This document shows, piece after piece, positions 1 to 64,000 of a DNA stretch of 64,000 bases. The position numbers were made by a program, and so were the translations under genes. The notes under the pieces were generated by a model, which made no database searches, was not told the DNA's origin, and was given only the letters and a program-made list of their open reading frames with translations. This stretch comes from Aotearoamyces nothofagi. Its lineage: Eukaryota; Ascomycota; Leotiomycetes; Leotiales; Tympanidaceae. Every line of letters starts with the position of its first letter. Position 1 is the first letter of the stretch. The stretch spans positions 1,178,001 through 1,242,000 of the forward strand of contig JADDTR010000004.1 of the NCBI GenBank assembly GCA_015345905.1, given 5' to 3'.

Positions 1-285
1 GAGGAACATTGTCGTTCTGTAGCAAATTATTTCGAGGACGTTATTGAGACGCGCCTCGGCGCGTATTTTCAGCCTCGCCGCCACTCATTAGCTAAGCATC
101 CAAGGCTGAACAAATCATCGGCGACCTTTCAAAACCGTCTTCAACCACAACTAAAAAGATTTAAAGAGGTGTTATATATTTAGGACTATGTTTGGGGTAT
201 TTTTAATATGCGCTGACCTTTAGCCATGAACGCTCTAATATGCAAACTGTCACTCAAACCGTACCATGCCAAACGCTAACTAGTA

Positions 286-1994
286 TCATCCAATAAATAC
301 CGGCATTCTACTGCCCTTGAGATCTGATGGTATTATGTTGACATCCGCTTTGTCAAAATCATGCAGTAACGACCAACATATCATTCTAAAAATCAACGTA
401 ATCCAGATTGCAGAACGTCCTGCCCTTGCCTCGTCGTTCAAGCCCAAACCTTCGGCGTCTCTGACTTCAGGAAGTATGCTATCGAAGTAGTATCGAATGA
501 CATTGAATGTAGGGTTGGCACCAATAACAGTTATAGAAGTCTCAAGTTCGTGCGATGCGTTTAATACGCTACCAAGGTGGCTTGCCATGACACTCTCGAT
601 ATGTTTCTTCTTGACATTGGCGGATAAATAGTCCCGTGAGATATCTAGGCCGTCATGTATGACTTCACGCATTTGAATGCTTATTGTGTCGAGTTTGGCA
701 TCAACCTTCCAGACACTCTGCATGTTTTCCCACTGATCTAGTATTGCCACTAGGAGCGGATGAGGTCCAACTGGCGTGGCTCGGGAAGGTTCAACAATGT
801 CTTTCAACCGATCTTGGAATTCTGCCATTGCGGCGACCCAAGAAATTTTCGTAACATCCCCTAGCCAGACATCTGCAGTTGGGTTTGGTAGCATCCTAAA
901 CATGCTACCCCGGATTCTAAATGGCTGCGCAAGCATAGCTATCATTTCAAAGGTAACTAACATATATTTTAGATTTAAGCTTGCAAACATCTACTGCAAT
1001 ACGTACCCGAGAACATGTAAATACGGCTTCTCTTCGATTCGTATTTTTCAATAGTCGCAGGATCACAGCTCAATGTCGCCAAGGTACGCTTAACACGACC
1101 AATGCTGCCAACTTCTAGATCTCGGCCGAGGATACTTGGCACATAGCCAAAGACAAGGTCTTTGATCTCGTGGCATGGTATTACTCTATTTGCTTCGAAT
1201 TTTGATGGGCCAGTTACAGTGAAGATGGTCATCAACTCTAGTCCACTTCATGCATATCAGTTCCGTATCACAGGAGGGTTGATGGAGACATACCGGACAA
1301 GGGTAGAGGAGAATCTATATCCATTGCCTTCACTCGAGACATCCCCCCGCTGTACGTCGAATATCTTCCAGTACATCCCCAGTAACCCGACCATCTCGAC
1401 AAGGTGACATAGCGTCGTTGTAGCATAAGGTTTGGTTATACCTGCAGGCATAAAGTCCCATGACCTTTTCTTCTTCTGTATCGAATGGGAGATTGTATAT
1501 GATGGTGTTACTAGGGAACTGCCTTTCGGGGGACCGCGTGCAGCTGCCTCCCATTTCCGAGACTCGTTCTCTTCCAACTGGAGAGCTGTGAGCAATGTAA
1601 CCCACGAGGCTCGCTCGTCATCCGCAGTATGGATAGCCTTCAGAGTGTGTTGAGGGTGTTCCTGTGTTTGTGTTTTCTTGTATGACTCCGGGGACCCATC
1701 AACGAGGTAAATATCTGCATCTTGAATTGGACCTTTCGTATTTTCGGGTGGTGCTAGGAATATGACTGGAGTTTCAAAGACAACCTCGAATCGCAATTCG
1801 GTCACTCGAAACTTTCGGTGTGTGCTCTCAGCCCACCGACCCATTGTAGAACTTGTACATCTTCGATAGCCATCTGCTGCACTCGCTAGGTATTGTTGGA
1901 GGACTTGCAGGATTGTCGTCACCAAGGCAGTTACTGACACAACGAGTGCTGTGATGGCGAGGATGTTGGAACTCCTATCATTGTTATCCGACAT
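286..1994 (-). CDS. modin-like fungal membrane protein
   Basis: Model: complement(join(286..956,1007..1245,1294..1994)), 536 aa. I recognise the pattern annotated as modin in filamentous fungi: an N-terminal hydrophobic stretch at about residues 12-34, then the GYRRC block, a middle GMYWK motif, an EGNGY motif and the late RGSMFRMLPNP block. No biochemical role is established for the family that I know of. The ATG at 1994 follows an in-frame GTG and is the first Met. Intron 1294-1246 begins GTATGT and must end at an AAG acceptor to keep frame; a TAG acceptor 8 nt further on would break it. Intron 1006-957 begins GTACGT and ends TTAG. Both joins restore the family sequence. It shares a 1.06-kb divergent upstream region with the HglS-like gene. 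Family assignment is from memory, structure from splice signals. Confidence 0.8.
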
Positions 1995-3056
1995 GGCTAG
2001 CACGGGTCAATGTCGGATAAGGACGTCCGAAGGGCGGCTTCGCTATAACAGAGAGCATCTACAGATGAAGAGAGAAAGCAATTGAAGGAAATCAATTGAT
2101 GTTGCCAACGAGGCTGTGATCAGACTCCGCCACGCTAATGTCTCGATCCTTGCTTGTGCATCAGTATCATCAGCATCAGCCTCGCCAGCGCCAGCGCCAA
2201 ATCGTGCGTGCGCGCGCGAGATTAATCAGTGCATATAAGCCAGCTCAAGCAGGTATACCGAAGCAGCAGCATAATTTAGACTGGGCGGCGGTACAATTAT
2301 AATCAATTAATTAATTGCGCTTTGAAGGGCACGCTTTATATCATTTATAGAAGTAGCAGGACATAGTATAAAAAGACGTTTGCTGATAACGATACTATTG
2401 ATAGGATAGACCTCTCATGAATCAACAGTTACAATTCGGTTGCGTATCCCCCGCAAAGCCGGCCCCTATTACCCGAATTCAACATGCACGTGCCATGTAA
2501 AGATCAACACTTAGACACTCTTACAGATGCATCCTCAACTTCGGCGGCTAGCAGTGACGGAGTTGCTCTAGAATCAATATGCGTAGTTAAACAAGCAGAG
2601 GGCTAATACCGTTTTCTCGTCTTGCCTTAAGTAACTATTGCGAATGCCCTCAGGTTAGCTCACAGATCCAACTATTGTCCCTGGCGAAGTAGCATTTCTG
2701 CCCTCATTGGATGGTTCTATTTACTAGGTCATTTGGGTGCTTGAATTCTTCCAATATCCATTCCGCGGGAGCCATCCAGACCACCGCCACAACCGACAAT
2801 AACCGGTCGAAGACTTGCCAGATAACTTAAGACGTGCCCTCCCAACCCAGCATTTCGTCAGGTGATCATGGTTATCACATCACATCGCATCGCATCGCAT
2901 CGCATCAATGTGATGTTTTTATTATTATATCAGAGCCCTCAGTGTGGCTAACTGCAAATACCTTACTTTCCCAGTTGCAGCCCTTTCGTTGCTGGAATAC
3001 TGTGCCGTTGTAGCACGCATCACAACAGTGCCACACTGATACTATGATCTGTAATC
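1995..3056. promoter_or_regulatory. divergent intergenic region, modin / HglS-like
   Basis: A 1.06-kb stretch between two genes that start away from each other, so both promoters should lie here. No supported ORF. It carries an alternating purine/pyrimidine GC run near 2205-2217 and a CATCG pentanucleotide repeat (about five units) at 2883-2906, roughly 150 bp before the HglS-like start codon. No specific factor site is claimed. Confidence 0.5.
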
Positions 3057-4496
3057 ATGGCAGCTGTGGCCCCCCAATGTCAACGTGCTCTACGACCACA
3101 GGAACCCTACTGCAACCAAGATGAACTCCGAAATAGCTTCGCGATGGCCTTATCGACTATGTACAAATCCGAGGTTCCGCTTTACGATGATCTAGTCTCA
3201 ATTGTGAAGGAAGTCAATTCCAAGGTCCTATCTGCAGCAGGTCAAACTCCCCCAGACAGGCTCGATCTCGAGAGGCACGGTGCCATCAGACTCGGTACAC
3301 CCCATGAACTACGCACTGTACGACGCATTTTCGCCCTCATTGGGCTATTTCCTGTTGGATATTACGACCTTTCTATCGCCGGCTTGCCGATGCATGCCAC
3401 GGCCTTCCGCCCTATAACCGAGACCGCCCTCAAAAGGAACCCTTTCCGGGTCTTCACTACGTTGCTCAGACCCGAATTACTAACTTCTAGCTCACGAGAC
3501 TTGGCCTTGTCACTATTGCTAAAACGCAACATATTCAGCGACGATCTCACACGACTGATTGGGGTCGGTGAGGAACAGGGGGGACTGACCCCACAACAAT
3601 GCCACAGGTTCATCGTCGAGTCAATGAATACTTTCCGCTGGCAGCCAATAGCAGCGACTACCTTTGAGAAATACAAGCAACTGATGGCTGAGCATCCTGT
3701 CCTTGCCGATATCTCCTGCTTCAATAGTGCCCATATTAACCATCTCACCCCGCGAACACTGGATATCACAGCTTCACAGGCGATGATGAAGTGCAAGGGA
3801 CTTGCAGTGAAGTCTAGGATCGAAGGCCCACCACCCCGTCGCCATCCCATCCTTTTACGACAGACAAGCTTTCTAGCACTTGAAGAAGCAGTAAAGTTTC
3901 CTCTAAAGGACCCGAATAGTATAGAAATCGAGCTTATCAATGGGCACCACAAAGCACGTTTCGGCGAGATTGAACAGCGTGGTGCAGCGGTTACGCTGAA
4001 AGGAAGAAAATTATACGACGACATCTTGATTAAGGCAATGCAGGAGGCACAAGTCCTGCAAGCGGACTCAGCGACCACTGATCGCATTTTGGCAAAGGCG
4101 TTTGAGAGATACCCAGACAAGTGGGAGGATCTTATCGAACAAGGCTTAATTTTCTGCACATTTCGCTGCACCGATCAGGCTCGAAGCTGGAAACCGGTCT
4201 CTGCAACTGAAAAGCTGACGAGTCTTCTTAGTAGTGGGTTGATAGTGGCGTCCCCTATCACGTATGAAGACTTTCTGCCATTTTCTGCAGCTGGCATTTT
4301 CCAGTCAAATTTACAAACAATACCCAAACCAGAATCCGACACTAAGCCGCAGATGGAACCATGTGAAGATGTTACTGGTTTCGAGCATGCTCTAGGTTGT
4401 AAGGTGTGGAACTTAAATGAACTATATACTAAAGCACAAAGCCAAAGTTTGAAAGCTTGTGCTATCGAACTAAGTCTTGAAGAGATTATTTGCTAG
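3057..4496 (+). CDS. 2-oxoadipate dioxygenase/decarboxylase family protein (DUF1338, HglS/YdcJ-like)
   Basis: Intronless, 479 aa. The bacterial family member HglS uses Fe(II) to turn 2-oxoadipate into D-2-hydroxyglutarate with loss of CO2, a step of D-lysine catabolism. Family landmarks are in order: HGAIRLGT (residues 74-81), GYYDL (101-105), HATAFRP, FRVFTTLLRPELL, FRWQP, then HINHLTPR (226-233) and FGEIEQRG (302-309). His74, His226 and Glu304 or Glu306 sit where the metal ligands of the bacterial enzyme lie, and Arg78 matches the substrate-binding Arg after the first His. Length is close to the bacterial enzymes. The ATG at 3057 is the first in frame. The substrate in this fungus is inferred. 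An antisense ORF of 269 codons across this gene is a shadow. Confidence 0.88.
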   Translation: MAAVAPQCQRALRPQEPYCNQDELRNSFAMALSTMYKSEVPLYDDLVSIVKEVNSKVLSAAGQTPPDRLDLERHGAIRLGTPHELRTVRRIFALIGLFPVGYYDLSIAGLPMHATAFRPITETALKRNPFRVFTTLLRPELLTSSSRDLALSLLLKRNIFSDDLTRLIGVGEEQGGLTPQQCHRFIVESMNTFRWQPIAATTFEKYKQLMAEHPVLADISCFNSAHINHLTPRTLDITASQAMMKCKGLAVKSRIEGPPPRRHPILLRQTSFLALEEAVKFPLKDPNSIEIELINGHHKARFGEIEQRGAAVTLKGRKLYDDILIKAMQEAQVLQADSATTDRILAKAFERYPDKWEDLIEQGLIFCTFRCTDQARSWKPVSATEKLTSLLSSGLIVASPITYEDFLPFSAAGIFQSNLQTIPKPESDTKPQMEPCEDVTGFEHALGCKVWNLNELYTKAQSQSLKACAIELSLEEIIC

Positions 4497-5000
4497 ATTT
4501 GTTGAATTCTGAGGGCCAGTACTGGTCAGTAAAGCAATGCCTTAAGCAGCAACAGTAGCATAAGTGGAATTTCCGCCAACATATAACTTAAACTTTTAAG
4601 CAATAAGTGAAGCATCAAGCAATACAAAGCACCGCAGCCTCCAATTTTGTGCCAAATTGCCACAAGATTTATAAATATTAATATAAAACGACAATATTTG
4701 AGTGATGGTCAGATGGAGCAATTGTATCTACGGCAGAATATAGTCAGAGTATATAAACTGCTTCTAAACCTATATTCGCAGTTTGAGGTAGAATGTTGAG
4801 CGATGGTAACAGGATGAGGGAGCAGGTGTGTAAGTCAGCTACGGCAGGTGCTGCAGTCACGTGCAAGATTGCACACATTGTGCTCCTACCCAAGTCTACT
4901 AGCCCCAGGGACGGAGAAAGCTTACTGAAGTATAATCTATCACGCGCTAATTCAATACCCTCCGTCTTCATCTCCATAATTCCTATGCCGTGAATTGAAT
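4497..5000. other. intergenic, HglS-like to NMNAT-like gene
   Basis: 504 bp, AT-rich in its first half. It holds only short ORFs with no family resemblance. It probably contains the 3' end of the upstream gene and the promoter of the downstream one; no clear TATA element or terminator stands out. Confidence 0.5.
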
Positions 5001-6054
5001 ATGTCGCGAAACTCTCGTAACCTCGCGAGCTATATTAGTGCAATCTATTATAAAGACAGTGTCGAGAGATTTCATAATATTATTTTTGATTATGGCATCT
5101 CCCACCGTTCACCGATGCTCGTGCCTGGTCGTAGCAACTACATCCTAGTATATCCTGGCTCTTTCAACCCACCCCATCTGGGACATAGGGCATTACTCAG
5201 CCATGGATTTGGGAGAAGTGGTAGCGACATGAACATGGTCGCAGCCATCGTCCTACCGCTAGATGATTCACACCTTGAACGGAAGTTTAGGGGTATGAAG
5301 GATGTACAACTATTCAAAAAGGACCAGAGAGTCAGGCTCTGGAAGGACACCGTACCTAGCGATTGGTACTGGGTGTATGATCGTAGCATTGAGGAATGGG
5401 TTGTATTCGTGAATCGTCTGACCAAAGCCATTCTTCAAGACGGATTCGATATCAAGTTCGTTTACTTATCCGGGCCGGACTATATTAAGGTGAATAAAAT
5501 TCCTCCACCTGATGTGTGGGAGGGCTGCAAGGACATTATCGTCAGTGATATTGGAAGGAGTGCGGATTTCTTTAACGGTGATATTAATTATTTGACGACG
5601 TTGAAAGATTGCGAGCCATGGGAGGAGATCTTTTCGAACTACGAGAACCTGAAGAAGGAGGCTATGGAAGATGCAAATTGGGCATGGTCAGGCATTTTCA
5701 TGATCAATCCGGGATATGGCAAGAGAAGGTTAGATGAAGGTGAGCGCTGTATTTCTACTTCTGGCAAACTTAAATAACTGATTACATCGAGATCCCGGAC
5801 GTGTAGATCGCGATGCCGAAGAGTTTTTGAATATCGCTCTTGAGAAGGACAGAGCTGTTCGGACTTGTCGCCGTCGAGATGATCCGGAGTCGACGATACG
5901 GTTTATACAAGCATGCCCACAGATGACCAATATTAGCTCTACTATTGTAAGGGATGTATTGGAAATACACTCGGGCGACGAACTTCGCCGGAGGCTAGAG
6001 TCACTTGTTCAGAATCCAGGTATTTTGATGGATTATTTATCCAAAAGTAGATAA
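5001..6054 (+). CDS. nicotinamide/nicotinate-nucleotide adenylyltransferase-like protein
   Basis: Model: join(5001..5739,5792..6054), 333 aa. The nucleotidyltransferase (cytidylyltransferase-like) fold is shown by YPGSFNPPHLGH at residues 51-62, the GxFxPxHxGH ATP-binding signature, and by ISSTIVRDV near the C-terminus, the SSTxIR phosphate-binding motif of NMN adenylyltransferases. Such enzymes join a nucleotide to ATP to make NAD or a related adduct. The N-terminal 45 residues before the fold and the insertions make it longer than housekeeping NMNAT, so the true substrate may differ. The intron (52 nt) starts GTGAGC, has AACTGAT as branch site and ends CGAG; joining restores GAT (Asp). The ATG at 5001 lies two codons inside a longer frame that opens with TTG. 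Confidence 0.78.
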
Positions 6055-6293
6055 TGAATACATAGTTAAATTACTAGTATTATTTTATACCCCCGATAAT
6101 GAACCGACGTGGACTGCTGGCTCTATTCTATTAACCCTCTATAGAATTTATAAGTAGCGATTATGTTCCCTAGATTAAGTTTCTATTAGTATACTTATAT
6201 AAGAGCGTTGTAGGTCACTTTAAAACAGTACCAATCTGTTATAGAGGATTCAAAAAGATCCACCTAGGTGATTGTAAGCGGGCGAAAGGAACG

Positions 6294-7769
6294 TCAGGTG
6301 GCACATATTTCTACCTCGTGCATTTTTAAATCTGCTAGAAACTCCACGGCCTCGGAACCAAGAATGGAAATTGCGAGACCCTTGGGGTTTCTGAATCGTT
6401 CTACTGCTGATTTCAGGTCAGTCGGGAGCAGAACACCTCTTGTATTTGCCGAAACTGGAATCTGAGCATTTGTCCTGACTCCCCATAGACCTGCACCGAC
6501 TATAGCAGCCAAGGCATGGTGAGGCACCAGGTCAGCTCCTGGAATCCTGATCTCGAAACGAGTACTCTTGGACGGGCAAGTTGGTGGTGCAATTATACGC
6601 GCAAGAGACATCCTGTTTTCTAAGCCCCAGCTCGCAGAAACAGGAGCCCACTTCATGTGTTTCAATCGTTTGTATGAGTTGACCTTATCAGTGTAGATTT
6701 AGTTCACGATCATCTCTCAGATACTTAGACTGACTCACATTCGGACACAGCAGGGGCATAAGATCGGGAATTGCTGTGAGAACGCCAGCAAGAAACCTCT
6801 GCCCCATGTCTGTGATGTTTGATAGCTCTTTGTAGACACAGTCTGCATTGATACCTTCTTGGTAGAAGGCATTCTTTCCAGTCTTCTTATCAACCAAGGA
6901 GACTAAAGCCTGTAAGCACAATGTTGAAAGATTTGTGTAAGGATTTGTTTACGGACGATGAATATGACCTGAGTTACCCCCTTCTTCTATGAATGGCTTT
7001 GCCATAAATGTTGGGCGGACTGGTACCGGTCTGACCAAACTGCCAACGACCTTTGCGACCAGGCGAAATAGTACAGCACGATCAGCCATCGCACAGCACT
7101 CAGCCACGGCCAAGGCTGCTTCCACCGCAGCACCACCAAGCTCCGTATGAAAAGACTCTACGGGACAGTTGAAGGATGCACATGACTTCAGAATCGCATT
7201 TGCGAAATCCTCATGGAGGCTCATTTCAAGTATTGAGTAGGAGATTGGCTCTTGCTTCAAGAGAAGATTGGTTCGGTGTGGAAATCTGTTCGCCGATGTA
7301 GAGGGTTCTTTGAGTAAGCAGAATTCAAATTCGATTCCTGACATCACTCGTAGACCCAGAGCCGTCTCTACATCTGTCACGACACGACGAAGCAGTGCAC
7401 GCGGACATGCCGGTGAAGCTTCTCCTGTTCCCGGGTCATGAAAGGTTCCCTGTACTGCAGTGAGTATACTAGAAAAAAAAGGATGAGGCTATTCACCAAT
7501 AGGAACAGGCGGTCATCTTTCCACGGCATCTTTCGAGCCGGCGAATCATCGATACGGAAAAGAAGATCGGGAAAGACAGATTCTTTGTTGGCCCTCTCGA
7601 GGAACCCGTCTCGAGAATCAGACACCAACGGACCAGAAGAGAAGCCAAGCCCAAAGTCTTTGCCAGAAACCAACTTTTCATGTGAGATGATCTTCCCCCT
7701 CAGGTTGCCATGAGGGTCAATGCTAGCGATCTCCGCCCACTGCGATGTTTCGTCTCTTGTCTCAGCCAT
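6294..7769 (-). CDS. glutamine synthetase-fold protein (GS/FluG C-terminal type)
   Basis: Model: complement(join(6294..6683,6739..6902,6957..7449,7497..7769)), 439 aa. GS catalytic landmarks in order: SGIEFEF (Glu131, Glu133, metal ligands), HTELGGAAVEAAL (equivalent of the ExxxGQxE block), GNSGHIHLSL (about 249-258), VNSYKRL, WGLENR and FEIRIPGAD. GS-fold enzymes ligate ammonia or an amine to a glutamate-type carboxylate using ATP. The metal-binding Glu and His are present, but the third block lacks the usual GQ, so the substrate is uncertain. The 7450-7496 intron must use TACAG rather than the CTGCAG 5 nt earlier. The 6903-6956 intron needs a weak GTCCGT donor, because the nearby GTAAAC breaks frame. 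The ATG at 7769 precedes MAETRDETS. It is divergent from the NLR gene and convergent with the NMNAT-like gene, 239 bp apart. Confidence 0.8.
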
Positions 7770-8580
7770 CGGGGGCGATTGAAAGTATTGGGCAAAAGCG
7801 CGTGATTGCAAGTCTATTCTAGATTTCAAGGGTTAGCAGGAAGTGCGGTGAACATTATGGGCATCCTGGACCTCTTGTATTGTGCTGTACTGTATGACAG
7901 AAGTTCTATAGGCCGCCCCAAGTCCAGCCTTGCGCTCCAACATCCCGCGTCAGCATTCTGCACCACCATTAGTGTACAGTTACTCCGCATTCTGTGAAAC
8001 TCGAAATATGAGCGTCAACGGGCTGAGCCCAGCCCAGCTCCCTCTGCTTGCCTTTGCAACCGGCACGACTCCCGACAGCGCCTTGCCGGCGATTTTAATT
8101 GTAGGCTCTGCCTTTGCAACGCCCGTGTATATAGGACCTAGTTAGTCTAGGTAAATGTTTCTGGACCAGTTTATCCAGTACATGGAGTAAGACTGAAGAT
8201 CACGCTGCCTACGCTACGGCAAGAAGATAGGGAACATCATCTCTACTCGAACTTTGTATGACTGGCTCGGGGGGTTTGAGCGGTGCGTGCCAGGACTGTT
8301 GCTCCCACCTTACAACCCTTGCCACTATGCGTCTTGCCGGGGATAGATGGTCTAGAGAGCTGAGGAGTCACGCACGGTGCTGTGCACATTAGTGCCTTTG
8401 CCTCTAGCTAGGCTTTCAAGCTGAGTCAAAGCTACCTAGCAATTTGGTGACGTGTTTAAAAGCAAGAGGGACAGATAAGAACATGAAGCCGTCGGCTGGA
8501 AATCGGCTACAAAGCCGTGTACCATTGCGCATACACCTTCTAGGACAATCTATCTCCCGCGGGAGCGTGCAGAGCCCATA
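7770..8580. promoter_or_regulatory. divergent intergenic region, GS-like / NLR
   Basis: 811 bp between the start codons of two genes transcribed outward. No credible ORF. It should contain both promoters; no known operator could be assigned by eye. Confidence 0.5.
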
Positions 8581-11500
8581 ATGTCATTCGGCTTCGGAGT
8601 AGGGGACATAATCCTCGTATCCCAGATTTCTTGGCGCATCTGGCAGGCATGTACCAGTGGTCGCAAGTCTGCGCCTGGAGAATTGAGGGAAGTCGAGTCC
8701 GACTTATGGGCCTTGTCGACCGGGCTGGAGAGACTCTCTGCTTCTCTCATCGCTTCGCAAGGCGGCAGCAGACAAGGAAAAGAAGACCTTAGCGATTTGA
8801 AGACTGCCGTGGAGTCATGCAAAGCGACCCTCTTGGAGTTCGATGTGTTGCTAGAAAAATACCGGCCTGCCTTCACCAAAACCTCGGACTTAGAGACCAG
8901 CCTTAGCAAGAAATGGACGAGCCGCGCTCGAAAGGTTTGGAGTCAGACCTTGTGGACGAACGAGAAAGATGCAATTAATAAAATTCGAACACGGCTCAGT
9001 CTGCACCTTCAAGTTTTAGACACCTTTACTCAATATGCTATTGTGTATGTATTGAATAGTATCGGGGGACGTTCTTCCTACAGGACAAGAAACTGTAGCT
9101 GACATGAGCAAAGAAATATCAATACAGAAGTAGTTCAGAAGTTGGATTCTATCCAAACCACTGTTGGTGAGTTATTATATTAGCTGACTCCGAGAAAACC
9201 CAATCTTTGTTAACTGGACTCCTGCTCTAGGACAAATCTCAAAGCTTCAAATTGAGACTAAGCCAGACTTACACGACAACCCATTATCAACCCACACAAG
9301 CTCGTATGATACATGGCTACAGTTAGATGGGGTTGCTTCAAACCTCTTCTTACAGTCTGCAGCCACACAATGGCTGAAATCGTTTTCTAACTTTACGAGT
9401 AAAACGCATCGGACACTTACTGAGCTGAGGAAGCTCGAGGATGACCTCAAGCTGTCAAGGTCTCTACTTTTCAATCACATCGATGCTGACAAATCTCTCC
9501 GCCTACATAGCGGCCACCCATTGAATGAATCCTTGGCCGAAATTTCTCAGAGACTGACTCCCGGATGGCTCGCAGATGTGTCCGCGAACGGAAGCGCCAA
9601 TAGCTCAGACGCCACAGATACTCAACCAAGTCTTGTCCAGGCTAGTTTTCTGTCGGTAGTCCTGAATACGGCATTGAAAACACTACGTCAGGTATTTTAT
9701 TAACTACTAATATATTACTAATATTTACTAACACATATAAATAGGAGGCAATGCCTTCGAAATATTTGAGCACCATTTCTAAACAGACTGAGACTATAAA
9801 CGTTGCACTTCAAATTCACGATGGTGATATAGGGCCCTATGAGGGTATAAAACAGGCTCCTTGCTCTTTGCTTTATATATCGTTGATTTCAGAGGTTGTT
9901 TTCTGCGTGTCTTCCATTATTGAATACACTATCAAAGTCGAGAAATGTGAGTCCCCCTAGCACCACTTCACTATGAGCTCATCACTTATAACAAGATACT
10001 AGCGATCTATCCTCAAAGTGTCCTATCTACCATGACTTACAACTTGCCGAATACCATGCTCCTTCATCAGACCGCATCGGCATACGAGGCTGCAAGAAGA
10101 TCAGAGAAGTTAATACCCGCTGTCCTTATGGCAGAAGAACGGGAAATTTTCAATGAACTACCGAAAATGGCACTTGAATCGCTGAATGAAGAGGTTCAAC
10201 GAAAAAGATGTAATCAAACCGCGAGCCTGCTGTTATGAACGATTAGCTGACCCTACATAAAGCGCCAAAGCTTCAAACAGAAACACAAGCCGTGCGATCT
10301 TGGCTCAGTCCTCCTGATGACGTTGAGGAAGATAGAGCTTTGCAGATATCTAGACGGTGGCCGAATACATGCAACTGGATATTCAAGAAGGAATCATACA
10401 GCACATGGTTTCAAACACCGGGATCGTCAATTCTATGGATTCACGCTCGGCCGGGTGCTGGGAAATCCGTTTTAGCTACCTATATTGCTCAATCCTTTGA
10501 AGAAGCTGGTGAAAGCACTGCGTATTTTTGCTTCAGATATAACAACGAAAATCTGCGAAAGCCTACTAGTTTACTTCGCTCGATTGCTTGGCAGACCTGC
10601 CTAGGGAATAAGGAAGCACTCGGTGTGCTAGTTAGAGTCCAAAATGATTATACTATTTCAAGTGGCGCCCGGGCAGGATTACTATGGAATAGGCTATACA
10701 CAGATGCGCTCTTTCTCATTGAGTCAGAAAAGCCTGTCTATTGGATCATCGACGCACTCGATGAGTGTGAACCATCGGAAAGAACCTCCCTTTTAGAGCT
10801 TCTTGCGGGAGTATCGAGATCCCAGATGCCAGTGAAGATAATTTTTCTCAGTCGACATATGAGAGACATTGCGAACAAATTTCGCCAATTTCCAGTTCCA
10901 GTCGAGGAGATCAAACCAGAGGACAACATTGGTGACATTAAGATCTTCGTCAATGAACGCTTGACTCGCTGGGGAGCCGAAGAGTCGTTGAGAAAAGAAG
11001 TTTCGGATGAGCTCATTCACAAAGCTAAAGGAACTTTCCTATGGGTGGCCAAAACATTAGATGAACTTGAGCTCAGAGATTTTGATGAGGACGTTGTAGA
11101 AGCATTGAGTGAGCTACCTTATGACCTCGAACAACTCTATGCGAGGATATTACAAGAGATGGCACATATGTCCCCGTCGCAAAAGCGACTCACAACTACA
11201 ATACTAAAATGGGTACTTTGTGCCGCTCAGCCTTTAACAGTTCAAGAGATGGTAGAAATACTTTGTCAGTCATGTGGCCGTATTTCGAATGGCGAAGCCA
11301 CAATCCGAAATTTGTGTGGCCAACTTATAAGCATTGATAGATCAAGGGTTCAGGCCAATCATATGACGATTCAAGAGTATCTACGCAGAGACGATATAAA
11401 ATCAGAATTTCGGGTGGACTTGCTGAAAACACACCATGAAGCTGTCGAGCATTGCCTTTCTTACTTTGATCTTTGCGCTCTAGACCAGAACCAATTTCCA

Positions 11501-12907
11501 GACATCTTCGAGACTTACCCATTTCTTCCATACGCGGCCCAATTCTGGAGTTTTCACTTAGGGGAATCCCCTTTCTCTACCGCTCTTTGCCATAAACTTC
11601 GGGCATTCTTAGACTCTTATAGCTTTGGTGGATGGCTACAGAGTCTTGCTATGCTCTCAGGACTCAAATATGCGATGACTGCAACGGAAATTATTAAAAG
11701 GTGGGTTCACTCACGGGAGGATACCGTGGTAGAGGATCGGTTGTCTCGTCTGGAGAAATTGCTGTCATTGTTTGGCCATGATGGCTATGAGTATAGTGGG
11801 GCAATGCTCAATGGAAGCCGTCACGGTTTTGGAGTCTGCCATTACCCAAACGGAGATAGATATGAAGGATCATGGGAGGACGACATGCGCCATGGCTTTG
11901 GCGAGTGTTGGTATCGAGATGGTCGCCATTATTCTGGGCGATGGTCGAGAGACGAATTCGATGGACAAGGAACTCTCAATATGCTAGATGGAAGTCGGTA
12001 TGTGGGAGAATGGTCTGCGGGTAAGAAAAGCGGCTATGGTGCCATGGAGTGGTCAACTATGGAGCGCTTCAGCTATCGTGGCCAATGGAGAGAAGACAGG
12101 CCCCACGGGGAGGGCAAAATGATATTTTGTTTCGGAACTTATTACGAAGGCCAGTGGGATCAGGGTCGAGAGCATGGCATCGGTACGACTATTTACTGGA
12201 ACGGCAACCATTTTACGGGCCTCTTTGAAGACGGTGATGAGACGGGCGAGATACAAATTGTGAAGCCCAGCATAGAGGAAGTTATACGACAAGAGCCTGG
12301 AAATCCTGTAGAAGCTAAGTTGAAATACGCCTCTGGCGCGAAGTTTGAAGGGCAGATAAATTCTGAGGGCTTGCCCGAAGGGAAAGGTACGATGTACGCT
12401 ACAACCGGCGTAACATGGAAAGGCGAATTCCTCAATGGGAAATTTCATGGGCCTGGGGTTTCAACCCGACCAGATGGTGGTGTCATACGAGGCGATTGGA
12501 CGCATCAGGCTGCGACAGGCTATTTTGAAGAGATCAGTGGGGATGGGAAGACGTGGTATAAGGGTGACTTCAAGGATACTACTAGAGATGGCCATGGGAT
12601 TTGGCGGACAACCTTAGGGTTTACAGATGAGGGCAGCTTCTTCCGCAACGAGATCCACGGCCAAGGTGTGCGCACATTTGACAATGGAGACGTCTATGAA
12701 GGACAGTTTACTAATGGCTCGATACATGGCCAAGGCGGTTTGAAGTATGCATCTGGAGAAAGATACGAGGGCCAATGGCGCAACGATAAAAGAGATGGAG
12801 AGGGAAAGCTTTGGTTACTGAACGGCCTTGTATTCCAAGGCGAGTGGAGAAGTAATATAGCCGTCAAAGGGAAGTTGAGTCATACAAAATTCTCCTGCAA
12901 ACTTTGA
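8581..12907 (+). CDS. NLR (STAND) protein: HeLo-like N-domain, NACHT, MORN repeats
   Basis: Best model: join(8581..9058,9128..9166,9231..9691,9745..9946,10003..10209,10263..12907), 1343 aa. Residues 1-160 match the N-terminal domain of fungal STAND proteins (start MSFGFGVGDII, HeLo-like family). The NACHT ATPase has a P-loop PGAGKS at 526-531, Walker B WIIDALDE at 623-630 and a following IIFLSRH sensor-like strand, then a winged-helix region. From about residue 970 to the C-terminus run about 14 MORN repeats of ~23 aa (YEGxW...GxG pattern). Fungal NLRs usually end in WD40, TPR or ankyrin repeats. By family role it would be a self/non-self recognition switch acting in the cytoplasm or at membranes; MORN arrays often bind phospholipid or act as scaffolds. 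The first intron (9059-9127) is the least sure; 9043-9108 also keeps frame. The gene lies tail-to-tail with the AONS-like gene, 84 bp apart. Confidence 0.85.
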
Positions 12908-12991
12908 TAATATACTTGTACAATACATTATAGGCTTCAGCTACACAATACAAATTTTTTTCTATTCAAGATACAATCTATATTTTGAGGT

Positions 12992-14343
12992 TTAAATCAC
13001 TGCCTGGTTCTGGATCTCCTCCATATACTGCACCAGCCTGTGAACATGGCTCATCGTATTGTTAGCATGGATGCAGATACGTAACCTATTAGTGTCTTTA
13101 GGCACCACCGGAAAGGTTACAGGTGTCAGCACAAACCCTCGTTTCTCCAACTCTTTTGCCACCACTCGTGGCTTAGGAATCAGTACACCGATGATGTATG
13201 TAGGCTCTTTGTTGGTGAGACAATAGCCTCTTGCCTTGAGCAGGTGATAAAGTGCATGTGCCATTTCAAAAACCTTCTGTGAACGCTCGATGGATAGGCC
13301 ACTTTCGAAAAAATCATACACGGTCGAAATAGCCAGGAGATTTATAACAGGCTGGGCAGTCGAGTAGCGGAAGGATTTTGCGTAGTTCACAAGGTAGGTT
13401 CTGACTAGTGCTGGGCAGAGAACGGCGGCTGGAAGATTTGTTAGACCAAGCATTGCACTATATCGTTGAGAGATACTTCAAGAGAGCCTTACCTCCACAA
13501 GTACCGGGGCCTTTGCTAAAGGCATGCATTTGAACGAAGCAAGATGACTCAAGCCCAAGCTTATTTGCAAGCCCCTGGCCTTTTTTTCCGTACATGCCAG
13601 TGGTATGGGCCTGGGATATTGCTTATAAGTCCAAGAACAGAGGTACAACGGATAACCTCCGGTTATTAACCTACCTCATCAGTGATAAGATATCCGTTTC
13701 CCTTTGGAAAGCTTTTCTTCAGTAAAGAAACAAGTTCTTTCAGAGGCGCCACATCGCCATCCATGCTATACATAGTCTCAACAGAGACAAAGACGTTGGC
13801 ACTGCCATCCGCGACAGCCGGAATCTGGCCTAGAAGATTGAAAACTCTGGAAGCATCGTTAATGTCGTTGTGCGCAAATGCCAGCTTCTGGGCCGCCCTG
13901 CTGACCCGAATCCCTTCTCGGATACTGACATGCACCAGAGAGTCGAAGATAATGATATCGTCGGGTCTAGGAAGACTGGAAAACAATCCGTAGTTGGCGT
14001 CAAAACCAGAGTTGAACAGCAATGCAGTTTCGGCACCATGGAACTTGGCAATTCGTCGTTCAAGAATATTGTGAAATACGGTGTTGCCGCTGGTAGTCCG
14101 TGGGCCGCTGGCGCCTAGAAAGGGGACATCGAGCTCTTCCAGGGCAGCAATATATTGATCTTGAAGCTCTTGGTCGGTCGTCAGGCTTAGGTAGTCATTT
14201 GAGTAGAAGTCGACGAAATCTCCTAAGCTGGTGCGGCTTGATGGCCCTGTCAGCCCGTCGGAGAATTCGAACTCGTTAATCCTACGGAGAAGGCCTTGTG
14301 CTTCTTGGGCTTCCAGCAGCTTTTGGATCTGTTCGAGGATCAT
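12992..14343 (-). CDS. 8-amino-7-oxononanoate synthase-like alpha-oxoamine synthase
   Basis: Model: complement(join(12992..13428,13493..13610,13675..14343)), 407 aa, the usual length. A PLP-dependent enzyme of the class-II aminotransferase fold that condenses an amino acid with an acyl thioester; BioF uses L-alanine and pimeloyl-CoA/ACP in biotin synthesis. Seen: FYSNDYLSL near the start, GASGPRTTSGN, HxxLE region, TDEAH (Asp222, His225) and FSKGPGTCGG, with Lys256 as the Schiff-base lysine. Both introns are 64 nt with clean GT-AG ends; the second has a CTAAC branch. The ATG at 14343 is the first in frame; an open frame continues about 100 codons upstream without ATG, so an additional upstream exon is possible. 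The P450 follows on the same strand, so a role in secondary metabolism is as likely as biotin synthesis. Confidence 0.85.
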
Positions 14344-14771
14344 AGTGTACTGTTTCGCTGGTATGATGGACGACGAAGACTTCTGGTGTCTGGACAGGGC
14401 TTTGCCAATGTGTATATGTGCCGGGGGTTTGTGTTGAGCAGTCGCATAGCTCCTTGGCTGGCTCAATATGCATCCAATGTTCAACGTCGTAACGCCGTAC
14501 TCTGGAACCCCGTAACCCCGCTTTCTGGATATAAAGAGGGCATACACGTAGTGTATAGACAAGGGATCCGATGTTGCATCTGCAGCCTCAAGCGGCACAC
14601 AAAGCCAAGGCTGCACTTCGAGCGGGGAATGAACGCGGCTCACGTAGAACAAGTGCTTACGCGATGCATATTGTCATGTGGTTTATTGATTTTTGATATC
14701 ATTTCCTCAACCTACGTGTGAAAATGTGATTCGGCGATTATCAGCTGCATGCAGTTTGCAGCCTCACCAAC
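14344..14771. other. intergenic, AONS-like upstream / P450 downstream
   Basis: 428 bp between two genes on the minus strand. It likely carries the promoter of the AONS-like gene and the 3' end of the P450. The AONS-like reading frame stays open into it without an ATG, so part could be an unrecognised 5' exon. Confidence 0.4.
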
Positions 14772-16546
14772 TTACAATGCCTGTGCCTTTCGAGCTCTCA
14801 CCCACATGTCTCTTTGGAAAACCACGCCATAATTCTGCTCAAACCACGGCGCATCGGCGTTAGTGAAGCTGAGATCGAACTTGTCGACGATCTATACGTA
14901 ACTCTTGAGTCTTTGCCCTTTAACGTGAACAAGGCTGAGCTGTGGCTTACCTGAACGACGGTTTTTTGCAGTTCTATCAAGGCCAGGTGCTTACCAGCGC
15001 ATTCTCTAGACCCCATCCCAAAGCTGAAATCGCTTTTCCTCATCAAATCTATTTTCTCCGATCCTTCGAGCCATCTCTCAGGCCGGAAACTCGTAGCGTC
15101 TGCTCCGAACACCTGTTCATTGCGATGTAACACCCAAGCATTGCATCCGATATTCGTCTGAGCTGGGAGAAAATGACCTCCGATAGTAGCTCCACCAGGC
15201 GGAACGCATCGCATAAATTTCGCATTCGCTGCTGGGAAAAGTCGTCTGGACTCCTGTAGCACAGCAAGCAAAAATGGCATTTTGGCTGTTTCCGAGTAAC
15301 GAGGCGGTTTTGATAGTTTCCCGACAGCCCGAAAGGTGAGAATCTCTTCCCTCAAGCGTTCTAATGTCGATGGATGTAGTGTGATGCAGAAGATCGCTGC
15401 TCTTATAGAGGCGGCGATTGTGTCTGCGCCGGCAAAACTGGTACAACTTTAGACAACGGTGCTAGAATAATTATTATAGGTCTCAAATGAACTTACAATA
15501 TCAACTCAGTTTCTACAAAGCTGTCATTCTTGCTCATCCCTGCCGCATGGACAAAGTGGTCTAGCATATCTCGTGCTTCTCCTGGTTTGATTGCAGCCTT
15601 GTGCCTATCCTCGATCATCTCGCGAACGCACTGCGAAAACTATTAGAGGCTTTTTGTAGCAGTTAAATATGTCTCCTAGATAACTTACAACATCAAGCTT
15701 TCTGATCCCTGTGGGCGAGCCAAATATTGAACGAGCTAGGTATGATCTAACAGCCTTCACGAGCCAAGAAACATGGCTGAATGCAATCAAAAGGGGAGTA
15801 GTAATTTGGACAGCACGTATGATACCGTCAACATCCTCTCCAGTCTCAAGAAAACAGAACGATCTACTAAAGCCAACGACTCCTAAAACATCAAAAGTAT
15901 AGAAGCTAACCCAGAGGGCAAGATCAAACTCGGCATCCGAGTCCACGAAAGCTTGTAGTCGCTCAGTAAGAAGAATGAGCTTTTCATCAATCTTCTGCTC
16001 CAAGGCCAACATCGTTGCGCTCGAATACTGTTTCTGTTAAGTGTCCATAGAATAAATTAATGACGATAACTTACAGCGCTAGAAGCTTTCCTTCTCATCT
16101 TCGAGTGTAATTGCGAGTCTCGTACACTGAAAAGGTTTGGTACCCCCGGCAAGAGGTCAAAGGCTTCGTATTCACTTGCTTTAGGAAATTTTGTTCCCGG
16201 TGCAAACACCTTTCGGAAATCATCGTAATCCGCGATCAGGACGGTAATGGGGCCAATTCTGATCACTGGGCCTACCCGTTCGTATTAGCTTTTAGCCCCC
16301 TTGGATATCACAAAAGTAACACTTCAGCTGGATAGATTTTATAATGATATTACCGTGCTCCTTGTGCAATCTTGCCCATACATGATGCTGGCTCCCATCC
16401 AACGTCTGTTTCACCATCCAAAAGTTGCTAAATCTAGCCCTTAGGGGCCCGGGAATACCACGTAGAGGTCCGAAGAACAGAATCCTGACCAACGAGAGGG
16501 CACCGACGAGGAAAGATAGAAATAGAGCAAGTGGAAGCAGAGTCAT
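14772..16546 (-). CDS. cytochrome P450 monooxygenase
   Basis: Model: complement(join(14772..14891,14951..15437,15497..15630,15689..16027,16075..16271,16354..16546)), 489 aa. A microsomal haem-thiolate oxygenase. Seen: N-terminal membrane anchor (residues 1-24) followed by the proline hinge GIPGP, the I-helix AGADTIA oxygen-activation motif, the K-helix ExxR within LQESRRLF, the PERW motif and the haem loop FGMGSRECAG with Cys434 as the iron ligand. All six exons join in frame. At the 47-nt intron 16028-16074 two tandem acceptors 6 nt apart both keep frame; the second gives the family-like SAYSS junction. Co-directional with the AONS-like gene, which makes a small biosynthetic partnership conceivable, though no polyketide synthase or transporter lies nearby. 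Substrate unknown. Confidence 0.92.
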
Positions 16547-17250
16547 TGTAAATGAGACTGTTAAGAGGCAGCCTATTGTTTTATGAGAAATTAATTAGAA
16601 AGTCCTGACTGTTGGATGCTGAGGTTAACCAAGAATCGAGGGTAGGCGAGATATAAGATACCGACAGTATTTATATAAGAGTTCCGATCACACTCTACAG
16701 CCTTGAATATTTTAGGATCGGTTTATTGGTCAATTTTTAATAGGGCAAGTATACTCTACTTGGTTTTAAACTCGTGTTATCTGCAGTAAGAGACGCCACT
16801 ATCACTATTGGGGGCCAGAAGTAGCTAACAAGGCTGAATCACCAGATACATTTGGGCGCCTCTGCTCTCACCCCGCTCAGACACGTGAGCAAACATCTCA
16901 GATTCTATAGGGCGGAATATAGGTCCGGCGTAGGTATAGGTTCGCGGAAGTGCAGCGACAGCACACCACTCCGGAGTTCGATAGCACGCCAGACTTGAGT
17001 ACACAGTAGTCCAGGTGAGGCGACTGAATTTGCTTTACCGACACGTTGCTCTTTTTTTTTAGGAATCTTGGAACTAATGTTAGACTTAGCAATACATTAT
17101 ATCCAATTGTACAATTCTTTAATCCGAGTTGTATAAACGCAGCCTGTTACATAAACACCACGACAATGAAATCTGAAGAAACCCTAAAATAGTTACATTA
17201 CTGTCCTCTTATACCATCAGCCGAAGCAGTAAAGAAGAACTTTTTTCAGT
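16547..17250. other. intergenic, P450 promoter side
   Basis: 704 bp, AT-rich close to the P450 start and without a credible gene. It holds the presumed P450 promoter and the 3' flank of the small membrane-protein ORF. Confidence 0.4.
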
Positions 17251-17577
17251 CTAGAAGGCAGAACCCGTAGGTCCATACGGGCTGGCCGCTTCGTCATCTA
17301 AATCTACTGCCCGGCCTTTCTCTCCATGAAAAATAGGTGCAGCGGCTCTTTTCGTAGGGAGTAGACACATCTGTAACATTGCCCAGATTGCATGAAAAAG
17401 AAGACTAAAGCCACGTAGAAAAGGCCCAAAAACAATCTTGAAGATCTTGGTGCAGAAGTCGATCATTGTCCCTGTGTGCTTATCAGGTATTATCCTTAAG
17501 ACAACAGCCCAGGGCAAGCAGAAAACCAAACAGCCTGTACAGACCCCCCATTGTTTCCCATCAATCATCGTCTTCAT
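17251..17577 (-). CDS. hypothetical small membrane protein
   Basis: An intact 108-codon ATG frame. Two hydrophobic stretches (about residues 10-29 and 46-72) could span a membrane, and the C-terminal 30 residues are polar and acidic (VDLDDEAAS). I do not recognise a family. No intron is needed. It stands alone between the P450 and the glucan synthase, with no co-directional partner. It could be a chance frame; coding is supported only by its intactness and its membrane-protein-like layout. Confidence 0.33.
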   Translation of the reverse strand: MKTMIDGKQWGVCTGCLVFCLPWAVVLRIIPDKHTGTMIDFCTKIFKIVFGPFLRGFSLLFHAIWAMLQMCLLPTKRAAAPIFHGEKGRAVDLDDEAASPYGPTGSAF

Positions 17578-18351
17578 CGGCGGTGGAGAAATCTTGGCAA
17601 GGAGATCTTTGCATTTTAAAATGTCTACTATCAGTTTCCCAACTAGTAATGTAATTAGGCAAGGCAGCCCACGTGATAGATCTTGTTATAAAATCTTACC
17701 CCTCAGAATATGGCTTTGAGAAGAGTCTTCGGGTACTAGATGAAGCTCGCCGTGTGTTATACAATGTACGGAAAGCAAGAAGCGCCTCTTCTAACTGCTA
17801 TAGCTCTGCTTCTGCTCGCGAACAGGAGATCAGTCGGTGTAGGGGGGTATCAGGGAATCAGGGAGTCAGAAAAGTCGCGCAAGGTCTTGGCGTATCACCC
17901 GTCATTTAGCCTTCTTCGAGCTGTCTAATTGTTAGTCCTCGACGAATACCGTTGTAACGTCCTGATTGCACTAAATCCAGAGAGATTCGACAGATGTCCG
18001 TGAAGAAACGATAAAAAATACCCATTTTTTTGGTTTTCGAAACGTTACAAGTCGCTTTTACTAACCACCGATGGTCGATGGTGTGGTGGAATTAGTCCTC
18101 GCATACGTATTGCTATATATAAAATAAAACCGAGATACGGTATATCTACATCTGATAAGCATTTTCAGGGGGTGATGGCGGAGTAAGAGCCAGACTAGCT
18201 ATCTCTAAAGGAGTATCTCACTCTATAGAACAACTTCTGCATATATTGTCTAACCCTCTCATATTATATAGAACTGAGTCACTTCTTAGAAAGAATGTAT
18301 ATATCAATTTTCGGCTAGAACTTTTTGCCTTCTACTTATAACATATCTACT
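17578..18351. other. intergenic, 3' flank of glucan synthase
   Basis: 774 bp with short unsupported frames only. AT-rich near 18100-18300, consistent with the 3' UTR and polyadenylation region of the glucan synthase gene. Confidence 0.4.
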
Positions 18352-21300
18352 TCAAAACAGCCGTACTCTCGCCGCCGCCGTCGCCGTCGAAGTCGCTGCC
18401 CCTGATACAGCACCAGTACCAGTAGCAACACTTCCATCCGTATCATTAATATCCTGCCCATATGGCTGGAAAAGGTTGTACGGAATCTTGGACGAAAAGT
18501 TAGGCAGGATAGTCGACGCCGCAAATATAGGGCCAATAAGCAAGGCTAAAAACACGACAAGGAGGGTGAAGTATAGGACTGCGTAGCGCACAACACGCCT
18601 CTTTCGCAGCTTGGACTGCTTGAGCGAGAAAATTGGTGGGCGGATTTGGCGACTGGGGATAGTTAGTTAAGGGTGAATCGCGGTAAGAGGAAAGGGCGTA
18701 CCTTGGGCGCAGCCAAAACAGCATTATAGAGTGGAGTTTATCCACCTTAGGAATGATAAGCACTGGCAGCATAGCGAAGAGGATAAAATGGCAAAGCACA
18801 AAATCGCCCGCGAACATCCCAAGCTCAGTGATTTTGCACAGAAACTCACGCCCTGGTTGCGACAAGGTATGCCAGCCCATCGAGTACCACTTCCCAGTCC
18901 AAAAAGCAATATTAGCATCTTCCGCTTTCATCTCACGTGTGAGAGCCAGGTTGATGATGAGTTTGTAAATGAAGCGCTGGATTGCAGCAGCAGCTATCAT
19001 ACCCGCGAGTGCCTTTGCAAAGACGAAGCCTTCGAGGAAGAACATAATCTCGAATGAAACAAAGAGCATGAATACCGCAATGCCGTGAGCAATAGCGGCG
19101 AGAACAGTGCCGAACTTCTTGCAGCACATGCTGAGAACGGGGCCCATACAGCATGCCATGCCGAACATTGCCGCGAGGACGGCGGTGTTGACGGCAATTG
19201 GCGCCACGGCCACGAGAGCTACCCGCAGCAAGGCAGCCGTAGCTGTAGCGGTCGAATCGTTAACAAGAACGCCGGTCTGGGCATTGATAAACAGGTACGG
19301 AATCACAGTAACGGCGACTACTATCAGAGGTCCTAGGATTTCGCTGAAGAAGATATTCGCGAATGCTGCACGCGCCATGTGAATATTTGAGGATGCAGAG
19401 GTAGGTTCGCCGAGGGAGGTGCGCTTATAGCCAGTGATCTTTGTCCGTGAGAGGCGACAGAAGGCAATCCACGAGCCCGAATGCGCGCGGGAGTTACCTC
19501 TTGATAGCCAGCGTATGAAGTCTCGATAATCGACGAAGAAATCGCCCCAGGAAAATTGATGCGGGTTGTACAAGAACGGCGAAGTGCATAGTGCAGTAAG
19601 AGATATCCAGAAATAGATCAAGCCAGCTTGCCAGGCTGTTAAGGTTGCAAATAGGAGCATCATAATGTTGCGGCCTCCTAGGTAGATGGACGGACCAGCA
19701 AAGCGAGAATACAATACACTGAATGGGATGCGTGAAGTGGCAAAGCCACGTCCGGTGCCAATGTACCGAGCACCCCCGAAAGATAAGTCTTGTTGCACTG
19801 AATTGGCGTATATTTGGCACACGAAAACCTCAAACACAGGTGATAGAGAGCCCACCTGTTTACCGAGCCGCATAAATGCACGTATAAATCCGCGCTCAGC
19901 CGCCTCTTGGATGACTAGAGGCACAAAAGCAATAGCGAGGACGACGATGATAGAAATAATACAACGATATACCCACTTCATAATAGGGTCGATATCGTTA
20001 CAGTAAGTTGGCACCAGCGGATCGGTGATAGGCACACCTGACTTAACAACGCAGGAGATGACTTGGTTCCGAAGTGCGCCCAAGTTGATCAAGCAGACCA
20101 TCAACATTTGTACAGACAAAATGATGAAGATATTATTCAGATGGAATCCTGCATGGGCGTAGTAAAAGGAGAGAAAGCGGTCTAGAGGTAACTGCGTCCC
20201 CAGGTAATAATACTCTCGAGAGAGCATTTGTTCGCCCATACCGGTCCCAATTTTGGTATAAAAGTTGAGGATTGATCCAAATCCAAGATCGCGACCTTTA
20301 CCACACTGATAATATTCACAGTGCTTAATCCGGCCGCCCCTGAGAATCGCTGTCATACCAGCATAGATATCTTCGTTGAGATGGAGCCCTTTCTGAGCCT
20401 TTGATACTCCTCCTCTAGTGGTCATAAAGATTCCATTCAAGAAGTCTGGGTGGCCGTAATGAAGTTTACCGCCGATCTGTGCAAGCGTGCGTGCAAATAG
20501 GGTGCCAAATGTCTGCTCCTTCCCTGCAGCACTATCGCCGAGGATACCAATATTCTCAGAAAAGATATATTCGCGTGCTCCGAGTATTGCAACCGGACTG
20601 ACGGTGTGTTTAGTGCCTGCAGTATAAGGTGCAGTTTCCATTTCCATCTCTTCAAACTCGGCCAGGACGCTTCTAATCTTGAGGCATTCCTCCAGATAAT
20701 TGTCTTGATTTGCATCAATGAGCTGGATATACTCACCGCGATAGAAGATCAAGGAGTGGTTCTGATTATCCGATTTTCCATCGCCCAGGATTGGGTTTCC
20801 CGATAGCTGGACTCGAAATTTTGGTCGTCGCATTCCGTTTTCCATGATTTCACAGTGGCCGTCGATCAATGCCGAGTACAGACGAGGTTCATCACCTTCA
20901 TTGGTGGGTGCTTCTTCGTCTAGGTAGGCAATCTGTAGTTCTGGAAATGCACGGAGTAGGAATTCTGTATTCTCCATCTCTCCTTCGTTGAACTTTGAAT
21001 ATCGCTGCATAGATACAATCATCTTGAACTTTCGGCGTGCCATTCGTTCTAGCTCTCGTTCAAGCTTGTCGCTTGAACCTCCAAACATGTGTACAACCTC
21101 GGGGTTTTCGACGCGATATAGTAACTTGATAGCACGACTATAGTTCATAAAACCAGAAACTGTACGATAGAGTGTCTGTGAGCGGAGTGATGCCCAGATT
21201 CTCGTCCGGAGTGTGTATTCTGGAGCTGCAGACTTGAAGCCAATGAAGTAGAATGACAGATCATCAATCTTTCGTCTAGCCTCCTCTGCTTCATCTAGTT

Positions 21301-24193
21301 CGTTCTTCGGTCCAGAAACCTCCTCTGCAAGGATTTTGGTATCTTTGACAAAGCAGTCCCACTCATGAGGGTGCAGCTGTTTCAGGTATTCTAAAAGTGT
21401 GAGCCGGGAGTATACGTCGTCTTCTCGTATAATTTCCCTGAGAGATAGAAGAATCTTCTCGCTGTAATGTGGGATCAATACTGTAAAGGTAGGCATATTA
21501 TCTACTGGAGAAGGTTGAGGAATAGGTGTTGACAACGATTGAGCAAAGAATGAAATTCGACGTTCTGCTTCGCTTTGTGATGGGAAGAACTCGGATTCAA
21601 AGGACTGATCGTCTTGCGATAGGAAAAATATTGGCGCCCGTAATGTCCTTTTCCCTTCTTGTTCAGAGGGTACTTGGTGGTATAACAGCATTTGAACATG
21701 GTCAACTGAAAGAAGGTGTTCACGATACATGGAGATTACTACGGCGTTCCAAATCTGGGAGACTAAGACTTTGGGCTTATATTTTACCTCCATGTCGTTT
21801 GTTGCAAGCACTTTAGAGTATATCCGTTTTGGCAATCTAGCAAATATATTTTTCCAAGGCGTCCAAATTGAGATTCCTAGAGCGAAGGATGTAATGACCG
21901 AAAATAGGGTGTTGACAATAACATACCACAAGAACGTATCCAAGAAGAAGAGTATGAGGTCGGTAAAGAACATTAGACCGAGCAGAATCTTAGGCTGTAG
22001 CTTGCAAAGGACGTCACCAAAGTATTGATCCCCAAGGCAGGTTCGAATCTTCGTCGTGGAGAGGATACGGATCGAGTCCTTGAATGACAATGTTAAAGCG
22101 ACCCATGATTCCCCTAGCTTGGCACCGAAGACGCACAACCAGAGTCCATATGACATGTAGACATTCCTGCCAGTAAGGGGTGTAACACTAGCAGTGAATG
22201 CCCGACTGGCGACATATTGTCTGGACTTCTTTGACCCGAGGTAACTTCCAAAAAGGCTTCCGATTGGCACGACGGCGAAATATAAAAATGAGGCCAAGTT
22301 GAGGAAGAATTGCACAATGCCTAGGGTCAGGGCGATCTTCGTAGCTTGTGTGTCCTTGATAACAAAGATATAAACAGAGGGTGCAACATTTATCGCCAGT
22401 ATACCGATGAGAAATAACAATCGTTTCGTAAGATGTTGAGCACCAGGCCATCTGCGAGGCACATATGACCACTCTGCAAGGGTTGCTATAATCATGATCA
22501 GGGTAGCTATTGCGCCACCAAGTGCAACTGCCGACCATTTGGCCGATCCGTGTGGTTTATTGTCCAGTTCTTGTTCATAGTCTTTTGTGTAGATGGTGTA
22601 TGCATTATAGGCAGTGTAGTACCAGTACATAGTTATATGTATGACCCAAATTCGATTGAAATTGAGCACGAGGTGGAACCAAGACCGCGTCTCCTTATAC
22701 GTCTTATAGAAGACCTTGTTCCAGACAACGTCCTTGAATTTCAAATATCGCTCTGCAGGGAGGAAATCGACAATCCGAGATTTGTCTTCAAAGACAATGC
22801 GCTCTAGGCCCTCTGGATACCAGAACAGCTGGTTACAATCGTCGTATCCTATAACCCTGTTGTGGTCTCGCTCCCGACGCATGTATTTACCCTCTATTAT
22901 CTCGTAGCCTTGGTCTCTGCAGAATATATACAGAGGGGTTATTACGTCATTGAGATATGTGAATTCTTCGACCGGTTCGACCAGGGCCTGACAGGCGGGG
23001 GAGTTGTAATAGTCGTCTGCGCATTTGAAGATAAAGCACAGGCATTCCGGCATGAAACGCACTTGATTTGCTTCACCCCAGCAAAGCAGGTACAGAGCAA
23101 TCTGACGTGTACGGTCGTGTTGTGACATTCGGTTCATACGCGTTTTCCACCTATACTCGGCAGCTTCCAAGCTGGCGTCACCCTCTAGCTCTTCAAGAGT
23201 CTGGGCGTCATCTAGAGGGCTAGTCTGGGCCTTGGCCTGTGCAGCCTTCCGAGCTTTGCGTGTCTTGCGTGTCTTGCGTATGGCAAATGCACCAGTCGCC
23301 TCTTCGACGTCCAGTTGAGCTGCAAAATACCACTTTTTGTAATTGGCGTTGTCCCCTCCGATATAGTCAGCATGAAGGGTGAGCAAAGCCTGGTCTGGCG
23401 TCATTCGAGAAGCTCGAGAATCGAGCAAAGTCATAAAGTGATCGTACATATTACGCATGCTATCACGTTGGAAACCTAATTTCGCAGTTAAGTCGAGGAA
23501 GATGCTCTCAATCTCCTCCTTCGATAACGGAATCTGAGCATCGGAATTCCAAGCTGGATAGGGCTCGCGGGAGCGTTGACCGGCTGGAAACGCATTGCTA
23601 TTGTATCCCATTCCATAGTTGGGCGTGGAAGCGCCGGATGATCGGTCTGCTCCGTAGGAAAATTGAGATGCAGGAAGTTTGTCATCACCGCCTATATAGC
23701 CTTCATTGTAGCTGTTGTATCGTTCATCTCCAAGGCCAGTAAAATCACTGAAGGATTCGGAGCCATCCTCGAAACCGCCACGACGTTTATCCTCTGAATA
23801 CTCGCCTTGACGGGGTTGGTGCCGCTGTCCCGCTGCAGCGCCTTGATTATAGTCGTAGTACTCGTCCTGGTACTGATCCCCGTAGTCTTGGCTTTCGTAG
23901 TAGTCACCGTCTTGTTGGTATAGATTGTTTGATTCGGGATTGTAATAGGCCCTGTAAGTTTTGTCAGTCATGCTCGAATTTCCAAGCAAGGAGTCTACTA
24001 ACGAATCATCATCATAGCCACCGGCCTCTTGTTGACGAGGGTCGTCATGGCCTTGCTGCTGGTCGTAATGCGCCGCATTGCTTTCGTAGTACCCTGGATT
24101 ATGATCGTCTGGGTACTGCAAATTGGTATTGCCATTCTGATGGTAGCCATCGCCATCATCATAATGGCCCTCTTGTTGAGGAGGTCCTGACAT
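18352..24193 (-). CDS. fks1: 1,3-beta-glucan synthase catalytic subunit (GT48)
   Basis: Model: complement(join(18352..18652,18702..24193)), 1930 aa, close to the usual ~1900. Plasma-membrane enzyme that polymerises UDP-glucose into cell-wall 1,3-beta-glucan, activated by Rho1. A hydrophilic, Gln/Asp/Tyr-rich N-terminus of ~220 aa is followed by the FKS1 domain, a first membrane cluster, the large cytosolic GT48 domain ([31 protein letters not shown]) and a second membrane cluster. One 49-nt intron near the 3' end (GTACGC...CCCAG) restores the conserved [20 protein letters not shown] tail and the last membrane helix. Without splicing the protein ends in unrelated sequence. Echinocandin hot spot 1 (residues 699-707, genomic 22073-22099) reads ALTLSFKDS, unlike the usual F-LTLS-...-DP. 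Frame is otherwise intact. Confidence 0.97.
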
Positions 24194-25203
24194 GACTGCG
24201 GCAGCAGGTGAAACGAGACTGGTAGGTGTAGTCAGCGCTGATTGGAGATGAGCTGCTCAGGATAGAAACTCTCATGCTGGCTTGAGACATTAAACGGGGT
24301 TACTCCGTTGACAAGTTTGACAGCTTACATATTAATTGTGCGCTAATTAGCCAACTCAACTGCCGTCAAGAGTATCTCGGCCGTAAGGTGCGAAAGGCCT
24401 TTCGTGAATGCTTCGAAGAGGGCAAGAAGCTAGCGCAATGCCCACTTGTGCGTACAATCGCGCCTGTATTGGAATATGAAGACAAGAGTCGAGTCGCAGG
24501 AGGAGCTGCAACAATCCGGGTTTCAACCAGAGTGTATTTGGGGAGAGACTCCCGTTTTCCACACAGAGAGGCTGATGAAAAGCTTGATTTTAGCTGGGAG
24601 TGCGGCGCGACCATTATATACGCTCCTTCCAAGCTCCAATTCATATACCCGGCGTACGGAGTATCAGAAGACACCGGCATCCCTAAGCTCCCAGGCTTGC
24701 TCATGTTGGATAGGAAGATGTGACGTATCGGGTGTGCTTCGTATTTTTCCTAGCCTACCGTACCATATTGGACCAGTCGCATGTCTGCCTTACGTAGTCT
24801 TTATAGGCCAAGAATAGAACAAAACATCGATAAGTGGTTGCCCTAATCCTTCGCATCGTATTAAGCGGTTCTTGGCTAACCGTATGTCGCATGGGGCACT
24901 GTGCACTCCGTGACAGGGCTACTAGCCTCACATCGCTTGTACGAATTGCAAGATAAGCTGAGCCCAATCATACGCCGGGCCTACGGGAAGGGTCTGTGCC
25001 CCATTGACGCTAGAACAGAACATGCGAGAGAAACGAGAAACGGCAGGGAATTCGGTCTCTGGAGGAACGAGATGATTTTCTTAATGTGGCTATTTATACA
25101 GCGATTTGAGCCACGGTCTTGGAATCGGACTATAGTTCCTCCGAGCCTCCGATCTCAGCGAGTATAACATCAACGACTTTAGGCTGGACTTGGACTTTTA
25201 CAC
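24194..25203. other. intergenic, glucan synthase promoter region
   Basis: About 1 kb upstream of the glucan synthase start, ending at the first copy of the assembly duplication. Short overlapping frames on both strands show no family resemblance. Presumed promoter and 5' UTR of fks1. Confidence 0.4.
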
Positions 25204-25596
25204 TTCACTTTAATTCACTTCATGCAGTCACTTATTGCTCACGGGCCTGGCGAACTCAAAACGGCTTTTGTATATTGAGGCGCTTGGTTGAGTAAGGTAA
25301 TCAAAGATGTGAAGAATCTCGGCATCAGAATCATCGAGTAAGGATCGCCAGGACATACCAACGAGACCTATAAGACGGTGCAAAGGTGTGCCGAAAAGTN
25401 TTCACTTTAATTCACTTCATGCAGTCACTTATTGCTCACGGGCCTGGCGAACTCAAAACGGCTTTTGTATATTGAGGCGCTTGGTTGAGTAAGGTAATCA
25501 AAGATGTGAAGAATCTCGGCATCAGAATCATCGAGTAAGGATCGCCAGGACATACCAACGAGACCTATAAGACGGTGCAAAGGTGTGCCGAAAAGT
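25204..25596 (+). repeat. identical 196-bp direct copies around a single n (likely assembly join)
   Basis: 25204-25399 and 25401-25596 are identical and separated only by the n at 25400. Two perfect copies meeting exactly at an ambiguous base are what results when overlapping contig ends are placed end to end without merging. The true genome probably has one copy. The join lies at the edge of the AT-rich island, where assembly commonly breaks. Confidence 0.9.
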
Positions 25597-26750
25597 ATAC
25601 TAGGCTGCTTGATATACCAGTAAGCTCTCTAATCTGAGATTATACTAGCAAGTGACCTTTGTCTCCTACCAAGGGCGCTTAAGCTGTACTATACATTGCT
25701 GTATCCATCGAGCTGTATAGATTGGAGGCTGATTGTACCGAATATAACAGAAATGTTGCAATGAAAACAAGCCATTGTACAATAATTGTATATCTATAGT
25801 ATAAGTCTATAAGTTCTCTCTATCTATATAACCTGAATTATATATCTATCGATTGTATAAGAGGTTTTACTACCCTTCAGCTAGTAAAAGATTGTAGTCT
25901 AAGATATAAGTATAGACTAGCTACTTTTAGAAATAGACTCTAAAAGGCTAAGAATATATAAGATAATAAGCTAAATCAAGCTCTAATAACTCTTTTATAA
26001 CAACTCTATTTATATAATCTAGTAGATTATATACTATAACAGTAAATCCAGGCTTAGAAATAGAGATATTTTATACTAAATAAATACTAAATTAACTAAG
26101 TAAAGAATATCAACTTCTAAAGTATATATTAAGAATAATACTCTTTAATATAGTACTCTTTAAAAAAGTACAATTTGAAATATAGCTTTTTAAAATAGAG
26201 CTCTTTGAAGTAGTACTATCTAAAATAATATTTAGAATAGATTTTAATATATATATATAGACAAATATATCTATTGATAGGTTTTAGTATATATATATAG
26301 ACAAATATATCTATTAATAGATTTATATATATATATATAGATAAATACTCTTGTATTATTATATCTCTAATACTAGTACTCTAGTATTATACTATAATAC
26401 CAATTTTTTACTATAGGAGATTTAAGGTATAGTCTATATAGATATCTATTAGTATTATACTATAATATCAATAACCCTAAGAATTTCAATATAGTTCTAT
26501 AGGCTCTAGAATTTAGAGTCTGAATATACTCAATAGTACAGTTTTATTGCCGCTTTTAGAATTAGTATATCTGTAGTAGTTGTTGAGTTATTTATATATT
26601 TAGTTCCTAGAATTGTCTATTCTTTGGTTGTATATATTACCAAGTATACTACTGAGTATATATACTGAATTTCTAGATAGAGTTGTCTAAGTATATAGAT
26701 ATCCAATTCCTGGAGAGTATATATATCTAATTCCTAGAGAGTATATATAC
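25597..26750. other. AT-rich RIP-like sequence, left part of island
   Basis: Very AT-rich, no open frames of note, stop-dense on all frames. The sequence style (TATATA/CTATAG-rich, C- and G-poor) matches the RIP-decayed hAT block to its right. No family could be assigned. Confidence 0.6.
26242..26346 (+). repeat. ~40-bp tandem repeat, about 3 units
   Basis: Three imperfect units each contain a run of TATATA followed by AGACAAATATATCTATT-type sequence. They lie inside the AT-rich island left of the hAT element. Not coding. Confidence 0.7.
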
Positions 26751-26849
26751 TAGACTGGCTAGACTAGACTGTAAATAAATAGTCTAGACTAGACTAGCCT
26801 ATAAAAAGTAGTCTAGTCTAGTCTTTGAATACCTCGATTTTTAAATGGT

Positions 26850-27060
26850 CTATATTATAGTCCTTGAGACCAGACTAATATTTACAGTCTAGTTCAGTCT
26901 AGACCACTTTGAAAAACAGTCTATATTATAGTCCTTGAGACCGGATTAGTATTTACAGTCTAGTTCAGTCTAGACTACTTTAAAAAACAGTCTATATTAT
27001 ATAGCTCGAGACCGAACTATAAATAATAGTCTAGTCCAGTTCAGTTCAGTCTAGACCATT
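26850..27060 (+). repeat. ~71-bp subterminal tandem repeat, about 3 units
   Basis: Units begin near GTCTATATTATAGTCCTTGA and run into a CAGTCTAGTTCAGTCTAGAC block. This copy has about three units; the second hAT copy (61796-61930) has two, which accounts for most of the length difference between the copies. Likely transposase-binding subterminal repeats. Confidence 0.7.
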
Positions 27061-27479
27061 TATTGATTATATAGACAGTAACACTTTATAGTAATATTAG
27101 AAGCTTCAATTATATTGCTTAAGTTATATAGACAGTAATACTCAATAGTAACACTATTTGATTTCAATTATATTTAAAATTGCAATTCTGTATCTTAGAC
27201 TCCTAAACTATTAGACTTCTAAACTCTTCTTTACTAAGTTGTCTAGCTCTTTATAGGACTTAATTTATCTATACTCTGATTATCATCTAATGCTCTCTTT
27301 TGTCTTGGCCTTAGTATTGATGTTTCTATCCTCTGTATTTGTTGTAATACTTGCTATATAAGAGGTAGGTCTAATATATCTACCTTGTCCTCTGATATCT
27401 CTACTTCTACTACAATATCCCTCTCTCTCTTCTCAATTGACTTATTAACATCCTCTATACTATATCAATAATCGACATT

Positions 27480-29830
27480 GCTCTATTCTCTAGATATCTT
27501 CTATTTAAACCTATTGAAGTGCTTAACTATTATAGATTTAATGACTGTATTAGAGTTTATCTAAGCTCTATAATATTTATATAGGTTTTATACAATATTG
27601 AATGTTCTTTCAACCCCAGAGCCAACAGCTTTTATAAATAATTGTTAGCTCTTTGTATTACTGTTTAGTATTACTGTTTATATACCTAGAATAGCAAGAA
27701 TATTATAAGCCATCTATACAATAGAAGGATAAGAACTCTCTAGTCCCTTCTATATAGCTAAGACTGAAGTTTCAGCACCTGTAGAATGAAGAGGCAAAAG
27801 CAGATATTGTTCTGCTTTATTCTTTGATATAGAGTTTGATATCAAAGACCTTATACCAAGCATTTATTGTTGATGTCTAAAAATTGAGTTGAAGGTTTTT
27901 ATTATACTTAGAACTGCAAAACCTATATCAGTAGTAAGGTCGTTAGATATAGTATCTTTATAATTGTCCCTCTAATACTTTAGGAACATCTGTTTATATT
28001 TTGCTCTAAATGTAGGACTCTATTGAAACTGAATAAAGACATCTAGCTTTTGTAAAGGATCTAGAATTATAGTAAGAGTATATTGGTCCTTAGCTTTACT
28101 ACTAGTATTTGAATAATATACTGAAAGTTTCTAGAGTTCTATCTCTATTGTAGTAATAAACTTAGTAATCTAGGGGTCTTGAGATAAATCCTTAATCTCT
28201 AGCTTAGTCCAAAGCTGCTTAAGATAGATAAATAGCTTATTGTAGACATTCTAGATATAGTTGACAGTAGTGTCCTTTGTAGTTCTAAAAAGCATTGTAA
28301 ATTCAGCAAAAGGTCGAAGGAGAACAATAAGATATTATAGCTTCTTCTAGTCTGTATTTGTCAAGTTGAGACAGTCAAGTACTAGCTCCTTTTCTATTTG
28401 AGTCTCCAACTAGCTTTTTAATAGAACCTAAAGATATATTGTATAAAGAATTATATTGTATATAGAGTTCTATTATATATCAATATCAATCTTTATATAT
28501 AAAAGTCATTTAGATTCGATCTCTAACTACTTGAGTAATAAAAGCTCTATCCTTCTACTTAATTGACTAGCAAGCTTATTTAAACTATATATCTTTGAAA
28601 AGTAAATCGATTAGTATTACTATCAAATATTACTATAGATAGAGTATTATAACTCTTAGAGTTCTATATTTACCTTTTGGATTACAGCAACTATACTATT
28701 ATCCTCTTTAACATTGAGCTCAATTCTATTGCCTTTGTCTCTATTCTCCTTGTCTATATTTTCTCTTGGCTTTATATAAAATAATATTATTATAGCTTTT
28801 ACAACTAGCTATATAATATATACTATATATAGTATTGTTGTTATTTAGACCTTCTACTCTATATTATTTAATATTAACTTCAACTCTCTTTTTATAGTAT
28901 TATTATTAGATATATTGTCTATAGTTATACAAAATATCTAATCGGTTAAATAGAATCTATTAATGATAGTATAGACTATATCTACTATATATCTTTCTAT
29001 ATATATATCTTTGATATATTCAAATCTAATAAAAATCTATATAGATTAGTAATTCTAAGTCTAGAAAGGAGCTACTTATTACTTCTCTCTACTTCTAATC
29101 CTTTATAATATAATAATCTAGAATAGCTATAAATGATTGTCTAAAAGGACTTTACTAGCTATTAAGAGCTAGGGATATCTTACTAATTGAAGGTAGATCA
29201 ATTAACAGTTTATCTATAACCCTTTTTTACTATTTGTCTAGAATTGAGTAAACAGTTGTACAATCTAGGATCTTGATATTAGGTCTAAGTATTATAAATA
29301 TCTTATATAGCTCTTTGTTCTCAACAATTTAGAATAGAAAGCTTGTAGATATAATTGTAATATATAGTTGTTCTTACCAACTATCAATTGAAAATAGTAA
29401 TATCGAGCTCTATTAAGTTATATAGTATTACTGTTCAATGTTACTATTTGACTATCAAAGTAAATATACCTATATAGATATAATATTTACTAGGTCAATC
29501 TATATCTATATAGAAGTTCTAACTATATACCTTTCTAAATAATAGATAAGTATAGAGGTACTACTACTATATTACTTAAACTAGAGATAAGAATAAACCT
29601 TCCAATACAATCGATATACTACCTTGGTACTTCTAGTCTTGATTTCAATAGCCTGATAGAAGGAAGACCAAGTTTAGGACCTTTTAGACTTTGTCTATAT
29701 AATCTTAGTAAATTCACTTTTAAAGGGCTCTCTCTAGACCTTCTTTGACTACTATATATACTATTCTTACTCTTTATTAGATATCTATATTATACAATAT
29801 AAGTTTAGTATTTTTATAAAGTCTAGTATT
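27480..29830 (-). pseudogene. hAT transposase relic
   Basis: Read on the minus strand, the sequence keeps the order of a hAT transposase. A BED-like zinc-finger region lies around 29500-29700 (Y-R-C-I-G-C type pattern). The middle region at about 27880-28340 has readable stretches such as YTLTIILDPLQKLDVF and ends near FNSIFRH. The C-terminal dimerisation domain is at about 27560-27770, including GSGVERTFNIV and VKHFNRFK. Many in-frame stops have the form expected from CAG/CAA/TGG changed by RIP, so the gene is dead. About 2.3 kb corresponds to a normal hAT transposase of 700-800 aa. A short extra AT-rich piece interrupts the dimerisation domain near 27660-27690. Confidence 0.7.
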
Positions 29831-30109
29831 TCTCTTTGACTTAAAAGGTTAAGAGAGCTATCAATGTTGATATTAGTATTAAGAAGCGATATTATAGACA
29901 TTAAGTCTTAAGATAGAAGTTGAGATATAATAAAGAGAAGTATTAAGATCTATATAATAGTTGATATAGTTTAGTAAAACTGGTCTATAGTAATAGTCTA
30001 TAGTAATATTTAGATACTTAGATTTACAAAAGATTTTAAACAAGGTATACAAATCTATAAGAATATAACTGACCTATAATAAATTATAATATATAACTTA
30101 AATTAATCT

Positions 30110-30830
30110 ATCTATCTATTTATCATTAACAATAAAGTCCTTTATCTCCTTATTATTGTTGTCCTTATTGTTGTTATTATTATTGCTGATAATAACCTCG
30201 ATATTATTATCCTTATCCTTATTATCCTTATTATCTTCTTTATCCTTCTTATTATCCTTATTCTTATTCTCCTTGTTATCTTCTTTAGCAAGATTGCTAA
30301 AGAAGTAGTAAACATCTTTAGAATTGTTTACTTTCTCAACAAAAGTCTTTAGTTCAGCTTCAGTTATATCTAGAACAACATCTATACTATTAGCAATAAT
30401 AGTATATTTCTAGTATTTAATCATCGGCTTTATATTTCTTATAAAGGCCCTAGTAATAGTACCCTCTACTTTATCTATCTTATCTTCCTTCTACTTTCCT
30501 TTCTATTTATATTTAATATTAATATTGTACTCTAGAAAGGAAAGACAATTTGACTAACCTTTTTAGATAGGTTCTTGAGTATCTACTTATTTGTCTCCTT
30601 ATCAATTTCAGCAATTGCTTCTGCTTTAGTATCTATAATTACTATCAATTTAGACTGATAGTCTAGACTGAGTTCAATATAGCAAGCTATTAGCTCAGCT
30701 TTAGTAGTATCTAGCTTGGCCTTCTATTAGACAGTAGACAGCTTAGATCAATTGGCCTTCTTAGTCTAGGCTTTATAATAGCAATTATAAGTCTATATAT
30801 TGATATCAATATTACACTTAATAACAAGTA
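30110..30830 (-). pseudogene. second decayed reading frame in the hAT element, Lys/Asn/Asp-rich
   Basis: On the minus strand, upstream of the transposase relic, one stretch still reads as protein for over 100 residues (VEGTITRAFIRNIKPMIKY near its start, a KDNKKDKEDNKDNKDKDNN tract near its end). A second stretch before it is a charged alpha-helical sequence rich in KAE/ELI. I recognise no family. It may be the first exon(s) of the transposase gene, an accessory ORF of the element, or a nested insertion. Several RIP-type stops make it non-functional. Confidence 0.4.
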
Positions 30831-31913
30831 GAGAAAATCTATTGACTTATCTAACAATCAGCAGTTAGTACCTTAGTAATAAGAGTACAACTATCTTCTT
30901 ATACTATAGTATAGTAGTTATTGAAAGAGATAGCTATATTACTAGAATTGAGAATTGGATATAATAGTATTACTATAGAGTGTTACTATAAGTTATAAAG
31001 AAAAAAGAGAAGAGAGCTCTATTTATAAGATAATTTAAGTCGATTCTTAAAGAAGGTAAAAAGAGAGAAATTAAAGAGAGGAATTGACTCTTATATATTC
31101 TTAACTCAATATAGAGGTTACTACTATTCTTTATTGTCAATAGATAGAGGCTTTCTTTATTATCAATAGATAGAAGCTTTCTTTATTATTAATAGTATAC
31201 AGCTTAGTATTGTAAAACCTTTTCTTTATTTGATTACTGTCTAAAATAAGCAATTTATTAAAAGGAAGTAATAGCTGTTTAAAACAGTAAATTGCTTTTT
31301 CTTATCTATAAAGAGAGCCTTTTCCTCTACTTCTACTCTCTCCTTCTTTTTCTTTAAGACCTCTTCTCTTTACTAAAGTAAGTATAGTAATATATAACAG
31401 TAATATAGAGTGTCTAGATTTTAGCTAATCTAATAGTATTATAATTTATAATACCTTAGATGAAAAAGTTATCTAAGAAGATTAGTCTTTAAGACCAAGG
31501 TAAATATATCCTCTACCTCTCTCTCTCTATTACTTTAGACTATTAACCTTATATTACAAGCACTTATACTACTTTATATATCTCTTTATATACTAAGGCA
31601 ATAGTAAACTATTAGTAGTATAATATTGCTAAAGCTGTATAAGATTGAATCTATAAGGCCAATAAGCCCTACCTCTATCTAAGGCCTTCTAGAGTCTTAG
31701 ACAACTCTTACTCTACAAAGGTAGATAGTAAGTAATCCTCTGTCTAATATATATAGTTACTAATCAAGAATAGTCTATACTCTACTTGAAATCAAGTACT
31801 ACTAAAAGAAGGTTAGATTCCTTCTACTAAAATTGATATTCTAGTATCTAGTTTATAAAATCACTTAGAATATAAGGATAGATAGTAGTCTATAGTACTA
31901 GTCCTTTGTTATT

Positions 31914-32300
31914 CTAGTACTCTAGAAGGCTAGTAAGATATATCTGACCTTGTTCTTTAAGAGTAAGTTGAATCTCTCTATTAATTAATAATAAAATAAC
32001 TAATAAATTCTAGCTTCTAATATATATATAATCTATACTAAGTATATTACTATCTAGAGCAAGAATATACAGTTGGTAAAGTAGTTTTATACCTTTATAG
32101 TAGTCTNCTAGTACTCTAGAAGGCTAGTAAGATATATCTGACCTTGTTCTTTAAGAGTAAGTTGAATCTCTCTATTAATTAATAATAAAATAACTAATAA
32201 ATTCTAGCTTCTAATATATATATAATCTATACTAAGTATATTACTATCTAGAGCAAGAATATACAGTTGGTAAAGTAGTTTTATACCTTTATAGTAGTCT
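31914..32300 (+). repeat. identical 193-bp direct copies around a single n (likely assembly join)
   Basis: 31914-32106 and 32108-32300 are identical and meet at the n at 32107. Same signature as the 25400 join: overlapping contig ends placed side by side. It sits inside the large hAT copy, so the element is shorter by ~194 bp than it appears. Confidence 0.9.
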
Positions 32301-32829
32301 AAGAGGTCTACAATTTGTAAATAAAAAAAATTTAACTATAATTCTACTTTTGTAGTTATTAGTATAATAGTAATAGTAAATAGTAATACAATAACATCTA
32401 GAATTATAGATATATTATACCTTTAAAATTCCTATATTTTCTAAACAGTAATACTCAATAGTAATACAATAATATATAAAATCTTAAACTATTCTGATTT
32501 TAATATAAATAATCTAATAATATATTTAATTGTTATAGACTGTTTCTTAGACTAGACTGTTTTGCTCTAGACTAAACTGGACTGTTTTAAAATAGTTCAG
32601 TTTAGTCTAGAGATTCCTAGACTAAACTATTTTGAAATAGTCTAGTCTAGTCTTACTATCTAAATAGTCTATAATATTATAATCTAGACTGAACTATTAA
32701 TATCAATCTAGTCCTAGACTGGACTATTCTAAAATGGTCTAGTCTAGTTTCAGAAGAAACAGTCCAGTCTATAAAACAGTCTATAAATTACTCTTAAGAC
32801 TAGACTAAACTAGACTGTTGGCCAGTCTA

Positions 32830-33382
32830 TTTATTATTGATTTATATAGATTTCTATTCTAGTTTTAAACTATTAAAGAAATAGCTAATCTTCTATTTAT
32901 CTTAAAAATCAAATTATACAATATTAAAATAGTTTTCTAAATTCAATTAATAATACTTTTAATCAGCTAATTAAAGATATTTAATTTATAGTATATTTAG
33001 CTATACTTTTAAAAATAGAGATTAAAGCTTTATAAAAGATAAACTAAATTAAGAAATAGAAAAATTAAAAATAGAATTAATATATTATTTAAAGAGATAG
33101 TCTAAATATTTATATAATTTAAAATCTACTTTAAATATTTTATTTAATAAAAGTAGATTTGAAAATATTCTAGAAAACTATAAAAAAGATATATAACTAA
33201 TATATATAATCAATTAGAGCTATTATATTGATCTTTAATTATATATATATAATTAATATATATATCTACTTAGAACTAGACTAGACTACTTTTAATAATT
33301 TAATCTAGCTTAGACTATTTATTTATAATCTAGTTTAGATAATCTACTTTTAAGTAAAGTATTACTATAATAATACTATAAT
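32830..33382. other. AT-rich spacer between hAT elements
   Basis: 553 bp of RIP-type AT-rich DNA between the right end of the large hAT copy and the short element. No gene seen. Confidence 0.5.
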
Positions 33383-33918
33383 TAGATTAGCTAGACTAGA
33401 CTATAAATAAATAGTCTAGACTAAACTGAATTATAAAAAGCAGTCTAGTTTAATCTTTAAGTACTTTGATTTTTAAATAGTCTATATTATAGTTCTTAAA
33501 ACTAGACTATAAATAAATAGTCTAGACTAGACTAAACTATTTAGAAATAGTCTAGTCTAATTCTAAAGATCTTAGACTGTTTCTTTTCTAAATACTTTAA
33601 TTACTACTTTTTTTACAATTATAATACTAAGAGTATTACTATTGAATATTACTATTCTATATAGACAAAGAAAGTTATAAAATCTTTTTTCTAAAAATAG
33701 TTATAAAAGTTTTAAAAACAGCTCTTTATAGTCTAGACTAGACTATATAGTCTAATTTGGTCTAGACTAGACTATTTCTAGAAACAGTCTCTATTTTCTA
33801 TTTGAGACTAGACTGTTTATTTACAGTTTGGTTTAGTCTAGATCTAAATAGTCCAGTCTTTAAAACAGTCTATAAATTACTTTTAAGACTAGACCAAACT
33901 AGACTATTAGACAATCTA
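33383..33918. mobile_element. short non-autonomous hAT-type element (MITE) with 8-bp target duplication
   Basis: 536 bp bounded by imperfect inverted ends: left TAGATTAGCTA, right end reverse-complemented TAGATTGTCTA. These are RIP-shifted versions of the TAGACTGGCYA end of the large copy. The octamer ACTATAAT occurs at 33375-33382 and again at 33919-33926, a perfect 8-bp target site duplication, diagnostic for hAT insertion. The interior consists only of the subterminal TAGTCTAGACTAG-type repeats seen at both ends of the large copy; there is no coding relic. So it is an internally deleted derivative moved in trans by the same transposase family. Confidence 0.82.
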
Positions 33919-33926
33919 ACTATAAT

Positions 33927-34846
33927 TAAAGTCTAGAACTATAGTTTTAACTAAGTATATATATATTAGTTATATATATATAGTTAAAGATTAAAATAAT
34001 AGCTTTAATCAATTATAGATATTAGTTATATATCTTCTTTATATCTTATTTAATTATATAGATAGTAAAAATTATTCTACTTCTTTAAAAAGAGATCATT
34101 AATTCAGTTGGTAGTAATATTTTAACTTATAGTTTAAAAGTACTATTTATATAAATAGAATATTTATAAAATATATTACTACTGTTTGATTAATAGTATA
34201 ATTTATATTAGAGAATAGATAATTTACTATAATTGAATAAAAAGAGATTTTATAATCTGAAGATTATATAAAGATAAAGTACTATAAAGAGATAGAAGAG
34301 ATTTATTAAAATATAATATTACTATTTTATCAAATATCTAGAGAATAATACTATAATCAGAGTAGAAGATAAGTTGAACCATTTCTTAATTGTTATAAAG
34401 TATTATATTATCTTATATAATTAGTACTAATTATATTATCTTGTACAATTAGTACTATTTAAGAATATTTATATTAGATAAACTATTATACCAAGCAGCT
34501 ATAACTCACTGTATTCAAACACCTTTTCTTTATTTTGGTATATAAAGCTTGCTCGCTTGCTTACTCAGTAGTCAGTAGGCGAGCGAAATCAAGCGATATG
34601 GCCCCAAGGAACGTTTAGTCCGCCGTAAATTGGCAGTTCGATTCGGGGTCGTTTAGCTTAATCGTCTAGTCTCCAACCTGCGGAGCTAAGGTATTCAACT
34701 GTACAGTACTTCACTTCAATTTCAAGTAGCTCCCTTAATTCTACCGCTTCAATACCCTTTGAAATCGAGGCTTTCTCGCGCGAACCTTTAATATCGGCTG
34801 CAAATCACAACATTACGCGCACCTTCCTAGCCCTCTCCTCGCGGGG
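33927..34846. other. right edge of AT-rich island and kinase promoter
   Basis: AT-rich to about 34500, then a sharp return to normal composition. 34560-34846 is presumed promoter/5' UTR of the kinase-like gene. No gene seen. Confidence 0.5.
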
Positions 34847-36080
34847 ATGGCGGCGTTACGTAGTGGACAAGTCCTCAGGGGACGAAACAGAGCGTACCAG
34901 CTTACGGAGGTATTGAAGGCCTCTACAGTGTTCAAAGTGCAATCATTGCCGATTTCTTCCAACAACCCGAGCTTGTATGTTATATGTGATTTGTTGAAAT
35001 CTGCTTACTGACATAATAACTAATTTGTGTTCAGTGCCGTAGTGAAGACTGAGCTAGGCCCCGATAAAATATGTTTGAAACGCGAATGGGATAATTACAG
35101 ACTTCCTGCTATAGCATCGTGTCAGTACATTCGAAGTCTAATCGATTTTGTCGAACCAAAGAGGGATGATTCACAATCATATAACAAATCTGCGAATGAA
35201 GATCAGCTATGCCTGGTTTTTGAATGGATGGAACATGATCTGCGAACAGTCTTTTCCCGCCAATTTCGAGAAAATTCGAATCTTCCCAAGATTATAGCTA
35301 AATCAGTGCTGTCGGCCCTAGCTCTTCTTCAGAATCAGTACAATGCAATACATACTGGTAGTGACTCCCACCATTTGTGTTCTACTACTTACTAAATCAT
35401 AAGATGTAAACCCAAACAATGTCTTCCTCTCCGATATTGATGGACCCCAACCAGTAGTCAAATTGGGAGATTTAGGAAATAGTAAGTGTATGCCGAACCG
35501 AAACCCTCTTACGGCGCTGACTTGCATAGTGTTAAAGGAGGGCTACGACAAAATTCGCGTCCAGAGCCTTCCAACTCGGGCTCCAGAAGTGTGGCGAGGT
35601 TTGGGCTGCTGGCCTTCCTCCGATATATGGTCGGTTGGCGTTACAGTTAGTTGCAGTTACGACTGAATCCCACCCACCCCAGCTCGTTTTCGGCTGACAA
35701 AGAAGCTGGCACATTGGTTATCACCGTCCCTTGTCTTCGGAGCCAAGGATAAGATAGTTCAAGGACTCACTGAAGCATGGTGCATCGCCAAAATCAGGCG
35801 TCTTATTGGACCACTAGATCCACCTGTCAACCCCGACTATGAGGAAGAATTTTTAGTTGCGGAACATCTTGAAACATCTACCTTCGAGCATCCAGATACC
35901 AAGCTAGAGACACAATTCATAAAAGTAGGGACGTTGCGTCAGGAACTTGAATACTTGGAAGGCCCGAAGGTGTCGCTGGAGCTAATAGACTTCATCGAAT
36001 ACTTGCTCGTTATAGATCACACGCAAAGACCAACAGCTTTAGAGGCTCTACAACATCCGTACCTACAGCTGAAGGAATGA
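34847..36080 (+). CDS. atypical protein kinase-like protein
   Basis: Model: join(34847..34974,35035..35357,35404..35481,35530..35645,35706..36080), 339 aa, all introns 46-60 nt with GT-AG ends and clear branch sites. Eukaryotic kinase fold: AVVK (VAIK lysine), WMEHDL hinge region, catalytic loop HTDVNPNN in place of HRDLKPEN, GDLGN in place of DFG, APE, SSDIWSVGV (helix F Asp) and a terminal RPTALEALQHPYL. The catalytic Asp and the metal-binding Asn are kept, but the HRD arginine is Thr and the LK is VN. No glycine-rich loop is visible in the short exon 1 (TEVLKASTVFKV). It may be a weak kinase or a pseudokinase of a fungal-specific family. It lies immediately next to the AT-rich island yet is intact. 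Confidence 0.8.
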
Positions 36081-37136
36081 TTTTAATCAACAAGCGTCTC
36101 CATTTGAGCATTGCGAAAGTTATTTCGGCGTGCTCAATTGTACCAAATTCAGTGCGTATTCAGGCATTGTCTCCAGTCTTGATGTTTTATAATAACATAA
36201 TTGTATTAGTCCTCCTACGCTACTTCTTCCTCACAATTACGATCACCATCTTGAACGCCACTATTCTTATAACAATGTATCTTGAAAACTATAAGTATTT
36301 TGTATGGATCGTCTAGGACTACCTGGAGGTACAGTTCCTTCCAGCTTCCAAGACTGGCTTACGATAACTGATGAGGCTGACTAAATTCCTTCGAATATAT
36401 AACGAACAGATATATAAGTAGATCTATCAGTGAAAAAGAGAGAAAAAAGAAGAAATTATCTCACATCCACAGTTTAAGATACCCCTAGAGGATACATCCA
36501 TCAAGAGATATGTATCACACCAGACACCCTCTCTAGCCATTAACCTTCATATGCTATGATAGATCGATCACGGCGACCAATGCCCACACTCACGATTTGG
36601 CAGAGAAATCTGATCCGCTTATAAGAACCAGTTTATTGCCTAATGTTTATTGTAAAACTATAAATCTATAAACTGCTTTTCTACAATTATAATTGTAGAT
36701 ATAATAGGAAGCCCATACACTGAAATAGCTTCAATTAGTGTAAAAGACGTATTATTCTCTAGACTTGAAGTATGCAGCTGCTATAGTTAACTTATATATT
36801 ATTTGATATATAAGTTAATTATTCAAATTTCTCATACATCACGAATCACGACCGGTGGAAGAGAATGAAAGGATTTAGCACCCGTGTTATATGTCACTCG
36901 GTCATGATGCATAGCAAATCCAATTAAATGCGAAGGATCTCAAGTTCATATCTCCGTTTGAGTATGCTCGACTATGCCCTCCCGTCATTACCGTTCCAGC
37001 CAGCAAACCAAGCAGAATGTGCCATGGCCGGTCGACCTGGTATGTATTGCTAAACGCCATCCCAATGCACGAACTCCCACAGATTCCCGAGCCAGAGAAA
37101 GTGATACAATTTGGGCCACAGGCCAGACCTTCACTC
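36081..37136. other. intergenic, kinase and Prp31 3' ends
   Basis: Region between two convergent genes. Only short frames without resemblance. It contains a perfect hairpin (36787-36818), listed separately. Confidence 0.5.
36787..36818. repeat. perfect 13-bp inverted repeat with 6-nt loop
   Basis: TTAACTTATATAT, loop TATTTG, ATATATAAGTTAA. An AT-rich hairpin between convergent genes. It could be a remnant of a small inverted-repeat element; a chance origin in AT-rich DNA is possible. Confidence 0.7.
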
Positions 37137-39091
37137 TCACTTGGGCAGTGCTGGCGGGCCCATCTTTCCAGCGCCCGTATCGACTTTCTTCTTCGGCGGC
37201 AGATCAGGCACCTTGAAGCCTCCGTTCGCAGCGCCGTTGCTGGACTGTCCGCCGACTTGGGTGAAGGTTCCGCCCTTGAACCATCTGTCCTCTTCCGCTT
37301 TCCGCTTCCTGCTCATCTCGGCCTGCATCTTGGGATCTACAAGCTCGAGGCCTTGGACTGGCGTGAAAGCAATCGAGGACGCCGTGCCTGATCCGGCTCC
37401 AACTGTTGAGCCGACTCCAGATGCGCGAAGGCCCTTGCCACGAAGATCCACAGCACCAGCGCCTTGGCCAAAGCCACGAAGTGATGAGGCGGAGCCGCCT
37501 ACTGGTGTCGCTCCTCCCCATCCCTTGTTTTTTGCACTTAGCTTGGCCTTTGTCCGCTGATCAATTTGGAGATTCCTAATACGACCATCATTCGCTGCAC
37601 CAATCATACCCAATCCTACGGTACCCTCGCCCGTGCCATATCCGATTTCCTTCTCTTCCTGTCCGAAAGCCATTCTGTTCTGGGCCTTTCGCAAATCCGT
37701 CATAGCTGTGGCCTCCTTAGCTTTCCTTGCTCTTCGCCCACCACGCTTCCTTGCTGGTTTGTCATCAGGAGCTGGAAGAGCTCGCTGTCCTTTATTGGGA
37801 GGCGGTTCTGTAAGTTTCTCTAGACGATCTAAACATGCAGCTTTCAACTCTTCTCCTGTGGATCCATCTGGACTGCTATGAACACGATCAACTCTAGCTG
37901 CAAGTACGACCTTTGCTGAAACAATGCGCATAGCTTGTTTCTTGAGATCATTCGGTATTCCTCGAATGATAGGGGAATGATACAGATATCCTTGTTGTCT
38001 TACTCCAACATTGGTCGCAAAACCGGTACCTGACTGTTTCTTTGATCCAAGTGGTGCTAAATTGCAAGCAGGCGTTTTTGCAAGACCTGTAAGGCCGCCT
38101 GCGAAATTAAGGAGTTGTGCAGCTGTTAATGATCCAATGAGAGCTGTAAGATTAGGCGCAAATAGATTCATTCGAGATTGAACATAATCAGTTAAGGTCT
38201 TCTTCGCTTTATCCAGTGCGAGTGACATCTCGCAGGCTCGCAGAACCCTCTCTAGTTCCACTGGTGTCATCTCACGGCCTTTAGTTGTGGTGGCTTCGAC
38301 AGTAACAATCATCAACGATGGTCCATCTAGCACCGATCTCAAAGTGACCCCGAGAGGATTGTCTTTAGAGTTTTGGAGGGACTTGATGCTCTCGCTATCC
38401 ATTGGCCCGTTCCCAATGATCGTGACTGCCTTCGCATAGTCGAGCGGGTTCGTGACCATAGTCTCTAGCTCGGGAAAGCGTACGGAGTAGTGATCGCGTA
38501 TGAACTTGTGGACAAGAATAATTTCATTGTCGATGGACGTGGAAAGCGTATTCGACTGAGTTAAAAGATGGTACTCGGGATTATCTTCGATCGAGCCAAC
38601 AAACGTCGTCTGTTTGTCTGGGGGTAATGTTTGAAAATATGTGATTTTCTAAAGGGCGCAGGAATGGTCAGGGCTATTAAATAAAAAGCGGATGTAAACC
38701 TTTGACTTTCCAGGATGGTGGAAGGGGATTGGGGAGAAGTACTAACCTCTAATACAGGCTCCAGCGTCTTCATCAAGCCAGCTACACTTCGAACATCCTC
38801 GACACCTCCTAGTTGCATCTTCTCGACTTTTGCCTTCGCCTCATCTTCGTCTTCAACAGTGTCTACCGCAATATCATTCATGCCAAGCATATCTTCGTCA
38901 TCGTCGACATCTTCCTCGTCGCCATCAAGCTCCATACTACCACCATCGGGGCCTATGAGCTTTGGCGCGTGGTCCAGGAGGGCAGACTTTGATACGACCT
39001 CCCCAGTGAAGAGACCTCCATTCTCCTGACCTTCGCCTTCCGAGCCGGAGTCCTCGAAGTCGTTAAGGAGCTCATCTGCTAGAGTGGACAT
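37137..39091 (-). CDS. prp31: U4/U6 snRNP splicing factor Prp31
   Basis: Model: complement(join(37137..38648,38747..39091)), 618 aa. Prp31 binds the U4 snRNA 5' stem-loop with Snu13 and holds the U4/U6-U5 tri-snRNP together in the nucleus. Seen: acidic N-terminus, NOSIC-type helical region (FIRDHYSVRFPELE), the NOP domain (TLRSVLDGPSLMIVTVEATT in altered order, then LIGSLTAAQLLNFAGGLTGL and PACNLAPLGSKK) and a basic C-terminal tail with GTFTQVGG. The single 98-nt intron starts GTTAGT, has a CTGACC branch site and ends TTTAG. The ATG at 39091 gives the normal MSTLADELLND start. Divergent from clf1. Confidence 0.96.
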
Positions 39092-39483
39092 TTTGCAGAT
39101 TCTTGTAGTTGCGTTGGGGAAATAGTCAAAAAGTACCTTAAGCTGTTCAGGTAAATAAATGCGGCCGCAAGGAACTAGTATGTTTTGGGCGACTCGCGAC
39201 AAGTCAATACCACTATACCAGTTTGTTGCGTTAAATTGGTAAATTTGTATGGAGAATTTACGATAGAGATTTTCTTAAGTAAGAAATTTGACGTATACTG
39301 AGGCATTACGTATTCAGCATACTATGTTACAGTAATAATCAGAAATACAGCTTGCTTCAGCCTTCTGATATCCACTAATATTTTGCCTCAGGCATCACTA
39401 ATCAAGCTTAACTTTGAACTTATTGAAATTATCTCAAGGTCACATTGCGACCACATACAACTTGTAGTTATACATCCAACATT
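39092..39483. promoter_or_regulatory. 392-bp shared promoter, prp31 / clf1
   Basis: Two spliceosome genes start from opposite ends of this short AT-rich interval, so it must hold both promoters and may co-regulate them. The reading frame of clf1 stays open 13 codons upstream of its ATG. Confidence 0.7.
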
Positions 39484-41604
39484 ATGGAGTCGTCACGGGG
39501 CCCTCCGAGGGTGAAGAACAAGGCTCCGGCCCCTCAGCAAATCAGCGCCGAGCAGCTTCTGCGCGAAGCTGTCGATAGACAGGAAACTGGACTTCAAGCA
39601 CCAACTCAGCGATTCGCTGACCTCGAAGAGCTCCATGAGTTCCAAGGCCGGAAACGGAAGGAGTTTGAGGATTATGTGCGGAGGAACAGGGTTAATATGA
39701 ACAACTGGATGAATTATGCGCAATGGGAATTAGAACAGAAAGAGTTCAAACGAGCTCGGTCAATCTTCGAGCGCGCTTTGGATGTCGACGCGACATCTGT
39801 AAAGCTATGGATTCGATACATCGAGGCGGAGATGAAATCAAGGAATATCAACCACGCGCGCAATCTTCTGGATCGAGCAGTCACAATCCTTCCTCGAGTC
39901 GACAAACTGTGGTACAAATATGTCTACATGGAGGAGATGCTGGGCAACATTCCAGGAACACGGCAAGTCTTTGAAAGGTGGATGTCTTGGGAGCCAGATG
40001 AGGCCGCATGGAGTTGTTATATCAAGTTGGAAAAAAGATATGGCGAATACCAAAGAGCGCGGGACATATTCCAGAGATTCACAGTGGTACACCCCGAACC
40101 TAGAAATTGGATTAAATGGTCAAGATTTGAGGAAGAATACGGTACTAGTGATCTAGTAAGAGAGGTCTTTGGAACAGCTGTGGAAGCTTTGGGTGAGGAC
40201 TTTATGGACGAGAGGCTATTCATTGCCTATGCTCGATTTGAGGCAAAGCTCAAAGAATACGAGCGCGCTCGTGCTATTTACAAGTATGCGCTAGATCGCC
40301 TATCCCGCTCAAAATCTCTTGCCCTACACAAAGCCTACACAACCTTTGAAAAGCAATTTGGTGATCGAGAAGGCGTTGAGGACGTCATATTATCGAAGCG
40401 CCGGGTACAATATGAGGAACAAATCAAGGAGAACCCAAAGAATTACGACGTCTGGTTTGACTATGCTCGACTTGAAGAAACGTCCGGCGATGTTGACCGT
40501 GTCCGAGATGTTTACGAACGAGCCATTGCACAAATTCCTCCAACACAAGAAAAGAGACATTGGCGGCGTTACATATATATTTGGATATTCTACGCCTTAT
40601 GGGAAGAAATGGACAACAAGGACGTTGAGCGAGCTCGTCAAATCTATCAAGAATGCATACGCCTAATCCCACACAAGAAGTTTACATTTGCCAAGATCTG
40701 GCTAATGAAGGCTCATTTCGAGATCCGACAGAAACAGCTTAGTGCAGCCAGGAAGACATTAGGACAAGCTATTGGCATGTGTCCAAAGGATAAGTTGTTC
40801 AAGGGATATATTGAACTGGAACTTAAGCTCTTTGAGTTTGTACGTTGTCGCACCTTGTATGAGAAGCACATCGAATGGAACGCAGCAAACTGCCAGGCAT
40901 GGATCAAGTTTGCTGAACTCGAGCGTGGTCTCGACGACTTGGAACGGACACGAGCCATTTTTGAATTAGCTGTCAGCCAACCAGTGCTGGATATGCCAGA
41001 GCTGCTATGGAAAGCCTATATTGATTTCGAGGAGGAGGAAGGCGAGTACGAGCGCACAAGGAGGCTTTATGAGAGACTGCTGGACAAGACCGATCACGTC
41101 AAGGTCTGGATTAGTTACGCTCACTTCGAAATCAACGTGCCAGATGAAGAGGAAGAGGAGGAAGGTGACGAGGAGAAGCCTGTTAGTGAAGCAGCAAAGG
41201 CTCGAGCTAGGAAGGTATTCGAGCGTGCACACAAGAGCATGAAGGATAGAGAGCTCAAAGAAGAAGTATGTCTAACTCCACATCTTTTCTTACTTGACCT
41301 ATTCTCAATCAAAGACAATACTAACACCCGGCAGCGCGTCACACTCCTCAACGCCCAACTCGCCTTTGAACGCACCCACGGCGACGACGAGAGCATCGCC
41401 GAGGTGCAGAAACAGATGCCTCGCAAAGTCAAGCGCAGACGCAAGCTGGACGACGATAGCTACGAGGAGTACATTGACTACGTCTTCCCGGCCGACGATC
41501 GCCAAACGCAGAACCTTAGTAGAATGCTGGCCATGGCGCAGAACTGGAAGGAGGCTGGTGGTAACATTACCGGTGGCGGCGCGAGTGGCGACGCGGCGAA
41601 TTAA
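39484..41604 (+). CDS. clf1: pre-mRNA splicing factor Clf1 (crooked neck-like, HAT repeats)
   Basis: Model: join(39484..41265,41335..41604), 683 aa. Clf1/Syf3 is a scaffold of the Prp19 (NTC) complex that is needed for spliceosome assembly. About 15 HAT repeats span nearly the whole protein (patterns like W..Y..WE and RAR.IFERAL), followed by an acidic EEEEEGDEE tract and a basic [12 protein letters not shown] segment. A 69-nt intron (GTATGT, branch ATACTAACA, GCAG) stays open when read through, so it is easily missed; removing it joins LKEE to RVTLLN as in relatives. The ATG at 39484 starts MESSRGPP, the usual beginning. Confidence 0.96.
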
Positions 41605-42094
41605 GTGTATATGTACCCATAGGAAATGGATCGGGATGTTGGGTCTTGTAGCTGGGGTATGATGGTTGGGGTATCTAGTAGGTCAAGCTTTGTGATTCGA
41701 TAGAAGATGACTTGATATGCCTACCATATATGTCTTATCGCGATGCGATGAGATTGGATGTGGCTCCAGATTCGACAATCACCCATACACAACGTTTTTA
41801 TCTCTCATACAACCCCACCCCCAATCATCTCTTACTCCCAAAAAACCCCAGCCAATATCCCATCACCCAGCCCATTCCATCCTCTCCAACCCAACCCAAC
41901 CTAACCCCCTCTCCGCGCTTCCAACTTCGATTCTATACACGCTACGCTGATGAGAAGACTAGAGGGGGGGGAGGACGACGAAGGGAGAAGAAACGAACGT
42001 CAGCGAGCCTCTCCAGTTCCAGCGCTGATATCTAGAACTCCTGGTCAGCATCATAGCACAGGCAGCTAGAATAGCGCTAGATAGCTAAGGTAGA
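41605..42094. other. 3' flank of clf1
   Basis: About 490 bp, with a pyrimidine-rich, ACCC/CCAAC-repetitive stretch at 41800-41940 and no credible gene. The 3' UTR of clf1 is expected at its start. Confidence 0.4.
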
Positions 42095-42531
42095 TCAAGT
42101 CAGGCGCCACTGGTAGTTGAAGCTTCCATATGCAACTACAAGCTACCTAGCCGGATTAGATACGAGGCAGTGGATGGGCTCGGCACGGTAGCTGGCGCCG
42201 AGAGCCGGGGTCTGGGGACAGGGCTGGCACTAATTGGAGTTACGAGTGACGTGCTTGCTGCTGCTCGGGCTGCGTAGCCTATAAATTCGCCTAGGTTGGG
42301 GTGGGTTAGAATCTCGGTGTCGTGCTTGGCGTATAAAGAGGGAAGGTTACAGATACATCCGGTAGAGAAGGCAAGACAGAACCAGCTGCGGAATTTGTAG
42401 ATGCGCTAGAAGTGTAGAGCGGTGATGGCGAGGAAGAGGAGGACAAATATTACAGAAGCGGCTTGGGATGGGAGGTATTTCCAGAGGTAGGAATCGCCAA
42501 CGCCGGTTTTCAATGGCTCAAGGACCGCCAT
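42095..42531 (-). pseudogene. RTA1-like membrane protein gene, decayed and truncated
   Basis: From the ATG at 42531 the minus strand reads like the start of an RTA1-family lipid-translocation/resistance protein: WKYLPSQAASVIF, a first membrane helix, then WFCLAF and, after a good intron (42291-42356; GTATCT...CCTAG), EFIGYAARAAA. A TAG at 42406-42408 interrupts the helix end where relatives often have Gln, as RIP on CAG would produce. After the second helix the similarity fades and no further membrane segments are found, so most of the seven-helix protein is missing. The RTA1 assignment is from memory of the family pattern. Confidence 0.5.
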
Positions 42532-43534
42532 TTTGATCGGGCACTGACTGGGCTCAAGGAGATCGGTTTAGATTTGAAGCTGAGAGATCGACTGGTGATG
42601 AGAGCAGAGCGGCGATGAGATTTGAATGAGAATAGGGAAAAGAGTTGATAGAGCAGGAGATCAACGGAGATGATGGTGTTGGAGGAAGCAAGAGTCGCGG
42701 GGAGGATGACAGTTGAAATGCTGCACACCGCAGGGCTGACATTGGAAGCGGCCATCATCAACAGGTCTACAGCTGGCACTGCAAAGTCCGCAAGTATATA
42801 GCAAGTATACCACAGCATAGCAAGTGAAGCCTTATTTAGAAACGAGATTCTTCGTGTACGTGTATAAGCCAGCTCTGGGGCTAGTGTACACGCACACTAG
42901 CAAGGTGCACCCCGCCGCGCTAGCTTTGGGTTTAGCGCACGCGGTCACTAACAAGGTGGATCGGATCGATCGCGCTGTAGATTTGGGGAGAGGGGGCGGC
43001 AGATCCGTGCACGTGCAGCAGATCCGTGCGGCAGATCCGTGCAGCCTGGCCGACGATCCTCTTGCAATTGGGTCCTCGCACTCTCCCCGAGTAAATGTTG
43101 TCTGCCGTGTTGTGCACTGGGGTAGGGCTAGCCAATCCCAGAGTCAGAATGGCAGGTTCTCGCACGGCATTGGTCAGTGTCGCCGTTATTCACAACACGG
43201 CCCGCTCCCAGCATTTAGGCTCATTCGAGGAGAGTGCAAGTATATAGTCGTGATGCCAACTCTCTAGGCGCTGCCGTCTCCTTCTTCATACTCCACGAAA
43301 CTTACTGGTCAGTAACATTCTACTCTGTGAGGTTGGGAGAAGGATGGTGGTTATCTCAACATACTCACGATACACATGTCCACATGTCCGGATGTAATGG
43401 CCTCTCGTTACATGGGAAAGCTCCGAGACAAATTTATTAACCAGAGAAATACTCTGCAACCAGAAAATGGCAGTGGAGTGCCAGCTCTGCTTTTCAAGCA
43501 GCCAAGTCCTCCTGAAGACCTGCTTCTGGAAACT
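42532..43534. other. intergenic with short GATCCGTGC repeats
   Basis: 1 kb without a supported gene. Three GATCCGTGC(A/G)-type motifs cluster at 43002-43045. Confidence 0.4.
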
Positions 43535-44518
43535 TCAACTATTCCTGCCAGTGGGGCCTAGGCTTCTACAAATGGACTCGATCAGGAACCGGCCACCCTC
43601 ACCGATCTGCCCCAGGTCCCGGCCACGATACAATAGTGCAACATAGTGGGCGAGGATGACGAGGGCTTCCGGTTGCCGTTGGGACAGCAAATCTATGTAG
43701 TCGGGTGAAATAAGTATCGGCCATGCGAATCCCACATTCATTCAAGTTTTGTTTCCTGAAGCTGTATGCTGTATATTGAACACCTACTGAAGATGCAATA
43801 GTGACTCTCAATATACCTCTTGCAAGGATAGGGTTATATCTGCAGTATTTACCAAATCCTATAGTGCATCGCATTCTGATCCACTTGCAGCATCCGTCTG
43901 CTGCATGAGGACTCGAGACAATCTAAGACAAGATCCCAGCTCCGTGTCACACAGCAGATGCCAGCCTTGGTCGATGATGGCTAGCAGACCACGATAAATA
44001 CTTAGGCAATGTGTGAACCTGTCGATGAACCCTTCGAGACTATCTCTTTGATAGTGCAATGTGTCGCACAGCAGATGAATACCAGCCATGGACGAGAATA
44101 GGAACATGTGAACACAATTGGCCAGAGCCACTTCCAGGACCGGGTTGCTTTCATTGAAGAGTGATAGAGCACGGGTTTGTAAGCCGGTGGCATATTTGCG
44201 GTAAAAGTTACGAGACTCCGTAGTCCTAGTGTTCAGTTGCAAGACTGACATTGCGAGCATTTGATGCATCAGATATGGTATCGTAAGAGCATGTTTTACG
44301 TAGATGGCGCTTGGCGTGATGTCTGGTCGCCCCGACTCCTCGAAGGATAGAAATTCTTTGCCGGAAAGATTATTGAAGAGCTCGAGATGAGTCACGTTTA
44401 CGCTGTAGGGGTCAAATGGGTTCTCGTTGCTGATGTTTAGTCGGTTGTTGTGTCTGCAGCTGCCGCCTGCTACTGCTCCGAGTACTCCATATTCGGCGTG
44501 TTGAGTGTCCAGTTTCCT
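43535..44518 (-). pseudogene. Zn2Cys6-type transcription regulator, C-terminal part, decayed
   Basis: Minus strand: VTHLELFNNLSG, then YLMHQMLAMSVLQL and FIDRFTHCLSIYRGL, followed by FAWPILISPDYIDLL, ALVILAHYVALLYR and GGRFLIESI. This is the order seen in fungal Zn2Cys6 regulators of the fungal_trans_2 type. The two halves are separated by in-frame stops (a TAG after SECDAL and a TGA before MNVGFAWP) that fit C-to-T changes, and no Zn2Cys6 cysteine cluster was found upstream. Either the N-terminal exons are lost or the gene is dead; the second is favoured. Confidence 0.6.
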
Positions 44519-46992
44519 AGAAGGCCTGTCAGTTTCTAACTGTCTATATTCTCTAGGCCGAGCCCGACTTTATTTCATCTCCCTTTTTTATACTGCGAGG
44601 CTTGGTCGCGAGATTCTTTCATGGGTGCCAGTAGTAATACGGTTGGCTCCTTACCGTATGGTAACCCTAGCACATACGGCACCTATAAGCATCTCAAGTC
44701 ATGGCCAAAAGAAATATATCTTCGTTTTCGCTGGATGCTAATCAGCGAGCTTCTGTATCAAACTCTAAATTTTGATATATGCGCACTTGGCATGTCCTGT
44801 ACATGTAAACAGTACCAGCTATAATACTACTGACAGCCTCGGACCTGTTTGCAGCACGTTCTTGGGCTTCTGAACTGCAGTAATGGAAACCTGAGCCCGC
44901 TCTCTAGCTTCTTGGAGTTTGTGCAGTCTGGTCGGCCCTGGCTCTAGCATGAAACGCAGGGATTCTTCGACTCTCCAGCAATCCGCTTGATTCATACTGC
45001 TTCGAAGAAGGCGCCTCACCTGTACATCTATATCTGATAGCTCAATAGGCCGTGCTCTCTCTCTCTAGTCACCTGTCTTCTTTCTCGACTAGATCTCTGG
45101 CTGATTATTCCCACGTACTGTTCGTATTTTCCTAAACAAGCAGGACATCTACTCGTAGCTTAGATCGGTCTTCAGTATCCGATTGCATGGATGCCATTTT
45201 GGGCCGCATGTTAGGCTCGTATAAGTATGTAACTCAAATTCCCAGATCCGCAGCCTTGGCCTCTTCGCTTCTACGCCCTTTTTCCTCCGTCGAGCCTACA
45301 ATCTTGCTCGCTGACAGAACTCTTTTTTCAGCATAGCTCTAAAGTCGTATGGCGAGGTTCATTTACAATGTCGACTTTAAATTAGCTGTGGGGATTCTTG
45401 ATGATATTTTGCGGTTGAGCGAGAGGTTGCAGTGAGTAGTTATAAATCGAACAATTCTACGTGTAGAACAAGGTAGCACTTATAGTCACTTAATCTTTCA
45501 TTAATACTTGGATAGTCTTAGCACTCAAACTTGCTCTTTGGTCGACGACTACATTCTACCAAACACTCCCGAGTCAGTCAAGGCCAATATGGTTGGTGCA
45601 GGTGTTGTCATTGGCCATATTCCGACTATTCTAGCACTATCAGGGTGGACTAGCCTATAATTATCTTGTCTATCTTCAAGATATTGACCCCTAGCATTCC
45701 TTCTGAGTATCGGATCACCGGCCGCCAACCCGGTCCGAACGTTTATATACAATATAAATCGGATACCGGAAGTGATCGTGATCTCGCTGGGATATTTATG
45801 CGAGTGATAAGAAGTGGCGGTGACGGTGTCTCGCCCTCGTTATATAGCTGTTTGCCCAAATGAAATTACAAATACAACCAAATGCCGTCCACGCCAAAGA
45901 CCGCTCGGTGTAAGAGTACGCCTGTTATCAGAGCACAGATTTGAGCGCACTATAGAGATGGGAAAGGGCCGAAGGATATTAAAGGTCTGGTTCATATTTA
46001 TAGAACAACAATCAGTTCAATCATCCAGCGCATGAGACAAAGGATTGGTGAAATGCGATCTCCCAATGCTCAGATGTACAGTACTCCTGATAAACTCCTA
46101 CCAAAGGCGAGCGACGTTTGACAACAGCAGCCTGGAACAAAATGCACACTCCACTAGCTGCATTCACAACACCGAGCAAATCTAGACGTCAACTCTACTA
46201 GCACACCGTCTGCAAAGAGCTAGCACACAGCGGGAAAAACGCAACGCAAGCTACGACACAGGACATTCCTCAAGCCAAGACATAAACCACAGCGACCGAA
46301 ACAGTCCAAAGCTTTTTCTAGCAATCCCCTCAACTGGTTGGATGGAAGTGCGTTGGCTGGACAGGTCTACATTTCAGATAAGATATAACGTGTAGAATTA
46401 CCATAATGTAAGGGCACCAGGCGGGAGGAATATCTTGGCAAAAACCCCGAAGCCGGCTTTTCAAGAGTAGCCGGGCTTTAGGATCAGTCTGTAACTGTTG
46501 GATATAAGTAGAGCTGGGTCCATTTGTATTTCTAGAAAGAAGGGGGGGGGTGGAAGGAGTCAAATCCGCTGTACTGGAGAAACAGGAGAACTATTTGTTT
46601 TAGCTTATCCTGTAGTGTGTCTCCATGGCACAGTGCGCTATATCGGTTATAAGACAGCAGTTCTCTCTTCTGTTCTTTCTCTAGGTTCAATGTATTCTCT
46701 TCTTACTTGCTGCCTTGCACCTCAGACACCCAACTGCCAGAGCAGGAGATACAGATGTCGTGGTTGCCGTAGCTAGATATATAGCGTCTATTCTAGTCGC
46801 ACCGCCAGCACCAAAATCCGTGACTACTGGTTAGTGACTTAGCATCGCCGCCAGTAGATATATCCGTCACCAGCAGTTCCAACCATCCGCGATCCCAGCA
46901 CCAGCATCCGTAACCAATACCGTGACCAGCTAGTAACTTGGTATCACAGCAGCTCCCTCTCTACATATTTGCATGGTCCCATCTTCCCCTGG
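44519..46992. other. long intergenic stretch with one unidentified minus-strand fragment
   Basis: 2.5 kb. The only protein-like piece is on the minus strand at about 44830-45055: about 70 codons including RPIELSDIDV, LEPGPTRLHKLQEARERAQ and VQKPKNVLQT, ending near a possible GT donor. It resembles a single exon or a gene fragment; no family is recognised. The rest shows no coding sign. Confidence 0.35.
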
Positions 46993-47040
46993 TAGCACAG
47001 TAGCACAGTAGCACAGTAGCACAGTAGCACAGTAGCACAC
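46993..47040 (+). repeat. 8-bp tandem repeat TAGCACAG, 6 units
   Basis: Five perfect units and a last TAGCACAC. It marks the left edge of the GC-rich, repeat-laden block. Confidence 0.9.
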
Positions 47041-50000
47041 CTGTGGAGCTTGAGTATCATGCCCCGTAGGCTAGAAAGAGCATATGCTGGGCGCTCTGGA
47101 ATCCTCGCGGAACATTCTCTCCAGCACGCGAGCGGAGGACGAGTCTCACCAGCCGTTGAAAGCACCGGCAAGCAATCACGAGCACCAGCAGCAGTTGAAA
47201 GCATCACAGTATCATCACCAGAGCCTGCCAGCGTCCGTAGCTCGAGCAGCGGTCCCAGCCGACCACGATTTCCAGCACACTCAATTACCAACCCTCGGCA
47301 ATTCCGAATACCGATATGCCTGAACCGCCGAGCTGGCTAGCAGCTTGGCACTGTATCTCTGCGAGTATCACCACCACTGTGAATTCCTCCGAGCAGTAAA
47401 TCCATCCACCACTACGCTACCGCCCGCCCAGGGCACCGAGAGCAGAGCAGACAGCAGCTGGAAGCACCGCAGCATCGCCCGCAGTTACCAGACGTCCGCA
47501 CTTCCGCACTTTCCAGCACCAGCTCTAGCCCTCCCTGACCACCGGCTAGCCAGCAGTTCGCATGTCCACGAGTAGCGCCGGCCGTCATTGTCATTGCCAT
47601 TGCCATCGTCAGCAGCTCTGGCCCTCCGCACCTCCAGCACCAGCTCTAGCCCTCCGCATTTCCGGCCCCGATATCCCCTTCCCTGACCGCCAGCCAGCCA
47701 GCCCGCCAGCCCGCTGGCAGGTTAGCATCTCCACGAGCGTCGCCGGCCGTCACCGTCACTGCTCCAGCGCCAGCAGCCTGGACCCAGCAGCTGCGGTGGA
47801 AGCGCGCCAGCAGCTCCCAGGCCTGCGCGACTCCGGCACCGAGTATCCCTGGGTGCTGGCTAGCTGGCAGCTTGGGTACGGTATCGCCAGCAGCAGGCAG
47901 TCTGGACCACCACCACCAGCTGGTTTTTGCCCGTATCGCCATCGCTAGAGCACCATCACCAAAACCTCCCCGTCAGTACGTACCACCACCACCACCACCA
48001 CCACCAGCATCCCCATCCCCATCCCCCAGCACCACTCTCCCCAGCCCATCCATCCCTCTCTGCAACTCCACCACCAGCAAAAGTCGCGATCACCACGGTC
48101 ACCACCCTCATCCCCGGCTACCCGGGCTACCCATGCTACCCGGGCTACCCGGCAGCTCCGCTCCGCTCCCAGTTCCCCATCCCATCCCCCCTCCCCTCCC
48201 ATCATCATCCACCCCCGTCACCCCCCCTCAAGCAATCAAATCACCCACTCCAGAAACATGCCACCCGCCCCGCCCGCAAAGGAAAGGAGAAGGGAAACCA
48301 AAAAAAAAAAAAGTCCCGCCACAAAGTCGCTCGCCGGCTTGGGAGGGCAGGCAGGAGTATCGCCATCACATCACCGGCACGACCACCGGCCGCTGAGCTG
48401 TGGCAGTCCTGCGGCGGGCTTTACCGTGGAACGTTATCGCCGGCCGTGGGCAGTGGTCGTCTCGGGCCCGGCTGCAGTTGCAGGTGCAGTCGCAGTCGCA
48501 GTCTCTCCAGTCGCAGCACCACCGCCAAGACCCATCCATCAGTGGCCGTCGCAGGTCCCAGTCCCAGCATCACCACCACCACCACCACCATCCAATCCAT
48601 CCATCACCCCGTCTGCCAATCCCCACACACACACACACCCCCCCCCCCACCACCACCGCCCGCCAACTGCCAACTGCCAACTGCCAACTGCCACTCCCTC
48701 GCCCGCCCATTTCAGCTCTGCACCGCTCTGCACCCCTCTGTGCACCGCTGTGCACCCCTCTCGCAGCCGTTGGCAGTCACAACCCATCCCATTCCCAGTC
48801 CCCTAAAAAACTAAAAAAAAAACAGAGACCCTCCCTCCAAAGGGATTAATCCATCCCCATCCCCATCCCTCTCAAAGAAACCCCCGGCCCGCGCAGAAAC
48901 GGAAAATCCTATCTTACCGTGGGTCGCAAAGCGCCAGCCTGCCAGCCAGCCAGCCAGCCAGCCAGGCCAGCCATCAGAGTCGAGCCACTCGTCCCATCAG
49001 GCGATTCCCTCCCCTCTCCCCTCTCTCCCCCCCCCCCCTTCCTATTTATTTGCCCCTCCACTTCTTTTACCCCCCCTCCCCCTCGTTCTTACCAGAATCT
49101 CGATGGAATGAAATCCCCATCATTCAACCCGACCCGCCGAGCGACATCATCGATCCCAATCCCGCCCTCTGGAGAAGGAAGGCAAGTGCGGGAAAATTCA
49201 GCACGGGTACGAGTAGATAAAATAAAAATAAAATAAAAATATATATGTATATGTATATGTTATGTTACCCTCCGCGCACCAATACTAGCCTACTAGTATT
49301 TGTATAAAATATATATACACACACACAAAAAAAAATTAAAATTAAAAAAAAAAATATTCCCCATGCGCCCGCCCCCCCCGCCACGCCCAGAATTTCCGAT
49401 TCAATTCTATCCCTGATCCGAATCCGAACCCAATTCCTAAATGTGCCGGTGCCCCAGTGCCAGTGCCAGTGCAAGTGCCAGTGCGAGCGGTGCTATGAAT
49501 AAAAAACCCCCGAGACAAGAATAAAATAGGTACAGTGCCCCCCTCGTATGCCTGCATGCCACCGAAACGCCATCCCAGTCCCCAGTCCCAGTCCGTCCCA
49601 TCCCACCCCATCCCATCCCATCACGACGACAAACAACAGCGGCAAGAGACCAGTCGATCCGTCTACGAGGGAGGACCTACAGACCCAAGGGGTGCTGGGA
49701 TGGAGATTCGAGCGCAGTAGCCCCGAGGGAGAAGCGGATCCGAGTGACATGTTACACAAGCCCAAGCAAATGCGCTCCTCGATTGAGGAGAGAGGGGGGC
49801 CAACTGAGGAGTCCATCCCGTCCAGGCCAGCCCGGTCCATCGAGGAGCATCCAATCCGGCGCAGTCCAGTCCTCGAGGGCTACCAGCGCCGGAACAAAAA
49901 AAAACATCCCGAAAAACGCCCCGTCGTGGCAAATGATAATCCTGCCAGCTGGGGGGGTCGCCAGCTGCGGGCCGCCAGTTCAGCACATCTCAGATGCAGC

Positions 50001-50226
50001 TGAAAGAGAGAAAAAAGAGACGGCCAGGCCAGCCTTCTGCTCTACCGGAACCATGCCATGCCGCGCGGTGCCGGCCTCGTAGCCGGCGTCATATCTGGAC
50101 CCAGGTAAATAAAACAGGTATGGTGGCATGTTCGATTGCCGTCGAGAGAGGTCGAGAGAAGGACAATGCGCGCACGCGGCGGCTCAGGGCACGGCACATG
50201 GGGAGCGCATCGCAGTTTCGGATCCC
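47041..50226. other. GC-rich low-complexity block, left part (C-rich plus strand)
   Basis: No gene supported. The plus strand is strongly C-rich, with CCA/CAC runs (47983-48007, 48566-48592), a CTACCCGGG cluster near 48115-48152, CCAACTG repeats near 48667-48692, CCAG repeats near 48942-48964 and several poly-C runs. Frames up to ~300 codons exist on the plus strand, but they are Pro/His/Ser-rich translations of the repeats in several frames at once, so they are not genes. Confidence 0.7.
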
Positions 50227-51312
50227 TCATTGACGAACCTCGTACGCGACAGCCATGGCCAAGGCATCGAGACCGCTCGGTCCATTGGCTGGGCGGGCAG
50301 AGCGTGCGGGAAGGTTATGCCCTAGGCTTGCCATGTCCAGCGCCCCGAACGCAGCGGCAGGGCTGGCGAGTGGGGAATACTTGCATGGGGCGCTGTAGCG
50401 CTCGAGTGATTGATGTGCATATGCTGCTGCTTCGTAAGACGAGGCTTTCTGCTCATGCGCTGTGAATGAGGTGCGGCTGTCGGGACGGCTGGGCTTGCCG
50501 CTGGAGGACGAAGTCTTCTTGATGCCGGCCGAGAGCGTGAGCTTCGGTGTCGTCGTCGTCGACGTTGTTGCTGTCGTTGCTCGATTTGACGTCGACAATG
50601 TTGACGACAAGGATGACGACGACGACTTGTGCGAGTGCGTCGACGATCGTGAGCGTTCTTTGTAGTGCGTCTCGAGGTGCTGCTTCATGTTATCCGCCCG
50701 CGTGAACTTCTTCTGGCACCCCTGGAATGAGCAGTGGACGGCCTTCTCAGCAGTGTGAATCTTCGAGTGGCGTGATGCGTGGCCCGAGGTCGTAAAGGTC
50801 TTGTCGCAGCCGTGCGAGTCTTTAAACCGGCACGGGTACCTCTTGCCAGTCGCTGAGCGTTCGGAGGTACTTCCGTTCATCTGTTCCTCGTCATATGCGT
50901 TGCGCTCCACGAATCCGGCGCGGGAACCATGATTCTTCTCCGGGTATGCGCCATACACGGAATGTCGACTGGGACGCTGGTCGTACTGCGTGGGATCGGG
51001 GTAGACACTGCTGGAGCCGTACGAAGAAGATTGCCTGCCAAACTCATATACTGAACTCGGCGTGATGGGCGACAGCGGCTCGGCCGTGGTCTGCGAGTCG
51101 TAGGAGTCGGACCGCAAGAGGCCTGGAGTGCTCGGCGAGGAGGCGTCGGACACGTAGGAGCCGGAGCGCATGGGCTGCCGGCTCTGCTCGTCGCTCCTCG
51201 AGTAGTTGATCGTGCGGTAGGTTATCGTCCTGCTGGGCGACGGCTCGTCATTGAGCAGTGATACGTTGCGCCCAACAGAGTCCCTGACCAGCATTCCGTG
51301 TCGTGAAGACAT
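50227..51312 (-). CDS. C2H2 zinc-finger transcription regulator, CSP-1/Nrg1-like
   Basis: Intronless, 361 aa. Two adjacent C2H2 fingers at about residues 160-218: CRFKDSHGCDKTF-TTSGHASRHSKIH and CSFQGCQKKF-TRADNMKQHLETH. The TTSGHxxRH helix followed by a finger with RxDNxxQH is the arrangement in Neurospora CSP-1 and yeast Nrg1 repressors, which act with the Tup1 corepressor in the nucleus. N- and C-terminal regions are Ser/Thr-rich and disordered, with a basic/Ser tract after the second finger. The start MSSRHGMLVRDSVGRN at 51312 is the first ATG. It is the only convincing gene in 13 kb of repeat-rich DNA; on its coding strand the upstream side is pyrimidine-rich, as is common in fungal promoters and leaders. 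Orthology to csp-1 is inferred from the fingers only. Confidence 0.88.
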   Translation of the reverse strand: MSSRHGMLVRDSVGRNVSLLNDEPSPSRTITYRTINYSRSDEQSRQPMRSGSYVSDASSPSTPGLLRSDSYDSQTTAEPLSPITPSSVYEFGRQSSSYGSSSVYPDPTQYDQRPSRHSVYGAYPEKNHGSRAGFVERNAYDEEQMNGSTSERSATGKRYPCRFKDSHGCDKTFTTSGHASRHSKIHTAEKAVHCSFQGCQKKFTRADNMKQHLETHYKERSRSSTHSHKSSSSSLSSTLSTSNRATTATTSTTTTPKLTLSAGIKKTSSSSGKPSRPDSRTSFTAHEQKASSYEAAAYAHQSLERYSAPCKYSPLASPAAAFGALDMASLGHNLPARSARPANGPSGLDALAMAVAYEVRQ

Positions 51313-51547
51313 GGTGCTTTCCCGGAGAGGTGTGCCCGTGTACGGCTGGGTATGTCGGCAGTCGATTGAGATTTGGGCCTTGCGAGAGCCTCGAGATCTT
51401 CCTTCTCACAGCTCGAGCAAGCAGACAGAACGTGTCAGCTATCTAAGCCAGGACAGCGTCGGCAAGGAGGGATGGTGGCGTAGAGTTGCGGCGTAGATGT
51501 ACGGAGCATGTGTGCAGCGGCGTAGTATAGCGAGCAGCAGTATCTGA

Positions 51548-51580
<33 letters not shown>

Positions 51581-52646
51581 AATATATATATATAAAAGGA
51601 AGGGCAGCGAGGCCGGTGGTAGTAGTAATAAGAAGGCACAGAGGTGTCGACAGTGGAAGGGGGATCTGAAGAAGTAATGGCACTGGATTGCCCGGGAAGT
51701 AATAACGGGGAGTTGGCCGTGGAAAGATGGGAGTGGAGTGACACGGGAGTGAAGTAATGTGGGAAGGAAGTAATGTGGGAAGGAAGTGATGCGGCTATGG
51801 AGCTGCTGCGTAGAGTCTCCTCCGCCCGGGAGCAAGATGGGAATCTGTCTGGCTTATGGGGAATTGGGCGACCAGGCCGGGGGGGGGGGGTGGTGTCTGG
51901 GAGTGGCATGCTAGCTGGGGGGAGAGGCACAAGCGCAGCAGCCCGCACAAGTGGGCGTGGTAGGGGGAGGAGAGGGAGGTGGTGGCAGCGGTAGCGGCAG
52001 TGGTAGTGGCAGGGCAGAGGCAGTGATAGTGATAGTGATAGTGGTGGTGGTGGTGGTAGAGGGAGAGGGAGAGGGAGAGGTGGTGGTAGTGGGAGTGGCA
52101 GTGGTGGGTAGTGGGAGTGGTGGGTAGTGGTAGTAGTTGGTAGTGGTAGTAGTTGGTAGTAGTTGGTAGTGGTAGTGGCAGAGGCAGTGGTAGTGGCAGT
52201 GGCAGAAGCAGAGGTCCCTAGGGTGGTGGGTGGAACGGATAGTGGGTGGGTGGGCGGTAGGCAGCGACTGTACTGGTGGGGTGGTAGAGGGAGTGGAAGG
52301 GCGGTAGGGTGGAAGGGCGGTAGGGTAGTAGGCTACAGTGGCAGTGGCCGTAGTGGCAGTGGTGGTAGCGGCCGTCGGAGGGTCGCCCGTGGGCTGGCGG
52401 GTGGGCGAGCGGGTGGGTGGGCAGGCAGGCCGGCCAGGGCACGACAGGGCACGCCAGGCCAGGCCAGGGCCGGGAGGGTTACGGGGCTTTCTGGGAGCTG
52501 GAATGCACTGTCGCAGCCGCCACGGCACGCTGCGCAGAACAGGAAGAGAGCTGGCCTGCATGGCATGCTCCTGTGTGCGATGCCATGCCATGCACGCAGT
52601 GGGTGTGCCTGCCACCTTCTGCAGGGACTTCGATCGAGTCGGAGTC

Positions 52647-52730
52647 TGTGAGTCTGCAAGTCTACGGTTCTGCAAGTCTGCGCTTCTGCAAGTCTGCAGT
52701 TCTGCAAGTCTGCAGTTCTGCAAGTCGGAA
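52647..52730 (+). repeat. ~15-bp tandem repeat TCTGCAAGTCTGCAGT
   Basis: About five imperfect units of TCTGCAAGTCTGC with a variable following triplet. Confidence 0.8.
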
Positions 52731-53232
52731 GTCTGTCTGTCTATCTGGCAGCTTTGCCTGCCTGCCTGGCTGCATACCGCATATCCTCGTCCTGGCAGGC
52801 ACCGGCCGGGCAGGCTCTGGCAGAACCGGTATAGGCAGTATAGGCAGTAGAGGCAATATGGGCAGTACAGGCAGTATACCCACCCAGGCAGGCCAGGGCA
52901 CAGGCAGGAGAGGGACGGACGGCACAGGTACACGTCCCTCGTCCCTCGTCCCTCGTCCCCTGCCCGCTACCCGCCTCCATTACAGAGGCATTACCGGCCG
53001 TGCCAACATCACCTCTGCATCACCTCTGCATCACCTCCGACATCACCTCCATTGCCAGCATCGCCTACATCATCGCATACCGATCAGTATCTCTCCGGCC
53101 ATTAGCAGCAGTGGCCCTAGCGGCTCTAGCGGCTGCAGGCCCCTCCCTCCCCAAAGCGACTACCAGCAGCCAACAGCACACCTTTTGCCGGCACTCTGGC
53201 CGTGACTAAGCACCGCCAGTCGGCAGCAGCAG

Positions 53233-53263
<31 letters not shown>

Positions 53264-54335
53264 GACAGCAGCAGCAGCTCGTCTTCCCACGCTCCCGCTG
53301 CCATTTCCAATCCGCACGGCTCTGGCGGTCCTGGGCCCGTCTTCCCTATTCCGTGCTGGGGCCACCCAGCCAAGGTACCCTTAAGGTGCCAGTGGGTGCC
53401 CCGTCCCCTGCTCTCGCCGGCAGGCCCAGCAGGCCCCCGGCTGCCCTGGAGATGCGTGAGGGAAAGGTCAGCAGCCGGGCGATGACTTGACCATTACATA
53501 GCCCCGTCTGCCATTCGCGCGCGCCGGGCGGAGAGCAGTGCTGGGGGGGGGGCATCATTGTGTTTGCGCGTTTGCGCTTTTGCGCTGCCGTGCTCTGCTT
53601 CTCTGCTTGCATCCTGCAGGCCCAGACGGCCGTGCTGCGCTGGGAGGGCGCTCTCCGCTCCGCTTGTGGAGTGCGAGCCAGCATGCGTTTCTGCTCCAGC
53701 GCCGCCGACGCCACCAAGAAGCCAGGGCGGCATGGGACCCAAGGCATGTTATGTGTACTGTACTGTATGTACAGTACGTACCTAAGGGACTGCACAGCTA
53801 AAAACAGTCCTCCAGTGCTCCAGCTCCAGCTCCAGCTCCTGCTCCCGCTCCAGCTCCAGCAAGCGTGATGCAGTGCTACAGTCCTCAGCCTACGTCCCCA
53901 TCTGCCTGCCTTGCCCCCCTACCGTGCCCTGCCTGCCCAGCTCCAGATCCTGCCAGCCCGCGGTCCTGCACTCGTCCTTGTACTTTGCACTTGCCTACGG
54001 CTGCCCGGTAGCACGAAAAAAGCCAATCGCCCACGGCTGGCATGCCGCAGAGGGGCTGCCCGACGGATGACTGGGTAGCGAGCCTTCGCTGCTACCTCCG
54101 CCGCGTGGTACCCAGCTGTCCCAGCTCCCCCAACTCTGTCATTTCTTGTTTGCATCGCACACCTCACCTCGGCCCAGTCCAGTCCAGTCCAGTCCGCATC
54201 GGAAACTCCTTTCGCCATGTCGTGGATGACAGCACTGCATGCGCGCCCGCGTCGCACGCCCGTCTGTCACTCCTGCAAAACCAGGAAATCGACGAACGCC
54301 CGTGCCATGCTACAGTATGCTGCAGTATGCTATGC

Positions 54336-54450
54336 TCCAGTATGCTATGCTCCAGTATGCTATGCTCCAGTATGCTATGCTCCAGTATGCTATGCTCCAG
54401 TATGCTATGCTCCAGTATGCTATGCTATGCTATGCCATGCCATGCCATGC
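54336..54450 (+). repeat. 15-bp minisatellite (6 perfect units) running into a 5-bp repeat
   Basis: TCCAGTATGCTATGC occurs six times without a mismatch (54336-54425), followed by TATGC/CATGC pentamers to 54450. Because 15 is divisible by three, the repeat stays open in several frames and creates spurious ORFs. Confidence 0.95.
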
Positions 54451-55985
54451 GGTGCGATACCCCTGCCCTGCCCTGCTCCGAGGCGCTGTTTTCAGCCGTG
54501 ACGACCCGTATCCTGAAATCTCGAGATCGCCATGGGGTCCCTAAAGCGGGTCCCCGGCACTCAAGGGGACTCGGGGGTGACGGGGCTAGGCGGGCTGACG
54601 ATTCCGACGATGTGACGGGTTGGACGGCCGGCGCATCTCGTGGCTTTCCTCTCCAAAGAATTGATTACCGCATTGTTTTCGGTACCGCAAGCCCACTTTG
54701 GGGGGGGGGGAAACCTGTCGACCTTGTTTTTTCTGCAAACTCCAGTAGCGCCGTCCGCCCCAGCCGACGACTCCGAGACCCGTCCCTTGTACCACTCACT
54801 CACTCACAGGCGCCCGGGGACGAAGGGGACTTGCCTCCCCTGCTGGCGATCAAGGCAGGCGTCATTCCTTCTTTTCACTGCAGTCTTCGCTGCAAGGTTA
54901 CCATCTGCCACGCTGATATCATCGAGAGAAGCGCGGCGCAACGCGTGAGGAGTGGCAGGGGTGACGGGGCCTGGGAGGAGGGAGAGTGAGGCAGAGCAAG
55001 AGAGTGAGGCTGAGGCAGAGGGGTGGTCGGGCGGGTGCAGAGGGGGCCGCTTGCAGTTTCAGGTATCTACTTGATTGTATGGCGAGCCAGTGCCAGTCCT
55101 GTCGCATGGCATGTTGAACATTGCCGCATGAGCATGAGCATTCGCATGAGCATTCGCATGAGCATCTGCATGAGCAGGAGCAGGAGCAGGAGCAGGAGTA
55201 TACGCATGCGACGCCGATCTGGGGCGCGCAGAGAAGGGGAGGATTTGCCTGCCAGATGCTGTGCTGTGCTGGCTCGCGTACTACTCATCCGTACCACACA
55301 CAAGATCGGTTTACAGTACTTGGAAGCGGAGGAGGGAAAGGCGGATGGATAGTGGATGGCGGACGGCGGATGCAGATAGTGGATAGGGGGGGGTGGTGCG
55401 GCAGTGTGGATGGATAAATGGCTCTAACGGCACGCTCGCTCCCTCTCTCGTCTGTCTGAGCACGAGGGCAGTCACGAGCCAACGAGAGGGAAGGGCCGCG
55501 GGCGAGGGAAAGGCGTGCCGGCATGTTGAAGAAAGCAAGAGAGCATACCGGCATGTTGAAGAAAGCCAAGAGAGGTGCCCCCGCCCCCTCCCCCCCGGGC
55601 GAGCCCGTACCGGACTAAAAGGTACAGTACAGTACAGGAGCAGGCAGATGGATAGACGACGGGCATTGCACGACCACGCCAACGTACGTTGCTGCAGAAT
55701 CTCGGTCCTCGTGCTACAGTGATGGCGAGCGATGATGAGCGATGATGAGCGATGATGAGTGATGGCTGACGAGTGACGAGTGACGGGTGACGAGTGGTGG
55801 GTGGAGTGGGGAGCAGGCAAAACCAGGCTGGACAGGGCCGAGTCGCATGAGCAGCAGCAGCAGCAGCAGCAGAGCAGAGCAGCAGCAGAGCAGGAGCCGG
55901 AGCATGAGGGTGGGGAGATCTGGGTAAGGCAATCGTGGTGTAATGCAGCTACGGCTGGCCTCTCTCTCTCTCTGCAATGGCTGCC

Positions 55986-56075
55986 GTGCCTACTGTGCCT
56001 ACTGTGCCTACTGTGCCTACTGTGCCTACTGTGCCTACTGTGCCTACTGTGCCTACTGTGCCTACTGTGCCTATT
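55986..56075 (+). repeat. 9-bp minisatellite GTGCCTACT, 9 perfect + 1 degenerate unit
   Basis: Nine identical units 55986-56066, then GTGCCTATT. No mismatch among the nine, so it is young or recently homogenised. Confidence 0.95.
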
Positions 56076-57570
56076 TGCACTGCCTGCCTACCTACCTACG
56101 GTACCGCAACTGCCTACCTCACCTATCTTAAGCACCGCAGGTACAGGATACAGGGCACAGCCAGGGAGCCGCCAGCACCAAGCCAGCGACGCAAGCACTG
56201 TAGCCGTAGCATTGTAGCCGTAGCACTGTAGCCACAGCACTGTAGCCAGAGGCAGAGAGCGACGCTCGAGTCAGGAAGGCAGGCAGCGGAGGGTTCCCTC
56301 CGAGGGCCACTGCGGATTGGCGGGAGCAGACGGCGGGCAGGCAGGGGAGAGTGTCCGGTCTACGGCGCACGGTAGGGAGCAGATGGGTGGCACGGAGGAC
56401 GGAGCACGGAGCACGGAGGACGGAGGGAGGGAGGGAAGTCAGCGGGCGTGGCCAGTGGCCAGTGGGCAGTGGGCGCGTTTTTCGGCGGGGAGCATGGGCC
56501 GGCGGGCGGGCGGTGGAGTCGGGTGGTTGTTGTTTTGTCTTGGGATTGGATTGGCGCACCTGGCGGTGTCGGGCGGTGGATCCCGGCACCCACGGGATCA
56601 AAGTGACGCCGCCCGCTCGAGTCGAGTCGAGTCGAGTTGAGTTTCGCTCGCACGCTCGCCTGCCTCCGTCGGCCAGCCAGAGCCAGAGCCAGAGCCAGGC
56701 CGACTGACTCGTGTGCGCCCGTAGCCCAGATGGGGGCGGACGTACTGGCAGCAGCTGCTGCACGGCGGGCGGCGCGGGCGCGGGCGCGGGCAGGCAGGCA
56801 GGCAGGCAAGCAGGCAGGCAGGCAGCGGAGGGGCCCTCCGTAGGGTCGGTCGCCGTGCACGGAACCTCGCCCGCGCCCTTCTCTCCCTCTCTCTCTCTCG
56901 CCTCGCCCTCGCCCGCATCGCCATCCACAGCGCGGACGCTGGCGGCCTGGCGCACGCTAGGCACGGGCGTCAGGCAGCGAAGACCCTGCTTGCATTCCGC
57001 TGCAGGGCGCTAGCCGTAGCGTGGGTCCGCTGGCTGGCTGGCTGGCTGGCTGCTGCTGCTGCGCTGCCGAGGCGCGCCTTGCCGGAGTGAGCTCCGTTTG
57101 CTCCCAGCCACGCATTCGCGGTCCTGGACCTGCTGGACCTGCTGGAGCTGTGCTGTGCTGTGCTGTGCTGGATGCGCTGCGCGGGGCAGCTGTACGGAGG
57201 AGCGGCGATGCTGGAGGAGGATGAACAGGAGGAGGAGGAGGAGGCGGCTGAGAGAGTGGGCGCAAGGGGGGCTGGGGAGGAGGGCGAGGGCGAGGGCAGG
57301 GCAGGACAGGGCAGGGCAGAGGGGCGATAGCGAGCGACAGCGAGGACGATAGCGACAGCCGGCCTCGTCTCGTCTCGTCTCGTCTCGCCAGCCTGCGATT
57401 ACGATTACGACTTGCAGCCCGGCCTCCTCCTCCACCCCGACCGGTGCGGCAGAGGGAGGGAGGGAGGAGGAGATGGCATGACCAGGCATGACCAGGCCAG
57501 AGCCAGAGCTGGCAGCAAAGGCCCCCTCCCCTGATTGCTCTGCGGCCCACGGACGGCTACCACCCTACCA

Positions 57571-57636
57571 CGGTACGGTACGGTACGGTTCGCTGCTACG
57601 GTTACTCTGCTACGGTTACTCTGCTACGGTTACTCT
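57571..57636 (+). repeat. GGTAC repeat followed by 14-bp minisatellite
   Basis: About 3-4 GGTAC units (57571-57588) precede three perfect units of GCTACGGTTACTCT (57595-57636). Confidence 0.9.
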
Positions 57637-59448
57637 GCTACAGGCCATGTGCCATAGCCCTCCTCTCCCAGTCCTCGAGAGGCAGGCAGGCCAGGCCAGG
57701 CAGGCCAGGACGGGACTAGCTAGCCAGCCAGCTACTGTAGCTCCGCTGCCCTGCTCGCTCGCTCTCTCTCTCTCTCTCTCTCCTGTCGTCATGGGTTCGG
57801 CTGCAGGACGGAACGGCCAAAAAAAAAAAAGGGTCCAGCCGGCAGCAGCAGCAGCAGCGCGGGTGCATCATATAATCATATCACTATCATCTTCACTCGG
57901 GCGAGGGACCGTTGGACCGTGGATGACAGACAGCCAAGTGTAGCTGGTGTCGGTGTCGGTGTCGGTGCGGTGGGGCCTGCTGCGAGCAAGAGTGCCGTAT
58001 CCGTTTAAGTACAGTACGCAGGCGGGTGAGTTGAGTTGAGTTGAGTTGAGTTCTGCAGTGGGAGCAAAAGCTGCTGCGGTGACTGACTGGCTGTGTGTGC
58101 TGTGACTTGGATGCTGTACTGTTTCTTTGGCAGGTACCTTGCATACTTGATACCGTCCTACCCGGGTATCACCTACGCACCGTGCGGACTCTGCGGACTC
58201 TGTGGACTACGGACTCTGCGTACACTGCCTACGGTGCTCCTTGGCAACTCTCCTGCCTCCTACTGCAAGTCCAGCAAGTCCCTCCCCGGAAATCCTGCTA
58301 GCGGCGTGCCTTTCTCTGGTCTCCTAAGCTACTGTACGTAAACATGTCCAGCAGGGCCGGAGGCTCGAATGTCGTGCTCGGATTGGCCGTAGCGTGTGGA
58401 TAAAGTTAGTGTAGTGCGCTGCGCTGTAATGCAGAACGCAGAACGCAGAACGCCCTGTGTTGTGCTGTGTGGTGTTGTTGTGTGTCTTTTTTTTTTTTTC
58501 TTGGGCCTCCGCGTTCGCAGGACTGCAAAGGTGCCTTGGTCACCCTCTGCTCTGTTCTCGCAGCTGGGGAGGGGGGAGGGGGGCCGCCTGGCCCGAGAAT
58601 GATGGGTCGCTGACCGACGAGTTCCAGCATTCCCCTACAGCACAGGACGTACGTGCTAGGCGCCGCGGAATCCAGCCCACCCACCCACGCTGTGGCCACC
58701 ACCCAGGGCCCCAGAAATTGCCGTCTTGAGGGACGCCCCGCTAACGAATATCTCCGGAGAGAGGGGGGGGGAGAACCACACGTTGCGATTGCTGGGAGAG
58801 CTTTCTGTAGCTCAACGGCCACGATCTATTTCGGTGGCACGCCCCCCCCTGCCCGTTCCTGTCACTCCGTACATACTGTACGTCCAGATCGCTAGCGTAC
58901 CGTGGTTCTGCTGTATCCTGCCTCCTGTGCGTCGATGGGGACTCGAGACCTTGACTAACAACAACCGCAGCTACCGTATTCCCGGCCGCCGCGAAGTGCT
59001 GACGCGAGACGCTGGCGGCCCTGCTAGAGACGCCGGCCTGGCTCGTATGGAAACAAGCTCTTTGCGGCCTGGCATCCTGAGACCCCCCCTCCCTCCCCTG
59101 GGATACCCTGACGCCCTGCCGCTCTGCCGCCCTGCCGCCCTGACGCCGCGGCCCATTCTTGGCTCCCTCTACGGCCCACAGGTAGGCGGGGCAGCAGGCG
59201 GGCGCGCCCTTGTGGGGAGCGAGGCGAGGCACTTCGATGCGTTATCGCCCATCCCATCCCATCCCATCCCATCCCATCTGATCCGGGCTGTGCCGCCCCA
59301 GTGCCTGCCTGCTGCGCATATGTCATGTACTGTGTACTGACATGCATACGTGCATGCTTTCACTTACTGTACACAAGCGTCCGGACAGGGCAGAGTACAT
59401 TGCCCGTATCCGATGCAGCAGCAGCTGTTCCCACTTCCACAGCCCAGA

Positions 59449-59480
<32 letters not shown>

Positions 59481-60300
59481 TCTCTCTGTCTCTCTCCCTT
59501 TCTCTCTCTCGTCTCCCCATGCCTGAGGCGCTCATGTGCTGATGCGCCGATGTGCAGTGAGCCAGGCAGGCCAGGCCAGGCACCAACATTGACCCGGTCG
59601 TAAGCCCTGTCCCCGGCGTCGCAGCGAGCGCTGAGGCAGCCAACAGGCACAGACACTGAACAATCCAATCCAATCCAATCCCAGTCCCTCCCCCCCTTTC
59701 CGGGCCCTGGAGATCTATCGAGTTGCACCTACAGCACAGCACAGCACAGCACACACACAGTTGTCCCCTGACGACCAAGGGGGGGGAAAAAGTACCCCGA
59801 GACCACGATACGACGCATGGAAGAGGGAAAGGGCTCTTTTTTTTTTCCCCTTCTCCAAGGTTGTACAGCATGCTGTGCTTTCCCCTTCCATACACATATC
59901 ACATACATATCTCCAGCCTAGCCCCCCGCGCACGCGATCGAGAATTGGCACGGCGATCGGCCGGGTGGGTGTGTGTTTTTTTTTCTTTTTCTTTTTTTTT
60001 CTTTTCTTTCTTTCTTTCTTTCTTCTCCCTCTCTCCCGTCTGGTGCTGTGCTGTGCTGTGCTGTGCTGTGCTGTGTGCTCTGTTCTTGTTCTATATTTTT
60101 TTTTAAAAAAAAATAAAAAAAAATTGGAGAGGGGAGGGGAACGCGTGCGCTGGGCAGAGGACTGAATTTGCCTCTTGTTCGTCTGCTTGATGCGCGCAGG
60201 GCTGGGCTGGGCTGGGCTGGGCTGGTAGAGTTGGGGATAGGAATGGGAGAGTGGGGATAGAGAGAGGAAGGAGAGGAGGAGAGAAGATGATGATTATCAA

Positions 60301-60899
60301 AGTGATATTTTCAGATGAGATAATAGTCAGCTGAAGAGAGGAGAGAAAAAGGTCTTGATTCTTATTTTATTTTGTTTTGTTTTGTTTTTCTTTTCTTAGT
60401 TTTGATTTAGTTTTATCTAATATTGTAGTATAGTATTAGATAGATATAGAGGAATATATTGATAGTATTATAAGAAATATAAGAATTGTATTATTAGAGT
60501 TGTATTATTTAAAAGGTATTTGATTAGATATTTGAAGATATAGAATATATATAAAAGCTATTATAGTAGTAAAATAAGAATATTATATATTGGTAAATAA
60601 AAACTATCAAATAAAAACAAAGCTTCTATTTAGATTATATAGCTATAGATTAAAACAATATTCTTTTAGTCTATTATAACTACTATATTTGATATTCTTT
60701 TATTCTTTTATTCTTTTCTATTTCTTAATCTAGTTTATCTTTTATAGAGTTTCAATCTTAGTTTTTTAAAAGTATAGTTGAATATATTATAAGTTGATCT
60801 ATTTTAACCAGCTGATTAAAAGAGTTGTTAATTGAGTTTAAAGAACTGTTTTAATATATATTATATAATTCAATCTTTGAGATAGATAACAGATAAATT
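60301..60899. other. start of second AT-rich RIP-like tract
   Basis: Composition switches from GC-rich repeats to AT-rich within about 100 bp. No gene seen here; it flanks the 3' end of the dead phosphotransferase gene. Confidence 0.5.
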
Positions 60900-61560
60900 T
60901 CAGACATCTCTAAAATATTTCTGACAGATCTTCTCTATTTCTAATTCCTTAGACATTGGGTCTAGGAATTTATCGATCTCCTCTTGTTAAAAATAATTCA
61001 TCAGATTTATTTACAAAGCTGTAGTATACTTCTAATATTATAGATACTAGCTAGTAGTTTCCCAATCAATGATTTCTACAATTTCATTATTGTAGACAAG
61101 AATATTTAAGCTACTTAAATTGCTATATATAAAGACAGATAATAGCTAAGCAATGTCTTATAATACTATAAGCTTGCTTACTTTGGAGTAGTAATTTAGA
61201 TCAACATTGAATCCTCCTCTAAGAAATCTATAGAAGTTGTATATATTTTCAAAGGGTCTATAGTACATTAAATTTCTAGAGAGATAGTAGTTCTATATTG
61301 ATCTACTATCAATGTTTAAAATACCCTGTTCTTAAAGAGGATATATCTTCTATATCTTATCTACTATTCTCTTCAGCTATATAAATATCTTTGCCTTTGA
61401 ATTACTACTTTGTTCCTTCTATCTATACTCTACTATTTCTTTATTTATTCTCTCTATTGTAATATAAGTCTATCCTTTATAAGTAAAGATATAATATACT
61501 TTCAGTACTAGTATTGAAATATATTAGACTATAAATTATATAGCTGATACTTTAGAAAGG
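60900..61560 (-). pseudogene. RIP-inactivated aminoglycoside-phosphotransferase-fold (APH/choline kinase-like) gene
   Basis: One minus-strand frame keeps family order. It begins near 61500 with a decayed region, then RFLRGGFNVDLNYY, the catalytic loop YSNLSSLNILV (61110-61127 for its first part), EIVEIIDWETTS (61070-61090), and a tail with EEIDKFLDPMSKELEIEKIC ending in a stop at 60900-60902. In intact fungal relatives the loop reads HGDLSSLNILV; His-to-Tyr, Gly-to-Ser and Asp-to-Asn are each one C-to-T or G-to-A step, so the catalytic Asp has been lost in the RIP direction. Several stops replace Trp and Gln codons. This is a dead host-type gene, not a transposon part. The 5' end is unclear. 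Confidence 0.65.
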
Positions 61561-61701
61561 TGTCTAAGAGGCCTGAATTTAATATAGAACTTACTAAAGA
61601 CAAATATAACAGCTCTATAACTAGATATAATATATTTGAGAAGTTTAATATCTATAAAAATAAGAAAGTAGTACAAGTAGATATTTTTGATAGATTGTAA
61701 T

Positions 61702-62695
61702 TAGACTAGCTAAACTAAACTATAAATAAATAGTCTAGACTAGACCAAACTGTAAAAAGCAGTCTAGTCTAGTTTTTAAGTACCTTGATTTTTAAATAGT
61801 CTATATTATAGTCCTTAAAACTAGACTAGTATTTATAGTCTAATTTAGTCTAGACTACTTTAATAAACAGTCTATATTATATAGCTTAAGACTGAATTAT
61901 AAATAATAGTCTAGTCTAATTCAGTTTAGTCTAGACTATTTATAGATTATATAGACAGTAATACTTTATAGTAATACTAGAAGCTTCAATTATATTGCTT
62001 GAGTTATATAGATAGTAATATTCAATAATAATACTATTTGATTTCAATTATATTTAAAATTGCAATTCTATATTTTAGACTTCTAAACTCTTCTTTACTA
62101 AGTTGTCTAGCTCTTTATAGAACTTAATTTATCTATACTTTAATTATTATCTAATATTCTCTTTTATCTTGGCCTTAGTATTGATATTTCTATCCTCTAT
62201 ATTTATTGTAATACTTACTATATAAGAGATAAGTCTAATATATCTATCTTATCTTCTAATATCTCTATTTATTCTTTAATATCTCTCTCTCTCTTCTCAA
62301 TTGACTTATTAATATCCTTTATACTATATCAATAATCGATATTGCTCTATTCTCTTAGTATCTTCTATTTAAATCTATTAAAGTACTTAACTATTATAGA
62401 TTTAGTAACTGTATTAAGGTTTATCTGAGCTCTATAATATTTATATAGATTTTATATAATATTGAAAGTTCTTTCAACTCTAGAGTCAATAGCTTTTATA
62501 AATAATTATTAGCTCTTTATATTACTATTTAATATTACTGTTTAGTATTACTGTTTATATATCTAGAATAGTAAGAATATTATAAGCTATCTATATAATA
62601 GAAGAATAAGAACTCTCTAGTCTCTTCTATATAGTTAAGACTGAAGTTTTAATATCTATAGAATAAAAAGACAAAAGTAGATATTGTTCTGCTTT
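61702..62695 (-). mobile_element. second hAT copy, end fragment, truncated at 62695
   Basis: Aligns along its length with 26751-27818 of the large copy: same TAGACT...terminal repeat at 61702, same subterminal palindromes, two (not three) 71-bp units, then the C-terminal dimerisation region of the transposase (near 62350-62620, GSGVER-type motif altered). This copy has more T/A at C/G positions than the first, so it is more heavily RIPed. Similarity ends at ATATTGTTCTGCTTT (62681-62695; 27804-27818 in the other copy), where unmutated sequence leading to the recombinase gene begins. Confidence 0.8.
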
Positions 62696-62843
62696 GCCTC
62701 CCAACTTCTTTCTCAGTCCTCTCGATTCTGTTGCTCTTTTCCCTCTCCTCCCGCTAGACTCTCCTCGACATCTGATTCTTTTACCTCTATTTTGATCCTC
62801 ATCATCGTGATCAGCCGGCTCCACATCCATAGGTCAAGTCAAC
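62696..62843 (+). promoter_or_regulatory. CT-rich leader/promoter of the DUF3435 gene
   Basis: 148 bp between the hAT break and the start codon. It is pyrimidine-rich on the coding strand (CTCTTTTCCCTCTCCTCC), like many fungal 5' leaders, and shows no RIP-like AT bias. If the break is an element edge, it also contains the element's 5' terminus. Confidence 0.45.
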
Positions 62844-64000
62844 ATGGTACGACGTCAACCAGATGCGGACTTCTCGTCCGACGACGATACCGATCCTGAG
62901 AGCTGCTTCGACACTGAAAATGAGGACAGCGACCATGATACAGATCCTACAGATACAGATACCGACGTCGAACTAGACGATTCAGACGTATCGTGGCTAC
63001 TTAAACAGGACAATGTCCATCCGCCAGAATATTACATCAATCAAGAAGATGAATTTGACGAAGCCGAGTTCGATACGGAGGACTACGGAAAGAACACTCT
63101 CACACTCTTTAATGTCATAAAGGATCGCTGGTATCGGTAAGTGCATATGCCCTCCCATCGTTATGTGTGGTTGCATCGCTAATTAATCTCCCTTATAGAT
63201 ACTGCAAATATGTCCGGAAGGATCCCGAACGATCGATTAGAGCCATCACCCTTCCCCTTCTGTACAGCTTCTTCGACTGGATGTTGGATCAGCGCCGGGG
63301 AAAGGGGGGAAGAAGGGTGTGCGGCATCAAGTCATCTAGCACCCTCGGCACATACTGGAAGATATTTCGGCTTATATATGAGGAGGCCAACGACTCGAAA
63401 ATCCATTCTAAGCTTAACCGCAAGATGCACCGAGTAAGTAGCCGTTGAACGTTCCTCTACCCTCCTTAAATTGTGAGTTAGGACTGACACTTGTGTTTCT
63501 TTGCAGGTGCTCCGAAAATTGGCCAAAAAACACAAGTTAAGTAACAAGAAACGGGAGAAGATGGCGGTTGACGTCGAAGACCTTGTGGGAATCCTCCAAA
63601 TCAACTTGACTACAACGAAGAAGAAGTACGGACATGGGCGCCACCGCATACAGCTTGCCCTCTTCCACCATTTCGCTGGATTCTCTGCGAACCGGCCCCA
63701 AGCCGTCCTCGACCTTTGCTACCGACACATTGTCGTCTCCTTACTCCGCGACCCCGAAGGTGGTCCGCACCGGATCTTGCTTGAGTTTACCTACAAGTTC
63801 ACAAAGCAGTTTCTAGGTATGAAAGATGCATAAGTTTACCATCCCCTGCCCCTACCCAATGTCGTAAAGTGTTTGTGATTAAAGGCAGCATTAACAAGAC
63901 TAGTAATACCTTTCCAGTTCCTGAAATCATCTTTGATCCCTCCCTACTTCTTAGTCCCCATGTTTTTCTACTGGGTCTGCTTTTCGCCGATAAGGCCTTT
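62844..64000 (+). CDS. DUF3435 tyrosine recombinase (Starship captain family), partial
   Basis: Exons 62844..63136, 63199..63433, 63507..63816 or 63829, then 63885 or 63904..>64000; it runs off the window. The acidic N-terminus (many Asp/Glu, residues 11-50) is followed by DUF3435 landmarks: KSSSTLGTYWKIFRLIYEE, FSANRPQAVLDLCYRH, LLRDPEGGPHRI, EFTYKFTKQFLG, NTFPVPEIIFDPSLLLSPHV and LLGLLFADKAF. The Arg in SANRPQ sits where tyrosine recombinases have their first catalytic Arg; the later Arg/His and the Tyr lie outside the window. Captains of Starships are DUF3435 proteins and normally the first gene at the 5' end, pointing inward, but not every DUF3435 protein is a captain. The first two introns are clean (GTAAGT donors). 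The last can be spliced as 63817-63884 (GTATGA...AAAG, frame kept) or, with an altered ATAAGT donor, as 63830-63903, which gives the family-like KDANTFP. Confidence 0.82.

Follow-up and report, generated by a model that had tools for sequence, protein, structure and literature searches.

Gene Model of the Locus

We examined a window of 64,000 nucleotides from Aotearoamyces nothofagi (positions 1,178,001-1,242,000 of contig C4, which is 1.41 Mb long), and genome searches were run on all 25.5 Mb in 55 contigs. On the forward strand, positions 10247-12907 of this window form an open frame of 886 codons that holds a NACHT domain, a winged helix, and an array of MORN repeats. Because NACHT and MORN modules lie within this single open frame, their fusion is independent of splicing, and an origin by chance or by a frameshift artefact is ruled out. 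It is likewise very unlikely that the NACHT and MORN parts are two separate genes, an outcome against which the initial annotation of this stretch had warned. The first ATG in the frame is located at 10826 (residue 194), downstream of the P-loop at residue 70, so that an upstream exon has to join. The initial annotation had placed a spliced gene of about 1343 codons at 8581-12907, and both coordinates and length are correct: a predicted chain of six forward-strand exons splices in phase, and without a stop, to give a protein of 1343 amino acids. In this model, exon 1 (8581-9044) encodes an N-terminal helical domain that starts MSFGFGVGDII and resembles Pfam family PF17111 but scores below its cut-off, and exon 2 (9114-9166) supplies the last part of the N-terminal region. 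The middle region is predicted to be encoded by exons 3 (9231-9691), 4 (9745-9946), and 5 (10003-10209), and exon 6 (10263-12907), which lies inside the 886-codon frame, encodes the NACHT, the winged helix, a helical region, and the MORN array. The five predicted introns are 53-69 bases long and all five are bounded by GT..AG, with two of them ending in AAG, a less usual acceptor.

When codon preference was trained on five window frames and contrasted with base composition only, the z values of exons 1 to 6 were 2.8, 1.2, 2.2, 0.4, 2.7, and 7.8, respectively. The chosen frame has the top score in exons 2, 5, and 6. For exon 1 it is outscored by one minus-strand frame (0.038 vs 0.011 per codon), for exon 3 by one other forward frame (0.076 vs -0.017) that nevertheless contains 12 stops, and for exon 4 by two other frames. 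Exon 4 also encodes the 19-residue stretch with the highest mean hydropathy in the whole protein (aa 367-385, 2.03). No Pfam match, and no paralogue in the genome, was found for the middle region (aa 173-462). Among the neighboring frames scanned in the window, 7 of 10 carry ordinary metabolic or core families.

NACHT Switch and Winged Helix

Residues 40-203 of the 886-residue frame (10364-10855, forward strand) match NPHP3_N, the fungal-type NACHT model, with a Pfam E-value of 1e-42, and residues 311-390 (11177-11416, forward strand) match the GPIID_WHD winged helix with an E-value of 9.4e-16, the motif HMTIQEYL being located at 11360-11383. Both matches exceed the cut-off, which places the protein among STAND/NACHT ATPases of the fungal NPHP3_N type. 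The motifs GARPGAGKS (GAGKS at 10454-10468) and WIIDALDE (IIDALDE at 10745-10765), which we take to be the P-loop and Walker B motif, respectively, are intact, in agreement with what had been noticed at first. The classical NACHT model, PF05729, reaches 18.0 bits on the same frame against a cut-off of 26.7, and the window is absent from the five matches of a genome-wide PF05729 search, two of which lie above the cut-off. The winged helix is followed by a helical region (11417-11680, forward strand; AAQFWSFH at 11534-11557) that can be aligned with that of the WD40-type NLR C36, from the same genome, as far as aa 935.

The MORN Array

The C-terminal part of the protein, encoded at 11792-12904 on the forward strand, is built from tandem 23-residue units of the form YxGxW...GxG, which identifies it as an array of MORN repeats (Pfam E 6e-46). 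Unit 1 starts at aa 973 of the 1343-residue protein. About 14 repeats had been reported for this array, which is real although the count differs: 15 units can be placed in register, of which two or three look degenerate on inspection, with 21 extra residues at or after unit 7, and 10 stretches are matched singly at E-values up to 1. When the array was compared with the sequences of solved structures in the PDB, the top matches were four MORN1 sequences with E-values of 2.2e-38 to 2.5e-31, values that exclude a chance likeness. Of the 11 families that match the 886-residue frame at E-values up to 1, none is an ankyrin, WD40, TPR, or HEAT repeat. The array is net acidic (44 Lys and Arg, 55 Asp and Glu; pI 5.73). 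A single-sequence structure model of the MORN part had a pLDDT of 30 and was unusable.

Part of the fungal NLRs carry highly alike repeats that are exchanged between copies (PMC4986451, PMC9815663). The MORN array does not belong with these, given that the mean identity of its 105 unit pairs is 0.23 and the maximum is 0.48; similarly, self-identity of the MORN array is 0.23 at period 23, and the WD40 array of C36 reaches 0.51 at period 42. The sequence of the MORN array looks like that of an old, fixed array rather than of the highly alike, exchanging kind. Divergence of the units makes rapid turnover by gain and loss unlikely, and we rejected fast repeat turnover on the basis of these internal identities. 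It also means that there is no need to see the protein as a fast-evolving receptor. Each of the six MORN matches from the genome search falls inside the 886-codon frame, and a protein search of the genome with the array found no second copy.

Comparison with Other NLRs of the Genome

A genome-wide profile search with NPHP3_N gave eight matches, seven of them above the cut-off, and a search with NB-ARC gave two, both above the cut-off. The repeat types of the other NLRs were read from adjoining frames and joined to the switch by adjacency, the PF05729 matches C3 and C22:98k being left out of this comparison. On this basis, ankyrin repeats adjoin C16, C8:632k, C8:626k, and C5, and WD40 repeats adjoin C36, so that the seven NPHP3_N places above the cut-off comprise four of ankyrin type, one of WD40 type, and the one in the window with MORN repeats, C1:1549k standing outside the tally of repeats. 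Single stops in the frames of these other NLRs had led us to consider them as pseudogenes, an idea that was dropped because introns explain the stops equally well.

When the NACHT and winged-helix part of the window protein was used as a BLAST query, the closest sequence was that of C36 (26% identity, E 1.6e-24), followed by C8:632k (6e-14), C16 (5e-12), C5 (3e-5), and C8:626k (0.010), and no match to C1 was obtained. In a seven-sequence NACHT tree with long branches, the window protein groups with the ankyrin-type C8:632k rather than with C36 (support 0.86); we draw no inference from this grouping. Residues 701-1343 were then compared with the repeat-side frames of these NLRs. Similarity to C36 (27% identity, E 1e-8) covers aa 705-935, taking in winged helix and helical region, and stops 38 residues ahead of MORN unit 1. 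Weaker similarity was found to C8:626k (5e-4) and C16 (0.002), that to C8:632k was not significant (E 0.31), and there was no match to C5 or to the WD40 frame of C36. Since homology to C36 stops less than 40 residues short of MORN unit 1, the array occupies the slot that WD40 or ankyrin repeats fill in its relatives, and the protein thus has the C-terminal superstructure-forming repeats that are expected of a fungal NLR. The layout originally proposed, an NLR-type protein with MORN units in the sensor position, is upheld by this alignment and by the order of the Pfam domains.

The N-Terminal Domain

The N-terminal domain had been described as that of a fungal STAND protein, an assignment that is uncertain. 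PF17111 reaches 14.9 bits (E 0.017) on this domain against a cut-off of 27.2, and a longer piece of 578 residues gave no match at an E-value of 0.1. The window is also not among the six places, four of them above the cut-off, that a genome-wide PF17111 search detects. In favor of the assignment, the domain resembles a protein encoded on C33, which itself passes PF17111 (32.7 bits), with identities of 28 and 30% and E-values of 0.0026 and 0.0032 in reciprocal searches, and phmmer gives 20 bits for the same pair; no phmmer match was found to the PF17111 domain of C16. A protein on C22 has the start MSFGFGxGDII in common with the window protein. Aligning the domain with two PF17111 domains using hhalign gave a probability of 0.6% with two rows, and of 30% (E 0.00054) with three rows. 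In a single-sequence model of exon 1, which is of low confidence (pLDDT 58), helices span residues 7-25, 32-58, 64-97, 102-111, 114-121, and 128-154. A profile search of the PDB with the two-row alignment returned seven matches, none of which we regarded as meaningful; the best is a chimeric spike-HR1 mimic (E 0.013) and, going by their names, the remaining matches are helical or coiled-coil proteins. On these sequence comparisons, a PF17111-type N-terminal domain is plausible. PF17111, the current Pfam name of which is PigL_N, is presumably the family once known as the HeLo-like N-terminal domain found in STAND proteins of fungi. HeLo-like domains have a four-helix bundle in common with MLKL and are linked to cell death (PMC9815663).

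Relationship to Known Systems

The window protein has the order NPHP3_N, winged helix, helical region, and C-terminal repeats in common with the fungal NACHT-WD40 NLRs of the HET-E/NWD type, of which C36 is an example. It differs from C36 in carrying MORN rather than WD40 repeats, with the lower self-identity given above, in its N-terminal domain, which is NACHT_N on C36, and in the spacing of the repeats from the aligned helical region, which is wider in C36 than the 38 residues seen here. The module order is also that of the NACHT-ankyrin NLR C16 (PF17111, NACHT, winged helix, ankyrin repeats), to the N-terminal domain of which that of the window protein is possibly related, although the repeats differ and the window domain falls below the PF17111 cut-off and is not matched to that of C16 by phmmer. 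MORN1-type and other MORN proteins (TbMORN1, RSPH1, junctophilins, SET7/9) have the array of 23-residue units in common with the window protein; unlike it, however, none of the 30 solved MORN matches is named as a STAND ATPase. In Drechmeria coniospora, proteins with a neoverrucotoxin-like N-terminal part followed by C-terminal MORN repeats provide another instance of fungal MORN units placed behind a different domain, but these have two MORN domains and no NACHT is mentioned in the relevant part of that paper, which reports this fungus to lack NACHT-domain proteins (PMC4859500).

Prokaryotic and viral contigs were scanned with six peptide patterns from the 886-residue protein, an approach that reaches close relatives only. 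None of 27 pattern matches in prokaryote contigs, and neither of two in viral contigs, was a relative of this protein. When prokaryote contigs were scanned with two MORN blocks, 72 pattern matches led to 31 MORN loci, and the P-loop pattern [GA]xxxxGK[ST] is present in none of the 31 frames, which were chosen by a simple motif count and two of which are open at the 3' end. A prokaryotic NACHT-MORN fusion, which we had considered, was therefore not found in these scans.

The sensor repeats described for fungal NLRs are mainly of the ankyrin, WD40, TPR, and HEAT types (PMC4986451, PMC12258605). Pfam annotation covers 52% of their C-terminal regions, and ankyrin, WD40, and TPR repeats account for 42, 29, and 25% of the annotated ones, the rest being lumped together (PMC4986451). 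For 378 NLRs, a 2025 survey of the Sordariales reports 185 non-canonical domains, with zinc fingers, SPRY domains, and kinases in the lead, and its profile set includes an "others" group; the word MORN is absent from its main text, the domain list itself being in the supplement (PMC12258605). Full-text searches combining MORN with NACHT led to work on salivary glands and to the Drechmeria paper, which describes two fungal MORN proteins whose N-terminal part is toxin-like (PMC4859500), and searches combining MORN with heterokaryon incompatibility led to the Drechmeria paper alone. Adding ankyrin and NB-ARC to MORN gave this same paper and plant transcriptomes, MORN repeat together with the terms fungal and immune receptor led only to the secretomes of gall-formers, and MORN with STAND NTPase gave only polymorphic toxins. 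Among the matches listed for MORN, NLR, and NOD-like receptor, all three terms occur only in work on mitochondria-associated membranes and ageing. Among the papers that these searches listed, none describes a fungal family with the NACHT-MORN layout, as the initial annotation had surmised; within this literature, supplements and fungal proteomes aside, no description of the layout was found.

Interpretation and Rival Explanations

We lean toward the reading that the locus encodes an intact, low-copy, NLR-like STAND switch in which the C-terminal sensor is a MORN array in place of ankyrin or WD40 repeats, a reading that is somewhat favored by the sequence comparisons. The occurrence of NACHT, winged helix, and MORN array in one frame and in this order, with intact ATP-binding motifs and with the array in the repeat slot, is directly evident at the sequence level. 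From what is known of the family we infer nucleotide switching, oligomerization, and cell death, and the type of ligand, like the identity of the N-terminal domain, can be suggested only weakly. In the general NLR scheme, C-terminal repeats keep the switch off until a ligand is bound, whereupon the NACHT oligomerizes and the N-terminal domains act (PMC12258605, PMC9815663). By analogy, the MORN array would act as sensor and autoinhibitor, most likely binding a protein or, tail to tail, another array of its kind. Once a ligand is bound, the NACHT would be able to exchange nucleotide and oligomerize, thereby bringing the N-terminal helical domains together, and these domains, if HeLo-like, would act on membranes or trigger regulated cell death.

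Membrane or lipid sensing was the function originally put forward for the array, which in such a protein would read membrane damage or be held at a membrane until its lipids change. Solved relatives of the array do include junctophilins and a chain named phosphatidylinositol 4-phosphate 5-kinase, and individual phospholipids interact with the all-MORN protein MORN1 of Trypanosoma brucei (TbMORN1), yet the latter protein showed no binding to membranes or vesicles in vivo or in vitro (PMC7725318), and the acidic character of the array counts weakly against lipid reading. We therefore regard this explanation as improbable. That work regards MORN repeats as modules for protein-protein contact that can dimerize and oligomerize (PMC7725318). 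The TbMORN1 findings and the net acidic array lead us to prefer, tentatively, a protein ligand or self-association over lipid sensing. In another reading, the protein would be a non-immune STAND regulator with housekeeping duties in which the MORN units mainly form a dimerizing or scaffolding tail that fixes its oligomeric state or place. The three MORN1 proteins solved there, which are of the type that gives the top matches to the array, dimerize through their C-termini (PMC7725318), and the diverged units, the presence of only one MORN carrier in the genome, and the ordinary metabolic or core families in most of the neighboring frames are all consistent with such a role. On the other hand, other NLRs of this genome have their sensor repeats at the position of the array, and the N-terminal domain may be of NLR type, so that we consider a housekeeping tail unlikely, albeit the strongest of the competitors. 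Finally, a small upstream gene and a separate NACHT-MORN gene might have been misread as one. The low codon support in exons 2 and 4, the better-scoring alternative frames in exons 1, 3, and 4, and a middle region that lacks both Pfam match and paralogue would all fit two genes, but the NACHT frame needs an upstream exon to supply a start ahead of its P-loop, and each of the five introns keeps the phase and has GT..AG borders. A misreading of this kind seems to us quite improbable, slightly more so than lipid reading.

If the sensor-switch reading is correct, the protein could represent a further class of fungal NLR-like receptors, an unnamed branch of innate immunity that would use a MORN array to read assemblies of protein or of the cytoskeleton instead of short, diversifying motifs. 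This wider proposal is possible but doubtful. Were it true, counts that require a nucleotide-binding domain together with ankyrin, TPR, WD40, or HEAT repeats could miss the class or file it as "other". Surveys do keep an "other" repeat class, so that such a protein need not be missed, which makes the wider proposal slightly less probable. MORN is not among the repeats usually reported at this position, and these fungi may therefore have one kind of sensing module beyond the usual count. The genome has few NLRs, and MORN units in the repeat slot of one of them would broaden the set of fungal NLR sensors; they also offer a testable case of the uptake of a new repeat type by an NLR switch.

NLR-like loci elsewhere in the genome and neighboring genes

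On contig C8 of the same genome, locus L018 (G000:C8:622000-631900) carries on its minus strand, at positions 1886-5815, a PNP_UDP_1 phosphorylase, an NPHP3_N NACHT, ankyrin repeats, and a G-protein alpha subunit stretch in succession. The last of these was matched at E 4e-25 and lies with the ankyrin repeats in a single open frame. These modules may constitute a putative single gene, a candidate NLR with an integrated G-alpha decoy, and a literature search on this type of combination found no matching paper. A second locus, L017 on contig C36 (G000:C36:10500-20400; 4138-9168, minus strand), has NACHT_N-NACHT frames followed by a WD40 frame with 13 highly similar stretches (period-42 identity 0.51); such an array is of the kind that could add or drop units.

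In the predicted NACHT-MORN gene of the window, exon 4 (9745-9946) encodes a strongly hydrophobic stretch of 19 residues (residues 367-385 of the spliced protein; mean hydropathy 2.03), which is located between the N-terminal domain and the NACHT and is possibly a membrane-active helix. A further reading, at about 2050-4956 of locus L064 on contig C22 (G000:C22:199000-208900), starts with MSFGFGLGDII and has, by eye, a WW-like motif downstream, a combination suggesting that the MSFGFGxGDII-type N-terminal domain may also occur beyond NLRs.

The window also contains, on the minus strand, an aminotransferase class I/II frame (13669-15448), KAPA-synthase-like by our own reading, which adjoins a cytochrome P450 frame, and, at 18500-24256, a frame 1918 codons long for 1,3-beta-glucan synthase (FKS1). 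Beyond the latter lie a Prp31-like frame (37140-38648, minus strand) and a HAT-repeat splicing-factor-like frame (39427-41601, plus strand).
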